Source of the DNA: Fibrobacterota bacterium
Lineage (GTDB): Bacteria; Fibrobacterota; Fibrobacteria; UBA11236
Length of the DNA: 64,000 nt
Reading direction: 5' to 3'
Assembly (NCBI GenBank): GCA_028287505.1
Contig: JAQBPN010000001.1
Span: 1-64,000, forward strand
Position numbers and translations under genes: made by a program. Within the stretch, counting starts at the first letter, position 1. Each line of letters opens with the position of its first letter. Positions 1 to 64,000 of the stretch are shown here, piece by piece. The notes beneath the pieces were generated by a model. It searched no databases. It was not told the origin of the DNA and worked only from the letters and a program-made list of their open reading frames with translations.

Positions 1-361
1 TTTCCAGGAATTCCTTCGCCTGAACGAGGCGGTAATTATAGTCATTTTCTCCCGTTTTGGGATGGAACTTGATCTCCTTGACCTTGATGATATGCTGCTT
101 GGCCTTGGAGGCCTTGGCTTTTTTGGAGATTTCGTATTTGTACTTGCCGAAATCCATGATTCGGCAAACGGGAGGCTGGGCCGTGGGAGAAACCTCTACC
201 AGGTCCAAACCCCGTTCTTTCGCCTTTTCCAGGGCGACGGGTACCGTGAGCACACCCAACTGTTTTCCATCGGCGTCGATGACACGCACTTCATACGTGC
301 GGATATGTTCGTTGATGCGGATGGTTTCTTTGGGGGCGCTAAAAAACGGTCTTCTCTGCAA
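1..361 (-). CDS. infC: Translation initiation factor IF-3 (N-terminal part, cut by window edge)
   Basis: IF-3 binds the 30S subunit and proofreads initiator tRNA and start-codon choice. The minus-strand translation contains the family signature [20 protein letters not shown], followed by [20 protein letters not shown] and [17 protein letters not shown], the canonical N-domain and linker. No ATG lies in frame near the start. The best start is TTG at 361..359, seven bases after an AAAGG ribosome-binding site, with an in-frame TAG just upstream. Only about 120 codons are in the window; the C domain lies beyond base 1. It sits 77 bp downstream of thrS, the usual thrS-infC order. A rare start codon is a family habit linked to autoregulation by IF-3 itself. 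Confidence 0.95.
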
Positions 362-438
362 TCTCTACCTTTCGATGAATTAATAAATCCAATGCTGCCG
401 GGGATATAGCAATCCGGAGGACATTGTCCTGCCAGGCG

Positions 439-2358
439 TTATGCGCCTCGGGAGGAAATCTCCAATTTAAATTTTTCCATGGCTTCGTCTAAGGAAAAAG
501 CGCCCAAGTCCCCGGTTTTGCGCTTCCGGAGCGATATTTTGCCCGATTGTAACTCTTTATCGCCCAAAATGACCAGGTAAGGGACCTTTTCCCGTTCCCC
601 TTCGCGGATTTTGAAGCCGATTTTGTCATTTCTGACATCAACTTCGGAGAAAAAGCCCGCGTCCAGGAGTTTTTGGTTCAACTCCGCGGCCGCATCCAGG
701 AACTTCTCGGATACGGGCAAAATGCGGATTTGCTGAGGGTTGATCCACAGGGGCAAGTCCCCGGCGAAGTTCTCAATCAGAATACCAATAAAGCGCTCCA
801 AGGACCCGAAGACGGCCCGATGCAGCATCACGGGGGCGATTTTCGACCCATCCGAGGCCACATATTCGGCACTGAGACGACCGGCGGTATTGAAATCGAC
901 CTGGATGGTCCCGCATTGCCAGTGGCGTCCCAGGGAGTCCTTCAGGGTGAACTCCAGCTTGGGGCCGTAAAAGGCGCCTTCCCCAGGATTCAGTTCATAA
1001 CTCATGCCGGCGCGCTGGCAGGCTTCCTTCAAGGCGGCTTCGGCCGTGGTCCAGACCTCGTCGCCGCCCACGCGCTTGGGCGGCCGATCGGCCAGCTTCA
1101 CGATGATCTCGTTGAATCCGAAATCCGCGTAGACTTCCTGGAGCAGGCGGCAGAAGTCCGCCACTTCGTCCGCGATCTGATCCACGGTGCAGAAGATATG
1201 GGCGTCGTCCTGGGTGAAGCCGCGCACGCGCATCAGGCCGTGCATCACTCCCGCCAGCTCGTTGCGATGGCATTTGCCGAACTCGGCCAGGCGTATGGGA
1301 AGATCGCGGAAGGATTTGATGCCCTGCTTGAAAATCTCAACGTGGCACGGGCAGTTCATCGGCTTGATGACGAACTCGCGGTTCTCGCTTTCCGTGAAGA
1401 ACATCAGGTCCGCATAGTTGGCGACATGGCCGGACTTGACGAACAGATTCTTTTCCACCACTTCCGGAGTGCGGACTTCCTGATAGCCGCGGCGCGCCAG
1501 CTTGACGCGGATATATTCCATCAGCTTGGTATACAGGCGCCATCCGCGCGCATGCCAGAACACCATTCCCGGGGAACCTTCTTCCAGATGGAAGTAATCG
1601 AGCTCCTTGCCCACTTTCCGGTGATCGCGCTTCTTGGCCTCTTCCAGCTGGAAAAGATGCTTCTCCAGATCCTCTTTGTTGAGGAAGGCCGTGGCGTAGA
1701 TGCGCTGGAGCATCGGACGCTTCTCGTCCCCGCGCCAGTAGGCGCCGGCCACGGAGAGCAATTTGAAATGCTGGAGCTTGCCGGTGGCGGGCACGTGCGG
1801 GCCGCGGCATAGATCCGAGAACGGTCCCTGTTTGTAGAAGCTCACCTTTTCGTCGGTCCACTCTTCCATCATCTCGACCTTGTAGGGCTCGCGATGGGAG
1901 GGATCCTTGTAATAGGCGATGGCGTCCCCGCGGGCCATTTCCGAGCGCTCGACGGGAAAGTCCTTCTTGGCCAGTTCCTTCATCTTCTCTTCGATGGCGG
2001 GAAAGTCCTCGGGGCTGAACTTGTGGGTCGAATCGAAATCGTAGTAGAATCCGTTTTCGATCACGGGGCCGATGGTCAACAGGGTGCCGGGAAAAAGTTC
2101 GGATACGGCCATGGCCATGAGATGGGCCGTGGAATGCCGCACCAGTTCCAGGGACTCCGGATTCTGGTGGGTGAGCACGCGCAGACTGCCGTCCTCGGTC
2201 AGGGTGCGGGACAGATCCAATTCCTTGCCGTTGTAGATGGCGGCCAAAGCGCTTTTGGCAAGACCGGGGCCGATTTTCTTGACGCAGTCAAGAATGGTGC
2301 TGCCGGGTTCCATCTCCAGAACCGAGTTGTTCGGCAGGGTGACTTTCACGGTTGGCAA
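439..2358 (-). CDS. thrS: Threonyl-tRNA synthetase
   Basis: Charges tRNA-Thr with threonine in the cytoplasm. The 639 residues match the usual full length. Domain order is TGS (about 1-62), the editing SAD domain with HSTAH (H75 and H79), then the class II catalytic core with the zinc-site segment MNCPCHVEIFK, and a C-terminal anticodon-binding domain (LPVSEKFLDAA onward). The start is TTG at 2358..2356, with GGGGAG six bases upstream; the next in-frame ATG would remove the TGS domain. It is read toward infC and is divergent from the sigma factor gene. No T-box leader is visible upstream. Confidence 0.97.
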   Translation of the reverse strand: MPTVKVTLPNNSVLEMEPGSTILDCVKKIGPGLAKSALAAIYNGKELDLSRTLTEDGSLRVLTHQNPESLELVRHSTAHLMAMAVSELFPGTLLTIGPVIENGFYYDFDSTHKFSPEDFPAIEEKMKELAKKDFPVERSEMARGDAIAYYKDPSHREPYKVEMMEEWTDEKVSFYKQGPFSDLCRGPHVPATGKLQHFKLLSVAGAYWRGDEKRPMLQRIYATAFLNKEDLEKHLFQLEEAKKRDHRKVGKELDYFHLEEGSPGMVFWHARGWRLYTKLMEYIRVKLARRGYQEVRTPEVVEKNLFVKSGHVANYADLMFFTESENREFVIKPMNCPCHVEIFKQGIKSFRDLPIRLAEFGKCHRNELAGVMHGLMRVRGFTQDDAHIFCTVDQIADEVADFCRLLQEVYADFGFNEIIVKLADRPPKRVGGDEVWTTAEAALKEACQRAGMSYELNPGEGAFYGPKLEFTLKDSLGRHWQCGTIQVDFNTAGRLSAEYVASDGSKIAPVMLHRAVFGSLERFIGILIENFAGDLPLWINPQQIRILPVSEKFLDAAAELNQKLLDAGFFSEVDVRNDKIGFKIREGEREKVPYLVILGDKELQSGKISLRKRKTGDLGAFSLDEAMEKFKLEISSRGA

Positions 2359-2690
2359 TTGGAACTCCCCGAAAAACCCATGAATTTAGGAAAACGCGGG
2401 TGGGAATGCAAAGCACGGATCCCCGGAAGCGGAACTATTATTTGCTGGTAGCGCGTCAAAATACCTGGTACAGAAAAGGTCCGTCCGGCATCCAAATGTT
2501 TGAAGCAGTCGCTTTCGGCCGTCTTTGCAGGACGGCGATGAAGTTCATCCTGGGATTGGGAGAGGTTCCGCTCCGTTCCCGAGAGGCGGTCTTTACGACA
2601 TTGTCCCATGCGCCGGCGCTTTCCCGCAAAGGGAGCGATTTGGCCTGCCTGGCCGTGGCCGACCCGGCCCCTGAGGCGGGAGGGTCTCCC
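2359..2690. other. Intergenic region between divergent thrS and the ECF sigma gene
   Basis: About 330 bases separate the TTG start of thrS from the preferred GTG start of the sigma factor. The sigma reading frame stays open back to 2352, so a longer protein (ATG at 2497 or 2538) cannot be excluded. The translated stretch here lacks any conserved sigma region, so I treat it as leader and divergent promoter DNA. I see no clear -35/-10 pair. Confidence 0.5.
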
Positions 2691-3209
2691 GTGACTAGAG
2701 GGTATGGCATTGCCTCCCGCACCGCTGACGAACGGGCCGAAACCACCGGGAGCCTCTACCGGAAATATGCCCAAACCCTTTTTTGGGTCTGCAAACGATA
2801 CACCCGCAACGATGAGGATGCGGAGGACATGGTCCACCAGGTGTTTCTGAAAGTGCAGAAGAATCTATCCGGGTTCCGGAACCAGAGCGGCATTTACACC
2901 TGGCTGTACCGCATCGCGGTCAACGAATGCATTCAGATGTTCCGGAAGCGCAAATACGAAGTCGATGCGGCATCCCTGCCTGCCCTGGAAGAGGCCATTC
3001 CCGTCTTTCCGGAAAAGGCCATGGATGCCAGGCTGGTGCTGGAAAAAATTCTGGCCGGAAGCGATCCGCAAACCGTGGAAATCCTGTTCCTGCTCTACCT
3101 GGAGGGTATGAAGCAGGAGGAGGCCGCGGAGATGCTCAAGATTTCCAGGACCACCTTGAATCGGAAGATTACGGCTTTCAAATCCAAAATGGAGCGTTTC
3201 CAATGGTGA
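2691..3209 (+). CDS. ECF-type RNA polymerase sigma-70 factor
   Basis: Directs RNA polymerase to a dedicated set of promoters. Region 2 is visible in SLYRKYAQTLFWVCKRYTRN and EDAEDMVHQVFLKVQKNLSG, followed by YTWLYRIAVNECIQMFRK. Region 4 ends the protein with EEAAEMLKISRTTLNRKI, a helix-turn-helix. The chosen start is GTG at 2691, preceded by GGGAGGG with good spacing, giving 172 residues, normal for an ECF factor. Its stop overlaps the start of the anti-sigma gene by seven bases, so the two are translationally coupled. Assignment to a numbered ECF group needs a profile search. Confidence 0.88.
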   Translation: MTRGYGIASRTADERAETTGSLYRKYAQTLFWVCKRYTRNDEDAEDMVHQVFLKVQKNLSGFRNQSGIYTWLYRIAVNECIQMFRKRKYEVDAASLPALEEAIPVFPEKAMDARLVLEKILAGSDPQTVEILFLLYLEGMKQEEAAEMLKISRTTLNRKITAFKSKMERFQW

Positions 3210-4075
3210 AGGCGAAACCGGATTCCCGTCCGGGACAAGAAGGACACCCGTCCCGGCACCGCTTTGCGGGCTATCTGTCGGGGTCCCTGGATGAGGGCTT
3301 CAAACTCGAGGTCGAGACGCACTTGCAAAGCTGCCCGCATTGCGCGGCGGCCTTGGAAGAAGCGCGCGCGCAAATGGCCTATTTCGCGGACAAACACCCT
3401 ACCCTGGAATCCTTGTCGGCTACGCGGGCCTTGCGGCCCGGTCGTCGGGATGCCCGCCGGCCCGGGACCCGAGCGGATACGCTCCGGGGATGGAAGGAGT
3501 CCCTGCGGGGCGTATTCGATAGCGTCTTCGGATGGCGTCCGATGCTTGCGGGCCTGGCCCTCTTGGCCGTCGGGATCACCGTACGCAACCATGGCACCAA
3601 CCCGGCGGCCGCATCGAAACAGTCCGGCGAACCTGTCGGGACCGAGATCGCGGATCCGGACGAGGCCGCCGCGGAAACCGAATCCGAATATACCGCGAAG
3701 GGCGAAGCCGTCTTCTACCTGTTCCACAACGGCAGGCAAATCCACCGGGACACCCTGGAATGCAAGCCATCGGACACCCTGCAACTGGGCATTACCAGCC
3801 CCGCGCCCGTCCATTACGCGCTTTTGTACCGGGACGATGGCGGCGGAATCCAAGTCTATCTGGGCGCGAACGACGGCAAGCTCGCCCCCCTGGGCAGCCC
3901 ATCCGGTCAGAACCTTCCCAACAGCCTTATCCTGGATCAAGGTTGGCGGCGGGAAGAACTTTATTGCCTCTGGTCACCGCAGCCGTTCACGCTCGATGAG
4001 GCCAAGGCGGCGGTGACGTCTTCCGCGAAGCCTCTCCACCTGCAAACCTATCTTCTCCTGGCGTCCAAACCATGA
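3203..4075 (+). CDS. Zinc-finger (ZAS-type) transmembrane anti-sigma factor with extracytoplasmic sensor-like domain
   Basis: Likely holds the adjacent sigma factor at the membrane. The cytoplasmic part carries the HxxxCxxC zinc motif (HLQSCPHC, residues about 36-43). One hydrophobic helix follows near residues 113-130 (MLAGLALLAVGITV), then an acidic linker and a domain containing GEAVFYLFHNGRQIHRD and VHYALLYRDDGGGIQVYLG. That outer domain resembles DUF4384-type domains that accompany bacterial caspases; this is by eye only. The ATG at 3203 sits inside the end of the sigma gene, and its own TGA overlaps the caspase ATG. The partner assignment rests on position and the ZAS motif. Confidence 0.82.
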   Translation: MVKAKPDSRPGQEGHPSRHRFAGYLSGSLDEGFKLEVETHLQSCPHCAAALEEARAQMAYFADKHPTLESLSATRALRPGRRDARRPGTRADTLRGWKESLRGVFDSVFGWRPMLAGLALLAVGITVRNHGTNPAAASKQSGEPVGTEIADPDEAAAETESEYTAKGEAVFYLFHNGRQIHRDTLECKPSDTLQLGITSPAPVHYALLYRDDGGGIQVYLGANDGKLAPLGSPSGQNLPNSLILDQGWRREELYCLWSPQPFTLDEAKAAVTSSAKPLHLQTYLLLASKP

Positions 4076-5661
4076 AGGCGGCCCTGGCCCTTTTGCTCTT
4101 CGCAGGCCTGGTCTGCAGCCCGCCGGTCCATGCCATGGTGCGGATGGCCGTGGTCTTCGGCAACAATACCGGCCTGGACGACGACAAGCCCCTGCAATTC
4201 GCCACCCGGGACGCGGAGCAGGTGCATTCGGCCCTGATGCAATTGGGAGGCATCGACAAGGGTCGCGACTACCTCCTGCTCGATCCGGATGTCTCCAAGG
4301 TGATGTCCGTCTTCGAGGACGCGCGCAAGAAAATCGTGACCCTTCGCGGCGAAGGCCAGAAGGTGCAATTGCTCATCTACTATTCCGGGCACGGCAGCGA
4401 GGACGCCTTGCACATGAACGGGGAAAAGCTGGCCCTTTCCAGCATCCGGGAATTCTTCCACGATATGCAGGCGGATCTCAAGATCCTCATCGCGGACGCA
4501 TGCTTCAGCGGTTCGCTCATCCAGGCCAAGGGGGCCAAGCTCCTCGATCCCGTGCCGGTCAAGTACCAGGATGAATTGAAGGTGAACGGCTCGGCCATCC
4601 TCACTTCGAGTTCCGCCGGAGAGTTCTCCCAGGAGTCCAAGGAATTGCAAGGATCCCTCTTCACCCATTATTTCCTCACCGCCATCCGGGGCGCCGGCGA
4701 CGCCGATCGCGACGGCTGCGTCTCCCTCTGGGAGGCCTACAACTACACCCAGGCGGGATTGCGGCGCAAATTGGCATCGGTCAAGAACGTCACGCAGAAT
4801 CCCGAATTCGACATGGACCTGCACGGTTCCGACAACGTGGTATTGACACGCGTGAACCTGGGACAGGCTTTCCTGGCTCTGAAAGGCGTGCCGGACGGGC
4901 GCTACCAGATTCTGGACGGGGTGAACGCGCTGCAAATCGCCGAGGTGGACATATCCGATCCGGAAGGCACCGTCCTGGCCCTTCCCAGGGCCTCCTATGT
5001 GGTCTACCGCGCGGAGGGCCGGACCCGGCTGGCCGGCTATGCGGACTTGCGCAAGGCGAGATCCGTGGTGCTGGGCGCGGGAGATTTCAACTCGGTACAG
5101 AGCGGCGCCCTGACGGCAAAAGGCCTGGAGAGGCGCGAGCAGGCGGGTTGGAGCACTCCGGCGAACCCGGCCTGGGGCTTGCCTTCAAGTATGCAATTGG
5201 AGATGGCCTCCCGCCTTTACCTGAGCTTTCCGAGCCGCGCGCACCCGGCCGTGGCAGCCGAATTGTCCGCGCAGGGCAACCGGGGACCCTGGGCCGCATC
5301 GGCGGCATTCGACTATCTCCCCGGCGCTGCGACGGGATCGGATTCGGCCCGGTTCGAACAGAGCGGTTTGGGAATCGCCGCGGAGGCGCGTTATTATTGG
5401 CATGACCGCGGCCTGGGAAGCTTTTTCGCCGGACCGCGCGTGGAGGTCTGGTCTCTGGAACAGGTCTACAATGGGAAGGATCTCGGCGGCGGCCGGCTCC
5501 TGGGAACCTTCGCGGTAGTGGGCATGGAGAAAACCTTGGCAGGGGCCTTATCGGTATCTCTGGCGTTGGAACCCGGCATGTTCTGGAGTTACGATATCAG
5601 GAAATCCATGCGGCGCGACGCCGCCTTTCCAATGAGCCTTGCGCTCCGGTACGGCCTATGA
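4072..5661 (+). CDS. Secreted caspase-fold (peptidase C14) protein with C-terminal barrel-like region
   Basis: Starts with a signal peptide (MKAALALLLFAGLVCSPPVHA). The caspase domain spans about residues 23-265. The catalytic dyad is intact: H107 in YYSGHGS and C144 in DACFSGS. It should cut peptide bonds, probably after basic residues as metacaspases do, though specificity cannot be read here. From about residue 370 to the end, alternating hydrophobic strands and a terminal LALRYGL suggest an outer-membrane barrel or a beta-rich anchor. The ATG overlaps the anti-sigma stop as ATGA. Its location implies action in the periplasm or at the outer membrane, unlike cytoplasmic caspases of defence systems. 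Confidence 0.85.
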   Translation: MKAALALLLFAGLVCSPPVHAMVRMAVVFGNNTGLDDDKPLQFATRDAEQVHSALMQLGGIDKGRDYLLLDPDVSKVMSVFEDARKKIVTLRGEGQKVQLLIYYSGHGSEDALHMNGEKLALSSIREFFHDMQADLKILIADACFSGSLIQAKGAKLLDPVPVKYQDELKVNGSAILTSSSAGEFSQESKELQGSLFTHYFLTAIRGAGDADRDGCVSLWEAYNYTQAGLRRKLASVKNVTQNPEFDMDLHGSDNVVLTRVNLGQAFLALKGVPDGRYQILDGVNALQIAEVDISDPEGTVLALPRASYVVYRAEGRTRLAGYADLRKARSVVLGAGDFNSVQSGALTAKGLERREQAGWSTPANPAWGLPSSMQLEMASRLYLSFPSRAHPAVAAELSAQGNRGPWAASAAFDYLPGAATGSDSARFEQSGLGIAAEARYYWHDRGLGSFFAGPRVEVWSLEQVYNGKDLGGGRLLGTFAVVGMEKTLAGALSVSLALEPGMFWSYDIRKSMRRDAAFPMSLALRYGL

Positions 5662-6620
5662 AAGCCATTCCGCTTAAGGCCCGGATCCGGTTCTTCGCTT
5701 CCGCCGCCGTCGTGGCCGCGGCAATGCTGCTGGCCTCCTGCCTGGAAGATCACCCCCTGGTGGGCCCGGCGAACATCACCGATCCCAATATCATTCTGGC
5801 CGCGGATACCACCCTGAAGCATCTCGACTCGGTGGAAATCACCCTGGTCGACAAATATGATTCCACCCGCATAATCGAGGTCTGGAGGGGTCGCATCGAC
5901 GCCGGGACAAAACTGCCCGTGCACGTGGGAGGCGAGGGGGAAAAATTCCTGGTGGTCGTGCACGCCTACGCCGGTTCGCCAGGAGCTTGCTTCGTGGAAA
6001 TCTTCGAGGACGGAATGCGCATCCGAATCAACAATGGGTGCTGGGACACCACGGTGGTGCTTGCCGGGCCTCCGCGCATTTTGAGCATGGTGGCCCGGCC
6101 GGAAACCGCCGGCGTGGGCGAAACCATCACCTTCTCCGCCAGCGCCTCCATCAAGGTGGGCACCGGTCTCCGCTACTATTGGGATTTCGATCGGAACGGC
6201 ATCGCGGACCAAGGCGGGAATGCCTCTCCAGGCCTGATTTTCACGGGTTCACACGGCTTTTCCAAACCGGGAAATTACCTGGTAACCTTGGTTGTCCTGG
6301 ACGATTCGGATCAAACGGCGACCGATTCCCTTTTCGTCGAGGTGCTCGCTGATCCGGGAATCGCGGACGCGGGAATGGATACCTCCGTGGCCGGAGGGAC
6401 AAGCTTCCTGCTGCAAGGGAGGGTGATAGCCTCTCAGGGCTCGACGATGCGGCAGGGATGGGTCGCGGAGAACGATACCATTCCGGACGGCGTGCAACCC
6501 TATCTGTGGGTGAAGGCTCCCAACGTGGACACGGTACTCTTCTTCATCTATCGCGCCGCCCGAAGCGACGACTTGCTGCTGTCCGATACGGTTTCCGTCA
6601 CCGTCTTCAAATCCCTCTAG
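5658..6620 (+). CDS. PKD-domain lipoprotein
   Basis: A 320-residue lipoprotein: the signal peptide ends in the lipobox LASC with the lipidated cysteine at residue 28. A PKD fold spans about residues 140-225, with the hallmark YYWDFDRNG and a closing GNYLVTLVVLDDSD. A second beta-rich segment follows (ADAGMDTSVAGGTSFLLQGR), perhaps a degenerate PKD. The start overlaps the caspase stop (ATGA), making it the fourth coupled gene of the sigma operon. It could be a binding partner, substrate or cell-surface anchor for the caspase; nothing in the sequence decides between these. Confidence 0.8.
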   Translation: MKAIPLKARIRFFASAAVVAAAMLLASCLEDHPLVGPANITDPNIILAADTTLKHLDSVEITLVDKYDSTRIIEVWRGRIDAGTKLPVHVGGEGEKFLVVVHAYAGSPGACFVEIFEDGMRIRINNGCWDTTVVLAGPPRILSMVARPETAGVGETITFSASASIKVGTGLRYYWDFDRNGIADQGGNASPGLIFTGSHGFSKPGNYLVTLVVLDDSDQTATDSLFVEVLADPGIADAGMDTSVAGGTSFLLQGRVIASQGSTMRQGWVAENDTIPDGVQPYLWVKAPNVDTVLFFIYRAARSDDLLLSDTVSVTVFKSL

Positions 6621-6711
6621 TGCCCCGACAGCCCCGGCTTCGGCCGTTTGCCGGCGGGCGTTGCGGGGTGGTTGCGAAGGATTGGGAGTGGGAATCTAGG
6701 AGAAGAGAACC

Positions 6712-6785
6712 TGGACGATACTGGACTCGAACCAGTGACCCCTACCATGTCAAGGTAATACTCTAACCAGCTGAGCTAATCGTCC
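6712..6785 (-). tRNA. tRNA-Val (GAC)
   Basis: The minus strand folds into a full cloverleaf: acceptor GGACGAT paired with ATCGTCC, anticodon stem TTACC/GGTAG, loop TTGACAT giving anticodon GAC, and T arm ACTGG-TTCGAGT-CCAGT. The discriminator is A. CCA is not encoded. It stands alone between the PKD lipoprotein and bioD. Confidence 0.96.
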
Positions 6786-6972
6786 AGATTTCACGAATCC
6801 CGGATGACAAGTCCGGGTCCCCGACCAGGTCGGGGCAGGGAAAATTAAATCCGGGGCCCCCTTCTGTCAATCGTGGGTCGCCGGGGTCCCGGTTTTATAG
6901 ATTTCCATCCTCCCCGGCCTAGGTTTTTGCGGCGCTCCGGTGGAGCGCTTCTTTCCGGGCCGGGCAATCCAT

Positions 6973-7710
6973 ATGGGCAGCGCGTTATTCATCACCGGTA
7001 CGGGTACGGACGTGGGCAAAACCGCCCTCAGCCTGGCCGTCCTGCTCTGGGCCGGGAAACGGGGATTGCGCGCCGCGTACTTCAAGCCCGTCCAATGCGG
7101 CACGTTCGCTTTCGGGGATCCGGCCGCTGTCGGAGGGGACGCGGAATGGATCCGCGCCCAGACCGGGGGAACCGGGGGAATGATAAGCACCCATGTCACC
7201 TATCGGTTACGCATGGCGGCATCCCCGCATCTTGCGGCCGAGCGGGAAGGCGTGACCATCGAACCGGGCAGGATCCGGGAAGCAGCGGCGACCCTGATGG
7301 ACGGGAACGATTTGTTGGTATTGGAAGGGGCCGGCGGTCCCGCCGTTCCCCTGGATCGCAATGGCGCCACCCTGGCCGGCCTGGCGGCGGAACTGTCCCT
7401 TCCCTGCCTCATCGCCTGCGCTCCGGGACTGGGAACCTTGCATCATACCTTGAGTACCTTGGCCTATCTGAAATCCGCGGGCGCGGAGACGGCCGGCTTC
7501 GCATTCTGCCATCGCGAGGCTCCGGCGACGGACCTGGTCCGGGACAATATCGAAACCCTGCGGACCCTGACCGGCCTCCCCTTTTTCGGCGAGCTGGCCT
7601 ATCATGAAAAGCTGTCCCTGGGCCAAAGCCTGTCCCCGGCGGAAGCGGAGACCTGGATCCATCCGCTGCTCCCGGCTTTGGACGCATGGTGGAAGGGAGA
7701 ACACGGATGA
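6973..7710 (+). CDS. bioD: Dethiobiotin synthetase
   Basis: Closes the ureido ring of dethiobiotin from DAPA, CO2 and ATP. The P-loop GTGTDVGKT (residues 9-17) sits at the normal distance from the ATG at 6973. Next come YFKPVQCG and the second nucleotide site LLVLEGAGGPAVPL. The open frame continues upstream to a GTG at 6940, but that would push the P-loop too far in. The stop overlaps the ATG of bioF. It is the first gene of a four-gene biotin operon; bioA and bioB are not in the window. Confidence 0.93.
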   Translation: MGSALFITGTGTDVGKTALSLAVLLWAGKRGLRAAYFKPVQCGTFAFGDPAAVGGDAEWIRAQTGGTGGMISTHVTYRLRMAASPHLAAEREGVTIEPGRIREAAATLMDGNDLLVLEGAGGPAVPLDRNGATLAGLAAELSLPCLIACAPGLGTLHHTLSTLAYLKSAGAETAGFAFCHREAPATDLVRDNIETLRTLTGLPFFGELAYHEKLSLGQSLSPAEAETWIHPLLPALDAWWKGEHG

Positions 7711-8921
7711 ATCCGTTCGCACAGCCCCTGCTTGAACTGGAAGAACAGGATCGATTGCGAACCCTTAGCGCCTTGGAAGGCCTGCCCGGGAAATACGTGG
7801 CCCGGGAAGGCCGCGTATGCCTCAATCTCAGCTCCAACAATTACCTGGGACTCGCCGATCACCCTTTGGTGAAGCAGGCCGGCGCGGATGCGGTCCTGCG
7901 GTATGGCGCGGGAGCCGGGGGATCGCGGTTGTTGGGAGGCGGATTGCCCTTGCATCTGGAACTGGAAAATGCGGTCGCGGAAATGCGTCCGCTGGGCAAG
8001 GCCCTGCTGTTCAACACCGGCTTCATGGCCAACCTGGGCGTGCTCCAGGCCTTGGCCCCCGTGTTGGGACCGGTGTTCAGCGATAAACTCAACCATGCCA
8101 GCGTGGCGGAGGCCCTGCGCGCCTCCCCGCGCGCCTTCCATCGCTTCCGCCACCGGGACATGGCCCATCTGGAATCCCTGCTGGTCCAACACCTGGGCCC
8201 GGAAACAGGATCCGGTGGGGCTCCGGAAGGCGCTGCCGCCCTGCCAGGACTGGTTTGCAGCGAAACCCTGTTCAGCATGGACGGGGATTTCGCCCCGCTG
8301 CGGGACCTGCTCGCCCTGCAGGCCCGATTCGGCTTCTATCTCTACCTGGACGAAGCCCATTCCACCGGCTGCTATCCGGAAGCCGTTTCCCAGGCCTTGG
8401 CCGCGGGAGCGGAGCGGGGACGCATCCTGATCATGGGGACCTTCGGCAAAGCCTTCGGAGGTTTCGGCGCCTATGTGGCCGGTCCCGCCCAGGCCATCGA
8501 CTACCTGGTCAACACAGCGCGCAGCTTTATCTTCAGCACAGCCCTGCCGCCCGCCGTGGCCGCCTCGGCCCTCTCCGCGTTGCGGGTGGCGGACGCCGAA
8601 CCCTGGCGCAGGGAAAAGCTCGCGGAGACCGCCGGCTTCGCCCGCGCCCTGTTCCGCAAGCGCGGATTCGATATCGGCGCCAGCGAGAGCCATATCGTAC
8701 CCGTGCTGGCCGGGTCCAACCGCGCGGCGGTGCGGCTTTCCACGGCCATGTTCCACGCGGGTTACCATGCCCCGCCGGTGCGGCACCCCACCGTTCCGGA
8801 AGGCCGGGCCCGCCTACGCATCAACCTGACCTGTGAAATCACATCCTCGGAAATCTCCGCCCTGGCCGACGAGCTGTCCAGCGCCCTGGATGAAAGCGCC
8901 AACGAGGCCGGCGATGGGTGA
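7707..8921 (+). CDS. bioF: 8-amino-7-oxononanoate synthase
   Basis: PLP enzyme condensing pimeloyl-ACP (or -CoA) with L-alanine. Of the family residues, LDEAHSTG holds D215 and H218, and MGTFGKAFGG holds the PLP lysine K248. The 404 residues are slightly longer than the usual 385-390, with a Gly/Ala-rich insert near residues 165-180. The start is ATG 7707 after GGAAGGGAGA, overlapping the bioD stop; seven in-frame codons upstream belong to bioD. The stop overlaps the next gene by eight bases. Confidence 0.95.
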   Translation: MNPFAQPLLELEEQDRLRTLSALEGLPGKYVAREGRVCLNLSSNNYLGLADHPLVKQAGADAVLRYGAGAGGSRLLGGGLPLHLELENAVAEMRPLGKALLFNTGFMANLGVLQALAPVLGPVFSDKLNHASVAEALRASPRAFHRFRHRDMAHLESLLVQHLGPETGSGGAPEGAAALPGLVCSETLFSMDGDFAPLRDLLALQARFGFYLYLDEAHSTGCYPEAVSQALAAGAERGRILIMGTFGKAFGGFGAYVAGPAQAIDYLVNTARSFIFSTALPPAVAASALSALRVADAEPWRREKLAETAGFARALFRKRGFDIGASESHIVPVLAGSNRAAVRLSTAMFHAGYHAPPVRHPTVPEGRARLRINLTCEITSSEISALADELSSALDESANEAGDG

Positions 8922-9609
8922 CCCCGTGGTATGGCTGGGAGGATGGGCTTCCGGACTCGCATGTTGGCGCGGGACCCTGGAAGCGCTTTATCCCCGGCGG
9001 GAACATACCTTCCTGGATTCCCATGCGGTCCTGGAAGAGCCGGGGCTGCTGGCCCTGGCGGCCAAAGGCCTGCCCAAAAAGGGAACCCTGGTGGCCTGGT
9101 CCATGGGAAGCCTGATCCTGCATAAGGCCCTGGCGGAGGGAACCCTGGCTCCCGAATGCCGCCTGGTATCCGCCTCCCCCATCTTCGATTTCTGCCGGGA
9201 AGGCGGTCCCTGGCCCAAGGCCGCGCTGATGCGCATGGCCCGGCGGCTCCCCCGCGAGCGGGAAACGGTGCTGGCCGAATTCTGGAGCCTCTCCAAGGGT
9301 ACCTCCCCGGTTACCCAGGGCCAGGAGTCCGCCTGGGTCGCCCAATCCCGGAACTACGCCTTGCCCGCTTTGCTCCAAGGCCTGGAATTCCTGGGGAACA
9401 CCGTAATCGATCGCGCGGCCTTGCCGGCCAATGCCCGGCATCTTTTCCTGGCCAGCCCCCAGGATCCCCTGGCGCCCACGCCGCGCGGCGTCTTTCCGGG
9501 ACGGGAATGGGTCGCCTACGCCCGGGGACATCTTCCCTTCCTGGACCATCCGGACCTTCTGACCCCTTGGCTGGACGGCGCCCGCCCCGCGGCGACCGGG
9601 GTTCCATGA
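8914..9609 (+). CDS. Alpha/beta hydrolase, probable pimeloyl-ACP methyl ester esterase (BioG/BioH type)
   Basis: A 231-residue alpha/beta hydrolase. The oxyanion strand is VVWLGGWASG and the nucleophile elbow is AWSMGS with S63; late Asp (ASPQDPLAP) and His (ARGHLPF) residues complete a triad. Between bioF and bioC its job should be to remove the methyl group from pimeloyl-ACP methyl ester, ending the BioC disguise of the acyl chain. Whether it belongs to BioG, BioH or another isofunctional family needs a profile search. The ATG at 8914 lies inside the bioF end and its stop overlaps bioC. Confidence 0.75.
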   Translation: MGDPVVWLGGWASGLACWRGTLEALYPRREHTFLDSHAVLEEPGLLALAAKGLPKKGTLVAWSMGSLILHKALAEGTLAPECRLVSASPIFDFCREGGPWPKAALMRMARRLPRERETVLAEFWSLSKGTSPVTQGQESAWVAQSRNYALPALLQGLEFLGNTVIDRAALPANARHLFLASPQDPLAPTPRGVFPGREWVAYARGHLPFLDHPDLLTPWLDGARPAATGVP

Positions 9610-10421
9610 CCTTCCACTCCCTGAGGTTCGATAGGGCCGCGGCGACTTATGGCGCGCATTCGCAAGTCCAGGAGCGGATGGCGGACGCCTTGATCGGCAT
9701 GCTTCCATCCTCCGGAACGGATCTGCCTTCGGCATCCATCGCGGCCACGGCGGATCCGGACGCGATCCTGGAACTGGGCTGCGGAACGGGAAACTTTTCC
9801 AGGCGTCTCAGGGCCCGCTTTCCCCGTGCGGTTCTCTCCGCCACCGATGCCGCGCCCCGCATGCTCGCGGCCGCGCAAGAGAACCTCCGGGATCTTCCCG
9901 GTATCCATTGGTCCCTTTTCGACGCCTCGGGTGAAGCGCCGCCAGTCGCCTCCGGGCCCTTTGGACTGGCCGCCAGCAACGCTTTGGTGCAATGGTTTCC
10001 GGACCTGCGCCCGCATTTCTCCCTGATTGGATCCCTGCTGATCCCGTCCGGCGGCTACCTGGTTTCCGGATTTTCCCGGGACAATTTTCCGGAATTGAAT
10101 GCCATCCTGGAAGAGCCGCCTTTCGAATATCCGGACTATCCGGGGCATGCGAAGGCGGAAATCGCCTCGGCCGCTGAGGCGGCGGGATTCACGGTGGAGG
10201 CGTACCGGGAGGAAGCATACGGGACGGTCCAGCCTTCCCCGCGGGCTTTCCTGGATTCCATCCGGGGCCTGGGCTCGGCGCGCAGGCCAGAGGAAGAAAG
10301 GCCGCTCACGCGCGCGCGCCTCCGGCTTCTCCTGGATACGTATCAGGAACGTTACGCCTGCGCGGGCGGCGTCAAGGCCACGTGGAAGCCATGGTACGCA
10401 TGGCTGCGCAAGACTCCATGA
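9606..10421 (+). CDS. bioC: Malonyl-ACP O-methyltransferase
   Basis: SAM-dependent methyltransferase that caps malonyl-ACP so fatty-acid synthase can build pimeloyl-ACP. Motif I is ILELGCGTGNFS (residues 54-65), preceded by the BioC-like FDRAAATYGAHSQVQERMAD. The family stretch ASNALVQWFPDL follows, and then GGYLVSGFS. The start ATG overlaps the hydrolase stop (ATGA). It is the last gene of the operon and converges on the UDP-xylose synthase gene with only one base between them. Confidence 0.9.
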   Translation: MTFHSLRFDRAAATYGAHSQVQERMADALIGMLPSSGTDLPSASIAATADPDAILELGCGTGNFSRRLRARFPRAVLSATDAAPRMLAAAQENLRDLPGIHWSLFDASGEAPPVASGPFGLAASNALVQWFPDLRPHFSLIGSLLIPSGGYLVSGFSRDNFPELNAILEEPPFEYPDYPGHAKAEIASAAEAAGFTVEAYREEAYGTVQPSPRAFLDSIRGLGSARRPEEERPLTRARLRLLLDTYQERYACAGGVKATWKPWYAWLRKTP

Positions 10422-10422
10422 C

Positions 10423-11397
10423 TCAGCCCTGGGGCTGCCGCACGTAATCTTCCATGCTCTCCTTGGAGGAAAGCAGGGTGTCGAAATAGGCGATGGTCTT
10501 TTCCAGGCCCTGTTTCAATTCCACCTTGGGGACCCAGCCCAGTTCCTTTTTGGCCAAGGTGATGTCCGGCTGGCGCTGCTTAGGATCATCGCTGGGCAGG
10601 GGTTTGGCTACGATTTTGCTTTTGCTTCCGGTTTGCGCGATCACCTGCTCCGCCAACTCGCGGATGGTGAACTCGTTCGGATTGCCCACGTTGACCGGGC
10701 CCACCAGGGTGGGATGCTCCATCAGGCGCATCATGCCGTCCACCAGATCGGACACGTAACAGAAGGAGCGGGTCTGGGAACCGTCGCCGTAGATGGTGAT
10801 ATCCTTGCCTTGCAGGGCCTGCACGATGAAGTTGGAAACCACGCGGCCGTCGTAGGGATGCATCTTGGGCCCGTAGGTATTGAAGATGCGGATGATGCGG
10901 ATGTCCACCTTGTTCTGGCGCTTGTAGTCGAAGAACAGGGTTTCCGCCACCCGCTTGCCTTCGTCGTAGCAGGAACGGATGCCGATGGGATTCACGTGCC
11001 CCCAGTAGTCCTCCTTCTGGGGATGGATCTCCGGGTCGCCGTAGACTTCGCTGGTGGACGCCTGCAGGACCCGGGCCTTGACGCGTTTCGCCAGGCCCAG
11101 CATGTTGATGGCGCCCATGACGCTGGTCTTGATGGTCTTGACCGGGTTGTACTGGTAATGGATGGGAGAGGCCGGACAGGCGAGGTTGTAGATCTGGTCC
11201 ACTTCCAGGAAAAGCGGCATGGTGACGTCGTGGCGGATGAGTTCGAAATTGCCGCGGCCGCGCAGTTGCTCGACGTTGCGTTTGTTGCCGGTGAAATAAT
11301 TGTCCAGGCAGACCACGTCATGACCCTGCTCCACCAGGCGCTCGCAAAGATGGGAACCCAGAAAACCCGCGCCGCCGGTGACCAGTATCCTCTTCAT
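10423..11397 (-). CDS. UDP-glucuronate decarboxylase (UDP-xylose synthase)
   Basis: Short-chain dehydrogenase fold converting UDP-glucuronate to UDP-xylose with bound NAD+. It has the Rossmann motif GGAGFLG (8-14), the substrate loop [20 protein letters not shown] that is diagnostic of UXS enzymes, the serine region [10 protein letters not shown], the catalytic tyrosine and lysine in SCYDEGKR, and the Arg-rich [10 protein letters not shown]. The 324 residues are full length. Its start overlaps the coaX stop by four bases, so a cell-surface sugar gene is tied to cofactor genes in one transcript, which is unusual. Confidence 0.92.
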
Positions 11398-12185
11398 TTT
11401 GACTTCTTTCCCTTTTTGCCCTTGCCGTCCATCAGATGGTTGATGCCGATCAGCGTCAGGTCAGGTTCGACGGAATGGATGGCCTTGGAGCGCCCGCCCA
11501 GCAAGGGCGCGAGCCCGCCTGTGGCGATCACGGACGGATTGCGCATGTTCTTTTCCAGGAAGATCGCCTTCAGAAGGTATTCCAGCTGGCCCAAGGTCCC
11601 CTGCAGCATGCCTATCCGCAACGCGTCATCCGTGGTCTTGCCGATGGCTTTGTCGATCCAGCGCAATTCCACTTCGGAAAGCTTGGCCGCGGTCTGCGCC
11701 AGGCTGCGCATGGAGCTTTGGATGCCGGGGCAGATGATGCCGCCGAAATACGCGTTCTCGCCGAAAACATCATAGGTCGTGGCCGTGCCCAAATCGATGA
11801 CCACGCCCTGCTTGTGCCCCAGCGCGTGGGCGCCGAGCACGTTGGCCAGGCGATCCGCTCCGATTTGGCGCGGGAGTTCATATTCGAGCCGCAGGCCCAG
11901 GCAGTTGGAATAATCCAATACCTGCGGGGCCATGCCGAAAACCTCTTCCAGGGCGCGCACCCAGCTGTGGTCCAGGGCCGGAACCACGGAGGCCATGGCC
12001 GTGGCGGAGATTCCTTCCCGCTCTTTGTCCGACCGCATCAACCCGTGCAGGGAAATGGCGATTTCGTCCACGGTGGTATCCTTGCGGGTGGCCAGCCGCC
12101 AGCGGTGCTTGATGGCCCGGCCGTCGAAGAGACCGATGACGGTATTGGTATTGCCGATGTCCACCGCCAGCCGGAGGTTCTTCAC
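11394..12185 (-). CDS. coaX: Type III pantothenate kinase
   Basis: First step of coenzyme A synthesis. The ASKHA-fold phosphate motif [12 protein letters not shown] (residues 9-20) is present, then the GADR motif ([13 protein letters not shown]) and [14 protein letters not shown] with the catalytic-site threonines, and a late ATGGLAPLL. The 263 residues are normal. The start overlaps the nadC stop by four bases, so NAD and CoA biosynthesis are co-expressed. Confidence 0.94.
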
Positions 12186-13069
12186 TTGGAATGCTCCCCG
12201 ACGATGTCCATGGAGATGTCCAGCGCCTTGACGCTGTGGGTCAAGGCGCCTACGGAGATGTAGTCCAGGCCGAAATCCCGGATGCGGCGCACGCGTTCCA
12301 GATCCATGTTCCCGCTGGCCTCCAGTTTCAGGCGCGGAGCGCGGGCCCGGGCCATCGCCACCGCTTCCTTGAGCGTCCTGTCGTCCATATTATCCAATAG
12401 GATGATGTCGACGGGCGCGTCCAGCAGGGATTCCAATTCGGCCAGGGAGCGCACTTCCGCCTCGACCGTGTATTTGCCGGCATAATCGGCGTGGACCTTG
12501 TCGACGGCGGCGCGCACGGATCCGCAGGCCTCGGCGTGATTGTCCTTCACCAACACCATATCGTACAGGCCCATGCGATGGTTGGTGCCCCCGCCCATGG
12601 CCACCGCGTACTTGTCCAAGGCCCGGTATCCGGGCATGGTCTTGCGCGTGTCCAGCAAGCGGGTGGTGGAACTTCCCAAGGCGTCCGCATACTCGCGGGA
12701 GACGGTGGCGATCCCGGAAAGCCTTTGCAGGAAGTTCAGCAGGATGCGTTCGCACACCAGCAGGGCGCGCAGGGAACCCTGGATGTCCATCAGCACCCGC
12801 CCGGCCGCCACGGCCTCGCCTTCCCGGCACTGCAGGACGATGTTGGGATGGAATCCGCGATGGCGGAATACGCGTTCGACCAGGGGAAGCCCTGCGACCA
12901 CGCCGGCTTGTTTGCACAGCAAACGCGCGCGGCCCACCGCTCCTTCGGCCACGGTGGCGAGAGAGGTCACGTCTCCATGGCCCTCGTCTTCGGAAAAGGC
13001 CCAGGGCAAAAGGCGATCGAAGGCCTCTGAAGGAAAGGCCGGCAAGGGAGTGGAGATTGGGTGGGACAT
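12182..13069 (-). CDS. nadC: Nicotinate-nucleotide pyrophosphorylase (quinolinate phosphoribosyltransferase)
   Basis: Makes nicotinate mononucleotide from quinolinate and PRPP. Family landmarks are EDEGHGDVTS near the N-terminus, NFLQRLSGIAT, LLDTRKTMPGYRALDKYAV and NHRMGLYDMVLVKDNH, with LEASGNMDLERVRRI and the closing DYISVGALTHSV. The 295 residues are full length. It is the promoter-proximal gene of nadC-coaX-UXS and starts at 13069, 87 bp after the small membrane protein gene, which may share the transcript. Confidence 0.95.
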   Translation of the reverse strand: MSHPISTPLPAFPSEAFDRLLPWAFSEDEGHGDVTSLATVAEGAVGRARLLCKQAGVVAGLPLVERVFRHRGFHPNIVLQCREGEAVAAGRVLMDIQGSLRALLVCERILLNFLQRLSGIATVSREYADALGSSTTRLLDTRKTMPGYRALDKYAVAMGGGTNHRMGLYDMVLVKDNHAEACGSVRAAVDKVHADYAGKYTVEAEVRSLAELESLLDAPVDIILLDNMDDRTLKEAVAMARARAPRLKLEASGNMDLERVRRIRDFGLDYISVGALTHSVKALDISMDIVGEHSK

Positions 13070-13156
13070 TCGGACTTAAGGTAAAATTAAGTTCCCAACC
13101 ATCCAAAAGCGGAACGGACCCCGTCCGCCGGACCCGGCCGGCCGGATAGCGTCCAT

Positions 13157-13633
13157 TCAGTCTTCTGGAACGGGTTCTTCTTCATCGGGATGCGGGAATC
13201 CGCCCAGGTTGATGCCCGCCAGGGATCCCACGCGCATGATGTCTTCGTCGAACTCCGCGTCGAAGATGTCATGCATACGGTAAGTCTTGCCGTCCTTGGT
13301 CTGGAACTCGACGAAAGGAAAGAACTCCGGATAGGTGGTCAGGAATCCCTTTCGATCCGTCTTCTCCTCCACCCTGCGGATTTCCGCGATGTCGGAAAGC
13401 GCCAGTTCCAGGGCGTATGTTTCCAGAACGTTTTCGGAAAAGTGGATGGCCTGCGGCGTGACTTCGATGCGGAGATTCCAGCGCGGGGCATAATAGAAGA
13501 CGATGGCCGCAAGCGGCAGGAATATCCCGCCTGCCAGCAGGTTCTGGGTGGCCAAGAGCAATCCGCACAGCAGGAACACGCCGCCCATGAGATAGCGGGA
13601 GAAGTGGCGGCTTTTGCGGGGTCGGTGGAGCAT
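13157..13633 (-). CDS. Small membrane protein with two adjacent transmembrane helices
   Basis: Not recognised. The 158 residues start with a basic stretch and then two hydrophobic helices joined by a very short turn (about residues 14-47), leaving both ends in the cytoplasm. The remaining hundred residues are beta-rich (LRIEVTPQAIHFSEN, FPFVEFQTKDGKTYRMHD) in a manner reminiscent of bacterial PH-like membrane domains, and end acidic. It lies upstream of nadC and downstream of the repeat element. Function unknown. Confidence 0.7.
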   Translation of the reverse strand: MLHRPRKSRHFSRYLMGGVFLLCGLLLATQNLLAGGIFLPLAAIVFYYAPRWNLRIEVTPQAIHFSENVLETYALELALSDIAEIRRVEEKTDRKGFLTTYPEFFPFVEFQTKDGKTYRMHDIFDAEFDEDIMRVGSLAGINLGGFPHPDEEEPVPED

Positions 13634-13692
13634 GAGTCAGAGACGTTCGGGCGATTAAGGAAGGGATTTGAAAGATTTGTGCTCATGGGAAG

Positions 13693-13860
13693 ATTTCGTC
13701 GGGCGTCGGGCGTCAGGCGTCGGGCGTAAAATCCAAGAACCCTTGGAATTGGATTTTACGCCCAGTATAACCCGGTAATCTTTTCTTTTTCTTAACGCCC
13801 GACGCCCGACGCCTAGGCGCGCAGCAGCCGATCCCGGAGATGCCGTACGCCCGACGAAAT
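13693..13860. repeat. MITE-like palindromic repeat, copy 1
   Basis: A 168-bp element ending in exact 14-bp inverted repeats: ATTTCGTCGGGCGT at 13693-13706 and its complement at 13847-13860. Inside, GGGCGTC-type units recur four times on the left, and a second inverted repeat (GGGCGTAAAATCCAA and complement) forms a central hairpin. The right half carries ACGCCCGACGCCCGACGCC, shared with copy 2. It sits between the lipoprotein stop and the small membrane protein start. No coding capacity. Confidence 0.75.
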
Positions 13861-13918
13861 GCTCCCACAAATCTCCGCTGCGTCGAGTCTCCTGATACTT
13901 ATTCATGCAATCTTCGCA

Positions 13919-15181
13919 TCAGGGTTTAAGCTTTTTCAGCTCCCCTTCCACCATCTCGCGGTTTTTGCGGACCTTTTGGCTCACATTGAGGTCCGGAAAG
14001 TAGAACAGGCAGCTGTCCAGGTCCGCGGCCGTGCGCTTAAGCAACACGCGCTTGTCGGCATCCGCCGAGGCCTTCTTGAAATCCTTGAAGCTGTTGGCCG
14101 CCGAGCGGCGCTTGTCCTCGCAGAAACGATCGCCTATCTGCGCCTTCTTCTCCTTCACCCAGGATTGCTCAGGCCCGGCGCGTTCCAATGTCTTGAGGGC
14201 CGCCACGTATTTGCCCTTGCCGGCCAGAGAGTCTGCTTCCGCGGAGAGTTGGCCGGCTTCCGTGCCCGCCTGCGGCGCGTTCCCGCCATTCTGGGCTTCC
14301 GTCCCGGTGGCCGGACCCGGCGGGTTTTTCGCGCTGTCCGGCGAAGCGCCCGGCGGCACCGTCCCCGCGGCGGCTTGGGCGGCCTGGGCTTGCTGGGCCT
14401 GAGCGCTGATGCGCCCGGCCTTCTTGTCCCTTTCCCAGGCGCGGTTCGCCAGCTTCTTCAGTTCCCGTTGCAGCTTCACGTCGGGTGCGATTTCCAGCAG
14501 CACCTTGACCTGCGCGCCTATCTCCTCATGCCCGGTATCGGACAGATAGCTCTCGTTCACTTCCTTGAGCTTGCGCTTGAGGGAATCGGGCATGGCCGAT
14601 TGCAGCGCGTCGGAAAGCGTCAGACCCCATTGCGCCTCTTCCATGGTGAAGGCCACGGCGGTCTTGCTCTGGGTGATTTCCTTCCAACGTTCCTTGGCCT
14701 TTTCCCAATCGCCTTCCCGGGCGGCCTTGTCCGCGGATTGTTCCGCCGATCGGATCACTTCCTGGAGCGAAAGCCGCTCCTCGTTGGTGATGGTGAAAAC
14801 CCGCTCGCCGGCGTCCAGGGTCTTGACCCCGCCGTGGCGGAGAATCGATTCCAGGCGATCATAGGCATCGCGGCTTTTCTTGAGGGTTTCCTTGTCCAGG
14901 GACTTGGGATCCGGATTGCGGAGCAGGAGCATGCGATAGCCCAGCAGCAAATCCAGGATGAGCTGATCGTCCTGGGTCTTGACGGCCCGGGAGAGGTCGG
15001 AAAGATCCCCTCCCTCGGCTACGGTCACCGATTGGTTCCCCGTCTGTTGTCCGGCAGGGGGCGCGGTCTGCTTGCCCCCGAGCGCACCGCATCCCGCAAG
15101 GCCGGCGGCCAGGAACGCCAACGCCGCCCATCCGGCCAAGGTAACGAATCTGCTACCCACAGTGGATTTCCTCGCTCGCAT
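13919..15181 (-). CDS. Lipoprotein, helical repeat-rich, unknown function
   Basis: A 420-residue lipoprotein. The ATG at 15181, after GGGGAGG, begins MRARKSTVGS, and the lipobox LAGC follows about 20 residues later; the frame is open further upstream but the longer form would bury the signal peptide. The body is predominantly charged helix, resembling TPR-like or coiled-coil scaffolds, with an Ala/Gly/Pro-rich linker about two thirds along (AQAQQAQAAQAAAGTVPPG). It follows the PBP gene by 62 bp and is probably co-transcribed, so a role in envelope assembly or PBP support is possible. I do not recognise the family. Confidence 0.75.
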   Translation of the reverse strand: MRARKSTVGSRFVTLAGWAALAFLAAGLAGCGALGGKQTAPPAGQQTGNQSVTVAEGGDLSDLSRAVKTQDDQLILDLLLGYRMLLLRNPDPKSLDKETLKKSRDAYDRLESILRHGGVKTLDAGERVFTITNEERLSLQEVIRSAEQSADKAAREGDWEKAKERWKEITQSKTAVAFTMEEAQWGLTLSDALQSAMPDSLKRKLKEVNESYLSDTGHEEIGAQVKVLLEIAPDVKLQRELKKLANRAWERDKKAGRISAQAQQAQAAQAAAGTVPPGASPDSAKNPPGPATGTEAQNGGNAPQAGTEAGQLSAEADSLAGKGKYVAALKTLERAGPEQSWVKEKKAQIGDRFCEDKRRSAANSFKDFKKASADADKRVLLKRTAADLDSCLFYFPDLNVSQKVRKNREMVEGELKKLKP

Positions 15182-15243
15182 TCCGCCTCCCCGGGTTTCC
15201 CAGGTCCTGATTATCCCCTTTTTTCCGGACGCGGGCGATACCA

Positions 15244-18200
15244 TCACTCTTCCCGGATGAACACGGTGGTATAGGCCGACATGTCCACGGTACCCGCTCC
15301 GCCAGGCAGTTCGTCCGACAAATCCTCGGTATAGCCGCCCAGGGCCTGCAAAGCCTGCTCATCGGCCCCCTGGATAGGCAACCCGGTGCGCTTGGAGACC
15401 ACGAACTTTGCGTATTTGTCCTGGTTGAAAATGGGCGCCTGTCCCGTAGCCTGGATGTCCAGATCCAGGAGATCGATGCGATCCGCGAAGGCGTCCACTT
15501 CCGCCACGGCCCTGGCCTGCAGTATCCAGGCGGGAATGGCCACGGCGCTTCCCGTGCCTTTGAATCCCTTGCGCTGCATGGACACATTGTCGTCGAAGCC
15601 GACGTAATCGCCGATGGCGAACCCGCTCTGGGTGTCGAAGCCCTTGTTCTGGCCCTTGGGCGCCGAGATGAATCCCAGGAAGGCTCCATTGCGGTAGTCA
15701 TTGGTCGTGCCGGTCTTGCCGTATGCGGGCAATGGGAGTTCGGGTCCGCCCTTTTCCCCCGGCGGGATTTTCAATTCCCGGCCGATCTGCTGGCCCGTGC
15801 CGCCCTTGACCACGGAAGAAAGGATGGACTCGATGCCGAAGCGGGTCCGTTCCGTGATCACGCGCTCCCGATCCAGATAGTCCTCGAAAATGACGGTGCC
15901 GTCGTGCAGGCAGATTTTTTCGATGAAGAGCTGCGGTTCTCCGAACTTGGTCTTATAGACATAGCCGTCCTTGAGAGCCTGGTAGGCGTTGACCGCCTCC
16001 CCCAGCGTGATCACATTGACCCCCAGGGGGAAGGAGATGACGGGATCCAAAGGCGAGGTGATGCCGAGCTTGCGGCTGAACTTGACGATGTAGCGCAAGG
16101 CCGCCAGGGCCCGGAAATCCTGGGATGCGTAGAGGTTCTCCTTGCTGTATCCGGGAGGCGCTTCGTCGCCGCGCGCGTCCAGCTTGGCGCCCAGGCGTTT
16201 GATGGTGCCGATGCCCACTTCGCCTTCCACCAGCAGCGAGTCCCCGTCCAACCACGAATCCGGCTCCGCGACCGGCGTCCAATTGCTGTCCGGATGCCCG
16301 GCGAATACGCCCACCATGCCTCCGGTGTTGTGCCGCGCCACGGTAAAATGCTGCGGCCCGTTAGCCCGGTTCTCCCAGGCGCGGGCTTCCAGGCTGTAGG
16401 CCAGGAAATTCCGGCTCAGGATTCGGTAGCGCAACATGTCTTCCTTGTCCCCGGAACCGGCGTATTTCTGCTGCTCTTTGCCATAGCCGATTCCGTAGGG
16501 CATCGACTTGATGGCCTCGGCCTCCCCCACTTTGCCTTCGAAGGTCAGATCGATGGCCAGGTCCCCGGCTTCCTTCTGGTAAAGAAGCTCGCGGGTCCGA
16601 TCCTGGTTGAGCACCAGGCCAAGGCTGTCCCGGACGAAGATTTCGAACTCGCCCTGCATGTTGTAATTCTCGGGGGCGAAACCGGCTTCCCTGCCTATTT
16701 CCCAGAAACGCGCGAAGGGGGTCTTGTCGAACAGATGGAAGAGCAGATAGATGCTGGCGATGTTCTCGGAACGGCGGCCCGCCCAGGCGATGCTGACAGT
16801 GTCCTCGGGAGCGTGGTCCGGCTTGGGGAAATAGAATACGTTGCCCATTCGGAAGAGCTGGCGGAAATTGGGGAGGGCGTCCAAGGGCTTCCATCCCAGC
16901 TCCAGGGCCGCGGCGTACACCAGGGGCTTGAAGCCGGAGCCGAACTGGCGGCGCGCCTGGTTCACCCTGTCGTATCCCGTGTTCTCGAACCCGCCCACGT
17001 TGGCCAATACCTTGCCGTCCCGCAGGATCTGGGCGCCGCCCTGGATTTCCGGACGCTGGGCGATTTCCAGTTCCGGGGGGCCTTCCGCGAAGACCTTGCC
17101 TTCCGGATGGAACTTGTACGGTATCGAGCACAGGACGGACTGGCCGGGCTGGAAATGCTCGCGCAGGACCGCGGCGCGGACGGCCGCGCTGGGTAACTCG
17201 GCGGATCCCGTCTCATGCATGTTCCAGGTGCGCAGGAATCGGGCGACCGCGTCCGCGGGGATGGCCGCCCGCGCGGAACCGAAGTTCACCTCGATGGGTT
17301 GCAGGGCCCCCTCTTTCTTGGGCGCGGGGGATGAAGTGATTTTGCCCGTATAGAAACCGCCCGGAACGAACACGCTCACCAGGCTCTCCTGGGAATCCTT
17401 GGGGGCGTGATACCCGCGCAGGATCAGATCCAGGCGCGAAAGGTTGGCGTAGGTGGCGTACTCGGAGGCCCGCTGCATGTTGGCGTCCAGGGTGGTGTAG
17501 ATCTGCAGGCCGTCGGTCATGAAATCGGTGACATCGTTCTTCTCCAACACCGCCTGCATGGCGGGGGATTCCAGCAGACGCTTGGCCTTGACCATATTGG
17601 TGGAGAGGGAAAAGCGGAATGCCCCGCGGCGGAATTCCAGTTTCTGGTGCGACGCCTCCGCGTATTTCTCCTTGCTGATCTTGCCGTCCCGGTACAATTG
17701 CTTGAGCACGTAGGCCACCCGGTATTGGGCCCGGCGCAGGGCCAGGTCCTTCTTTTCGGGGGTTTCCTGGATGAAAGGATTGTATTGGTTGGGCCCTTTG
17801 ACCGATCCCGCTATGAAGGCGCACTCCAGCAGGTTCAGGTTGGCCAGATCCTTGTTGAAGAAATAGCGCGCGGCGATGCGCACGCCGTGGCCGTTGCCGG
17901 AGACGTAGAACTGGTTGAGGTAGAACTCCAGGATCTCCTGCTTGGTGAAATGCTTCTCCAGGCGGAAGGCGTTGATGAGTTCCTTGAACTTGCCGGTGAT
18001 GGTACGGGGACGCTTGAAGAGGTTTTTGGCCGTCTGCTGGGTCAAGGTGCTTCCCCCGCGCCGGAGGCTCAGGGATTTGACGTTGTCGAGCATGGCGTAG
18101 GCCATGGCCTTGGGATCCACTCCGCCATGCTGGAAGTAGTTGTGATCCTCCGCGGCCACCAGCGCCTCGATGATGGCCTTGGGGATGGAATCATAGGGGA

Positions 18201-18429
18201 CGTAATCCCGGTGTTGGCCTTCGAAAAAGGTCCCCACCTTGGTCTTGCCGTCGGAGAAATACACCGTTGTCTCTTTGGAGAGGATTTGCATGATGCCGTC
18301 GCGCGTGAAGGCATTGTTCGGATTCTGATGGATGGCATAGGCGAAAATGCCCAACCCTCCCATGGCGAAAACGGACCCGGTGAGGACCACCCCCAGGAAC
18401 ACCCATTTCAATTTGGTCGAGAAGCTCAT
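15244..18429 (-). CDS. Class A penicillin-binding protein (bifunctional glycosyltransferase/transpeptidase)
   Basis: Polymerises and cross-links peptidoglycan at the inner membrane. One N-terminal transmembrane helix (residues about 8-32) is followed by a GT51 domain with AAEDHNYFQHGGVD, RRGGSTLTQQTAKN and KEILEFYLNQFYVSGNGHG. The transpeptidase domain has all three motifs: SGFK (in RQFGSGFKPLVY), SEN and KTGTT (AYGKTGTTNDYRNG). The 1061 residues exceed the usual 750-900, with long inserts between motifs. It resembles PBP1A-type enzymes but I do not assign a symbol. A lipoprotein gene follows closely. Confidence 0.93.
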   Translation of the reverse strand: MSFSTKLKWVFLGVVLTGSVFAMGGLGIFAYAIHQNPNNAFTRDGIMQILSKETTVYFSDGKTKVGTFFEGQHRDYVPYDSIPKAIIEALVAAEDHNYFQHGGVDPKAMAYAMLDNVKSLSLRRGGSTLTQQTAKNLFKRPRTITGKFKELINAFRLEKHFTKQEILEFYLNQFYVSGNGHGVRIAARYFFNKDLANLNLLECAFIAGSVKGPNQYNPFIQETPEKKDLALRRAQYRVAYVLKQLYRDGKISKEKYAEASHQKLEFRRGAFRFSLSTNMVKAKRLLESPAMQAVLEKNDVTDFMTDGLQIYTTLDANMQRASEYATYANLSRLDLILRGYHAPKDSQESLVSVFVPGGFYTGKITSSPAPKKEGALQPIEVNFGSARAAIPADAVARFLRTWNMHETGSAELPSAAVRAAVLREHFQPGQSVLCSIPYKFHPEGKVFAEGPPELEIAQRPEIQGGAQILRDGKVLANVGGFENTGYDRVNQARRQFGSGFKPLVYAAALELGWKPLDALPNFRQLFRMGNVFYFPKPDHAPEDTVSIAWAGRRSENIASIYLLFHLFDKTPFARFWEIGREAGFAPENYNMQGEFEIFVRDSLGLVLNQDRTRELLYQKEAGDLAIDLTFEGKVGEAEAIKSMPYGIGYGKEQQKYAGSGDKEDMLRYRILSRNFLAYSLEARAWENRANGPQHFTVARHNTGGMVGVFAGHPDSNWTPVAEPDSWLDGDSLLVEGEVGIGTIKRLGAKLDARGDEAPPGYSKENLYASQDFRALAALRYIVKFSRKLGITSPLDPVISFPLGVNVITLGEAVNAYQALKDGYVYKTKFGEPQLFIEKICLHDGTVIFEDYLDRERVITERTRFGIESILSSVVKGGTGQQIGRELKIPPGEKGGPELPLPAYGKTGTTNDYRNGAFLGFISAPKGQNKGFDTQSGFAIGDYVGFDDNVSMQRKGFKGTGSAVAIPAWILQARAVAEVDAFADRIDLLDLDIQATGQAPIFNQDKYAKFVVSKRTGLPIQGADEQALQALGGYTEDLSDELPGGAGTVDMSAYTTVFIREE

Positions 18430-18613
18430 GCGATTGCCCTAGAATAGTAGTTTATAGCAAATCCGCATCCCACGGGCTATGCCGGGGATTCCCCAGGGCC
18501 GGGGGTCCGCCGCCGCTTTAAGCCTGTCTTCCGATTAACTATTATTTCCGGCTTCCAAGTACGGCCGAGGTTGGTTTCCGCCGCTCCCTTCACGGGGATG
18601 CTCCGGGACCGAT

Positions 18614-18700
18614 GGAGAGGTGGCCGAGTGGCTTAAGGCGACGGTTTGCTAAATCGTTGTACTGTTACAGGTACCGGGGGTTCGAATCCCCCCTTCTCCG
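18614..18700 (+). tRNA. tRNA-Ser (GCT)
   Basis: An 87-base class II tRNA with a long variable arm. The acceptor GGAGAGG pairs with CTTCTCC with one G-U. The anticodon stem is ACGGT/ATCGT with loop TTGCTAA giving GCT, and the T arm is GGGGG-TTCGAAT-CCCCC. The discriminator is G, as expected for serine tRNAs. CCA is not encoded. Confidence 0.96.
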
Positions 18701-18756
18701 CCGTACTTGGGTAAAATCCGCTTCCGCGTAGCATTCCCTTCCGGAAAATCCCATCT

Positions 18757-18783
18757 AAAAAAATGCCCCACCCCCGGTGGGGC
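18757..18783 (-). terminator. Rho-independent terminator of the secreted-protein gene
   Basis: On the minus strand GCCCCACC-GGG-GGTGGGGC forms an 8-bp stem directly followed by ATTTTTTT. It lies 30 bp past the stop of the gene at 18813 and between convergent tRNA-Ser and that gene. Confidence 0.85.
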
Positions 18784-18812
18784 AGGGCATTTCCCCGGCT
18801 AGTCCGGGCCTT

Positions 18813-19892
18813 TCAGCCGCCACAGGGATCGACTGGGGGAGTCACCACCGGCGGGGTGGTCAACCCACCCTGGGCATCCATGATGGGCAGGCTGATCTGG
18901 ATCATCCGGCTGGAATTGTCCGGCTTGACGGCGAAGTAGATGGTTTCGCCCACGTTGAACGTCATACCCGAAGACTGGTAGACCACGGTGTTGTAGCCGC
19001 CGTCCCCGGGGGGAGTGATCCTTCCATTGGGGCATTGCGTGGCGCTCGCCCAACCGTTGGTCAGAATGTCGTTCCGCGAGAAACGGAACTCGTGGATCGG
19101 GAACACGTTCCTCTTCCACATATTCACGGAGATGAAGGTCTTGTGGGTCGCCGGCTCGTAGGACGCGCTGATGGTATACAGGGAATCGTTTTCATTGCGG
19201 GTTTCCCGGTAGAAGCGGACATCGTCCAGCTTGTAGGCCATGGGGAAGCTGGCGGTCCGGCCATACGGATCATTGATGTACCATCGGGTCAAGGCGTCGA
19301 AATAGTTGTAGTTGGCCTCCCCGGTGGGATGGTTCAGCACTCCCCATTCCGTGCTTCCGCTTCCGCCCCGTTGATGGTTCGGGTGGTTGTTCATGACGAC
19401 CTTGGTCCAATGGTTGTTGTTCGGCGCGTTGAAGTGATGGTAGTAGTGCGTCCCTCCGGTTTCATCCGAATACATGTCCGCGTTGGCGACCCGCTTGACG
19501 TACGTTCCCAGTTGATAGGTCTGGTTTCCGTCCGTCGGGGCCGGGGTTCCATTGGCGGGGACTTTGAACCAGAACTCCATGCGATTGTAGGTGTTGAACT
19601 GCCAGCTGGCGGGAGCCGACACGTATTGCCGCGCGAATCCCCGGGTCCCGTTGAGATTGTACGGATTGAATTGGGTGTACAGATGCCCGGACGTCATGTT
19701 CATCTGCAGGGCGCTCCCGGTGATCCTGTCCCCGCTCACCAGCGAGTAGCCCGCCTGCCCGCCTTCCCCCGTGTACTGGCTTGGGTAGGGCAGCCCGTCA
19801 TTGGACTTCTTGGCTGTGGTGAAATCGAGATAGGGCATGCTCTGGGCGGAGGCCGCGACCATTGCCAACGAAACGAGTCTTAAGAACTTCAT
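18813..19892 (-). CDS. Secreted beta-rich protein of unknown family
   Basis: The ATG at 19892 follows AAGGAAG and begins a signal peptide (MKFLRLVSLAMVAASAQS). The mature part is rich in Tyr, Asn, Trp and Phe (RMEFWFKVPANG, TRWYINDPYGR, THYYHHFNAPNNNHWTKVV), the composition of a jelly-roll carbohydrate-binding or polysaccharide-active protein. It ends in a Pro-rich, Cys-containing tail. No catalytic motif is recognisable. The longer upstream frame lacks a signal peptide and is rejected as coding. It stands alone with its own terminator. Confidence 0.75.
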   Translation of the reverse strand: MKFLRLVSLAMVAASAQSMPYLDFTTAKKSNDGLPYPSQYTGEGGQAGYSLVSGDRITGSALQMNMTSGHLYTQFNPYNLNGTRGFARQYVSAPASWQFNTYNRMEFWFKVPANGTPAPTDGNQTYQLGTYVKRVANADMYSDETGGTHYYHHFNAPNNNHWTKVVMNNHPNHQRGGSGSTEWGVLNHPTGEANYNYFDALTRWYINDPYGRTASFPMAYKLDDVRFYRETRNENDSLYTISASYEPATHKTFISVNMWKRNVFPIHEFRFSRNDILTNGWASATQCPNGRITPPGDGGYNTVVYQSSGMTFNVGETIYFAVKPDNSSRMIQISLPIMDAQGGLTTPPVVTPPVDPCGG

Positions 19893-20721
19893 CGTACTTC
19901 CTTCTCCCGCCAACACGGGAAGTGATGCCAGGAATTCCGTCCCTGGCGGTCGGGAACGCAATCCGTCGCAAGCACTGGAACGCGGAGCCCGATTCCCGAT
20001 TGATCTCGGGTCCGGAATCCCCCCTTGGACTTCAAGGGAAAATCCCGGAACGCGGCACGCTAGGGGTGCTTGTGGTTTGCCTTCTTCTCCGGATGATCCC
20101 GCCCAGGTCCGTTTTTTCCCATCCATATGATCCCGCGGTTTCCCTGCGGCAATCGGCTCGATTTGATGGGGCCGGCGCCTTCAACCTGGCGCCGGAATTG
20201 GGAGGGATATCGATTTCTCAGAGTCATTATACTCCATCTTCGCGATCCGATTACCATGGGTTGGGGACAAAAAAGGGTAATTTTTTCGTGACGTCCGTAG
20301 CAATCCCATGATTCCACCCGGACGCGCAGCCCAGCGCGGAAGCGGGCTCCGGAGCGGTGAACCTGGAGGTCCCGTTTTCCTAAGCCTGGAGGTCGCCAGC
20401 CTCCCGGAAAAAAACATTCATTCAGTACCTTTCGGGTTACAGAAACATGTATGTTACTACCGCGGATCCGCGCGGACCGATCCATATCGGCGAAAGCGTC
20501 CATACCTGAACGATTCCCGGAACGGGCTTGGAGCGCGATTGATCCGTTGGGAAATCCCGGCCTCCTTGATAGCCGCGACCGCTTTCCCAAGAAATCCCGT
20601 CGCACGGCCGCTTACGTGCCCAGGTGGGCAGAATCGTTTCCGATTGTTAGATTTCCGTTCCTTCCGCCCCATAGGGGAGGAATTCGGCGATAAATCAAGT
20701 TCTTTCCGGGTGAAATCCATT
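19893..20721. other. Long intergenic region, no gene seen
   Basis: About 830 bases between divergent genes. Open frames here lack ribosome-binding sites and recognisable composition. A perfect 8-bp inverted repeat, CCGGCGCC/GGCGCCGG, with an 8-base loop lies near 20173-20196. It presumably carries promoters for the secreted protein and for gltX; I cannot place them. Confidence 0.5.
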
Positions 20722-22209
20722 ATGTCCCCATCCAGCCGTCCTCGCGTCCGTTTCGCTCCCAGTCCCACGGGCTATCTCCACGTGGGCGGCGCACGCACCG
20801 CCCTGTTCAATTGGCTGTTCGCCAAGCATATCGGCGGCGATTTCCTGCTGCGCATCGAGGACACGGATCAGACCCGCTACGATGAAAAGGCCCTGGTCGA
20901 ATTGATCGCGGACCTCAAGTGGCTGGGCCTCAACTGGGTGGAGGGCCCGGAGGTGGGCGGCCCCCATGCCCCTTATTTCCAGTCCCAGCGCCTGCCCCTA
21001 TACCAGGAGCACGCGCGCAAGCTGGTGGAAGGCGGCCATGCCTATCCCTGCTTCTGCACCACCGAGCGCCTGGACGAACTCCGGGAAACCCAGAAGCGCA
21101 ACAACCTGCCCACCAGCTACGATCGCCTCTGCCGCAACATCCCCGCGGAAAACGCCCGGCAGCGCGTGGCCGCCGGCGAAAAGCACACCATCCGGCTGAA
21201 GGTCCCCTTTCACGGCGACACCGTGTTCAAGGACTATCTGCGCGGAACCATCACCTATCAGAACCGCATCCTGGACGATCTGGTCCTGCTCAAGACCGAT
21301 CTTTTCCCCACTTACCATCTGGCCAACGTGGTGGACGATCATTTCATGGAAATCACCCATGTGCTGCGCGGGGACGAGTGGATTCCCAGCACGCCCCGCC
21401 ATGTCCTGTTGTATCAGGCCTTCGGCTGGGAGCCCCCCACCTTCGTGCATCTCCCCGTGATCCTGGGGCCGGACGGCGGCAAGCTCAGCAAGCGCAAGGG
21501 CGCAGCCTCGGTGGGCGATTACCGCACCCTCGGCTATCTGCCGGAAACCCTGATCAACTTCCTCTCCCTGCTCGGCTGGAATCCCGGCGGCGATGAGGAA
21601 TACATGGAGCGGGACAGGCTGGTGGAAGTCTTCACCCTCGAGAAGATCAATCCCAAGAGCGCCGTCTTCGACGAGAAGAAACTGGAGTGGCTGAACGGCC
21701 AGTACTTCCTGCGCCGGGACGTGGACTTTTTCCTTCCCCTGGTGAAACCCTTGTGGGTGGCCGCCGGCGTGGACGGAAACGCCTTTCCGGAAAGCTATTT
21801 CCGCACCGCCATCGCGCTCCTCAAGGACCGCTCCAAGCGCCTGCCGGACTTCGTCACCTACGGCATGTACTTCTTCCGCGAGCCGGACACCTACGATGAA
21901 AAGGCCGCCAAGAAATATTTCGGCCCGGGATCGGATACCCTCCTGCAGAACCTGCACGATTCGGTTTCCGCCCTCCCCGATTTCCAGACCGCCGGTCTGG
22001 AAGCCCTGTACAAGGAAACGGCCGAAAAGCTCGCCATCAAGGGCGGGGAACTCATCCATCCCACCCGTCTCGCCATCTCCGGCATTCCTTTCGGACCCGG
22101 GCTTTTCGAACTCATGGTGGCTTTGGGCAAGGACACGGTGCTCCGCCGCCTGCGCGTCGCCGCGGAAGCCGTGCGCAACGGACAGGTAAGGACGGCCGTC
22201 ACGGTGTGA
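20722..22209 (+). CDS. gltX: Glutamyl-tRNA synthetase
   Basis: Charges tRNA-Glu (and possibly tRNA-Gln in the indirect pathway). The HIGH-type motif is APSPTGYLHVGGART, ahead of DFLLRIEDTDQTR, and the KMSKS-type motif is GGKLSKRKGA. The C-terminal anticodon-binding region includes HPTRLAISG. From ATG 20722 the protein has 495 residues, normal length. A GTG four codons upstream is the only close alternative; the much longer frame upstream has no family sequence. The WYL regulator follows after 19 bp. Confidence 0.95.
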   Translation: MSPSSRPRVRFAPSPTGYLHVGGARTALFNWLFAKHIGGDFLLRIEDTDQTRYDEKALVELIADLKWLGLNWVEGPEVGGPHAPYFQSQRLPLYQEHARKLVEGGHAYPCFCTTERLDELRETQKRNNLPTSYDRLCRNIPAENARQRVAAGEKHTIRLKVPFHGDTVFKDYLRGTITYQNRILDDLVLLKTDLFPTYHLANVVDDHFMEITHVLRGDEWIPSTPRHVLLYQAFGWEPPTFVHLPVILGPDGGKLSKRKGAASVGDYRTLGYLPETLINFLSLLGWNPGGDEEYMERDRLVEVFTLEKINPKSAVFDEKKLEWLNGQYFLRRDVDFFLPLVKPLWVAAGVDGNAFPESYFRTAIALLKDRSKRLPDFVTYGMYFFREPDTYDEKAAKKYFGPGSDTLLQNLHDSVSALPDFQTAGLEALYKETAEKLAIKGGELIHPTRLAISGIPFGPGLFELMVALGKDTVLRRLRVAAEAVRNGQVRTAVTV

Positions 22210-22228
22210 CGGACGGGAAGAGGAAACG

Positions 22229-23335
22229 ATGTCGCCGAATGCATCCTTCCCGAAATCCCCCAAAAGCGTTTCCAAGGGCCCCATCGCGGCCATGCAAATC
22301 CGCATGGCCCGCGGCGGCGATACCGCCCCGGATGCCCGCCTTCCGCCCCTGAACAACAAGACCGCCAAGATCCATCGCCTGGTCCGCCTCCTGCAGGATC
22401 ATTCCGAGGGGCTGGGCATCCGGCACATTTCGGACATGCTGGGCGTGGATGAACGCACGGTAAAGCGGTATCTCTCCGACCTGCGCCGGCTCAAGTTCGA
22501 CCTGGTCCAGGATCGCAAGGGATCGGGGCGAAAATCCCTGTACCGCATCCGGATCACGGGATCTCCTCCCGGCCACTTCCTGCCGGCCCTGAAGAAAATC
22601 CGCACCGAACTGCACGCGGGGGGCAATCCCAAATACACGGCCCTGATCAACCAGCTGATGCGCTTCCTGGAGGATCGCGAATCCGCCCAGCGCGGCGATT
22701 CCGCCGAAGAGACCCCGGCCAACGCGGAAGCCTATTTCATCGATCACGGTCCCTTCGCGGAAGCCGATCCATCCCCCGGGATCCTGAAAATCCTGGAGGC
22801 CTCCATCGCCGCTCGTATGGCCGTGAAGCTTTCCTATTCGGGATATTCCTCCGATACCGGCGAGTTCCTTTTCTTCCCCTATTCCCTGTGCCTGCGCGTG
22901 GGCACCTTGTATCTCATCGGCCGGCAAGGGGAGAACCGGGGGCCGTTCAAAAGCCTTTCGGTCAAACGCATCAAGCGCGGCATCGCCACCCGGGACGCAT
23001 TCACCCGCGACGCCTTCGACCCGGCGGAGTATTACAAATACACCTTCGGCCAATGGCCCAGGCAATTGGATGAAAACCCGGAAACCGTGCTGCTGAATCT
23101 GCGGGCGCCCTGGCTGGAGAAATACCTTTCGGAAAGCCACTTCCATCCGCCCGGACGCATCCTCAAGAAGGGGAAGGACGTCCACTTCGAAGTCAAAATG
23201 GTCGTCAAACCGGACTTCGTGAACTGGGTGATGTCGCTGGCGCCGGATATGATTCCGGTGAAACCGGAGGGACTGCGCAAGGAAGTGACGAGGAGATTGA
23301 AAGCGGCCGCAGAGCAACTGGAATCAGCGGACTGA
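22229..23335 (+). CDS. WYL-domain transcriptional regulator
   Basis: An HTH domain at about residues 45-95 (HRLVRLLQDHSEGLGIRHIS, then ERTVKRYLSDLRRL) is followed by a WYL ligand-binding domain (AVKLSYSGYSSDTGEFLFFP, then LYLIGRQ). A C-terminal extension similar to WCX follows (VLLNLRAPWLEKYLSES onward). Such proteins bind nucleic acid or nucleotides and often repress or activate nearby genes. The ATG at 22229 follows GGAAGAGGA. Being 19 bp from gltX, it is probably co-transcribed. Target unknown. Confidence 0.88.
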   Translation: MSPNASFPKSPKSVSKGPIAAMQIRMARGGDTAPDARLPPLNNKTAKIHRLVRLLQDHSEGLGIRHISDMLGVDERTVKRYLSDLRRLKFDLVQDRKGSGRKSLYRIRITGSPPGHFLPALKKIRTELHAGGNPKYTALINQLMRFLEDRESAQRGDSAEETPANAEAYFIDHGPFAEADPSPGILKILEASIAARMAVKLSYSGYSSDTGEFLFFPYSLCLRVGTLYLIGRQGENRGPFKSLSVKRIKRGIATRDAFTRDAFDPAEYYKYTFGQWPRQLDENPETVLLNLRAPWLEKYLSESHFHPPGRILKKGKDVHFEVKMVVKPDFVNWVMSLAPDMIPVKPEGLRKEVTRRLKAAAEQLESAD

Positions 23336-23376
23336 AAAACAGTGCAGAAAATTGACGCCCTCACGCTGCTAACCGC

Positions 23377-23550
23377 ATTTCGTCGGGCGTCGGGCGTTAA
23401 GAAAAAGCCAAAGAAAAAAGAGAAGAAAGAAAAAACCAGGAATCTCTCCCTGGTTTCTTTTCTTCTCTTTACGCCCGACGCCGAGGCGCCAAGCAAATGT
23501 CTTTTAAGGGTTGGGATCTCACGCGCCGGTCGCCCGACGCCCGACGAGAT
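23377..23550. repeat. MITE-like palindromic repeat, copy 2
   Basis: A 174-bp relative of the repeat at 13693-13860. The left end ATTTCGTCGGGCGT is identical, the right end is the near-complement CGCCCGACGAGAT, and the right half shares ACGCCCGACGCC followed by AGGCGC. The centre differs: here an A/G-rich strand (AAAGAGAAGAAAG) pairs with a T/C-rich one across a CCAGG/CCTGG stem. It lies between the convergent WYL and PfkB genes and may act as a two-way terminator. Confidence 0.75.
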
Positions 23551-23601
23551 GATCCTTAAGCGCTCACTGCGTCAGGATCCTCCGTCCGCACCCATCCGAT
23601 C

Positions 23602-24729
23602 TTAATCCTTCAAGGTTCCCGCTCCCCAACCGCGCAGCAATCCCACGATGTCTTCCGAGGTGGGACTGCGTCCATTGCGGACGTACCAGCCGGATGCGCC
23701 CACGCCGGAGTAGAGGGCGTCGAGCACGGACAGGTCCGCCATGATGCCGCCGCAGAATCCGCCGTTGAAATGATCGCCCGCGCCGGTGGACAGCTTGGGA
23801 CTGGGGCAGTAGGGACCTTCGATGCCGGCGGAATCCTTGCCGATGCAGGCTCCCGCGTACTTGATGGCATGCACCACCACGCCGCTGATACCCAGATTCT
23901 CGCGCATCCTGATAGCCGTGGCCTCCACGCCCTTGACCGATTCCTCTGGCTTTTCCTTGATGCCGAGCACCTCGCTGACCTGTTCGGCTTCGCGCAGGTT
24001 GAGTCCCAGGATGACTTCGGTTTTCCTGTTGAGGGCCTGGATCTGATCCAGCACCCTGGCCAGATCGGAACGGGATCGCTTTTCCGGATCGGCCAGGTCG
24101 AAGAAGAACTTCACCTTGCAGCCTTCCGGCACCATCCGGATCATGTTCTCGATGATCTCTTCCATCTCCGTAAGCATGGTCCAGTTGGTGCAGGCCACCA
24201 TATCGGACAGGAAGAACAGTTCCCGCATGACCGGCTCGCCGACCACTTCCAGCAGGCGCTGCCAGCACATATCCTTGATGGTATTGAGCTTGCCGAGCAT
24301 CAGTTTGCCGTCATGGAATTCCAGGGCGTCCGTATGCCCGGGAATGCCGACTGAAACCACTTTGCAGATGCTCTTGAGCGGCTTGAAGACGGGATGAAGC
24401 TCCGGGTAACCGAGCATGCCGATGCAAGTCACCTGGGCGCCCATGCCGGCAGCGGCCATGGCCATCAAGGGGCCGTTGCCGCCCAGCTTTTCCAGGACGG
24501 GAACCAACTCGATGTTCGCGGACTTGCCCGCCGCGGAGGCGATACGGCCGGCGAACTCGGTGATGGTCTCTATGCGCTGGTATTCATGGTTGTTCTTGCG
24601 CGTGGCTACGGCATGGATGATTTCGTCGACGAAACCATCGAAGCCCACGAGGAACTTCTTGGTGCGCATGACTGCTTTGCGTGCCGCGATGGCATCGGCC
24701 GCCCTGATGATGTCTTTAGTGTCGATCAC
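23602..24729 (-). CDS. PfkB-family carbohydrate kinase
   Basis: Ribokinase-fold sugar kinase of 375 residues. N-terminal signature FLVGFDGFVDEI, substrate region GGNGPLMAMAAAGMGAQVTC, and the C-terminal PfkB motif LSTGAGDHFNGGF with the catalytic Asp are present. The start is GTG at 24729, just after GGAAGGGG. Substrate cannot be told from sequence; an insert around residues 150-230 is longer than in ribokinase. It lies upstream of the repeat and downstream of the STAS gene, which is on the same strand but 145 bp away. Confidence 0.88.
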   Translation of the reverse strand: MIDTKDIIRAADAIAARKAVMRTKKFLVGFDGFVDEIIHAVATRKNNHEYQRIETITEFAGRIASAAGKSANIELVPVLEKLGGNGPLMAMAAAGMGAQVTCIGMLGYPELHPVFKPLKSICKVVSVGIPGHTDALEFHDGKLMLGKLNTIKDMCWQRLLEVVGEPVMRELFFLSDMVACTNWTMLTEMEEIIENMIRMVPEGCKVKFFFDLADPEKRSRSDLARVLDQIQALNRKTEVILGLNLREAEQVSEVLGIKEKPEESVKGVEATAIRMRENLGISGVVVHAIKYAGACIGKDSAGIEGPYCPSPKLSTGAGDHFNGGFCGGIMADLSVLDALYSGVGASGWYVRNGRSPTSEDIVGLLRGWGAGTLKD

Positions 24730-24874
24730 AATCCCCTTCCAGACTTATTGAAAAAGACATGAATCCTCCCACCCGTCTCGACAGCCCCCGTCGACCGGAC
24801 CGCCTCCCTTTTCGGGACATGGCCGGCCAGGGTTTCCCGAAATGGAGAACCCCAGGTCAGCCGTGCCCGAGGGC

Positions 24875-25219
24875 TCAGCGATTCAGCGCGATGTCGATGG
24901 TCGGAAGGAGCGGAATCATATCGGTTATGCCTGCAATCTCCAGGACTTCGACCACATGGCCCGCCTGGCAGACGATTTTAAACTGGCAATGGCTATCCAA
25001 ACCCCATTTGATCAGTTTGGAAAATTCTCCCAATCCAACGCTGGACAGCATGGTCACCCCGGTGCAATCCAGGATCACCTTTTCGGGTTTCAGCATGCGC
25101 AGATTCGAAAACTCCTGACGCATGACGTCCACGGTCTCGAAGGTCAGGTCGCCGGTGATTTCCACCACCGCATGCCCCTTCTTCGTGTAGTTCCTACAGG
25201 AGAAAACGTTTTTTGGCAT
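24875..25219 (-). CDS. STAS-domain anti-sigma factor antagonist
   Basis: A single STAS domain of 114 residues like SpoIIAA/RsbV. The opening AVVEITGDLTFETVDVMRQE is typical, and the phosphorylatable serine lies in TGVTMLSSVGLGEF (S59 or S60). It would be phosphorylated by an anti-sigma kinase and, when dephosphorylated, sequester that kinase or another partner. No kinase or phosphatase gene is adjacent, so its circuit lies elsewhere. Confidence 0.85.
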   Translation of the reverse strand: MPKNVFSCRNYTKKGHAVVEITGDLTFETVDVMRQEFSNLRMLKPEKVILDCTGVTMLSSVGLGEFSKLIKWGLDSHCQFKIVCQAGHVVEVLEIAGITDMIPLLPTIDIALNR

Positions 25220-25385
25220 TTATAAAGTACCCGAGGCTACTGCCTTAGCTTTAATACCTTTATTCCCATGGCCTGCCGCTCCCGCATGCCGGGTCCTCAG
25301 AATAAGTATTCTGAAAAGGAAATGCAAATTTACCATAATTGGGCCAATTTTCCCAAGCCTTTCCAAAGGAAACGGAGTCCGGCCC

Positions 25386-25994
25386 TTGGGCGCCTATAAA
25401 ACCCCCGCAAAGGTCAAATTGGTGGTCGGATTGCTGGGCGCGGACCTGGAAATCCTCAAACAGGCCAGGACCGTTCTCCTCGAAAAATTCGGTCCGGAGG
25501 AGGAGGTCATGCCCCCCATCCCCTTCATTTGGACCCAGTATTACGCCGATGAGGTGGGGGTTTCACCCTGGCGGACCTTCCTGAGCTATGAGAACCTCAT
25601 CTCCCGGGAAGACCTGGTCGACATCAAGCGATACACGAACGGATTGGAGCTGGACCTGGCCCGGGGCGGATTGCGCCGGGTAAACGTCGACCCGGGCTAC
25701 CTTACCCTGGGACAGTTCTTTCTGGCCACCACCAAGGACCAACGCCATCGCGTATACGTCCGTGACGGCATTTTCGTCGAGCCCACTTTGTACTTCCAGG
25801 ATGGCCTTTTCCACCCCTTCGAGTGGACATATCGGGACTATCGCAGCGCCGAATACCGCGATTATTTCATGGCGGCCCGGTCCAAACTGGCCTATCAGAT
25901 GCATCACCAAGGATTGCCTTACTCGCGCCGGAAAGGTTTTTCGGGTTCGAACGAAGCGGCGGATGGGGCTGAAAGCCAAGGGCCTCAGGATTAG
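25386..25994 (+). CDS. DUF4416 family protein
   Basis: A 202-residue protein matching my memory of DUF4416: early LVVGLLGADLEILKQARTVL, the aromatic FIWTQYYADEVG, then NVDPGYLTLGQFFLATTKDQ and the C-terminal YRSAEYRDYF. The family is of unknown function and widespread in anaerobic and environmental bacteria. The start is TTG at 25386; GGAAACGGAG lies about ten bases upstream. The tail after residue 180 is low-complexity. It is convergent with glnB. Confidence 0.75.
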   Translation: MGAYKTPAKVKLVVGLLGADLEILKQARTVLLEKFGPEEEVMPPIPFIWTQYYADEVGVSPWRTFLSYENLISREDLVDIKRYTNGLELDLARGGLRRVNVDPGYLTLGQFFLATTKDQRHRVYVRDGIFVEPTLYFQDGLFHPFEWTYRDYRSAEYRDYFMAARSKLAYQMHHQGLPYSRRKGFSGSNEAADGAESQGPQD

Positions 25995-26157
25995 TTGCGT
26001 CGGGACCGAACGTTTCGGACCTGGACGCTTCGTCCACCGGGACCGGAGGCCGGTTCCCCCCGGTGGGACCGGGGGAAAGATTTGGAGGCGGGAGCCTTAT
26101 GCTCCCTTGAACATTGACCCCGAAAACCGGGGACTGGAAATCATACTCAAGCGAGGA

Positions 26158-26187
26158 GCTTAGAGTTTGCCTTCGCAAACTCTAAGC
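26158..26187. terminator. Perfect 13-bp stem-loop between convergent genes
   Basis: GCTTAGAGTTTGC (26158-26170) pairs without mismatch with 26175-26187 around a four-base loop (CTTC on plus, GAAG on minus). It ends eight bases from the glnB stop and may terminate both glnB and the DUF4416 gene. No T-run follows on either strand. Confidence 0.5.
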
Positions 26188-26194
26188 GACAAGC

Positions 26195-26643
<449 letters not shown>

Positions 26644-26731
26644 GGGATGGGAGCCGAAATACGATCCCGGCGACCTTGCGGCCCAAGGGCGTAGGCGGGT
26701 TCGAGACCGCCGACGACCGGGACCAGATTTC

Positions 26732-27871
26732 CTAAAACCCGAGGACCATGTCCACGGCGGATCCCAATTGGGTTCCGGTTGCTTTTTTGTCCGCGTCCGC
26801 AAAGACGTCTTCGCTGGCCATATCCACGCGGAACTCCGCGCGGATCATGGCGGTCTTGGTCAGCCAAATCGTCGGCGCGACGGTGATATTCTGAAGGGTG
26901 ATGTCGGTGTTGGTGCCCACGGAACCGGCCGCCCCTACGCGGGACAGCTTGTCATCCATGAAATACTCATAGCGCAAACCCAATCCGAACCAGTCGTTGA
27001 AATGCACCAGGGGCTGCACGCCCAATCCCAGCCAGGAGGCATCATCGCCGCCTACGCCGGCCTTTTCTTCCATGCCGTAGTTGGCCTGCAGCCACAGGTC
27101 CGTCATGGGAATAGCCTTGGTCACCGCGGTGAGATCGAAGCTCATGCGCAAATCATCCGTATTGCCGGCTTTTTCCGGACCGACGATGGCGGAAACGGCG
27201 ACCGCAAGGGGCGCTCCCATATTGTATCCGATCTTGGCCAGGTAGGAGGGAACGGCATTCTGATCCGCAGCCTGATCCCATCCGTTGATGACGCCTACGT
27301 GCACATCCACGGGGCCATTGGCCATGTTGATTTCCGCGCCTGTGTGCGTCACCGGTTCGGCAAGGCCGAACAGGAAGCCGCGGGTGATGGTCGGATTGGC
27401 TCCGCCTTCGACCACTTCGATGCCCTGATAGGTGGCATATTTACCGGCCTTAATGCCCCACATGCGGCCTGCGCCGAATGCCCAGGTTATGTACGCCTCT
27501 TGCAGATCGATTGCATATCCGGCCGCGGTGAGCGGGCCCGAGCCGGCAAGCGAGGCATCCAACGCGCCATCGGAACCGAAATCCGTTTCCACGGTATAGC
27601 CTAATCCGGTCGCGCTGTCCGCGCCGGCGATCGCCAGGTGCGCGTTGTTCAGATTGAAGGTATTGGCTTGAGCGTCATAGCTATGAAACACGTTTGTAGT
27701 ATTTTCGTCCGGAGTCGCCCAATTGCGATTGGCGCTGGCCTCGACGGAACCGGAAATGACGGGGGCGGCATGCGCTGCGATGGCGGTCATTCCGGCCAAC
27801 GCCAGAGTGATTCCCGCGACCTTCAATCCGCGCGCTGCAGCATTATATTTGGGAAGCCCTTTGATCATCAT
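26732..27871 (-). CDS. Outer-membrane beta-barrel porin 1
   Basis: A 379-residue protein with a signal peptide ending around AIAAHAA, followed by alternating amphipathic strands (NTFNLNNAHLAIAGAD, DLQEAYITWAFGAGRMWGIK, GLGLRYEYFMDD) and a terminal VDMVLGF with C-terminal Phe, the assembly signal of outer-membrane barrels. It resembles the putative beta-barrel porin-2 (BBP2) group. Position next to glnB and the urea genes suggests uptake of small nitrogen compounds; this is inference. It is read toward glnB. Confidence 0.82.
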   Translation of the reverse strand: MMIKGLPKYNAAARGLKVAGITLALAGMTAIAAHAAPVISGSVEASANRNWATPDENTTNVFHSYDAQANTFNLNNAHLAIAGADSATGLGYTVETDFGSDGALDASLAGSGPLTAAGYAIDLQEAYITWAFGAGRMWGIKAGKYATYQGIEVVEGGANPTITRGFLFGLAEPVTHTGAEINMANGPVDVHVGVINGWDQAADQNAVPSYLAKIGYNMGAPLAVAVSAIVGPEKAGNTDDLRMSFDLTAVTKAIPMTDLWLQANYGMEEKAGVGGDDASWLGLGVQPLVHFNDWFGLGLRYEYFMDDKLSRVGAAGSVGTNTDITLQNITVAPTIWLTKTAMIRAEFRVDMASEDVFADADKKATGTQLGSAVDMVLGF

Positions 27872-28385
27872 CCTGTCGTACTCCTTTTAAAGATGGGGAT
27901 TTTTTAGTCTGGCCCGGGTTTTCGGGAGGCATTCCGATTCGGAACTGTCACTCCCCAAAATCCATGACCCGCTGTTAAATGGACTAAAAAATTCACATTC
28001 CATGGCATTTTCCTGAATTTGGAATGTTTTGATGACCAGGTTTCGGCAATTATTCACTTCCCGTTGCCAAGTACATCAATCCCCATGCCAGTTAATTAAA
28101 AGAGAGCCTCCTTGTTTGATAATCGTTAAAAAGTCGGTTTTTTTGTAACTCTGCCGGATTAAGGCTTAACAAATCAGAACATAACAGTCTTAAATCTGAC
28201 AACACATGACATTACTAGACTAATTCCGGAAAATTTCCAGGTTCAGGTCTTTTTTTGTAAGAGGCCCAAGGGTGGGGAAAGAATCTCTCCCTTCCCAGGG
28301 CCCGTTACTCTCTCTTCAATACTGACAATCATTTTGGTACCGGCCGGAAACCAGAGATAATCCCGATTCGGCTTTCCCAAGGAGA
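27872..28385. other. AT-rich intergenic region upstream of porin 1
   Basis: About 510 bases, clearly more AT-rich than the flanks. It contains the promoter-like motif at 28072-28091 and, near 28270-28306, a long imperfect hairpin (GGCCC arms around a GGGTGGGGA/TCTCCCTTCCC stem) just past the stop of porin 2. No gene seen. Confidence 0.6.
28072..28091 (-). promoter_or_regulatory. Sigma-54-like motif upstream of porin 1 (imperfect)
   Basis: The minus strand reads CTGGCATGGGGATTGATGTA. TGGCAT and TTGAT stand where -24 and -12 would be, but the usual invariant GC at -12 is GA. The same 20-mer with one change precedes porin 2, which is why I list it. It is about 200 bp from the porin 1 start. Confidence 0.4.
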
Positions 28386-29387
28386 TTAGAACGAGAAGGT
28401 GCTCTCAACCGCATAGTCGAACTTCTTAGGCAGAAGCTCATACTTGCCTTCGGCAAGGACCAACCAGTTGGGGCTGATCGCATAGCTCGGGCTCACGGTG
28501 ATTTCGCTGTCGTAATCATCCGTAGCGGAGTTCTTGTCATCGATACTGATGGCGCTATAGCGCAAGGTGGCGGCGACTTTATCCGTGAACTTGTAGTTGC
28601 CCATAACCAGGAAGCCGATTCCGTCGAAGTCGCCGGGGCCCCAGTTCATGAGAAGGTTGAATTCGCCTGCCGCCGTGATGGGGCCGGCCGCGTATTGGGC
28701 CCAGACATTGAGGAGGGACTGCGACTCATCGTCGCCGCCGGTGCCGGTGGTGTCATACATCTGAAAGAGGTAGGCCGCTTTTGCGGTGACGCCGGCAACC
28801 GGAGTCAGGGTGACCTGCCCCTCGAAGCCCGGAGACTTCATCACGTCGAATTCCTGGGGGTTCCACAAATCCGAGACCACGGCGCCATACAGGCCGAACA
28901 TGGGAGTGGTATAGCTCAGGTTCAATCCGTTCTGGTAATAGCCGTAGACCAGCGTTTTGGAGTAGGAATATTGGAACATGCCGGTGGGTTCAGCGGCTTC
29001 GAAGCCCGAAGAGCTGAGAAATCTACCGGCGGAAATCCCGAAGCCGCCAGCGTTGGCGTACGAAACGAACCCTTGCTCCAGATAAACCGTCGAAGAAGTA
29101 GCGGTCCCTGGGGCGGGCTGGGGCGCTCCGGGAGAACTGAAGGACGGAGTGGCGTTCACATCGGCCCGGGCGGAAATGTTGCCGAACTTGTACATGAAAT
29201 CGAGTTCGAATTGATCGAACGATGCATTCAGGGTCGCATCGCCGGAATCCGGGGAATAACCGTTCAAGGACATGTCGAGAAAACCCGACGTGGACAGATT
29301 ATCATTAATCTTGATCTCCGCGAAGGACGATGCTGCGCCTAGACCCAAGATCGCGAGCGCCAACGGTAACGTATTCGATTTCTTCAT
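28386..29387 (-). CDS. Outer-membrane beta-barrel porin 2
   Basis: A 333-residue protein. The signal peptide MKKSNTLPLALAILGLGAAS is followed by a cleavage site near SSFAE, then barrel strands (FDQFELDFMYKFGNISARAD, GYYQNGLNLSYTTPMFGLYG) and a terminal AVESTFSF with C-terminal Phe. It belongs to the same broad porin type as the gene downstream but is not a close copy. The ATG at 29387 follows GAGGAG. Substrate is inferred, from neighbours, to be a small nitrogen compound. Confidence 0.82.
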   Translation of the reverse strand: MKKSNTLPLALAILGLGAASSFAEIKINDNLSTSGFLDMSLNGYSPDSGDATLNASFDQFELDFMYKFGNISARADVNATPSFSSPGAPQPAPGTATSSTVYLEQGFVSYANAGGFGISAGRFLSSSGFEAAEPTGMFQYSYSKTLVYGYYQNGLNLSYTTPMFGLYGAVVSDLWNPQEFDVMKSPGFEGQVTLTPVAGVTAKAAYLFQMYDTTGTGGDDESQSLLNVWAQYAAGPITAAGEFNLLMNWGPGDFDGIGFLVMGNYKFTDKVAATLRYSAISIDDKNSATDDYDSEITVSPSYAISPNWLVLAEGKYELLPKKFDYAVESTFSF

Positions 29388-29754
29388 TCTTACTCCTCAT
29401 TTTTCCTTCCCGGACCGGCAAGGTTTACATGCACGGACCATACATCAATCTCCATGCCAGATTGGGACAAGCGCTTCAAATAGCCCTCTACACTCTGAAA
29501 AAGCGCTTCCAATATGATTGCAATGCAGATTGTCATTACAACCTTTTCCAAAGCAAAAAAAACCGTGGCAATTGCTGACATTTCCAGCCGCATGCGGGTT
29601 GAATTGTCACGAGCGCCGTGTTTGATGAAAGCAACCACCCGATTGGAAACGCAGCTATCAAGGCATTTGGCGAGGCGATACCGATGGGGATGTGACGGGA
29701 TGGGAAATCGCGCGATCGCGGAGGGACCGCGATCGGCGTCGAACCGGAGTGGAG
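29388..29754. other. Intergenic region upstream of porin 2
   Basis: About 370 bases before the small secreted protein gene. It holds the shared promoter-like motif at 29441-29460 and two copies of the palindrome AAGCGCTT at 29469-29476 and 29501-29508. No gene seen. Confidence 0.55.
29441..29460 (-). promoter_or_regulatory. Sigma-54-like motif upstream of porin 2 (imperfect)
   Basis: Minus strand CTGGCATGGAGATTGATGTA, differing at one base from the motif upstream of porin 1. It lies about 55 bp from the ATG, a normal promoter distance. The -12 element has GA instead of GC. Confidence 0.45.
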
Positions 29755-29991
29755 TTAGGGCAGCAAGGTCGGGAGCTGCGCGCCCAGGATGGGGTACTTG
29801 GATACGAATGCCATGCGCCAGAAACCCGGAGCGGCCGCGATTGCCCCCAGCGAGGTTCCGGACTTGGGCGGAATGCCGTTCCAGAATACCAGATAGCCTT
29901 GGGTCGAGGATGGGTGATTGGGATGGGCCATCGCGGGGGCGGCAAGGGCCAGAGGGCAAAGGATGGACAGCAGGGCGAGCGAAGTCTTCAT
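29755..29991 (-). CDS. Small secreted protein coupled to ureG
   Basis: Not recognised. It has 78 residues: a clear signal peptide (MKTSLALLSILCPLALAAPA) cut near AMA, leaving a mature chain of about 56 residues that starts HPNHPSS. The ATG lies one base past the ureG stop with AAAGGAAA at good spacing, so translation is coupled to urease maturation. A mature N-terminus beginning with His recalls the HPGH start of HupE/UreJ nickel permeases, but the transmembrane helices and the HxxxDH motif of that family are missing. A periplasmic nickel-binding peptide is possible, not shown. Confidence 0.6.
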   Translation of the reverse strand: MKTSLALLSILCPLALAAPAMAHPNHPSSTQGYLVFWNGIPPKSGTSLGAIAAAPGFWRMAFVSKYPILGAQLPTLLP

Positions 29992-29992
29992 G

Positions 29993-30793
29993 TCAATTTC
30001 CTTTCGGGAAAGAAGAGGTGGAAACGGAAATCCGTTCAGGCGGCGGTGCGGAGGCCTTCCAGGCGCGCAGGATATGCGCCGCGATTTCGGGAACCCCCAT
30101 TCCGGATTTGACCTGGGCGAACAGGAATGGGCCGTCGCCGCGCATCTTCAGGGAGTCGCGGCGCATCACCTCCAGGTCCGCGCCCACCAACGGGGCCAGA
30201 TCGGTTTTGTTGATGACGAGCAAATCGCTTTGGGTGATGCCGGGGCCGCCCTTGCGCGGAATCTTGTCGCCCCCGGACACGTCGATGACGTAGACGGTGT
30301 AGTCCGCCAGTTCCCGGCCGAAATGCGCGGCCAGATTGTCGCCTCCGCTTTCGACGAACAGGAGATCGATGCCTCCCTGGAACCGTTCCATCAGCTGTTC
30401 CAAGGCGGCCACGTTAAGGGAAACATCCTCGCGGATGGCGGCATGCGGGCACCCGCCGGTTTCCACCGCCAGGATCCGATCCGAAGTAAGGGCTTCGTTC
30501 CGGATCAGGAATTCCCCGTCTTCCCGGGTGAAAATGTCGTTGGTCACCACGCCCAGACTGTATTGATCGCGCAGGAACCGGCACAGAGCCAAGGTCAATG
30601 CCGTCTTGCCGGAACCCACCGGACCGCCGATGCCGATTGTGAAAGCCCTTTTGGAGTAATCCCGATCGGGCAGCGCCAGTTCCCGCAAACGGTATTCGCC
30701 CGGGGAATCCATGATCTCATGGGTATGGCCGTGCGGACCATGGGAATGACCATGCTCCTTTTCTTCGCCGTTGTGCACACGTAGGATTTTCAT
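29993..30793 (-). CDS. ureG: Urease accessory GTPase with His-rich N-terminus
   Basis: Hydrolyses GTP to drive nickel delivery into apo-urease. The P-loop GGPVGSGKT lies at residues 56-64, and the family motifs [30 protein letters not shown] (metal-binding CPH), [13 protein letters not shown] and [10 protein letters not shown] follow. The first 26 residues hold seven His, including [11 protein letters not shown], likely a nickel store. The 266 residues exceed the usual 200-210 because of this extension and a tail. It follows ureF by 16 bp. The locus has no ureE. Confidence 0.96.
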
Positions 30794-30809
30794 CTCTTCT
30801 CCTGGGGAT

Positions 30810-31517
30810 TCAACTTTGGAACAGCCTGGAATACAGGTGAGGATGGCTCGCCTGGGCCATGTCGATCATGGGCGCGGCCCGCATGGCCGCGGTGTGGATC
30901 CACTCGCCGCGCAGAGCGCGGTATCTTTCCCCCACGCCGATGTAGCGACGGTGCATTTTCTGGGCTTGCAGGGAGCCGAGAAGACCCAAGCGCACGGCCG
31001 CGCCCAGTTGATCGCGCAGGGCCATGTGCAGAAGCAGGCTTTGCGCGTCCACCAGGCTCACGCCTCCGGCCCGCAATGTGGCCGCGAAAACCATCAGGAA
31101 ATGCAAAGGGAGCTTCTCCTTCAGGAACCAGGATCGCACGGCCCGGATGCCGGGCAGGTCGAAAGCTTCTTCCATGGCCCGCGACCAGGCTTGGCCTTGG
31201 GACAGGCTCCCGCGGCGTTGGGAGGGCATGAACAACCAGGCATCCCATTCCAGGACAACGTTCCGGAGGCCGGGGGCCGATGCCCGGGAGGGATCCTCCG
31301 TCCGCATCCATTCCGATTGCGCAAAGGCCGAATTCAGGAACGGCAGTTCCGCGGAAGTGATCTGATCGAGATGGCAATCCAGATATTGCTGGAAATCCTC
31401 CATGCGCTTGACATACCCGAGCTTGGCCAGGCTTTCCAGTCCGTTGGAAAAAGCGAAGCCGCCCGAAGGGAAGCAGGCGTCCGCCAATTGCAACAGTTCC
31501 ATGGTTTCCAGAGTCAC
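30810..31517 (-). CDS. ureF: Urease accessory protein
   Basis: UreF activates UreG GTPase cycling inside the UreDFG complex. The conserved N-terminus [21 protein letters not shown] is unmistakable, with later [20 protein letters not shown]. The start is GTG at 31517, five to six bases after AAGGAAG; ATG at 31502 is the alternative. The 235 residues are normal. It lies 34 bp after ureC. Confidence 0.92.
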
Positions 31518-31551
31518 GATTTCTTCCTTGCCGGCCGGTGCCGGGATCCGT

Positions 31552-33267
31552 TCAGAACAATGAGTACAGTTGCGCCAAAGGCAGGGACGTTGCGGGCTCG
31601 CAGGAAAGGACTTCCCCATCCGCCTTGACCACATAGGTTTCCGGATCGACCTGGATATCCGGAGTCGCGGAGTTGAGGCGCATGTCCGCCTTGGAAATGT
31701 TGCGGCATCCCTCCACCGCCACCACCGTCTTGGACAGGCCGTATTGATCCCGCACGCGCCGGAGCGAAGCCTTGGACACGAAGGCCAGGGAAGTGAGCCC
31801 CACCGCGCCGCCCATGGCGCCGAACATGGGCCGCGAGTAATAAGGCTGCGGAGTGGGAATGGAGGCGTTGGGATCCCCCATTTGCGCCTGCACTATATAG
31901 CCGCCCTTGAGGATCATCTCCGGCCTGCTCCCGAAAAAAGCGGGCTTCCACAGGACCAGATCCGCCAACTTGCCGATCTCGATGCTGCCGATTTCCTTGG
32001 ACATGCCGTGGGCCACGGCGGGATTGATGGTGTACTTGGCGATGTAACGGCGCGCGCGGAAATTGTCCGCGAGCAGCCCGGATTCTTCCGGAAGGTGGCC
32101 GCGCTGGACCTTCATCTTGTGGGCGGTCTGCCAGGTGCGCGTGATGACCTCGCCCACGCGGCCCATGGCCTGGGAATCCGAGGACATCATGGAGATGGCG
32201 CCCAGATCATGGAGGATGTCTTCGGCCGCGATGGTCTCACCGCGGATGCGGCTTTCGGCGAAGGCCACGTCTTCGGGAATGTTCTTGTCGAGGTGATGGC
32301 AGACCATGAGCATGTCCAGATGCTCGGCCAGGGTATTGGTGGTGAAGGGACGGGTGGGGTTGGTGGAGGAAGGCAGCACATTGGGAAGGCTGCAGACCCT
32401 GATGATGTCCGGCGCATGCCCGCCGCCCGCGCCCTCGGTATGGAAACTGTGGATGACGCGCCCCTTGAAGGCGGCGATGGTCGCTTCCACGAACCCCGAC
32501 TCATTGAGGGTATCGGTATGGATGGCCACCTGCACGTCGTGCTCGTCAGCGATGGTGAGACAGGCGTCGATGGCGGCGGGAGTGGTGCCCCAATCTTCAT
32601 GCAGCTTGAGGCCGATGGCCCCGCCTTCGATCTGCTCCGTCAGGCCGCCCGGTTGCGAGGAGTTGCCCTTGCCCAGGAAGCCGAAGTTGAGCGGATAGGA
32701 ATCCGTGGCGCGCAACATCATTTCCAGATGCCCCGCACCGGGAGTGCAGGTGGTGGCGTTGGTACCCGTAGCAGGCCCGGTACCCCCTCCCAGCATGGTG
32801 GTGATGCCGGAGGCCAGCGCCTCCCCTATCTGCTGGGGGCAGATGAAGTGGATGTGCGAATCGATGCCGCCCGCGGTCACGATCAGGCCTTCGCCCGCGA
32901 TCACTTCCGTGGTGGGCCCTACGATCATGTCGGGATCCACTCCGGGCATGACGTGGGGATTGCCCGCCTTGCCGATGCCGCGGATGCGGCCGTCCTTGAT
33001 TCCCAGGTCGGCCTTGTAGATTCCCGTATAGTCCAATACCAAGGCGTTGGTGATGAGGAGATCCAGGGCCTCCGATTGATGGGCGCCCGAACTCTGGCCC
33101 TGGCCGTCGCGCAGCACCTTGCCGCCGCCGAACTTGCATTCCTCGCCGTAAACGGTGAAGTCCTTTTCCACCTCGATGACCAAGGCGGTATCGCCCAAAC
33201 GGACGCGGTCGCCGACGGTGGGTCCGTACATGTCCGAATACGCGCGCCTGTCGATGGAAAGACTCAT
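31552..33267 (-). CDS. ureC: Urease alpha subunit
   Basis: Catalytic subunit hydrolysing urea to ammonia and carbamate. Nickel ligands are visible: H138 and H140 in DSHIHF, the carbamylated K221 in [10 protein letters not shown], and later histidines in [10 protein letters not shown] and [12 protein letters not shown]. The flap region [20 protein letters not shown] has the general-acid histidine. The 571 residues are full length. The start overlaps the ureAB stop by four bases. Confidence 0.98.
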
Positions 33268-34064
33268 GGCATTCCTTTCGCCGAATGGCCGGGATTGGGG
33301 ACGATTCCGGGATTCGAGGCGAATCCCTGATCGCGGGCGCGGGATAGGGCCGTTTCGCGGTTCTTGCCGTCCAGGGGACCCGATATCAGCCCGTTGCCGC
33401 CGAACACGATGCGCTCCCCGGCCAACGGTACCAGGCGCACCGATTTGGTTTCACCGGGTTCGAAACGCACGGCGGTACCGCTGGGAATGTCCAGGCGGAG
33501 ATCGATCGCTTTTGTCCTATCGAAGCTCAAGGAGGCGTTGGTTTCGAAGAAGGGATAATGCGAGCCCACTTGGATGGGCCTATCGCCAAGATTGGCCACT
33601 TCCATTTCCACCGCGGTCCTGTCCGCGTTGAGATGGATGGGGTCGGAACGGAGAATGTATTCCCCCGGCGAGGGATCCGAAAGGGCCGGATCGGCGAACC
33701 TTTTCTTCGGTGGTTCCAAGCCTTCCAGGCCGGAGCCGTATAAGGCCCATTCGCCTTTGTCCGTGCAGATGGGACGATGCACGGTCACCAGCTTGGTGCC
33801 GTCCGGAAACGTCCCTTCCACCTGCACTTCGTCCACCATCTCCGCCACGGCCGGCAGCACCTGGCTGCGACCGAGGATGCTTTTGCCCTTATCCATCAGC
33901 ACCGCGACGCTTTCGCCTTCGCGTATGAATTCGAGGAGCTGGGACGCGATGAGGGCCACGGCCTCCGGATAATTGAGGCGGATGCCCCGCCACAGACGCT
34001 TCTGCGCCAGGGTTCCGGCGCCGTGCAGCGCCAGCTTTTCGATGTCCTTAGGCGAGAGCCGCAA
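33264..34064 (-). CDS. ureAB: Fused urease gamma-beta subunit
   Basis: One 266-residue chain carries two subunits. Residues 1-100 are gamma ([54 protein letters not shown]). After a linker, about 130-240 are beta ([56 protein letters not shown]). The same fusion is known from Helicobacter UreA; most bacteria keep separate genes. A variable tail follows. It starts immediately after ureD and overlaps ureC. Confidence 0.95.
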
Positions 34065-34928
34065 TCACCACCTCCTGTGCCAAGGGTTGAAGCCCAACCA
34101 GGCCGCGTCCGCCAAGGCCGCGAACAGCATATCGTGCAAAGGCTGCAAGTCCCGTCTATCGCCGCCCATGGCCCGGATCATGCTGCCTTCGCCTTCCCGT
34201 TTTCCCATTCCCGCCCAGATGGCGGTAGCCGAACTTCCATCTTCGCCCTCGGCGGTCCGCTCCGTGCGGCCGGGTCCGTTCAATCCGAGTACCCGGGCTT
34301 CCAGGGAATCCGCGAGCCGGAGGGCCCGGGGTCCTATCAGATACACGCACAGAAAGGAGCGGAAGGCCCCGAAATGGCCGCACCGGAAAGGATCCTGGGA
34401 ATCCGGATCCATTCCGAAACGTTCGGCCACCACCGGCGCGCCTCCGGGCCGCGTGACCCGCAGCTCCGTGCGCAACCGGCTGAAAGCGAAGACTTCTCCC
34501 CGGGCGACGCGGCCGGGCTGCAGCCAATCGAAAAGGATCAAATCCGCTTCGGGATGCACTTCCCAGCTTTGCGTCTGCCGGTACCGGCTGCCGGCGAAGG
34601 GCACCACGGGATCCGGACAAACCACGGCCAATGCGTTTGCATGAACCGTGCCAATCGTTTCCTGCAGACACCCGCCCTTGCCTTGGCTCTTATATACCTT
34701 GGTGCTCGATTGGGTACCCAGGTACAAACGGGATCCCGGCAGGCAGTCGACCTGCATGCGCACGGTATCCCCATCCACCAGGCCGCCGCCGTAGTTGGAA
34801 ACGTAGACCTGGCAGCATCCATGCTGCGGACGCGGGTTGATGAATTTAATGGGGGGATAGCCCAGACACCGGGTCAAATGGGACGTGTCCCCATGCCGAT
34901 CCACGACAATTGAATTCCAACCCTGCAT
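34065..34928 (-). CDS. ureD: Urease accessory scaffold protein
   Basis: UreD (UreH in Helicobacter) binds apo-urease and the UreF-UreG complex. Conserved segments include VYVSNYGGGLVDGDTVRMQV, LYLGTQSSTKVYKSQG and VVPFAGSRYRQTQSWEV. The 287 residues are normal. It is the first gene of ureD-ureAB-ureC-ureF-ureG and has its own sigma-54-type promoter back to back with that of urtA. Confidence 0.93.
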   Translation of the reverse strand: MQGWNSIVVDRHGDTSHLTRCLGYPPIKFINPRPQHGCCQVYVSNYGGGLVDGDTVRMQVDCLPGSRLYLGTQSSTKVYKSQGKGGCLQETIGTVHANALAVVCPDPVVPFAGSRYRQTQSWEVHPEADLILFDWLQPGRVARGEVFAFSRLRTELRVTRPGGAPVVAERFGMDPDSQDPFRCGHFGAFRSFLCVYLIGPRALRLADSLEARVLGLNGPGRTERTAEGEDGSSATAIWAGMGKREGEGSMIRAMGGDRRDLQPLHDMLFAALADAAWLGFNPWHRRW

Positions 34929-34953
34929 CCCTGTTTTCCCTTTTCACTAACGA

Positions 34954-34969
34954 AGCAATTTTCCATCCA
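34954..34969 (-). promoter_or_regulatory. Sigma-54 type promoter of the urease operon
   Basis: The minus strand reads TGGATG-GAAAA-TTGCT. The -24 GG and -12 GC are separated by exactly ten bases, and TTGCT is consensus. It lies 26 bp upstream of the ureD start. Confidence 0.7.
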
Positions 34970-35104
34970 CTCCGAATATGGACATTTGCTTCCCACTTGG
35001 GATTTTTGTTACAAACTGTCGACCCTATAGCGCGGTTTTGTCATCCATTGTCCAACCCTAGATCCCAAATCGCGTTCTGGCAAGCATTGCGGGGGGTGGA
35101 GGCG

Positions 35105-35120
35105 TGGCACTTGAATTGCT
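35105..35120 (+). promoter_or_regulatory. Sigma-54 promoter of urtABCDE
   Basis: TGGCAC-TTGAA-TTGCT is a perfect match to the -24/-12 consensus, 50 bp upstream of the urtA start and 135 bp from the oppositely oriented ureD promoter. Transcription would need an enhancer-binding activator such as NtrC. Confidence 0.85.
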
Positions 35121-35169
35121 TTCCCCTCTTGAGTCCAACCAACCGAAACCTCGAAGAGGAGAGTCGACA

Positions 35170-36492
35170 ATGAAGCATTCGAAGAACATTTTCCATGCCG
35201 CCCGTGCGGGAATGGGAGCCCTGGCCCTTGGCTTTGCCGCGTATTCCTACGCGCCCGCCGCCGATACACCCGTTAAGGCGCAGGAGATCGTCAAGGTAGG
35301 CATTCTGCATTCCTTGAGCGGAACCATGGCCATTTCCGAAGTGTCCCTGAAGGACGTCGTGACCATGGCCGTCGAGGAAATCAACGCCAAAGGCGGCGTG
35401 AACGGCAAGAAGATCGAAACCGTAGTGGTCGATCCCGCTTCCGATTGGGATCTCTTCGCCGAAAAGGCCAAGCAACTCGTGGGCGTGGACAAGGTCGCGG
35501 TGACGTTCGGTTGCTGGACCTCCGTGTCCCGCAAATCCGTGCTGCCGGTCTTCGAAGGCGCCGACGCCCTCTTGTTCTATCCCGTGCAGTACGAAGGTGA
35601 AGAATGCTCGAAAAGCGTGTTCTACACCGGCGCCACCCCGAACCAGCAGTTGATTCCGGCCGCGGAATACCTGATGAGCAAGGACGGCGGAGAGTACAAG
35701 AAGTTCTACCTGTTGGGCACCGACTACGTGTTCCCGCGCACGGCGAACAAAATCCTGCGCGCCTTCCTGCTGGCCAAGGGCGTGCCCGCGGCCAACATCG
35801 AAGAGGAATACACTCCCTTCCATCACCAGGATTACCAGACCATCGTCGGCAAGATCAAGAAGTTCTCCGCCGGCGGCAAGGCGGCCGTCCTGTCGACCAT
35901 CAATGGCGACTCGAACGTTCCTTTCTACAAGGAGTTCGCGAACCAGGGCCTGACCTCGGCGATGTGCCCGATCATGGCCTTCTCCGTCGCCGAAGATGAA
36001 CTGCGCGCCATGGACACGAAATACCTTGTCGGTCATTTGGCCGCCTGGAACTACTACCAGTCCGTGAAGGTCCCCTCCAACCAGACCTTCGTCAAGGCCT
36101 TCAAGGCCTTCGCCAAGAAGAACAGCCTTCCCGGCGGCGACAAGCGCGTGACTGATGACCCGATGGAAGCCGCTTACATCAGCGTCAACATCTGGGCCCT
36201 GGCCGCCGCCAAGGCCGGCTCCTTCGACGTGGACAAGGTCCGCAAAGCCGCCTATGGCATGACCTTCCAAGCCCCCGGCGGCATGGTCAAGATGGATGAG
36301 CGCAACCACCACTTGCACAAGCCCGTCCTCATCGGCGAGATCAAGAAGGATGGACAGTTCAAGGTGGTCTGGAAGTCCAAAGGCCTGGTCGCTCCGGAAC
36401 CCTGGTCCATCTACACCAGCCCCGACAAAGGCTGCGATCATGTGGACCACGAAGGCACTTACACCAAGGCCGATATCAAGCCCGCAAAGTAG
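35170..36492 (+). CDS. urtA: Urea ABC transporter, substrate-binding protein
   Basis: Periplasmic urea receptor. After a signal sequence (MKHSKNIFHAARAGMGALAL) comes VGILHSLSGTMAISEVSLKD, the typical start of the Urt binding fold, then NAKGGVNGKKIE, TFGCWTSVSRKSVLPVFE and LLFYPVQYEGEE, all strongly conserved in UrtA. The 440 residues are normal. ATG 35170 follows GAGGAGAG; the frame is open further upstream without sense. It is the first and probably most expressed gene of its operon. Confidence 0.95.
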   Translation: MKHSKNIFHAARAGMGALALGFAAYSYAPAADTPVKAQEIVKVGILHSLSGTMAISEVSLKDVVTMAVEEINAKGGVNGKKIETVVVDPASDWDLFAEKAKQLVGVDKVAVTFGCWTSVSRKSVLPVFEGADALLFYPVQYEGEECSKSVFYTGATPNQQLIPAAEYLMSKDGGEYKKFYLLGTDYVFPRTANKILRAFLLAKGVPAANIEEEYTPFHHQDYQTIVGKIKKFSAGGKAAVLSTINGDSNVPFYKEFANQGLTSAMCPIMAFSVAEDELRAMDTKYLVGHLAAWNYYQSVKVPSNQTFVKAFKAFAKKNSLPGGDKRVTDDPMEAAYISVNIWALAAAKAGSFDVDKVRKAAYGMTFQAPGGMVKMDERNHHLHKPVLIGEIKKDGQFKVVWKSKGLVAPEPWSIYTSPDKGCDHVDHEGTYTKADIKPAK

Positions 36493-36510
36493 TCGAACGG
36501 TCTAAACCGC

Positions 36511-36550
36511 GGTCATCCGCCGCCCTCATTCCGGGGGAAGGTGGATGACC
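36511..36550 (+). terminator. Stem-loop between urtA and urtB (attenuator-like)
   Basis: GGTCATCC (36511-36518) pairs with GGATGACC (36543-36550) around a GC-rich loop, with no T-run. Such hairpins after a binding-protein gene often stabilise its mRNA and reduce read-through into the permease genes. Confidence 0.55.
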
Positions 36551-36564
36551 TGCAAGGGAATTGA

Positions 36565-38361
36565 ATGCTTCGCCTTTCCATCCTCTCCGCAATCGGAGCG
36601 GCATTATTGACACTCTCCCCGCTCCGCGCTGGGGCTGAGGAACCTGCCAAGGCGACCGCCGGAACGGAGGCCGCTACGCAAGCGGCTCCCGCTCCGGAAG
36701 CCGCCTCCACAACCCCGGGACCCACCGCCAAGGCCTCGATCCCGGCTCTGCTGGATACCCTGCTTAAAAACGCGGACACCCGCACGGAAACGGTCAAAGC
36801 CCTGTTGGCCTCCGGTGACGAAGGTCTGCAAACCCTGTACCAGAATCTCTTCAAGGGTAACGTGTACGAATACACGGTGCCGGAAGCCGGCGCCGGAGAT
36901 GCGGGCGCGGCCAAGACCATGCTCGTCATCGGCGGGCCGGAAGAACAGCATGACAACGAAACCTGGGTCCCTTTGCTGAACGTATATCCCGCCGGGCCCC
37001 TCAAAACGCCTTCCGGCGCCCCCGTCCTGGCCAAGCTGGTGGATCTGGTGGAGGTGGAAACCGATCGCGAAGTGCGCGTCCTTATCCAGCCCGTGCTCAC
37101 GGCCATGGATCTCAAGAGCCGCGACCGCGACAAACGGAAATCCGCCGTGCTGGCCCTGGGTGAAAGCGGCGACGCCGCGCAAATCCCGCTCCTCATGTCC
37201 ACGCGAACGGTCGAAAAGGACCCCGGCGTCATCCAGCTGCTGGACGAAGCCGTGGCCCGCATCGATCTTAAATCGGCCGATCCCGCCGTCCGCGCCGCAG
37301 CAGCCGAGCGTTTGGGCGCCATCCATTCCGTCAATGTATTGCCCGAGCTGAAGGCCATGGTCTCGACCAAGGACAAGGCCGTCCCGGACGAAGCGGACGC
37401 CACCGTCCGGATTTCCGTGGCCAAGGCCATCCGCAATATCGAATCCTTCCAGAGCTTCACGGGCGCGGTCCAGAATCTGTTCACGGGCCTGAGCCTGGGA
37501 TCCATCCTCATCCTGATGGCCCTCGGCCTGGCCATCATCTTCGGCCTGATGGGCGTCATCAACATGGCGCACGGCGAATTCATGATGATAGGCGCCTACG
37601 CCACCTATCTCATCCAGAACGGGTTCCAGAAATTCCTTCCGGCGGCCTATTTCGATTGGTTCCTGCCGGTGTCCCTGCCGCTCTCCTTCCTGGCCGCCGG
37701 CGGGGTGGGAATCGTGGTGGAAAGCCTGATTATCAAGCGCCTGTACGGACGCCCCCTGGAAACGCTCCTGGCCACCTGGGGCCTTAGCCTGCTTTTCATC
37801 CAGACCGCCCGCAGCCTGTTCGGCGATCTGACCGCCGTGTCTTCTCCGCGGCTTCTCAGCCAGGGATGGGAAATCTTTCCGCAAGTGGTGCTGCCCTATA
37901 ACCGCATCTTCATCATCTTCCTGACGGCCTTGATCGTGGCCGCCGTGAGCTGGGCCTTCTATCGCACCAGCCTGGGCACCAAGATCCGCGCCGTCACCCA
38001 GAACCGCGCCATGAGTTCCTGCCTGGGGATAGCCACCCGGCGCGTGGACGCCCTTACGTTCGCTTTGGGGACGGGCATCGCCGGAGTGGCCGGGTGCGCC
38101 CTGACGCAGGTGGGCAACGTGGATCCGGGCATGGGACAGAATTACATCGTGGATTCATTCATGGTGGTGGTGACCGGCGGCGTGGGCAAGCTCGCGGGCA
38201 CCGTGATCGCCGGCATGGGCATCGGCTCCCTCAACAAATTCCTGGAACCGTTCCTGCAAAGCGTATACGCCAAGGTGGTTCTGTTGGGCCTGGTGATCTT
38301 CTTCCTGCAGAACAAGCCTTCCGGCCTGTTCCCGGCGAAAGGCAGAAATGAAGATACTTGA
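36565..38361 (+). CDS. urtB: Urea ABC transporter, permease with N-terminal extension
   Basis: Inner-membrane permease of the LivH type. The first 20 residues are a signal sequence. Residues about 25-300 form a helical extension with HEAT-like repeats (KRKSAVLALGESGDAAQIPL), as in many UrtB proteins. From about 305 onward come the membrane helices, with the hallmark GLAIIFGLMGVINMAHGEFM and the coupling segment RAVTQNRAMSSCLGIATRR. The 598 residues are at the long end for UrtB. It overlaps urtC by 14 bases. Confidence 0.93.
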   Translation: MLRLSILSAIGAALLTLSPLRAGAEEPAKATAGTEAATQAAPAPEAASTTPGPTAKASIPALLDTLLKNADTRTETVKALLASGDEGLQTLYQNLFKGNVYEYTVPEAGAGDAGAAKTMLVIGGPEEQHDNETWVPLLNVYPAGPLKTPSGAPVLAKLVDLVEVETDREVRVLIQPVLTAMDLKSRDRDKRKSAVLALGESGDAAQIPLLMSTRTVEKDPGVIQLLDEAVARIDLKSADPAVRAAAAERLGAIHSVNVLPELKAMVSTKDKAVPDEADATVRISVAKAIRNIESFQSFTGAVQNLFTGLSLGSILILMALGLAIIFGLMGVINMAHGEFMMIGAYATYLIQNGFQKFLPAAYFDWFLPVSLPLSFLAAGGVGIVVESLIIKRLYGRPLETLLATWGLSLLFIQTARSLFGDLTAVSSPRLLSQGWEIFPQVVLPYNRIFIIFLTALIVAAVSWAFYRTSLGTKIRAVTQNRAMSSCLGIATRRVDALTFALGTGIAGVAGCALTQVGNVDPGMGQNYIVDSFMVVVTGGVGKLAGTVIAGMGIGSLNKFLEPFLQSVYAKVVLLGLVIFFLQNKPSGLFPAKGRNEDT

Positions 38362-39481
38362 CCTGTTCCCGCGCCAGGAGCGGACGGCCATCGTTCTCTC
38401 CGTTCTGGCCGTGGTGGTTTTGCCCATACTCAATTCCGTGGGCCTCGTATCCGATCTCAACCTGAACCTGCTGGGCCGTTACTTCTGTTTCGCCCTGGCG
38501 GCGCTGGGCATCGATCTCATCTGGGGTTATACCGGCATCATGTCGCTTTGCCAGGCGGTCTTCTTCTGCCTGGGCGGCTATTGCATCGGCATGCACATGC
38601 TGCTCAAGACGGGAACGGCGAGCGTCTACGGAAGCGCGCTCCCGGATTTCATGGTCTGGAACCAGGTCAAGCAACTGCCGCTTTTCTGGGAACCGTTCCG
38701 CCTCTTCCCCGTCGCCCTGGTCCTGGCCTTGGCGGTCCCGGTACTCTTCGCCCTGGTCTTCGGTTTCTTCGCTTTCCGCAGCCGCATCAAAGGCGTCTAT
38801 TTCTCCATCATCACCCAGGCCTTGGCCCTGGCGATGTGGCTCATTTTCCTGCGCAACGAGACCATGTTGGGCGGCACCAACGGCCTCACCGATTTCAAGA
38901 CCCTGCTCGGCTTCGAGCTCGCCCATCCCGGCGTCAAAAGGGGTCTGTACCTGGTGACCGCGCTGGTGCTGGTGGGCGCGTATTTCGCGGCCCGCTACAT
39001 GGTGGGTTCCAAGCTGGGCAAAGTGCTGGTGGCCATCCGCGACAGCGAACACCGCCTGCGTTTCACGGGCTTCCCGGTGACCCGGTACAAGCTTTTCGCC
39101 TTTTGCATGGCCGCGTTCCTGGCCGCCGTCGGCGGCATACTCTACGTCCCCCAGACCGGCATCATCACGCCCGGGCGCATGGACGTGAAGAGCTCCCTGG
39201 AAATGATCGTATGGGTGGCCGTGGGAGGCCGCGGCACCTTGGGCGGCCCCATCGTGGGCGCCATTGGCGTCAGCCTGGCCTACAGCTACCTGACGGGAAG
39301 GTTCCCGGGTTCCTGGCTTTACTTCCTGGGCATCCTCTTCATCACCGTGGTGCTCTTCTTTCCGCAAGGCGCGGTGGGCTCGCTTTCCAGGTTGAAGCTT
39401 CGCAAACGGACCCGGCCCGGCAAGGACCCCGCTGATCCCGCGGCTGAGCCCGCGAAAGTGGCGGCAGAGGTGGCCGCATGA
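38348..39481 (+). CDS. urtC: Urea ABC transporter, second permease
   Basis: LivM-type permease of 377 residues with about ten hydrophobic helices. Family segments: DLIWGYTGIMSLCQAVFFCL, GGYCIGMHMLL, MWLIFLRNETMLGGTNGLTD and the coupling loop VAIRDSEHRLRFTGFPVTRY. The tail is Ala/Pro/Lys-rich. ATG 38348 lies within the urtB end and the stop overlaps urtD by four bases. Confidence 0.93.
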   Translation: MKILDLFPRQERTAIVLSVLAVVVLPILNSVGLVSDLNLNLLGRYFCFALAALGIDLIWGYTGIMSLCQAVFFCLGGYCIGMHMLLKTGTASVYGSALPDFMVWNQVKQLPLFWEPFRLFPVALVLALAVPVLFALVFGFFAFRSRIKGVYFSIITQALALAMWLIFLRNETMLGGTNGLTDFKTLLGFELAHPGVKRGLYLVTALVLVGAYFAARYMVGSKLGKVLVAIRDSEHRLRFTGFPVTRYKLFAFCMAAFLAAVGGILYVPQTGIITPGRMDVKSSLEMIVWVAVGGRGTLGGPIVGAIGVSLAYSYLTGRFPGSWLYFLGILFITVVLFFPQGAVGSLSRLKLRKRTRPGKDPADPAAEPAKVAAEVAA

Positions 39482-40278
39482 GCAAGCGCATATTGGCGGT
39501 GGAAGATCTGATGGTGTCGTTCGACGGCTTCAAGGCCCTGGACATCACCTATTTCGAACTGGAGGAAAAGGAACTGCGCGTGATCATCGGTCCCAACGGC
39601 GCGGGCAAGACCACCTTCATGGACGTGCTTTGCGGCAAGACCAAGCCCCAGGAGGGGAGCGCCCTGATGGACGGCAAGGATCTGGTGAAGATGAACGAGC
39701 AGCAGATCGTGGAGCTGGGCGTGGGCCGCAAGTTCCAGACGCCTTCCGTGTTCGGGAGTCTTTCCGTCTTCGACAATCTGTTGCTGGCCTTCAAGACCGA
39801 CCGCAAGGTGTGGCGCTCGCTGTTCTACAGGCTCTCGCCGCAGGCGAAAGCCCGCATCGAAGAGGTCGCGGAAACCGTCGGGCTCAGGGATACGCTTTCA
39901 ATGCAGGCCGCATTCCTCTCCCATGGTCAGAAACAATGGCTGGAAATCGGCATGCTCATCCTACAGGATCCCAAGCTGCTTCTGATCGATGAACCCGCCG
40001 CGGGCATGACCGACGAAGAGACCGCCAAGACGGGCAGGTTATTGCTGGAACTCGCCAACAAACATTCCATCATCGTCATCGAGCACGACATGGAATTCGT
40101 AAAGCAATTGGCCCGCAAGGTAACGGTACTCTGCGAAGGCAAAATCCTGACCGAAGGATCCATCGAAAAAGTCCAGGAGGATCCGCAAGTGATCGAACGG
40201 TATCTTGGACGCTCCCACGGAACCCGCGCGGAGAAGGCCGTGGCCGCTACAACCGGGCAAGGAGCGTCCCGTGGCTGA
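39478..40278 (+). CDS. urtD: Urea ABC transporter, ATP-binding protein D
   Basis: LivG-type ATPase. Walker A is GPNGAGKTT, the signature is LSHGQKQWLEIGMLI (the HGQKQW form is typical of UrtD rather than SGGQ), and Walker B is PKLLLIDEPAAGMTDEE. The 266 residues are normal. The start overlaps urtC and the stop overlaps urtE by eight bases. Confidence 0.95.
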   Translation: MSKRILAVEDLMVSFDGFKALDITYFELEEKELRVIIGPNGAGKTTFMDVLCGKTKPQEGSALMDGKDLVKMNEQQIVELGVGRKFQTPSVFGSLSVFDNLLLAFKTDRKVWRSLFYRLSPQAKARIEEVAETVGLRDTLSMQAAFLSHGQKQWLEIGMLILQDPKLLLIDEPAAGMTDEETAKTGRLLLELANKHSIIVIEHDMEFVKQLARKVTVLCEGKILTEGSIEKVQEDPQVIERYLGRSHGTRAEKAVAATTGQGASRG

Positions 40279-41065
40279 CACCACGCTCATCGCCGGCGCC
40301 CAGCCCCCGGCGCCTTCCCTGGAGGCTCCAGCGTCCCTGGCGCCCGCCCACGCTTCTTCCGCGCCCTTGTTGCGGGTCAAAGGGCTGGATATCAATTACG
40401 GCGAAAGCCAGGTGCTCCGCGACGTGAACCTGGAACTGCATCCGGGCACCATCACGGCTCTGATGGGCCGCAACGGCGTGGGCAAGACCACCCTTTTGAA
40501 AGCCATCATGGGCCTGCTTCCCGCCCGCAAGGGAGAAGTGGCCTTCCAAGGCAAATCGCTCAACGGCCTGCCCCCGGAGAAACGCGCCCGCGCCGGTATC
40601 GCCTATGTGCCCCAAGGCCGGGAAATCTTTCCCAAACTCACCATCGAAGAGAATCTGCTGCTTGGCCTGGAGGCCAGGCCGGACCGGCTGAAGAAAATCC
40701 CGGAAGAGGAAGTCTTCGGATTGTTTCCGTTCCTGGCCGGCATGCGCAAGCGCCTGGGCGGCAACCTTTCCGGTGGACAGCAACAACAGCTCGCCATCGC
40801 CCGGGCCCTGCTGGGCAAGCCCAAGGTCCTCCTGTTGGACGAGCCCACGGAAGGCATTCAGCCTTCCATCATCGACGATATCGAAAAGGTCCTGTTCGGC
40901 CTCAAGGCCAAAGGGGATATCGCCGTATTGCTGGTGGAACAGTATCTGGACTTCGCCCGCCGATTGGGCGACCGCTATTACATCATGGAACGCGGTACCA
41001 TGGTCCAGGGCGGCAAAACCTCGGAATTGACCGAGGAAAGCGTCAAAAAGCATCTGGCCTTTTGA
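40271..41065 (+). CDS. urtE: Urea ABC transporter, ATP-binding protein E
   Basis: LivF-type ATPase. Walker A is GRNGVGKTT, the signature is LSGGQQQQLAIARAL and Walker B is KVLLLDEPTEGIQPSI. The start is GTG at 40271, seven bases after AAGGAG, giving 264 residues. The first 40 residues are an Ala/Pro-rich extension not seen in most UrtE proteins (PPAPSLEAPASLAPAH). It is the last gene of urtABCDE. Confidence 0.94.
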   Translation: MADTTLIAGAQPPAPSLEAPASLAPAHASSAPLLRVKGLDINYGESQVLRDVNLELHPGTITALMGRNGVGKTTLLKAIMGLLPARKGEVAFQGKSLNGLPPEKRARAGIAYVPQGREIFPKLTIEENLLLGLEARPDRLKKIPEEEVFGLFPFLAGMRKRLGGNLSGGQQQQLAIARALLGKPKVLLLDEPTEGIQPSIIDDIEKVLFGLKAKGDIAVLLVEQYLDFARRLGDRYYIMERGTMVQGGKTSELTEESVKKHLAF

Positions 41066-41194
41066 CATTCCCATAACAATTGCCACAAATCATACAAAGC
41101 AATCCCTTGGGCAGAAAATGTCCTTTTTTGTCGATCGCTTTCCCCATTCCTCCATTTTAAACGCGGTTCCCGGCTTTCAATTCCTTCCCGCTTT

Positions 41195-41210
41195 TGGCAT
41201 GGTCGATGCT
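41195..41210 (+). promoter_or_regulatory. Sigma-54 type promoter of amtB1
   Basis: TGGCAT-GGTCG-ATGCT with GG and GC exactly ten bases apart, 72 bp upstream of the amtB1 start. The first eight bases match those of the amtB2 promoter. Confidence 0.75.
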
Positions 41211-41282
41211 TAGTGCGCAAGGGCCGAGGATAATCCGGGCCCGAGCGGATCTTTTCCATCGTTAGAAATGAGGGATGCAGAC

Positions 41283-42815
41283 ATGACAAGAACCAAGACC
41301 ATGAACACCAGACTCATCGCCTGTTGGGCGCTGGCCGCCGGGCTCTTCGCCGCGACCGCCGCCTTGGGCGATACGCCTACGACCGCCGCTCCCGCCGCTG
41401 CGGTCACCGCCGCGCCTGCCGCCACTGCGGCTCCCGCGGAGGCTCCCGCCGCCCCGTCCGCGAATGCGGATTTCGAGGCCTACATGAACAATACCGCTCC
41501 CGTCAAAATGACCGGCATTCCCGGCCCGGGACACAACGCCTTCATGATGATTTGCGCGGCCCTGGTCCTTTTCATGACCCTTCCCGGCCTGGCCTTGTTC
41601 TACGGGGGATTGGTCCGCACCAAAAACGCGCTGTCCGTTCTGGCCCAGTGCCTGGGCATCACCGGCATGGTGACCCTGCTGTGGTGGGCCTTCGGGTACA
41701 GCTTCGCATTCGACGCGGGTTCGCCGTTCCTGGGCGGCCTCCACTTTTCCTTCCTCAAGGACGTCACCTCGGCGCCCAACACCAACTATGCCTATTGGGT
41801 GTCCGCCAACGTCTTCTCCATGTACCAGTTGATGTTCGCCATCATCACCCCGGCCCTGATCGTCGGCGCCATCGCGGAACGCATGAAATACAGCGCCATC
41901 ATGCTCTTCGCCCTTGGTTGGATGCTCGTCGTCTACTTCCCTCTGGCCCACATGGTCTGGGGCGTGGACGGCATGATGAACGGCGTGTGGAACGCCGCCG
42001 CCAAAATCAAAGCCATCGACTTCGCCGGCGGCACCGTGGTGCACATGTCCTCGGGCTGGTCGGCGCTCGTTCTCTGCATCATCCTGGGCAAGCGCGTCGG
42101 CTTCGGCCAGCGCACTTTCGCCCCGCATAGCCTGGTCATGACCATGGTCGGCACCGGTATGCTCTGGGTGGGCTGGTACGGCTTCAACGCCGGTTCCGCC
42201 GTCGCCGCCGATGGCGTCGCCGCCAACGCTTTCATGACCACCACCCTGGCCACCGCTACCGCGGCTTCCGTATGGCCCGCGCTGGAATGGATGTTCCGCG
42301 GCAAGCCCACCGTGCTGGGCTTCTGCTCCGGCGCCGTCGCCGGCCTGGTCGTCATCACTCCCGCCACCGGCTTCGTCAATTCCACCGGAGCGGTCATCAT
42401 CGGCGTGCTCGCCGGCGTAGTGCCCTTCCTGGCATGCACCTGGCTCAAGAACATTTTCAAATACGACGATGCCCTGGATACCTTCGGCGTCCACGGCGTG
42501 GGCGGCACCTTGGGCGCGCTCATGACGGGAATCCTGGCCACGGCCGACGTGAACGGCAACCTGAACACGAACCTCAAGGGAATAGTCGGACACACCCTGT
42601 GGATCGAGCAACTCAAGGCCATCGGCGTGACCATCGCCCTGGCCGTGGTGGGAACCCTGGTCCTGGCTTACCTCATCAAGATGACCATCGGCCTGCGCCC
42701 CTCGGCCGAATCCGAAATCCTGGGTCTGGACCTTTCCGATCACGGTGAGGCCGGATACCATTACGATGAGACCCACGGGTCGGCCGTGACCAAAAAAGAA
42801 TCCTCTTACGCCTGA
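41283..42815 (+). CDS. amt: Ammonium transporter 1
   Basis: Amt/Rh channel conducting ammonium across the inner membrane. A signal peptide and an Ala/Pro/Thr-rich stretch (to about residue 60) precede eleven helices. Family marks: FYGGLVRTKNALSVLAQC, the Phe-gate region WWAFGYSF, and the twin-His pore residues in GGTVVHMSSGWSAL and TFGVHGVGGTLGAL. The C-terminus LGLDLSDHGEAGYHYDE is the conserved P-II interaction tail. ATG 41283 follows GAGGG. It is a close paralogue of the next gene. Confidence 0.96.
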   Translation: MTRTKTMNTRLIACWALAAGLFAATAALGDTPTTAAPAAAVTAAPAATAAPAEAPAAPSANADFEAYMNNTAPVKMTGIPGPGHNAFMMICAALVLFMTLPGLALFYGGLVRTKNALSVLAQCLGITGMVTLLWWAFGYSFAFDAGSPFLGGLHFSFLKDVTSAPNTNYAYWVSANVFSMYQLMFAIITPALIVGAIAERMKYSAIMLFALGWMLVVYFPLAHMVWGVDGMMNGVWNAAAKIKAIDFAGGTVVHMSSGWSALVLCIILGKRVGFGQRTFAPHSLVMTMVGTGMLWVGWYGFNAGSAVAADGVAANAFMTTTLATATAASVWPALEWMFRGKPTVLGFCSGAVAGLVVITPATGFVNSTGAVIIGVLAGVVPFLACTWLKNIFKYDDALDTFGVHGVGGTLGALMTGILATADVNGNLNTNLKGIVGHTLWIEQLKAIGVTIALAVVGTLVLAYLIKMTIGLRPSAESEILGLDLSDHGEAGYHYDETHGSAVTKKESSYA

Positions 42816-42836
42816 TTGGCCAAACCCTTCTCTTTG

Positions 42837-42860
42837 AGCCATCCCCCTTGGGGGGTGGCT
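42837..42860 (+). terminator. Stem-loop after amtB1
   Basis: AGCCATCCCC pairs with GGGGTGGCT (one G-U pair) around a small loop, 20 bp after the amtB1 stop. The following bases are C-rich rather than T-rich, so termination is likely but not certain. Confidence 0.55.
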
Positions 42861-42997
42861 TCCCCCCTTCCAAAATTGTCAGTTTTTAGCTTAACAATTT
42901 CAATTTTGTCAGTATTTGTTGACACTTATTGACATGGATGGTGTGACAACCAGCTTCGCTTTCCATTTTAATCCTGAAAGAGCCCATTTGTACCCTT

Positions 42998-43013
42998 TGG
43001 CATGGTCAATGCT
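42998..43013 (+). promoter_or_regulatory. Sigma-54 type promoter of amtB2
   Basis: TGGCAT-GGTCA-ATGCT, again with the exact GG-N10-GC spacing, about 87 bp upstream of the amtB2 start. It differs from the amtB1 site at one base within the motif. Confidence 0.75.
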
Positions 43014-43100
43014 ATTAGTCCGTGGTGAAAAAGCCAGAAACGTGTTTCCTCTGGGCCGGGTCGGAAAGAGAAGCACATTCCAAAATTGAGGAACCCTAAA

Positions 43101-44591
43101 ATGATGAAATCCATTGTCAATCGTCTCAAGCCACTTGCCTGTTGGGCGATAGCCCTCAGCCTGATCGGCGCCACGGCCAGTTTCGCCGAAACCGCAGTCG
43201 CCGATACTGCGAAAGCGGCAGCGGCGACTCCGGCCATTGTTGCTGCGCCGGCAGTCGACTCGTCCGTCCTGATCCGCCTGGCGGATCTGGAAGCCTATAT
43301 CAACAATACCGGCGCCACCAAGCTGGTCGGCGTTCCCGGTCCCGGCCATAACGGCTTCATGATGATTTGCGCCGCCCTGGTTCTTTTCATGACCCTTCCC
43401 GGCCTGTTCCTGTTCTACGGCGGCCTGGTCCGCACCAAGAATGTGCTGTCCGTGATCGCGCAATGCTTCGGCTGCGCGGGTCTCGTCACCATCATGTGGT
43501 GGGCCTTCGGGTACAGCTTCACCTTCGACGCGGGTTCGCCGTTCTTGGGAGGCCTGCACTTCGCCTTCCTGAAGGGAGTCACGTCCGCGCCCAATACGAA
43601 CTACTCGTACTGGGTTTCCGCCAACGTCTTCTCCATGTACCAGTTGATGTTCGCCATCATCACCCCGGCCCTGATCGTCGGCGCCATCGCCGAACGCATG
43701 AAGTACAGCGCCATCATGTTGTTCATCCTCGGATGGATGCTCGTGGTCTACTTCCCCCTCGCCCACATGGTGTGGGGCGTCGACGGCATGATGAACGGCG
43801 TGTGGAACGCCGCCGCCAAAATCAAAGCCATCGACTTCGCCGGCGGCACCGTGGTGCACATGTCCTCGGGCTGGTCCGCTCTGGTCCTCTGCCTCATCCT
43901 CGGCAAGCGCGTCGGTTTCGGCCAGAAGAATTTCGCCCCGCATAGCCTGGTCCTGACCGCGGTCGGCACGGGCATGCTCTGGGTGGGCTGGTACGGCTTC
44001 AACGCCGGTTCCGCCGTAGCCGCCGACGGTGTCGCGTCCAACGCCTTCATGACCACCACCTTGGCAACCGCCGTGGCCGCTTTCGTCTGGCCCATGCTGG
44101 AATGGATTTTCCGCGGCAAGCCCACCGTGCTGGGCTTCTGCTCCGGCGCCGTCGCCGGCCTGGTCGTCATCACTCCCGCCACCGGCTTCGTGAACGCCAC
44201 CGGCGCCGTCATCATCGGCGTGCTCGCCGGCCTGGTCCCTTTCCTGGCCGTGACCCAGCTCAAGAACTGGTTCAAGTACGATGACGCTCTGGATACCTTC
44301 GGCGTCCACGGCGTGGGCGGAACCATGGGCGCGCTGCTCACGGGATTCCTGGCCACCGCCGACGTGAACGGCAACCTGAACACGAACCTCAAGGACGTCG
44401 TGGGCCACACCCTGTGGATCGAACAGATCAAAGCCATCGGCGTAACCATGGCTCTGGCCATCGTCGGCACCGTAGTGCTCGCCTTCATCGTCAAAGTCAT
44501 CGTGGGCCTCCGCCCCAGCCATGACGAAGAACTGCAGGGCCTTGACTTCACCGACCACGGCGAAGCCGGCTACCACTACTCCGAGGACTAG
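43101..44591 (+). CDS. amt: Ammonium transporter 2
   Basis: A second full-length Amt, very similar to amtB1 through the membrane part. A signal peptide (MMKSIVNRLKPLACWAIALS) and a shorter Ala-rich linker precede the channel. The twin-His residues lie in GGTVVHMSSGWSAL and TFGVHGVGGTMGAL, and the P-II tail is LQGLDFTDHGEAGYHY. ATG 43101 lies nine bases after GAGGAA. The tandem pair probably arose by duplication, with the N-termini diverging most. Confidence 0.96.
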   Translation: MMKSIVNRLKPLACWAIALSLIGATASFAETAVADTAKAAAATPAIVAAPAVDSSVLIRLADLEAYINNTGATKLVGVPGPGHNGFMMICAALVLFMTLPGLFLFYGGLVRTKNVLSVIAQCFGCAGLVTIMWWAFGYSFTFDAGSPFLGGLHFAFLKGVTSAPNTNYSYWVSANVFSMYQLMFAIITPALIVGAIAERMKYSAIMLFILGWMLVVYFPLAHMVWGVDGMMNGVWNAAAKIKAIDFAGGTVVHMSSGWSALVLCLILGKRVGFGQKNFAPHSLVLTAVGTGMLWVGWYGFNAGSAVAADGVASNAFMTTTLATAVAAFVWPMLEWIFRGKPTVLGFCSGAVAGLVVITPATGFVNATGAVIIGVLAGLVPFLAVTQLKNWFKYDDALDTFGVHGVGGTMGALLTGFLATADVNGNLNTNLKDVVGHTLWIEQIKAIGVTMALAIVGTVVLAFIVKVIVGLRPSHDEELQGLDFTDHGEAGYHYSED

Positions 44592-44605
44592 ACTTCAGCG
44601 AATGT

Positions 44606-44801
44606 GGAGAATCCCGCAAGGGATTCTCCAAGGCCAATCCCAGCGGGATTGGCCCGGCGAAGACGGCGGGAAGCCGTTGAGGAGGCAAAGGCGGTTTCAG
44701 CCGCGAAGCCTCCACGGGGGCCTGGGCTCCCGGCCGAATGTTCCGGAGGCAAGGGCCTCCAACCCAAATGCAAGGCGGGCCCATCCGGGTCCGCCTTTTT
44801 T
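44606..44801 (+). ncRNA. Run of hairpins downstream of amtB2, possible structured RNA
   Basis: Six successive stems can be drawn in 196 bases: GGAGAATCCC with a GCAA loop (44606-44629); GGCCAATCCC with an AGC loop (44632-44654); ACGGC with GGGAA (44663-44677); GGAGGC/GCCTCC enclosing GCGG/CCGC (44681-44713); GGAGGC-AAGG-GCCTCC (44745-44760); and the terminator. The first two are perfect 10-bp stems. No known RNA class is recognised. It may be an elaborate 3' end of the amt mRNA or a separate small RNA. Confidence 0.45.
44774..44801 (+). terminator. Rho-independent terminator after amtB2
   Basis: GGCGGGCCC-ATCC-GGGTCCGCC (one G-U pair) followed by TTTTTT. It closes the hairpin run and should end the amtB2 transcript before tRNA-Pro. 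Confidence 0.88.
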
Positions 44802-44969
44802 GCTTCCATGCCTCCGGGCGTTCCGGCACCCCGGGACCGCCCCGGCTTGGAGATTTTTCGAGGCTATTCCCGGTCGATTCCAGGCAATTGCGCAAGGGAC
44901 CCGGAGAGATAGGGCCTGGATGGTTGGCATTTTCGGCCCGGCAAACTAAATTGGTTGGCCCTTGGTCGG

Positions 44970-45046
44970 CGGGATGTGGCTCAGTCTGGTAGAGCACTAC
45001 GTTCGGGACGTAGGGGTCGTGGGTTCGAATCCCGCCATCCCGACCA
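44970..45046 (+). tRNA. tRNA-Pro (CGG), attachment site of the integrated element
   Basis: Full cloverleaf: acceptor CGGGATG/CATCCCG, anticodon stem CTACG/CGTAG with loop TTCGGGA (anticodon CGG), T arm GTGGG-TTCGAAT-CCCGC. Discriminator A and an encoded CCA at 45044-45046. Its last 29 bases plus one more are repeated at 61012-61041, so the element uses this gene's 3' end as attB and keeps it intact. Confidence 0.96.
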
Positions 45047-46262
45047 ACTTTTCCCCTTGTATATCAATGACTTGCGAAGATTCCTGTGCACCCGTGCCAA
45101 CTGGGTGCCAAGTTTCCATTATGGGCTTTTCCTGGGTTTTCTCGATTTCCGGGTAGATGCCGAGCACCAGAGGCCGCTGTGCGGACTGAATTCGGGCGAT
45201 GCGCTCCCGCAGATAAAGCCGAGTGGTGTCCACTTCGGAGTGCCCCATCAGGTCCGCAATCGCAAATTCGCTCACGCCCCCGCGCTCCAGGTGGGTTGCC
45301 GTGCTGGCGCCGAGGCCGTGGAAGGTGCGTTTCAGTCCATCCTTCTCCGGAGGGATGCGGGCCCGCTTCAGGTCCCGGCGGAAGAACTTGATCGCGTTGT
45401 TTCGGGAGATGCTGGTTAAGGGTTCTTCTGGATCCCGACCAAACGTGTCTTCCCAGAGCCAGCCGAGGAGCGGTTGGGGAACGGGCACGAAGGCTTTCTT
45501 GGGGTCGCGGGACTTGATCTCCATGTAGTCGGCCAGGATGCCGCCGCGGACCCAATCCATCGATTTTACCTTCAGGTCCCGGATGGCGGAGCGGCGGATG
45601 CGGCACCAGTAGGCCAGGCCGTAGATAATTCTGCGCCTCGGGGTCACCGCGTCCATGAGGCGACGAATCTCGGCGGGCTCCAGGTCGCCGTGGATTTGCT
45701 TGGGCGTGGTGTCCAGGCCGGGCCAGATGGCTAGGGGATCCTCGGCCATGAGCTTGCGGGACTTGGCGTATTTGCAAAAGCCCGTGAGGAACCGAGCCTT
45801 GTTCTCCACCGTCGCCGGCCGGGAGCCTGCGGCGAGCATGGCGGCGACTTGGTTTTCAAAGGGCAGCAGCTTGATGTCCGTGACCGCTTTCAGACCCAGG
45901 GCGGCCGTCCAGCGTTCCAACTCCACGTTGGCCTGCTTGATGGTCTTCTTGCTCCAGCCGGTGCCTTTCTTGCCGCCGTAGGTACTGCCCCAGGAGATGT
46001 AGCCGGGGAAGATGGATTTGATCGGCTGTTCGGTATTCACCGCGCGGCCGACGTCCAAGTTGTATTGGCGCTCCTCTACCCGGTCCACGATGCGTTGAGC
46101 GTGAGCCAGAGTCAGCTTTTCCGTCCGCAGGCCTTCCCCGCTCTTGGGGATGTGTGTGGGCCACTCTACTCCCTTGGGCGGGACTACCCGGTATTCCAGA
46201 TATTCCCCACCCTTCGCGCGCAGTCGCGTCTTGAGGTAGATGGAAAAGCCTTTGTACTTCAT
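44997..46262 (-). CDS. int: Tyrosine recombinase (integrase) with altered RII box
   Basis: A 421-residue integrase. An N-terminal arm/SAM-like domain is followed by the catalytic domain from about residue 200. Arg I lies in CRIRRSAIRDL, the beta-hairpin Lys in MEIKSRDPKKAF, and His III and the Tyr nucleophile in LMGHSEVDTTRLYL. The second box, normally HxLR, reads FHGLGAST, so the second catalytic Arg is Gly. The stop lies inside the tRNA-Pro gene, so the last residues (GMAGFEPTTPTSRT) are read from the antisense of the tRNA. Activity is uncertain. Confidence 0.9.
   Translation of the reverse strand: MKYKGFSIYLKTRLRAKGGEYLEYRVVPPKGVEWPTHIPKSGEGLRTEKLTLAHAQRIVDRVEERQYNLDVGRAVNTEQPIKSIFPGYISWGSTYGGKKGTGWSKKTIKQANVELERWTAALGLKAVTDIKLLPFENQVAAMLAAGSRPATVENKARFLTGFCKYAKSRKLMAEDPLAIWPGLDTTPKQIHGDLEPAEIRRLMDAVTPRRRIIYGLAYWCRIRRSAIRDLKVKSMDWVRGGILADYMEIKSRDPKKAFVPVPQPLLGWLWEDTFGRDPEEPLTSISRNNAIKFFRRDLKRARIPPEKDGLKRTFHGLGASTATHLERGGVSEFAIADLMGHSEVDTTRLYLRERIARIQSAQRPLVLGIYPEIEKTQEKPIMETWHPVGTGAQESSQVIDIQGEKLVGMAGFEPTTPTSRT
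45018..45047 (+). repeat. Left attachment site (attL core)
   Basis: Thirty bases covering the T arm, acceptor and CCA of tRNA-Pro plus one A, identical to 61012-61041. The flanking bases differ on both sides. Confidence 0.93.
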
Positions 46263-46576
46263 TCGGCGGGGATGCCCTTCATGCCGTTCAAGGCCCAGTA
46301 GTCCACGATGCGGCGGTTCCAGGTCCGCTGGGCTCCATCCCTGCGGCGGCGGCCTTCGGGGAATTCGTGGTTGTCGATCATGTTCTGAATGGTCTTCCTA
46401 CAGTAGCCAAGCACCTTCTCCAGGTCCGGCATGCGATAGACCAAAAGATAACGCATGTCCTTGGATTTCCTGATGGGCTTCGTTATTTCCTCCCTAAGCC
46501 CCGGAGCCTGCTCCATTTGGACGTTCCCGTTCATCGCGTCCGACCTTCCGGTTTGCGGTTTTTCAATACCCAGCAT
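46259..46576 (-). CDS. Excisionase/AlpA-like DNA-binding protein
   Basis: A 105-residue protein whose second half is a winged-helix of the AlpA/excisionase kind: YRMPDLEKVLGYCRKTIQNM, then IDNHEFPEG and a basic patch followed by WNRRIVDYWA. Such proteins bind attachment sites and favour excision, or activate int. ATG 46576 has GGGGAGA upstream. It overlaps the preceding small gene by 14 bases and the integrase by four, so the three are translated as a unit. Confidence 0.75.
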   Translation of the reverse strand: MLGIEKPQTGRSDAMNGNVQMEQAPGLREEITKPIRKSKDMRYLLVYRMPDLEKVLGYCRKTIQNMIDNHEFPEGRRRRDGAQRTWNRRIVDYWALNGMKGIPAE

Positions 46577-46739
46577 AGGATCTCCCCTGGGCTTCCTCAG
46601 GAATCCCCAACTCATTGCCGATCTGTTTTATGACTGCCGCCCGCTCATCGTCGGGCATGGGTGGAAGGGCGGCTTTGCGCCTTTCGAATTCCCGAGCAGG
46701 CGTTGCCGGCTTTTGATTTCGGAAATTTCTGGGTCTCAT
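46563..46739 (-). CDS. Small basic protein, 58 residues
   Basis: Not recognised. It starts with an ATG overlapping the stop of the replication protein gene (ATGA) and ends within the excisionase-like gene, so it sits tightly inside the operon. The sequence is charged and helical (REFERRKAALPPMPDDERAA), with no signal peptide or membrane segment. It is too short to be obvious but the double overlap argues that it is translated. Confidence 0.6.
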   Translation of the reverse strand: MRPRNFRNQKPATPAREFERRKAALPPMPDDERAAVIKQIGNELGIPEEAQGRSYAGY

Positions 46740-47632
46740 CGCTCTTCCACATTCTTGTTGGCCTGTGTGCCCCCGGAGAACGTGACGTGGCGGTCGGTGG
46801 GATTGATCATTTTCCCCTTCGGCATCAAGGCTTCGAGGCGGGCTCGTTCATCTGGCGGCAGGGCAGCCCACTCTCGCTGGCTGCGTTCCTCTGCCTCGGC
46901 CGCGACGCGGTCCAGGTTGAACGTGGTGGTAGTAACCTTCTTGGAGCCTTCTCCGGGGTATTCCGTGGTCCAGCACTCCTGATAAAGCCATGTTTTGAAG
47001 TGCTTCCACATTGGCGGACGATTCTCCGCACGGGATTTTTTCTCACCGTGGGATTTGTAGAGGAGGATGGCGGGCAAGAGCAGTGGGACGATTTCTGCAG
47101 TCCGCTTTCCGTATTTTTTCTTGAAGGCCTCCCATTCAGGCGCGAAGCCGCGAGGGATACCGGGGTATGCTTTCCGGGCTATCTCGAAATCCTTTTCCAA
47201 ATCCCCGGAGGGGGTAGGGGGAGAAGGTTCGGTTGGTTGGGTACGGTTGGGTACGGTAGCCCCTGTACGTGCGACGGTTGTGCCTTGCACGTTCTTTGCA
47301 CGCGCATCTTTCATGCGCTCCCTATTGGCGACTCGCTTTTCAACCAACCTACCAGCGTAGTCCATCCAATCGTGTATAGCCATTCCATCGAGCCAATGGG
47401 TGTCTTGAAGCGCCTTTAATAGGATTTCCGAATCCTTGGACCAAGCGCACGCCGCGGAGATTTCCACGGCGCCGAATCGGCTCAGGTCACCGTTATCGGC
47501 GTAATCGAGCGCCCACAGCCAAAGCTTAACCAGGCGCCCCAGCGCTTGCTCTGGAGGTTCTTTCAATACGGCTGCCAAGCGGATCAGCTTTGGATGAGCC
47601 GGCAGGTTTTGGTGAATCTCAATCCAAGCCAT
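46736..47632 (-). CDS. Phage-type replication initiator/helicase loader-like protein
   Basis: A 298-residue protein. Its N-terminus (MAWIEIHQNLPAHPKLIRLA, then LGRLVKLWLWALDYADNGDL) is the winged-helix opening typical of phage and prophage replisome organisers. A Pro/Thr-rich linker at about residues 118-142 leads to a C-terminal part (DFEIARKAYPGIPRGFAPEW, FKTWLYQECW) like domains that contact the helicase. It likely starts replication of the element. It lies six bases after the small HTH gene. Confidence 0.7.
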   Translation of the reverse strand: MAWIEIHQNLPAHPKLIRLAAVLKEPPEQALGRLVKLWLWALDYADNGDLSRFGAVEISAACAWSKDSEILLKALQDTHWLDGMAIHDWMDYAGRLVEKRVANRERMKDARAKNVQGTTVARTGATVPNRTQPTEPSPPTPSGDLEKDFEIARKAYPGIPRGFAPEWEAFKKKYGKRTAEIVPLLLPAILLYKSHGEKKSRAENRPPMWKHFKTWLYQECWTTEYPGEGSKKVTTTTFNLDRVAAEAEERSQREWAALPPDERARLEALMPKGKMINPTDRHVTFSGGTQANKNVEER

Positions 47633-47638
47633 GGCCGA

Positions 47639-47857
47639 TTATCCTCGCTCCTTCAGCCTGGCGCGCATTGCCGCTTCAGCCTTTTCGATGGTGGCGATGA
47701 TCTTGCCCCGGGTTTCCTCATTCAAATCCATGTACCCGTTGAGGCGAGCGTTCGTCGTCTTGGGATGCTCGCCAAGCGCCTGGGCGATATCGCGCGCGAC
47801 AAGGCCTATCCCCCGCATTCTTTCCTTCAGGTCGACGTGAATTTTGTAGTTCGGCAT
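47639..47857 (-). CDS. Small HTH protein
   Basis: A 72-residue protein with a Cro/XRE-like helix-turn-helix (GLVARDIAQALGEHPKTTNA, then RLNGYMDLNEETRGKI). ATG 47857 follows AGAGGA with good spacing; the longer frame upstream has no support. As the first gene of the replication-integration operon it may regulate that operon or act as a Cro-like protein opposite the CI-like repressor at 56511. Confidence 0.65.
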   Translation of the reverse strand: MPNYKIHVDLKERMRGIGLVARDIAQALGEHPKTTNARLNGYMDLNEETRGKIIATIEKAEAAMRARLKERG

Positions 47858-48347
47858 TCGAATTCCTCTCATGGCGATGGCGACGTTTTGAGAGACAGTA
47901 GAAGTGCTGCTATCAATAACGGCAAGCAACCGATTCAAACTGCTTCGCACGCGAAACATCAATTCCTGGCGGGGATTGGATTCTGCCGTATAGCTGAGGG
48001 AGCGACCGAAACCTGGACAGGTCGGTCTGGAAGAAGATGGGATTATATCAAATCTCGAAATGGCGAAATTCCAGCCGATTCATCAAAATCAGGTAAGTTC
48101 AAATCGGGATCTACACGTTTCTACACGCGAATGTCGAAGACATGAAAAAACATTCAGAGGTCAATTCCTCACCCGAAACCAGGGATGCGACCCTCCAGAA
48201 AACCGCCGATGCCTCAATGTTTATAGGAGCGGCGGGCACGCAAATGGCTTTCGAGGTATGACCCCGCGTGAAAATTATGGTCAAGGAAGTCTATCAAGTA
48301 GGTAACGGAAAGATACCGTGCCCTTTTGCGATGCCGTGCCGATTCCG
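47858..48347. other. Control region upstream of the replication-integration operon
   Basis: About 490 bases without a convincing gene; a plus frame at 48060-48305 lacks a ribosome-binding site. A short direct repeat, CTACACG, occurs twice three bases apart near 48111-48127. The region should hold the leftward promoter and could hold the origin of the element. Confidence 0.45.
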
Positions 48348-48623
48348 TTAATATTTCGCCATTTTTAAAAAGTTCGATTTCAGTTCACCAGGCTTCACCA
48401 CACTTTCTTTTTCTTTTTCCACTTCACTCGCTTCCACCTTATTGCCCTTAGCGACGAAGCCAAGGACGCAGTGGCTCCATTGGACGAGGCTGAAAGGGGG
48501 CGATTTAACACCCCTACCCCCGGCTGAGACCAGGATGTCGTTCACCTTGGCATCGATAGCCTCGCGTGGGGTGATAGCGGCTCTGTCTGGAACATAGTCC
48601 GGACGGCCTACTCTCTTCACCAT
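48348..48623 (-). CDS. Hypothetical small protein
   Basis: Not recognised. It has 91 residues with ATG at 48623 but no clear ribosome-binding site. The N-terminus GRPDYVPDRAAITPREAIDA looks protein-like; the C-terminus is charged (VEKEKESVVKPGELKSN). It lies alone between the control region and the plus operon. It may be spurious. Confidence 0.35.
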   Translation of the reverse strand: MVKRVGRPDYVPDRAAITPREAIDAKVNDILVSAGGRGVKSPPFSLVQWSHCVLGFVAKGNKVEASEVEKEKESVVKPGELKSNFLKMAKY

Positions 48624-48780
48624 GAAACATGAACAGAAAACCCCTTTCTATGGGGGTCCGGGGGGCCAATCTAGAAGGCTACCTGGGAAGCTCGCCCAAC
48701 TGCCCGCCGACACATTTAAACATGACTTGAAGTCCGGTACCAGAGACGACAATACCCATTCGGTGAAGGCCTCTTAAGCC

Positions 48781-51624
48781 ATGGCCGCATCCTGGCTCCC
48801 GAACAACCTGAACCTCTCGAAATTGGGCCTCCCGACCAATTTGCCTCCGATCAGCTTCTCCTTGCCACCCGCGAATCCGGCGCCGGGAACGGTGAACCAG
48901 CCCGCGCCTGTGGCTCCCACCGCCACGAAGCCGTCGGCCAATATCCAGGGATTCGCCCCGGCCGTCACCGTCCCGAAAGTGGGCTCCAACCCGTTCAACC
49001 CCCTGTCCCCCGTGGCACCCACAAGCAAGAGCAGCATCCTGAACCCATTCGGCTCCATCCCGTCCATCCCCGGCGTTTCCGTTTCCCCGGGCCAGACACC
49101 GCCCATTGCCGCCATCAAGCCGCTCGCAGCCCCCGTGCCGAGTTTCGTTCCGACCTCTCTGCCCGCGCCCGTGATGACCATGGACACGGCGCCCAAGCCC
49201 ACAGGCATGGTGAGCATGCCGCCGCCCATCACCATGGACACCGGTCCCAAAGCCACGGGGATGACCGACACGACCCCGAAGGCGCCGCCCATCACCATGG
49301 ACTACAAACCGCCCGTCACGCCCGTGGGGGTGACGCCGGAGGTTAAGCCGCCCGCCCCGGTCGTGAAGATGGATGCGCCGGTCGTGGCCACCGACTCGAC
49401 GAAAACGGGCGTGACGACGGAGAATGCGCCCGCACCCGTCACCGATCCAAACGCACCCCCGCCGCCCTCGCCGTTCAACGAGACCCTGACCAAGTACATG
49501 GACACGCTGAACAAGTGGGCCGAAGGCATGCCCGATCAGCAGTACAAGAACGCGCTGAACCAGATCATCACCTCCAGCGCGCTCATGAACTCGGCGGAAA
49601 CCGACGCTCTGCAGATGCAGATCAACCAGGACCCGAACCTCCGCGGCCAAGGCGCCGGCCTCGCCATGATGCAAATTCTGGCCCGCGACCATGGATTCAA
49701 CCTGGACCAGGCCCTGGCCAAAGCCTCCGGCGATTCCCTGGACCGCATCATCTCCATGCAGAAGTACGGGATCGAAGGCGGCACCAGGCTCGTCACGGCC
49801 ATGCGTGACGCGAAGCTGCAGGACGCGAAGATCGCGCTGGACAACGCCCAACTGGCACGCGACAACCAGATCGAGGACGCAAAAATCCTCCGGGACAACA
49901 CCAAGAGCGACATCAACACACTGACCAGCAACGGCCAGTTCGACGCCGCAGCCGCCGCGATGAACAGCTACATGAAGGACGCTTTCCCGGGCCTGGACCT
50001 GAACATCACCGGAGCATCCTTGAAGTCCCGCGACCCGCAGGAATTGACGAAGATGACGCAGAAGCTCAGCTTCATCAAGGACTTGATCGGGAAGAACCCG
50101 GGCGCCGCGCTCCCGCTCATCCGAACAATGATGAGCGACCCAACCTACGACGGTTATTTCCCCGAGGGCATGACCGCCGAGCAGGTTTCCAGCGCCTTGG
50201 CCACGGGCCAGATCAGCGAGAACACCGTCCAGGCGAACACGCTCAACACCCAGATCAACGCCTTCGCGCTCCCCGGCGCCAATGGAAAGAGTCAGTCCTT
50301 CGACGAGACCGGGAACCTGTACCCCGAACTGTTCCGCCTCCAGGGCCGCGATGCCGTGAAGGAGGGGCGCAAGCTTGACGTAGCGGACGTGAACGCCATC
50401 CGCGCCGCCGAGGGCCTGCCCGCCTTCGCCAAGGATTCCCAGGGGAATCTCGTTGATGAGAATGGCGTACCCCTGGACGATCAGGACTACACCGAACTCG
50501 CCTACCGCAAGGACTACTACGACAAGCAGCGGGCCGCGAGCACGAAGCCCTGGGAGCAGATGCGGAACCAGATCCTCGACTCCCCCATGGGCAAATACTT
50601 CACCGACGAATCCCTGTATCCCGGGGCAAACGACTCGTTGAGCAAGTTCCTGATGGCCTACAGCCTGTCGGCGGATGCCTTCACGAAGGACCCGCAGACC
50701 AGGGAAATCGTGCCGAACTGGGACAAGCTGAACCTCAGCCTGAACAGTCCCGAAATGTGGCCCATCTTCCACAACTGGCCCACGGCCGTGTTCGGGAGCG
50801 ACGGTGCCGTGATGAAGGATGCCGCGGGAAAGGATATCTCCACGCCCGGCGGCCACGTTTACGGCGAGATTGGACCGGATGGTCAACCCATCCTCTCCAC
50901 GCCCCAGGACCAGGCACTCGATTCCAATTACTTCGCCTACCGCAGCAGCGGGGGCACGCTGGATCCGAACCAGTGGTACTACGCCACCCAGGGCGGAAAG
51001 GCACAACCCGATCCCACGAAGATTCCGGCAGGTCTGAAAAACGGTGAGGATTTCTCCAAGGTGGGGGAAAACCTTAGCATGGACCTTACCCCCAAGAATA
51101 CGGGGGTAACTCCGGGAAGCTCCGGCGATATCACCAAGAAGTTCAGCGATTATGTCACGGCCACGGCGGGGCTTACCCCGGACGCCGCCGCAGAAGTGAC
51201 GTCCTGGGCAAATACCATGAACAACGCCTACGCGAATATCCCCTCGGGCAAAATGACAAAGCTCACAACGGGTGCGGGAGACGATTTCGATATCGGTATC
51301 GATAGGCTCAAAGCCAGAGGTATCGCCCAGGGCACGCTCGACACGTTCGTTTCCAAAGACTCCATCGCAAACGGTGGCACTTGGGCAAACCTCACCCATA
51401 TGGGCGGAAGTCACTACGAGTATTTGGGCACCCCCGAGTTCGCCACCTATACCATCTATGCCAAACTGCTCAAGAGCGGCATGAGCGAAACCGAAGCCAA
51501 GGCCGCCTTCACGACGCTAGTGGGCAAGGACAGAGCCGCCGCCGCTTTGCGCCTCGAAGATCCCAACACCGCCGGATACGACAAGATCACCGCGGATTTG
51601 AATAAGGTGGAGTCAAAACAGTGA
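48781..51624 (+). CDS. Large element-encoded protein, phage internal/ejection-protein-like
   Basis: Not assignable to a named family. The 947 residues begin with a 230-residue Pro-rich region containing repeats of the type ITMDTGPKATGM (residues about 135-190), then a long helical part (QINQDPNLRGQGAGLAMMQI, AKLQDAKIALDNAQLARDNQ) and a mixed C-terminal half. No signal peptide. Size, composition and its glycine-zipper partner downstream resemble DNA-ejection or internal virion proteins of podoviruses. A 911-codon open frame on the other strand is a shadow. It overlaps the next gene by four bases. Confidence 0.6.
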   Translation: MAASWLPNNLNLSKLGLPTNLPPISFSLPPANPAPGTVNQPAPVAPTATKPSANIQGFAPAVTVPKVGSNPFNPLSPVAPTSKSSILNPFGSIPSIPGVSVSPGQTPPIAAIKPLAAPVPSFVPTSLPAPVMTMDTAPKPTGMVSMPPPITMDTGPKATGMTDTTPKAPPITMDYKPPVTPVGVTPEVKPPAPVVKMDAPVVATDSTKTGVTTENAPAPVTDPNAPPPPSPFNETLTKYMDTLNKWAEGMPDQQYKNALNQIITSSALMNSAETDALQMQINQDPNLRGQGAGLAMMQILARDHGFNLDQALAKASGDSLDRIISMQKYGIEGGTRLVTAMRDAKLQDAKIALDNAQLARDNQIEDAKILRDNTKSDINTLTSNGQFDAAAAAMNSYMKDAFPGLDLNITGASLKSRDPQELTKMTQKLSFIKDLIGKNPGAALPLIRTMMSDPTYDGYFPEGMTAEQVSSALATGQISENTVQANTLNTQINAFALPGANGKSQSFDETGNLYPELFRLQGRDAVKEGRKLDVADVNAIRAAEGLPAFAKDSQGNLVDENGVPLDDQDYTELAYRKDYYDKQRAASTKPWEQMRNQILDSPMGKYFTDESLYPGANDSLSKFLMAYSLSADAFTKDPQTREIVPNWDKLNLSLNSPEMWPIFHNWPTAVFGSDGAVMKDAAGKDISTPGGHVYGEIGPDGQPILSTPQDQALDSNYFAYRSSGGTLDPNQWYYATQGGKAQPDPTKIPAGLKNGEDFSKVGENLSMDLTPKNTGVTPGSSGDITKKFSDYVTATAGLTPDAAAEVTSWANTMNNAYANIPSGKMTKLTTGAGDDFDIGIDRLKARGIAQGTLDTFVSKDSIANGGTWANLTHMGGSHYEYLGTPEFATYTIYAKLLKSGMSETEAKAAFTTLVGKDRAAAALRLEDPNTAGYDKITADLNKVESKQ

Positions 51625-52355
51625 GCAAGAAAAAAGTCACCGTCACCCTCGACACCAGCGATCCGCTTTCCACCGATCCGGGATCGACGGACCTGTCGCT
51701 CCCGCCCCCGATCAACCCATTCCAGCCGCAATTGCAGCCGTCGCAGCAGAACACGGGCCTGGACTCCATGCGCCTCCAGATGCCGATGGTGAACAAGCCT
51801 TCCGACCTGGCTCCGACTCCAACCGTGAAGCCTGCAGCCACCCCGCCGGTATCCGGCATGGACCAGGCCGCAGGATATCTCGCCCCCGTCGCCGCGGGTT
51901 TCTCCGCCGGCAGCCAGACCCAGCCCACCACCAATGCCGGTGGCGCTGTAATGCAAACCGTGGGCTCCGGGATCGCAGGTGCGACGGCCGGCGCAGCCCT
52001 GGGCTCCGCCGTTCCCGGCATCGGCACCGCCATCGGCGCGGGAGTTGGCGGCCTTGTCGGTCTCGTCTCCGGCGGCATCCAGTCCTACATGGGCCTCAAG
52101 GAAGCCCGAGCCAACAAGCGCGCCCAGGAAAAGGCCATTGCCCAGGTCAACAAGCAGAACGCCGAGCAGCAGGCCTACGACCGCTCCCAAGCCGCGCTCA
52201 AGCGCTCCGATACCCTGGAGCAGGCGCGGTACAACCGGAAACAGACCGCTATCGCGTCCCAGTGGAAGGCCATGCAGGCCACCATGGATATCCTGAATAA
52301 GAACATGAACCAGGACGAGAATATCAAGTCCCTGTTCCTCGCGGGAGGCCGATAA
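51621..52355 (+). CDS. Glycine-zipper plus coiled-coil protein, ejection/pilot-protein-like
   Basis: A 244-residue protein. A Pro/Gln-rich N-terminus is followed by a glycine-zipper membrane-active segment (IAGATAGAALGSAVPGIGTA then IGAGVGGLVGLVSGG, about 115-155), and a long charged helix (KEARANKRAQEKAIAQVNKQ onward). This order is common in phage proteins that enter the envelope during DNA delivery (P22 gp14-like, microvirus pilot proteins). The start is GTG 51621, overlapping the previous stop (GTGA). Confidence 0.55.
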   Translation: MSKKKVTVTLDTSDPLSTDPGSTDLSLPPPINPFQPQLQPSQQNTGLDSMRLQMPMVNKPSDLAPTPTVKPAATPPVSGMDQAAGYLAPVAAGFSAGSQTQPTTNAGGAVMQTVGSGIAGATAGAALGSAVPGIGTAIGAGVGGLVGLVSGGIQSYMGLKEARANKRAQEKAIAQVNKQNAEQQAYDRSQAALKRSDTLEQARYNRKQTAIASQWKAMQATMDILNKNMNQDENIKSLFLAGGR

Positions 52356-53344
52356 TGCCCGATCTGATGATGCCGGCCGCCACGCCTATCCGAGGATTCG
52401 GCGTCAGCGGCGCCGGGATTCAGGATGCCGTCAATGCCGGTGCGCCTGTGGTGCAGGGCGAAGCAACCATGAAACAGATGGGCGAAGAGGAGGAGACCAA
52501 GCAGAAAGCCATCGCGTATCGGAAGCTCCTCCATGCCGGCGCACCCATGATGAAGCAATACGCGGCAGAAATCGGGAAAGAGTTCCCGGAACTGGGGAAC
52601 CAGCTTTCCGCCGAGGCCGACCAATACGGCACGTTCCTCCAGGATCCGAATCTGGACGCCGCCCAGGCCGAAGAGTACACTCACCACTTCTACGACGGAG
52701 CGAATAACAGGTACAAAGTCCTGAAGGATGCGAAAGCGCCAAAGCCAGCGGTGGAGAAGCCGGAAAAACCTTGGGCACCGACCAACGCCCAGGAAGCCGA
52801 GGACTGGTATCGCTTCAAAAAGGAAACGGATTCCGATTACAAAACGCCCACGGGAGGCCGAGGCGGGTCCGCCGCCGATCGCGCGCGCGCCGAAAAGCGG
52901 ATGACCGCCCTCAGAAAGATCCCAGCTCTCTGGAAACAGATCGAAGAACTGCGGATATCTGGAGGAGAAATCCCCTTGATCCCAGGTAAGGACGAGCCGG
53001 ATATGGTCGCTTTTAGGCAGCAAATTCCCAGAGCCTTGCGCACGAAATGGGATGACCTTCGGAAGGAATTAAACAAGGTTGAAGCAGATGCTGGCCTTGA
53101 GGCGTCCAAGGAAATCATGGGCCCGGGTATAGAGAAAAGCGCCAGCTACAAGCTTTATAAGGCACCGACGGCCGGCGGAGAAACGGGGACCCGCGCACCC
53201 TCTCCGGCCGCGCCCGCGAAATCCCAGAACAGCGTCGATGCTGCCCTGGAATGGCTCAAAGACCCGAAAAGCAAAACCCATCCGCGACGCGCCGACATCC
53301 TTGCCGAGGTCCAAAAAGCTGGGGTGGATACCAGTGGACTTTGA
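52355..53344 (+). CDS. Element protein with N-terminal GFGV motif
   Basis: Not recognised. The 329 residues start with ATPIRGFGVSGAGIQDAVNA, a motif shared with the secreted protein at 56854-57483. Long acidic/basic helices follow (EEEETKQKAIAYRKLLHAGA, EFPELGNQLSAEADQYGTFL), then a second helical region and an Ala/Pro linker near the end. No signal peptide. The ATG shares one base with the previous stop (TAATG) after GGGAGG. It is the third gene of the internal-virion-like operon. Confidence 0.6.
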   Translation: MPDLMMPAATPIRGFGVSGAGIQDAVNAGAPVVQGEATMKQMGEEEETKQKAIAYRKLLHAGAPMMKQYAAEIGKEFPELGNQLSAEADQYGTFLQDPNLDAAQAEEYTHHFYDGANNRYKVLKDAKAPKPAVEKPEKPWAPTNAQEAEDWYRFKKETDSDYKTPTGGRGGSAADRARAEKRMTALRKIPALWKQIEELRISGGEIPLIPGKDEPDMVAFRQQIPRALRTKWDDLRKELNKVEADAGLEASKEIMGPGIEKSASYKLYKAPTAGGETGTRAPSPAAPAKSQNSVDAALEWLKDPKSKTHPRRADILAEVQKAGVDTSGL

Positions 53345-53573
53345 TCCCGACGCATTTCTCCAAGAACGAGCCGCCGATGACCCGATCCCCGTGGAAGGGG
53401 TGCCGCGGTATGCTCTACCCTCTGGCAAGGATTGGGCGGCCGACACGATGTACAAGAGAAAGGCGGAGACCGGGACGAGCAATGCTGCCACCGAAGTAGC
53501 CCCTCCTCGAACGTCCGAAACGCTTCCCGGCCAGGATAAGATAAGGACGGGAAGCGAAAATACAAAGCACTAA
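53334..53573 (+). CDS. Short protein with DPDAFL motif
   Basis: About 79 residues from GTG 53334, which overlaps the previous stop and follows GGGGTGGA. The protein opens with DFDPDAFLQERA; short DPDA[FY]L peptides are, in my memory, frequent in internal virion or transglycosylase proteins of podophages. The rest is low-complexity and charged. It could be a truncated remnant of a larger virion protein. An ATG at 53238 in the same frame would lengthen it but has no Shine-Dalgarno site. Confidence 0.5.
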   Translation: MDFDPDAFLQERAADDPIPVEGVPRYALPSGKDWAADTMYKRKAETGTSNAATEVAPPRTSETLPGQDKIRTGSENTKH

Positions 53574-53662
53574 TTGCGCCAGAAGATACCGGCCTTTCAG
53601 GTGTCGCCACGGTGCCCCGTGGCGGTCCCTATCCCCTACTGAAATTTACATGCCAAATAGAT

Positions 53663-55336
53663 TCAGGCGATCTCTTTTTTGCCGTCAAGAAGGGCGCGAA
53701 TAGACGTGTGAATGGCGATTGTCGCATTGTTTAGGCCCCGGACAACTGCAACGGGGTAAGGACATTTTGACTCGCCAATCATATTCTCGGCCGCCAACGA
53801 AGCTGTCACCATGGCGGCCAATTGGTCTTCCAAGAGAGCTACGCCAAGCGTTCCCTTTTTAGGCTTGGCATCTCCAATACCAGTAGCTTCGATCACGGCA
53901 TCGCCAACGCCAACAATGGGAGCATTTTTAAGAGCATCCAATACTTTTAGGTTCCTTTCGACATCTTGGATTTTCCGCCTCTCAATTTCAGCCTTTTGCT
54001 CCGATTCACGCTTGGAAATTACAAGGTTCATATAGGCGTTAAAAATTGGTTGGTGCCATGCCTTGGGTAGCGCTTCGTATGCATCGCGAAGAATCCGACC
54101 ACGGTCCGTAAATGAGTTCAGCGCGTCACCGTCAGGGTTTATCTTATCGATTGCGGTCGCCACTGCCGCGGCAATCTTGTCCGCAGACGCTGAGTCAAAT
54201 ACCTTCTTGAGGTAATCCGACCACTCTTCGGTTGTCGTTGAAAAGCTCTCGGCGGCCTCATGCGCTTGCGCTTTGGGCGTTGGTTGCTCCTGGGATCTCC
54301 TACGGTCTTGATCGTCGTTCCGCTCCCGCTCTTCTCTTGCATCTTTGATTTTATTCGCTTCTGTATGGATTCGGGCGTGCCACGCCTCGGGGATTCCCGA
54401 AGCACTCAATAAACCAAAGCCCCCCGCCTTCCCAAGACTTTTACCCCAGGTCGGCAAGATCCGATCTAAGGCCACACCGGCTTCCTTTGCGATGGTTTCC
54501 GGCTTGGCTTGGTCGAATACCTCGCGGAGATAGGCGGGGCAGTCATCCGAAATCTTCGGCAAACTCTCCTTTGCGAGAGCAGCCCTGCCGGCCTCGGCGT
54601 ACTCTGCCGGGACCCGCTGCGCCAAGTCCGCGATGTATCGCCGCGCACTGGCTTTGCGAGCGCTTTCAGTTAAGTCCTTGTTCTTGTTATCGAATGCGCC
54701 CATGTAATGCCAAATAAACTTTATTTGAAATTCAAGAGGTGTACCCTTTACCGAGTCGCTGAGTTCCTCGGGAGTCGGAATCGGAGACATTTCCAAGACC
54801 AGATTGAGCGCGGAAATGTGGCGATCTTCCCCGGGTCCGTCTTTGAGGACGTTCGCGACTGACTGCATGGCCACAGATCGAGCTTTCCATGCCTCAGCAA
54901 CAAGGCTGGCTTGCCGGGCAGGGATGCCGGAAGCAGCTAAGGCGCGGCGAACGGCATTTCTATTGGGATCTCCGGCCTGATGGGCAATGATACGATCGAG
55001 AATGTCAGAAACCTGCTTCCCCGCCTTCGAGTTCTTATAGGCGTTGCGGATGGCGCGGGCAAGGGGTGAAAGGGTGGCCTTGCGTGAACCCTTGGCAGTC
55101 TTTTCCTTGGCTTTCGTAGGGGACGCCAACTCCTTTGGTCCCTTTACTACACTCCAATCACCGTCCTTTGCCTTAGGTGCGGGGATGGTTGCTCCGTTAG
55201 TGTGGTGGCTGATAATCATTGGTTTCCTCCTGGTTGTTTTGGCTTCGGCTTCCGTCCTTCCTTTGGGGCGGTTCAGGGAAATTCCATTTTTGGAGATGGC
55301 CGGCGCCTCTGTTTCTTTTCCTATTTTCTTGGTCAT
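53663..55336 (-). CDS. Unknown 557-residue protein with three degenerate helical repeats
   Basis: Not recognised. A basic disordered N-terminus (1-95) leads to helical units at about 105-155, 265-330 and 372-440 that share a pattern of an F/LDR-type helix and a GIPEAWH/LPKAWH-type segment (compare YLREVFDQAKPETIAKEAG with YLKKVFDSASADKIAAAV). The C-terminal quarter is mainly small residues (VGVGDAVIEATGIGDAKP). The start ATG lies eight bases after AAAGGA. It is the last gene of the operon facing the CI-like repressor; an early or anti-host protein is possible. Confidence 0.65.
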   Translation of the reverse strand: MTKKIGKETEAPAISKNGISLNRPKGRTEAEAKTTRRKPMIISHHTNGATIPAPKAKDGDWSVVKGPKELASPTKAKEKTAKGSRKATLSPLARAIRNAYKNSKAGKQVSDILDRIIAHQAGDPNRNAVRRALAASGIPARQASLVAEAWKARSVAMQSVANVLKDGPGEDRHISALNLVLEMSPIPTPEELSDSVKGTPLEFQIKFIWHYMGAFDNKNKDLTESARKASARRYIADLAQRVPAEYAEAGRAALAKESLPKISDDCPAYLREVFDQAKPETIAKEAGVALDRILPTWGKSLGKAGGFGLLSASGIPEAWHARIHTEANKIKDAREERERNDDQDRRRSQEQPTPKAQAHEAAESFSTTTEEWSDYLKKVFDSASADKIAAAVATAIDKINPDGDALNSFTDRGRILRDAYEALPKAWHQPIFNAYMNLVISKRESEQKAEIERRKIQDVERNLKVLDALKNAPIVGVGDAVIEATGIGDAKPKKGTLGVALLEDQLAAMVTASLAAENMIGESKCPYPVAVVRGLNNATIAIHTSIRALLDGKKEIA

Positions 55337-55564
55337 ATCACTGGTCCTTTCTTAACGGGTTGGATTGGTGGTTACATCGAAAGACGGGGAAAGGGCTAGC
55401 GCAACAACGCTGGCCTTTTCCTTTTCTGGGCAGATTATCTATTCCATAGATTTCAGTTGGCTCATGCGCGCCCGATCAAGGTCAAGGGTTTCCGGCTTGG
55501 ATTGGGTCCAGTTGTGGATGACTTCCGATGCGTTCCTTTGATCCGGTATTTGGAGAGATAGTTT

Positions 55565-56185
55565 TCAAGCGACACCGCCATTCTCAGCCTTTGCATTGTC
55601 CTCTCCGGTGTTCCTAAGGAATATTTTAGCCAATCCCAAAAGCGTAAGGTCCGTTGACCGCGGACCGTCCTTTGGGAAAAAGGTCCGCTCGATGAATTCC
55701 CGAATTTCCGAGGCCGGGCTGCCTTGCAGGGCCAATAGTTCCCGCGTTCTTGCAGCTCCCGCCTCATCTTCCCTGGCAGAGTTTGCATTCGCTTCGGCTT
55801 GGAGTGCACGCGCTCTTTCGATCGAGACATCAACCCGCGATTCTCCTGGATGAGTGGGAAAAAATCCCTCATCATGTTCTGCTGGCACCGTCGGATTTGT
55901 CCAATCAGCTGCTATGGCCGACTCAACCGTTTCCCACGTTTCTGCAGGCTCGGCTGCCCGGATCTTTTTCGCTGCCCCTTGGAAATGGGAAAAATGGGCC
56001 AAAGCCTGGGATTGAATCAGGGCCGGGAATCGCGCAGTAAGGTCCACCGCCATCCGTGGGGAGGGCCTAGGGCAAAGGTTGTTCAGGGCTGCTGCTATTG
56101 ATTCGCCGGCTTGGCCGGCTGGGGCATTAATGTAGGCCAAGAGAATAGCTTGCTTCTCCTTGGCCTGGCAGTCTACCTTGCTCAT
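55565..56185 (-). CDS. Unknown 206-residue protein
   Basis: Not recognised. The helical sequence begins MSKVDCQAKEKQAILLAYIN; the middle is Trp/Glu-rich (PAETWETVESAIAADWTNPT) and the C-terminus ends in REFIERTFFPKDGP and LTLLGLAKIFLRNTG. No signal peptide or metal motif. The start overlaps the stop of the 76-residue gene (ATGA), so it belongs to the same operon, about 230 bp ahead of the 557-residue gene. Confidence 0.6.
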   Translation of the reverse strand: MSKVDCQAKEKQAILLAYINAPAGQAGESIAAALNNLCPRPSPRMAVDLTARFPALIQSQALAHFSHFQGAAKKIRAAEPAETWETVESAIAADWTNPTVPAEHDEGFFPTHPGESRVDVSIERARALQAEANANSAREDEAGAARTRELLALQGSPASEIREFIERTFFPKDGPRSTDLTLLGLAKIFLRNTGEDNAKAENGGVA

Positions 56186-56412
56186 GCTCGCCCCCTCACA
56201 AACAAGGTGGGCCTGCAGGGCTTGTCCTCGCCCCAAACCGTTTTCAGGGCCTTCTCGAAATCGCGACATGCATTTTGAAGGCCAAAAGCTATCTGGCCCT
56301 CCTCATTCTCTTCGAGGACAGAGACAGCGGCGCGGACACAGGTATGAAGTACAGCTATCCCATTTTCAATGGCATCGGCCTGTTCTATGGTCATGTTGGA
56401 AGGGATTCCCAT
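56182..56412 (-). CDS. Small acidic protein, first gene of the operon opposite the repressor
   Basis: Not recognised. It has 76 residues (MGIPSNMTIEQADAIENGIA, then VSVLEENEEGQIAFGLQNAC). The ATG at 56412 is eight bases after GGAGG; another ATG two codons upstream is too close to that site. It is expressed from the region that contains the palindromic operator, so it should be controlled by the repressor at 56511. Confidence 0.6.
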   Translation of the reverse strand: MGIPSNMTIEQADAIENGIAVLHTCVRAAVSVLEENEEGQIAFGLQNACRDFEKALKTVWGEDKPCRPTLFVRGRA

Positions 56413-56460
56413 TTGCATTTCCTCCAGTTGAAGGGTAGATTCATTCTATCCTTATGTACT

Positions 56461-56483
56461 AAGGTACAGTAATTCTGTACTTT
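56461..56483. promoter_or_regulatory. Palindromic operator between repressor and minus operon
   Basis: GTACAG-TAATT-CTGTAC is a perfect 6-bp inverted repeat with a 5-base spacer, extended by A/T matches outside. A further GTAC half-site lies at 56456-56459. It sits exactly between the divergent repressor and minus operon, where a CI-type dimer would bind. Confidence 0.7.
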
Positions 56484-56510
56484 GTGCAAGTGGAAAGGGA
56501 GCGTATTTTG

Positions 56511-56786
56511 GTGAAGAAAATCGTAGCTGCGCCAATATTGGAGCGGGTTAAACTTCAGTATGGACTAGATAGCGATACAGCCCTAGCTGCTTTTTTTGGA
56601 GTCGGTAAACAAAGGCTGAACAATTGGAAGCATGATCGAAACCGTCTGGATTTCGAGTTGGTCATTCAAAAATGCAAGGATATGGATCTGAATCATCTTT
56701 TCCGCGGCACCCCCTACGAAGGGTCCAAGGAATTGGCGGAAATGCGCGCGAGGCTGGATGCCTTGGAAAAGAAAATGAAGCCGTAG
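56511..56786 (+). CDS. CI-repressor-like HTH protein
   Basis: About 91 residues matching the phage CI-repressor N-terminal fold: ILERVKLQYGLDSDTALAAF then FGVGKQRLNNWKHDRNR and the following VIQKCKDMDLNHLF. It lacks a peptidase tail, so it is not cut by the classic RecA route; a short coiled coil ends the protein (ELAEMRARLDALEKKMK). The start is GTG 56511, nine bases after AAAGGGAG; GTG at 56484 is an alternative. It probably represses the divergent operon and itself. Confidence 0.75.
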   Translation: MKKIVAAPILERVKLQYGLDSDTALAAFFGVGKQRLNNWKHDRNRLDFELVIQKCKDMDLNHLFRGTPYEGSKELAEMRARLDALEKKMKP

Positions 56787-56853
56787 GGTTTGGAAATTCT
56801 CTCCATTGCCAGGGCCGCTCCCGGACTTTATTCAGGTCAAGGCGCTAAGGAAG

Positions 56854-57483
56854 CTACTTGGTGATGCCTTTCACCCTTTTCAAGCATAGCCATTCGTTCG
56901 GATCGAACTCCCCGTTCTTCTTTTTGGAATAGGCTTCGCGGTGATAAATCTCACAGGCACTTTCCAGCGTGTGAATATCGCTCGCAGAATCAGCAATAAT
57001 TCCCTCAGCCCATTCAATGGGAGTTTTTAGTCCATCCTTGGAATTTGATGGCTCAGGCTTTTCTTGGTGCTTCGGCTTGTTGTATTTAGTCTCTTCATCC
57101 ATAAGGCGCGACTCCGACTCAATCTTGGGGATTTCCGAATCACTCTCCTTCTGCTTCCTTGCGTTCTCCTGCTGTTGGCGTGCGGCGTCGGCGAAAGGTT
57201 TACCAGCCGCAACGGCGCTATTAATCCCTTCTGCTGTGACGCCAAATCCCACGATGGGTGCGAACTGCGGGGTGGGAACAGGAACATAAACTGTGGCTGG
57301 CCGGGAAGGTTGGCTTTCAGCATTTGGCTTTTCCTCAGAATAGATACATGCCCCGTGCGCTCGGGCAGCGTCCCTGCGGCAATCGTTCGCGTCATAATAC
57401 CAACAATTCTTTCCCGATCCAGTCACCACGCAGAAGGGGGCGCAATATCCGGTTGCTGCACACAAAAGGATTATCCGAATCAT
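56854..57483 (-). CDS. Secreted Cys-rich protein with GFGV motif
   Basis: Not recognised. A 209-residue protein with a signal peptide (MIRIILLCAATGYCA), a Cys-rich head (CVVTGSGKNCWYYDANDC) reminiscent of small secreted DUF3551-like proteins, a Pro-rich linker, then FAPIVGFGVTAEGINSAVAA, which matches the N-terminus of the protein at 52355. A charged Gln/Glu/Lys-rich helix and a Trp/Cys-containing end follow. ATG 57483 is six bases after AAGGAG. It stands alone on the minus strand. Confidence 0.65.
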   Translation of the reverse strand: MIRIILLCAATGYCAPFCVVTGSGKNCWYYDANDCRRDAARAHGACIYSEEKPNAESQPSRPATVYVPVPTPQFAPIVGFGVTAEGINSAVAAGKPFADAARQQQENARKQKESDSEIPKIESESRLMDEETKYNKPKHQEKPEPSNSKDGLKTPIEWAEGIIADSASDIHTLESACEIYHREAYSKKKNGEFDPNEWLCLKRVKGITK

Positions 57484-57748
57484 GTCAACTCCTTGCTTGC
57501 TAAAGAGTAGCAACACGGATAACGTTGGTAACCTGTCGAAGAATTTGATAGTTGGCGCAAAGCCTATACTCCCTTTCGAAATGGGGGGGCGAATTGGTTA
57601 ATGCCTACATCAGCCACATGGCGGCGGGAGTCTAGGGTTTTGAGAGTTTTGCGCCTGGCGTTCGGCAATGGCATTGATGCGATTCTTGGCGAAGCGAAGG
57701 CGCCCAGACGCGACCATCTGAGTGGCAAAACTCCCAGGTCGGGTGGTT

Positions 57749-58081
57749 TTAATCTGACGTCTTGACTGCGGATGCTGCCGCATCAATCACACAAATCAGA
57801 TGAAGAATTGCTCCGGGAAAAACGAAGAAGCAATATCCAACAACGGTTCCAACGAACCAGGCGAATCCGGCCCCGACCTTACCCTTGTACATCTGGCCCG
57901 CGCCGGGGAAGATCAAACTGAGCAGAAACGCGATACCGGGATTCCAGGGTTGATTAATCGCAATAGCTTGCACTTGGGTAGGGGCCGAGGTGGGCGCCAT
58001 GATGGGATGGCCACAAGATGGGCAGGCGCTCGCAGCACTTGATACTTCTCTCTGGCATTCGGGACATTGAATCAAAGCCAA
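57749..58081 (-). CDS. Zinc-ribbon TM2-domain membrane protein
   Basis: A 110-residue protein. An N-terminal zinc ribbon (CPECQREVSSAASACPSCGH) is followed by a linker and two hydrophobic helices of the TM2 type (FLLSLIFPGAGQMYKGKVGA, then FVGTVVGYCFFVFPGAI). TM2 proteins are common, often with unknown roles. The helices would place it in the inner membrane with the zinc ribbon in the cytoplasm. It may modify the host rather than serve the element. Confidence 0.75.
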   Translation of the reverse strand: MALIQCPECQREVSSAASACPSCGHPIMAPTSAPTQVQAIAINQPWNPGIAFLLSLIFPGAGQMYKGKVGAGFAWFVGTVVGYCFFVFPGAILHLICVIDAAASAVKTSD

Positions 58082-58156
58082 ATTTTCCTCCTAGGGTTTC
58101 GGACACCCTACGAATTAGTGGAATGTTGGTGGCGGTCATGCGCGACCGCGCACAGG

Positions 58157-58438
58157 TTAGTTGCAGCTCGTCATATGCCCGGAATGGTAGATACCGTTGC
58201 TATCGGTATAGCCGTCCACCCAATGGGAAACGCAGCCGTAATCCCCATCCTTCGTTCCAGAAGTACCTGTGTAAGGGTTGGTATTCCCCTTTGTGCTGTA
58301 GTTGTCGTCCTTGGTGCTGTTGGCATCGGTGCGCCAATAGCCAGCCACATAGGTCCCGTCTTTTTTGGTATAGCCATTTACCCACGTATCAGCCATAGCA
58401 GCGGAAGCCAAAAGGCAGAGAGCGACGAATAGACGCAT
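58157..58438 (-). CDS. Small secreted protein with GYxxKDGTYV repeat signature
   Basis: A 93-residue protein with signal peptide MRLFVALCLLASAAMA. The mature part has WVNGYTKKDGTYVAGYWRTD, then NYSTKGNTNPYTGTSGTKDG, a signature I recall from small secreted proteins in phages and proteobacteria. The end CVSHWVDGYTDSNGIYHSGH repeats the GYTxxxGxY pattern, so the protein is two imperfect copies. Function unknown. Confidence 0.7.
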   Translation of the reverse strand: MRLFVALCLLASAAMADTWVNGYTKKDGTYVAGYWRTDANSTKDDNYSTKGNTNPYTGTSGTKDGDYGCVSHWVDGYTDSNGIYHSGHMTSCN

Positions 58439-58930
58439 GGAATCTCCTTAGTGATTTCGAAATGGCACGACGAGGGATCTCAAAGGTGGTATTTCTTTCA
58501 CCTGTGATGGCGATAACAGTAAAGCCGGAAATGGGAAGGTACGCACAAAGCGTACGCGAGGTGTCGGGAACCTTTACGGCAGAGCAAGGTTCGCCGGGGT
58601 CATGTTCCGTCCCCGTTCGCGTTGTACCTTCCCATATCTGGGAGGGTAAGCAAAGACTTTGGCCAGTCTGGAATCGTGCGTGGGGTCACGGACAGGCCGA
58701 GGAAAGTCGGATAACTTAGGCAAGGCCCTACAACCAAAGGAGTTAAAGGTGCTTTGCGTGTTACCTCTACACAATCTGAATTTTCGGCAAATTCTTGCGG
58801 CAACACCCGTCGGAATGCTTTACAATGAAAACGCTAACCCCCAGTCCCATGGGAACGGATTTTAACTAGACTTATGGGCACTACAAATGGCGTTAAAGCA
58901 CGGAAAAAGGCAAAAAGGAAGGGAAGGCGC
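58439..58930. other. Non-coding stretch with nested inverted repeats
   Basis: About 490 bases without a credible gene between the secreted protein gene and the Panacea antitoxin gene. It contains the inverted-repeat block described at 58531-58635 and presumably the promoter of the toxin-antitoxin pair. Confidence 0.55.
58531..58635. repeat. Nested inverted-repeat block
   Basis: A perfect 12-bp outer repeat, ATGGGAAGGTAC at 58531-58542 with its complement at 58624-58635, encloses GTACGC-ACAAA-GCGTAC (58539-58555) and CGGGG/CCCCG (58595-58615). It could fold as a branched RNA or cruciform, or serve as an origin or operator. Confidence 0.6.
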
Positions 58931-59455
58931 ATGACCGTAGACGCTTTTATCCCGGATAAATCAGGGGCTTCCAAGCTGGCCGTGGTGGATTCATTGGATC
59001 TTGCGGCGTACATCGTGGCCAAGCTGGGCGCCATGTCACATCTGAAGCTCCAGAAGCTGCTGTACTATTGCGAAGCCTACCACTTGGCCTTTTTCGAAAA
59101 GTCCATCATCAAGGATGAGTTCCAGGCTTGGGTCCATGGGCCTGTTTCGGTTAAGGTGTGGGTTGCCTTGAAAGACAAAGCCAACGTCCACGACTTTCTT
59201 ACCGTGAAGGCCGATCAGAAGCCGGCCCTCATCAAGAAGATCAAGGACGAGGTATCCAAAGAACAGTTGAAGCTGATTGATGATCTTCTCTCTGCCTTCG
59301 GCAAGAAGACCTCGTTTGAATTGGAGGCTCTGACGCACGAGGAGCAACCTTGGATCGAAGCTCGTCGCGGCACACCTCCGAACGAGAAGTCGAAGACCCT
59401 GCTGTCCAAACGAACCATGAAAAGCTTCTACCAGCGCAAATATTTCGCCGCCTGA
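58931..59455 (+). CDS. Panacea-domain (DUF4065, SocA-like) antitoxin
   Basis: A 174-residue protein. The Panacea core is clear: MSHLKLQKLLYYCEAYHLAF, DEFQAWVHGPVSVKVW and a C-terminal LTHEEQPWIEARRG. In studied examples this domain neutralises diverse toxins by direct binding. ATG 58931 follows AGGGAAGG; an ATG at 58874 would add 19 basic residues but lacks such a site. The stop overlaps the start of the next gene (TGATG), the usual arrangement for a toxin-antitoxin pair with the antitoxin first. Confidence 0.8.
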   Translation: MTVDAFIPDKSGASKLAVVDSLDLAAYIVAKLGAMSHLKLQKLLYYCEAYHLAFFEKSIIKDEFQAWVHGPVSVKVWVALKDKANVHDFLTVKADQKPALIKKIKDEVSKEQLKLIDDLLSAFGKKTSFELEALTHEEQPWIEARRGTPPNEKSKTLLSKRTMKSFYQRKYFAA

Positions 59456-59877
59456 TGGGCCAAAAAAATCGCTACGGCGGCGCGGCGAAAAATCGCTTTG
59501 AAGGTATGGCCGACGTGGCCACTCCGTCACGCGCGCGACACCTCAGCTTTAACTTCAAGGACTTGGACCCTAGCCAAAGCAAAACCTTTCTCGATTGGGA
59601 AGCTAGGGGCTGGCTAGCGAAGGCCTGCGAAAGAATGAAGGGCTACTCCAGTCAAACGGTCCCCCAGTGCTACGGGAAAAAATTCAAAATTTACGATTCT
59701 TGGCCAGGCCATTCGAAGTTCAAGCCTCCTCGTCATGTTATCGAAGATGCCCAGTGGGCATCAATGCATATCCAGGGGCAGCAATGCCTGGGTGGCCACA
59801 TGATTGGAGATGTGTTTTACGTGGTCTTCCTTGATGAAGAACACGACCTCTGGCCGACCGAACTCAAACATACGTAA
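59455..59877 (+). CDS. Putative toxin paired with the Panacea antitoxin
   Basis: A 140-residue protein. I do not assign a family. It contains LSFNFKDLDPSQSKTFLDWE, the segment YDSWPGHSKFKPPRHVI and WASMHIQGQQCLGGHMIGDV followed by a FYVVFLDEEHDLW strand, compact features fitting a small alpha/beta toxin fold. The ATG shares one base with the antitoxin stop, so it is translated only after the antitoxin. Assignment as toxin rests on the partner and size. Confidence 0.6.
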   Translation: MGQKNRYGGAAKNRFEGMADVATPSRARHLSFNFKDLDPSQSKTFLDWEARGWLAKACERMKGYSSQTVPQCYGKKFKIYDSWPGHSKFKPPRHVIEDAQWASMHIQGQQCLGGHMIGDVFYVVFLDEEHDLWPTELKHT

Positions 59878-60026
59878 CGTCTCCTCCGTCAGGTCCATTT
59901 TGGGCCAGGCGTTGAGCGATTAGGCGTGAGCGGCGGCGCCCTGGCGGACCTGCTCGGCAAGGCCCGGGGGTTTCTTGGTGCTCATGTTCTTGAAAATCCG
60001 GAGGGACTTTGAAGGGGGTCTCTGGG

Positions 60027-60347
60027 CTATGCCGCCAGAAGGCGCTTCCGGACCGCTGGCACGTCCCGCAGAAGTTCGGCCAGTACCAACATGGGTTCCG
60101 GGATTTCCCGCTTGCGGCCCTCCCAGCTCTCCACCGTGCGTTTGCTGACCTGGAGGGCCTCCGCCATCCCGGCTTGGGAGAGGTGCAGTTCATTCCGGAT
60201 GCTTTTGAATGCGTCCACGCGCTTGATCTGGCGCAAGGTATTCACGGCCGCGCCCTGGAACTCTTCTTTTTCGGCCTTGGTCGGATTCCGGGGCTTGGCT
60301 CCTGCCAAGCTCTTCTGGAGCTTCTTTTCCATTCTGCTCAGTTTCAT
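60027..60347 (-). CDS. XRE-family antitoxin
   Basis: A 106-residue protein whose C-terminal half is an HTH of the HigA/antitoxin type (IRNELHLSQAGMAEALQVSK then RTVESWEGRKREIPEPM). The N-terminal half is basic and helical. The start ATG is two bases after the BrnT-like toxin stop and follows AGGGA. It likely neutralises that toxin and represses the shared promoter. Confidence 0.8.
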   Translation of the reverse strand: MKLSRMEKKLQKSLAGAKPRNPTKAEKEEFQGAAVNTLRQIKRVDAFKSIRNELHLSQAGMAEALQVSKRTVESWEGRKREIPEPMLVLAELLRDVPAVRKRLLAA

Positions 60348-60349
60348 TT

Positions 60350-60586
60350 TTATCCCTGCTTCATAATGGTGTGAAGGAAATACCCGCGCTTGGTCTTGCG
60401 AAAAGGAACCAGCCAAACTGTGCGGTTGATTGAAACCACAAAAACATCCTGGCCGGGATGGTTCACGCTCGCGTTATCCAAGATTTTGAAGTTCCCGGCA
60501 AGGATGCACCGGACCACCTGCTCGAAAGAAACACCGCGCTCTTCTTTAAGCTTGCTGTTCTTACCGAGGTTCCAGGTGAACTCCAT
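60350..60586 (-). CDS. BrnT-like toxin
   Basis: A 78-residue protein matching the BrnT-like RelE-fold toxins: MEFTWNLGKNSKLKEERGVS, the strand HPGQDVFVVSINRTVWLVPF and the end TKRGYFLHTIMKQG. Such toxins cut mRNA. ATG 60586 sits next to GGAGG; the longer upstream frame lacks family sequence. Toxin-first order with an XRE antitoxin is common in this group. Confidence 0.75.
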   Translation of the reverse strand: MEFTWNLGKNSKLKEERGVSFEQVVRCILAGNFKILDNASVNHPGQDVFVVSINRTVWLVPFRKTKRGYFLHTIMKQG

Positions 60587-60594
60587 GCCTCCAA

Positions 60595-60613
60595 TATACG
60601 ACAATGTAGTATA
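60595..60613. promoter_or_regulatory. Palindrome upstream of the BrnT-like/XRE pair
   Basis: TATAC and GTATA face each other nine bases apart, immediately upstream of the toxin ribosome-binding site, a fitting autoregulatory site for the XRE antitoxin. Confidence 0.5.
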
Positions 60614-60908
60614 TATGGCAACGGGAAAAGAACGGGGAAAAGAGAAGGTACTGGTTAAAGGCAGGAGGCGGAAAGGCGTTGCCAAGCTTTTGCCCCATGG
60701 AAGGCTTTACAGCCATGAAACACCCGCGGACCAGGAAAGTATCAAGCTGAATCCCCGGAACGCCTCTCCCGCCTCTCAAGTGCCGTGAGAAGCCAGGCGA
60801 GATCCTCGGCCGGCAGGGCCAACAACCGCTTGAGAACACCCGCCCAAGCCGGGTCTCCCAAACGGTGCCAAACCAGTGCCAAAATCTCTTTCCCGGTTTC
60901 TACCGGCG

Positions 60909-60998
60909 TCTTCCCAGGACTTCCAACTTTGGGGGGTGAACCCCTAAACGGAAGGATTCCGGCTTTTCCCAACTTCTTCCCAGGAGTTCCAACTTTGG
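60909..60998. repeat. Pair of 24-bp direct repeats near attR (arm-type sites?)
   Basis: The copies at 60909-60932 and 60975-60998 differ at one base (core TTCCCAGGAcTTCCAACTTT, g in the second copy) and are 66 bp apart. The second ends 13 bp from the attR core, the place where integrase arm-binding sites are expected. Confidence 0.6.
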
Positions 60999-61011
60999 AA
61001 AGGGGCGGTGC

Positions 61012-61041
61012 CGTGGGTTCGAATCCCGCCATCCCGACCAA
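61012..61041 (+). repeat. Right attachment site (attR core)
   Basis: Thirty bases identical to 45018-45047, corresponding to the 3' end of tRNA-Pro. Left here as a tRNA fragment without the 5' part. Confidence 0.93.
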
Positions 61042-61043
61042 TT

Positions 61044-61083
61044 AAAAAGGCCCGGCTTTCCTCGCGGAAATGCCGGGCCTTTT
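61044..61083 (+). terminator. Strong terminator, probably the original tRNA-Pro terminator
   Basis: AAAAGGCCCGGC pairs with GCCGGGCCTTTT, and an inner TTTCC/GGAAA stem extends the helix. It lies two bases past attR, as a tRNA terminator would before insertion of the element. It can also end the minus-strand MCP transcript. Confidence 0.85.
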
Positions 61084-61160
61084 CGCGTTTTGGACCGCCT
61101 CCTACTCTAGCGGACGAAGGCTTGCGGAACTGGTCCGCCCAGGCCCCGGGGTCGTAACCT

Positions 61161-62867
61161 TCAGAAATCCTTGAGCTCATCATCCCCGAGCGGAATGACT
61201 TCTTCCGGATGGCCTCCACCGGCCAGCACGGTTGCGCGGCCGTTATTGGAAAACCCGTTCTTGGCGCGTCCATTCGGAACCGCGGCCCAATCGTGCTTTG
61301 CCTGGGCCTTGGGCGCGGAGGACTTGGCCGCCGGCTTTTGTTTGTGCTCGGGCGCCTTGTGGGACTCTGCGCGGCCGGGCTTCTTCCCGGAAACCGCCGG
61401 TGAGCGGGCGGGCCTGGCGCCGCCTTCGGTGGAACCGGTGACGATGCCGACCAGGACGTTGACCATGTCGTTGAGTTCATTGGCCTGGGCCGATAGCTCT
61501 TCGGAAGCGGAGGCGGACTCCTCCGCATTCGCGGCATTCGACTGGGTCAGCTTGTCCATCTGGGTGACGGCCGTACCGATCTGTTCGATGCCTTTGGCCT
61601 GCTCCATGCTCGCGCTGGAAACCTCGCCGATGAGTTGGCTCAGCTTTTGCACGCTTTCCACGATCTGGGTCAGGATGGTCGCGACTTCCTGCGAAACCGC
61701 CACGCCATTGTCGGCATTCTTCTGGGACTGTTCGATCAGCGAAGACGTATTCTTGGCCGCTTCGGCGCTGCGCTGTGCCAGGTTGCGCACTTCTTCCGCG
61801 ACCACGGCGAAACCCTTTCCCGCATCGCCAGCACGTGCCGCTTCCACGGCGGCATTCAAGGCGAGCAGATTGGTCTGGAAGGCGATCTCGTCGATGGTCT
61901 TTACGATTTTCGCGGTCTGATCTGAGGAATTCTTGATCTGGCCGATGGCTTCGCTCATGCGGGTCATGGCGGTGCGGCTTTTCTCCACAGCTTGGCGCGT
62001 ATCGTTGGCCATCACATTCGCTTGTTTGGCGTTATCGCTGTTCTGCTTGGTCATCGAGGACATCTCTTCCAGGGAGGCGGAAGTCTCTTCAAGGGATGAA
62101 GCCTGTTCGCTTGCGCCTTCAGCCATCTGCTGACTGCTCTGGCTGACCTGCCCGGAAGCGGACGAAACCTGTTCGCTGCCTTCGGAAAGGGAAGCGATGA
62201 CCTTCTGGAGGGCGGAGGAGATGGAGCGGCTCAGGAAGATGCCGATTGCGGAGCCGACGGCCAGGGCCAAAAGCAGGCCGATGATGATCCCGGTGGTGGC
62301 CAGGCTGACGGAGGTGGAAATCTCCTTCCCGAAGCGGTCACCATCCTCTTTGTTGAAGTCCACGCACTTTTCGGCCGCATCTATATAGGTCTGGTATGCG
62401 GGAACCAGGCGCCCGGTGAAAGCCGCCATGGCTTCGTTCAGTTTTCCCGACCGGCTGGGCGGAAGCACCGCCTCGTTGCGCGCGGCTATGAATTTTTCCC
62501 GGGCCGGCCCGATGGCGGCGAACAACTCCTGCTCCTTGGGATCGCTGATGGTCTCTTTGTAATCCTCCATCATCTTGTCGATTTTCTTTCCCATGTCCGC
62601 CATCTCGGCTTCGATCTGGGTTTTTTCCTTCACGTCCGGAGCCACGACATGCCTCAAGACCAGGGATACGTTTTCCTGGACCAACATCTGCAATCCTTGG
62701 GAATACAGGATGCCCGGAATGGCCTCGCCGGTCATGTTTTTCGCGTCTTGCTTGATTCCCGCCAGCTGCACGTAGGCGAACAACCCCAATGCCGCGACGA
62801 TCAGCAGGACCGTTCCGAATCCCATATACAACTTGGCGCTTAGACTGGTTCCTTTTAGCATTTCCAT
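61161..62867 (-). CDS. Methyl-accepting chemotaxis protein
   Basis: A 568-residue inner-membrane chemoreceptor. TM1 is at about residues 11-32 ([20 protein letters not shown]), followed by a periplasmic four-helix domain to about 190, TM2 (about 190-213), then a signalling coiled coil whose tip [22 protein letters not shown] is diagnostic. A basic, Pro/Ala-rich tail of about 70 residues ends in [11 protein letters not shown]. Ligand unknown. It lies 95 bp downstream of cheW. Confidence 0.95.
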
Positions 62868-62962
62868 TCCCTTTTCAATTGATTTCAGATGTGACGCAAA
62901 ATCAGTCCGGGTCGTGCCGGCCGCTCTCCATGTCCCTCCGGGGACTCAAGCCTATTCCATTG

Positions 62963-63361
62963 TCATTTTCTTCGGTCATCGGGAGATCGGATTTCGATCT
63001 CCTCCGCCGACACGTCCCGCACTTCCGATGCTCCGTCCACGACAAGTCCAAGCGTAACCGGACCTTCATCCAATACCACCTCCGCCACGATAATGCGGGT
63101 GCGCTCCGTGTCATCTTTGCGTGAAAGCCCGAACTTCAAGCGAAGATCGATGACGGAAACGATATCTCCCCGGAAATCCATGACGCCGCGGACGAATTCC
63201 GGCGCCTCGGCAACCCGGGTTACGGGCGCCATGCCGAGAACCTCCCGGACTTTCAGGATCTCTATTCCGTACTCTTCGCCGTCCAAGGTGAAGGTCAGAT
63301 ATTTTCCCGCCTTGGCCGCTGCTCCGGATTTTTCGTCTTGATTTGTCGCGAACTCCGTCAT
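62963..63361 (-). CDS. cheW: CheW-like chemotaxis coupling protein, C-terminally short
   Basis: Links receptors to CheA. The CheW fold starts at KYLTFTLDGEEYGIEILKVR, followed by VTRVAEAPEFVRGVMDFRGD and VSVIDLRLKFGL. It stops after SEVRDVSAEEIEIRSPDDRR at 132 residues. Compared with E. coli CheW (167 residues), the last strands (the segment around the conserved LILVNIEKLL) are absent and there is no room for them before the MCP gene. ATG 63361 follows GAGGGG. Confidence 0.85.
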   Translation of the reverse strand: MTEFATNQDEKSGAAAKAGKYLTFTLDGEEYGIEILKVREVLGMAPVTRVAEAPEFVRGVMDFRGDIVSVIDLRLKFGLSRKDDTERTRIIVAEVVLDEGPVTLGLVVDGASEVRDVSAEEIEIRSPDDRRK

Positions 63362-63669
63362 GATCGATTTTCCCCTCCGGGAAAAATCCCGGGCTCGCAT
63401 CAGTCTGTTCATCCGGGCGGGAAATCCATTTTTCATTTTTCAACCTGGCCTGTTCGAGTCGCGTCCGCCGTCTCAATACGGCGATCGATTTGAATCCTAG
63501 GGTATGGCGAAGTTTTGAGGCAATGAATTATTAAATGATTTTATTTCATATTATGAGATAAAAATTCATCGAAAAAATATAGACCGGGGGAACGCACCAT
63601 CTTGGAGTTGAAAGTCAAGCGAAAACCAGCGTTACCGTAAAATATAAGCAAATAAGTAATTTTTTACAC
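63362..63669. other. Intergenic region, markedly AT-rich centre
   Basis: The part from about 63500 to 63665 is far more AT-rich than the rest of the window and lies between the divergent cheW and small DNA-binding-like genes. It should hold both promoters. No gene seen. Confidence 0.5.
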
Positions 63670-63924
63670 ATGAAGAAGAAGAGTGTAGGCCGGCCCCCTA
63701 AACCTGAGGAGGACAAAATGAAGCGCCGGATCACCGTGCCCCTGACAAATTCCGACTATCAGGATCTGCTAAACTATGAGAAAAAATTCGGGATGCGCGA
63801 ACACGCACAAACTGTACGCTTCTTGTTTCTTACGGCCCTTCGCCAACGGCTCACCAGGGCGAACATTCCCCTGACCAATTCCCAGCTCGTAGTCGTCGGG
63901 ATGTTGATCGCTTTGCAGTTCTAG
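63670..63924 (+). CDS. Small basic protein, ribbon-helix-helix-like
   Basis: An 84-residue protein. The basic N-terminus (MKKKSVGRPPKPEEDKMKRR) is followed by ITVPLTNSDYQDLLNYEKKF and a helix REHAQTVRFLFLTALRQR, the strand-helix-helix pattern of CopG/MetJ-type DNA-binding proteins. No clear ribosome-binding site precedes the ATG. It could be an antitoxin or a small regulator; the downstream partner, if any, is beyond the window. Confidence 0.55.
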   Translation: MKKKSVGRPPKPEEDKMKRRITVPLTNSDYQDLLNYEKKFGMREHAQTVRFLFLTALRQRLTRANIPLTNSQLVVVGMLIALQF

Positions 63925-64000
63925 AAATCGTGAGAAAAGGCCGGGCCGCTTCACGAACCGATTTTCGGCCTTACCCAAGCATAAGCGAATGCTCCCGCCA

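Follow-up and report, generated by a model that had tools for sequence, protein, structure and literature searches.

Introduction

The ejection proteins of podoviruses are among the least understood parts of the virion, and they diverge so fast that homology searches lose track of them. Their genes form a small operon in which the largest ORF comes last (PMC8954989). In T7 (gp14-gp15-gp16), P22 (gp7-gp20-gp16) and the Pelagibacter phage Baldr (gp17-gp20), the genes of this operon overlap, and a short membrane-prone or helical protein is followed by helical proteins. In Baldr and in prophages of Fibrobacterota, the operon lies with head and tail genes. Incomplete prophages preferentially lose the genes for capsid, portal and terminase and keep their integrases (PMC7744054). 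Phage satellites (P4-like elements, PICI, cfPICI, PLE, PICMI and AH14b) carry integrase, excisionase-like, replication and repressor genes together with an incomplete set of virion genes.

Here we describe an element in a stretch of 64,000 nucleotides from a Fibrobacterota chromosome (the window), in which four genes, ORF1-ORF4, have the layout of a podovirus ejection cassette without adjacent head genes. We judge that the element is probably a 16-kb defective (cryptic) prophage derived from a temperate phage of Fibrobacterota that resembled podoviruses. The element supplies an example from this phylum, together with a complete-looking reference cassette.

Results

Bounds and gene content of the element

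The enclosing element is real. It comprises 15,994 bp and ends in 35-nt direct repeats at a tRNA-Pro gene, which is abutted by the integrase gene. An excisionase-like protein, a replication initiator and a CI repressor complete the lysogeny-related gene set (Table 1). The N-terminal 132 residues of the initiator share 47% identity with a sequence of Paenibacillus phage Harrison (tblastn). The long ORFs that remain in the element are all intact. Searches of its proteins with Pfam, PHROGs and NCBIfam yielded no family of capsid, portal, terminase, tail or lysis proteins, and no remnant of the head genes of related prophages was detected in its six frames (best E 0.005, chance level). The preliminary description, according to which capsid and packaging genes are lacking, is borne out by these searches. 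The 818-bp stretch directly 5' of ORF1 is a possible site of a lost head or packaging module.

Table 1. Features of the element and their positions in the window.
Feature	Position	Strand	Remarks
attL, direct repeat copy 1 (35 nt)	45013..45047	+	covers 3' end of tRNA-Pro(CGG) 44970-45046
Tyrosine integrase, 421 aa	44997..46262	-	PF00589 E 9e-12; phrog_1 E 2e-25
Excisionase-like/HTH_17 protein, 118 aa	46259..46615	-	PF12728 E 5e-4; phrog_66 excisionase E 5e-4
Replication initiator, 298 aa	46736..47632	-	phrog_9474 E 6e-39
Possible regulator, 107 aa	47639..47962	-	weak: phrog_18890 transcriptional regulator E 0.13 only
818-bp stretch, no convincing gene	47963..48780		GC 0.51
ORF1, 947 aa	48781..51624	+	Pro-rich N-terminus (~1-230), then predicted helical
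ORF2, 244 aa	51621..52355	+	glycine zipper ~114-150, then charged helix; C-terminus ...NIKSLFLAGGR
ORF3, 329 aa	52355..53344	+	helical
ORF4, 79 aa from GTG	53334..53573	+	begins MDFDPDAFLQER; 111 aa if ATG 53238 used
9-bp hairpin	53604..53625	+	shortly 3' of ORF4 stop; no T run; fold z-score only -0.97
557-aa protein	53663..55336	-	convergent with ORF4; no family and no relative found
234-aa protein	55565..56269	-	no role assigned by Pfam or PHROGs
Small ORF, 78 aa	56182..56418	-	divergent from CI repressor gene
CI-type repressor, 100 aa	56484..56786	+	PF07022 Phage_CI_repr E 3.5e-6, above curated cut-off
220-aa protein	56854..57516	-	short motif GFGV..GI..AV.AG.P common with ORF3 N-terminus
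SocA/Panacea antitoxin-like gene (cargo)	58874..59455	+	PF13274 E 1e-22
HTH antitoxin-like and BrnT-like toxin genes (cargo)	60027..60685	-	profile matches
attR, direct repeat copy 2 (35 nt)	61007..61041	+	33/35 identical to copy 1

Four overlapping genes

As had been described before, the four genes overlap, each with the next. They are intact and lie on the plus strand. Their GC content at the third codon position is 0.83, 0.81, 0.67 and 0.61 for ORF1, ORF2, ORF3 and ORF4, respectively. The host genes show 0.76-0.84. On this basis, ORF1-ORF4 are read as real genes; ORF1 and ORF2 look strongly coding. No promoter-like site above chance was found for the operon.

The protein characters proposed earlier were recovered for ORF1, ORF2 and ORF3, whereas the start of ORF4 needs correction: GTG 53334, located just 5' of the ORF3 stop, is more likely than ATG 53238. 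The Pro-rich part of ORF1 is helix-free, and the prediction for its remainder is a poor model. AlphaFold2, run in each case without relatives, gave a mean pLDDT of 38 for ORF1 and of 47 for its C-terminal 163 residues, and both models are unusable. For ORF1 and ORF3, no relatives of any kind were detected in 168 genomes of the phylum, in viral contigs or in profile libraries. ORF4, the smallest of the four, is a short stub without a polyvalent-protein domain, and the best matches of its peptide to phages have E values of at least 6.

For ORF2, a comparison with the ORF2 proteins of related cassettes yielded an hhalign value of 94.5% and an HMM E of 2e-9. The re-test included a fourth cassette and shuffles that preserve the glycine zipper. 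In this re-test, ORF2 ranked below many of these shuffles and below unrelated zipper proteins. Since zipper-preserving shuffles score as well, the claim of homology was dropped. The matches of ORF2 span glycine zippers of many sorts, among them OmpA-like lipoproteins, tape measures and LeoB. The match to the defence protein LeoB extends over the zipper and the following helix, and we regard it as a further instance of this zipper effect.

Related cassettes in Fibrobacterota prophages

The same layout, consisting of a large ORF1, a short ORF2 with glycine zipper and coiled coil, a helical ORF3 and ORF4 with similar overlaps, occurs in podovirus-like prophages of Fibrobacterota that possess head genes. 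Locus L053 contains on a single contig a gene for a major head protein (matched by phrog_334 with E 7e-5), then later genes and an endolysin; downstream of these come ORF1-ORF4, all on one strand, and after them host genes. Locus L088 has the same four-gene layout. In the case of L024, the head module resides on another contig (L083) of the same MAG and encodes a portal (P22_portal, E 5.5e-28), a capsid and a terminase-like gene. A search for the four-gene set near capsid genes was thus successful with respect to layout, and linkage to head and tail genes of a short-tailed phage is seen in these relatives (L053; L083/L024 within one MAG), not in the window element. No close complete relative was found that shows gene loss from the window element directly.

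The position of ORF4 is occupied in the relatives by polyvalent proteins (Iyer et al. 2017, PMC5512222) of 926-2741 aa with LPD3 or PBECR3 domains. One of them, ORF4 of locus L023, shows homology to gp20 of Baldr; the gp20 gene lies between those for tail tubular protein B and the tail fibre. Both the last gene of the relatives and ORF4 of the window begin with a short motif of the D-x-x-F/I type.

At L023, int/xis genes lie beside ORF1-ORF4, head genes are missing, and the MAG contains no related capsid or portal. The start of ORF1 is butted against an N6/N4 methyltransferase that lacks the first ~61 profile positions. Because this gene is cut off at the junction, the headless state of L023 is a deletion or an assembly joint, and the locus was dropped as independent confirmation of a class of headless elements.

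Two further candidates were rejected. The ORF3 match at L018 (E 0.001) is due to chance, as it runs antisense within a stretch of host DNA that contains a ribosomal-protein-like gene; the ORF2 match at L025 falls among ordinary host genes. A comparison of ORF3 with Baldr gp17 gave a score of 62 at a shuffle mean of 33, which counts as no more than a lead, since many pairs were compared.

Discussion

Is the operon an ejection module?

Judged by its architecture, the operon is best read as a putative ejection module. Gene order and overlaps match those of the related cassettes, yet ORF4 is here the smallest gene and not the largest, and the 947-aa ORF1 precedes the zipper gene. The resemblance to an ejection set, which had been proposed in the preliminary description, is therefore upheld for the architecture, by the layout beside head genes and by the relationship between ORF4 of L023 and Baldr gp20, but not for the sequences. 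Profile searches against phage ejection proteins gave nothing for ORF1 and ORF3, ORF2 fails the zipper control, and the match to the internal virion protein phrog_805 has an E of only 0.025; homology of the four proteins to ejection proteins, or to their counterparts in the related cassettes, was not demonstrated. ORF1-ORF4 could also be an unrelated orphan operon, for instance one for a membrane-associated or secreted complex or a phage accessory operon, that contains a glycine-zipper protein by chance. The isolation of ORF1 and ORF3 and the equal scores of zipper-preserving shuffles would agree with such an origin. Nevertheless, we consider it rather unlikely, as the operon matches podovirus cassettes in gene order, in overlaps, in where the zipper gene stands and in the opening motif of the last gene, and the setting is clearly phage-like.

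Satellite or domesticated remnant?

The preliminary description had seen in the element a possible new kind of satellite that swaps the internal proteins of its helper, or a delivery device. The element is indeed integrative, has an integrase and regulation of its own, and lacks a complete set of virion genes. It might borrow capsid, terminase and tail from a helper and use its own ejection proteins for the delivery of its DNA. If it moved in the particles of another phage, this would be a new satellite strategy. The intact integrase, excisionase-like, replication and CI-type repressor genes, the clean att sites and the intact ORF1-ORF3 with strong coding signal fit such a lifestyle, as does the size, which is similar to that of the satellite AH14b (16.8 kb; PMC4936722). 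L023 could be counted as a second locus of this kind, were it not for the truncated gene at its junction. However, in the relatives the cassette sits within prophages that look complete, an observation that the preliminary description had named in advance as refuting its proposal, and ORF4 of the window is a stub. The satellite reading is unsupported, and we regard it as improbable. In contrast to described satellites, no packaging or capsid-redirecting gene (TerS, Cpm, Sid, Psu, TcaP-like) was recognised with Pfam, PHROGs and NCBIfam, but the 557-aa and 234-aa proteins have no assigned role. In the host genome, a search for a helper detected neither a related capsid nor a P22-type portal nor a convincing terminase, and neither the 168 phylum genomes nor the viral contigs yielded a sister element. 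In no described satellite did we find an ejection-like operon, nor did we find a precedent in the literature for a satellite that carries its own ejection proteins.

It is quite improbable that the element is a domesticated remnant whose ejection-like proteins are kept for host protection, for example by entering the particles of infecting podophages and rendering them non-infectious: ORF1-ORF3 are intact without a head module and antitoxin/toxin-like cargo genes are nearby, but there is neither a promoter-like site above chance, nor a defence family beyond the glycine-zipper match, nor a repeated occurrence in relatives.

A probable defective prophage

For the preferred explanation, a cryptic prophage, the following scenario is plausible. 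In the ancestral phage, the products of ORF1-ORF4 would have been incorporated into the procapsid and later ejected before the DNA, forming a channel through the cell envelope. A head module was presumably present; the genes for terminase, portal, capsid and tail would then have been lost, and the largest ejection or polyvalent protein would have been cut to the N-terminal stub ORF4. The element would thereby have kept the lysogeny module, the toxin-antitoxin-like cargo and three intact genes for internal virion (ejection) proteins. Without a head, ORF1-ORF4 most likely do nothing, except that upon infection by a related phage their products might enter or spoil its particles. Read in this way, the element illustrates how deletions in a prophage can produce a headless element that resembles a satellite.

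Like cryptic prophages (PMC7744054), the element keeps an integrase and lacks terminase, portal, capsid and lysis genes; it differs in that the remaining genes are unusually intact. The intact long ORFs and the strong coding signal of ORF1 and ORF2, which are unusual in old decay, count against a defective prophage, as do the lack of any head-gene fragment and of demonstrated homology to ejection proteins. The hairpin after ORF4 would fit a natural operon end, though it is not significant. A defective prophage is favoured by the layout shared with podovirus-like prophages of the phylum, the shortened ORF4, the lack of a helper capsid or portal in the host genome, the junction at L023, and the broken genes at L057, a second locus in the genome of L023, where a broken integrase adjoins a broken polyvalent gene.

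Architecture of the operon and its relatives

The preliminary description had reported four ORFs at 48781-53573, each overlapping the next, and these are indeed present. For ORF4, the GTG at 53334, immediately 5' of the ORF3 stop, is a likelier start than that of the initial call and yields 79 aa with the N-terminus MDFDPDAFLQER. The third-position GC of ORF1 (0.83) and ORF2 (0.81) is similar to that of neighbouring host genes; it is lower in ORF3 (0.67) and ORF4 (0.61) and lower still (~0.53-0.57) in the genes that follow ORF4 as far as ~58.1 kb.

A pattern scan of 84,980 species genomes yielded no relative of ORF1, nor did searches of phages, plasmids, viral contigs and 168 genomes of the phylum. 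With ORF2 as query, two cassettes arranged in the same way were found in the phylum, from which further ones were reached. The organisms are Chitinispirillia, Chitinispirillales and Fibrobacteria MAGs; the phylum is therefore Fibrobacterota.

Features of the element, of related prophage loci and of L034 (for loci with a cassette and for L034, positions are those of the giant protein with doubled N-terminal motif)
Feature	Position	Strand	Remarks
ORF1	48781-51624	+	947 aa; overlaps ORF2
ORF2	51621-52355	+	244 aa; glycine zipper; overlaps ORF3
ORF3	52355-53344	+	329 aa; overlaps ORF4
ORF4	53238-53573	+	111 aa as first called
Repeat copy 1	45013-45047		spans 3' end of tRNA-Pro
Repeat copy 2	61007-61041		second occurrence
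Integrase			PF00589
Excisionase-like HTH protein
Replication initiator			phrog_9474, E 6e-39
CI-type repressor			PF07022, E 3.5e-6
SocA/Panacea antitoxin-like gene	58874-59877 (region)	+
HTH/BrnT-like pair
220-aa protein	56854-57516	-	Cys-containing N-terminus
L053	9825-18050		ORF1-ORF4: 309, 107, 607, 2741 aa; SRVDAIAEMFR, two copies
L088	3-2780		433, 102, 825, >926 aa (LPD3); SNLDKFLADYG/SNLDKFLADFG
L024			346, 113, 297, >1209 aa (PBECR3)
L023	3047-8488		374, 139, 491, 1813 aa (LPD3); TPDEIINEML/SPDEIINRML
L034	1739-19327
L057 (G068:C16)	276-7526		split integrase, split polyvalent gene

A search for the four-gene set near capsid genes had been proposed, and L053 provides such a case: its 38,971-bp contig carries a head protein (phrog_334, E 7e-5), more genes, an endolysin, ORF1-ORF4 and then host genes. 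The MAG of L024 also contains L083, with terminase-like, portal (P22_portal, E 5.5e-28), scaffold-like, capsid (PF13252, E 1.5e-4, slightly below the family cut-off) and tail genes; we infer that both loci form a single prophage. The ORF4 protein of L023 is homologous to a protein of the Pelagibacter podophage Baldr (E 7e-8, 21.6% over 790 aa), whose gene is flanked by those for tail tubular protein B and the tail fibre. Internal virion proteins are usually encoded at this place.

Homology of ORF1 and ORF3 to proteins of the related cassettes was not found. ORF2 matched them in a first pass (hhalign 94.5%, HMM E 2e-9). The comparison was then extended by a fourth cassette and controlled with a set of further zipper proteins and 300 shuffles keeping the glycine zipper in place. 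Many of these controls outranked ORF2; the match is therefore attributed to the glycine zipper, and no homology beyond it is claimed. The designation "virion-internal-like" is reasonable on architectural grounds: as in the related cassettes, the genes overlap in the same order, the second encodes a zipper/coiled-coil protein and the third a helical one, and the last begins with a short helix motif of the D-x-x-[FI] type. Ejection proteins diverge strongly and are encoded in a small operon whose last ORF is the largest (PMC8954989). Judged by its architecture, the operon is likely an ejection module; an unrelated operon is rather improbable.

In relatives (L023, L053 and L088), the giant ORF4 begins with two tandem copies of the motif. 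Giant polyvalent/ejection proteins from rather dissimilar phages carry such doubled short helical motifs within their first ~65 aa, and the motif sequence differs per phage. The motifs may act as a signal for packaging or docking.

Defective prophage or satellite

A direct repeat of 35 nt, whose two copies differ at two positions, delimits the 15,994-bp element. None of its proteins matched a capsid, portal, terminase, tail or lysis family, and its six-frame translation showed no remnant of related-prophage proteins, which bears out the reported lack of capsid and packaging genes. Its 557-aa and 234-aa proteins had no match in family or relative searches. At 6.07 Mb and 98.7% completeness, the host genome lacks a homologue of the related capsid, and a P22-type portal was not found in it. 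The sole terminase-profile matches (E ~2e-5) are probably ordinary ATPases, because they are common to all five congeners.

At L023, a tRNA-Arg, an integrase, an excisionase-like gene and a methyltransferase are followed by ORF1-ORF4 on the opposite strand; related capsid and portal genes were not found in this MAG. The N6/N4 DNA methyltransferase (PF01555, E 4.5e-35) is truncated, beginning at profile position 62, and directly abuts the ORF1 start head-to-head (~11,500 on G068:C59). The junction is therefore a deletion or assembly joint, and L023 was dropped as independent support for a headless class. L057, at a second site in this genome, is a more decayed relative. The same Chitinispirillia MAG contains an apparent Mu-like prophage (L084, G068:C27) with portal/MuF-like, sheath-like and tape-measure-like genes.

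The element is best explained, with somewhat better than even probability, as a defective podovirus-like prophage. This agrees with the L023 junction, the split genes of L057 and the ORF4 stub, and also with the lack of a convincing gene in the 818-bp low-GC stretch at the place where the head module would be expected. Incomplete prophages commonly lose capsid, portal and terminase yet keep the integrase (PMC7744054), a pattern the element fits. However, every remaining gene is intact, head-gene remnants were not seen, and a hairpin, though not significant, follows ORF4. The "new kind of satellite" proposed previously is not supported, given the truncation at the other headless locus (L023), the ORF4 stub and the lack of any described satellite carrying ejection proteins in the open-licence literature searched; a phage satellite is unlikely. 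A domesticated protective operon is more unlikely still.

In the element, a 175-aa ORF overlaps the antitoxin-like gene in another frame and may be its partner. The 220-aa protein has the motif PI.GFGV..GI..AV.AG.P in common with the ORF3 N-terminus (52355-52510, +); their alignment score is 72 compared to a shuffle mean of 39, and one of 1000 shuffles scored as high.
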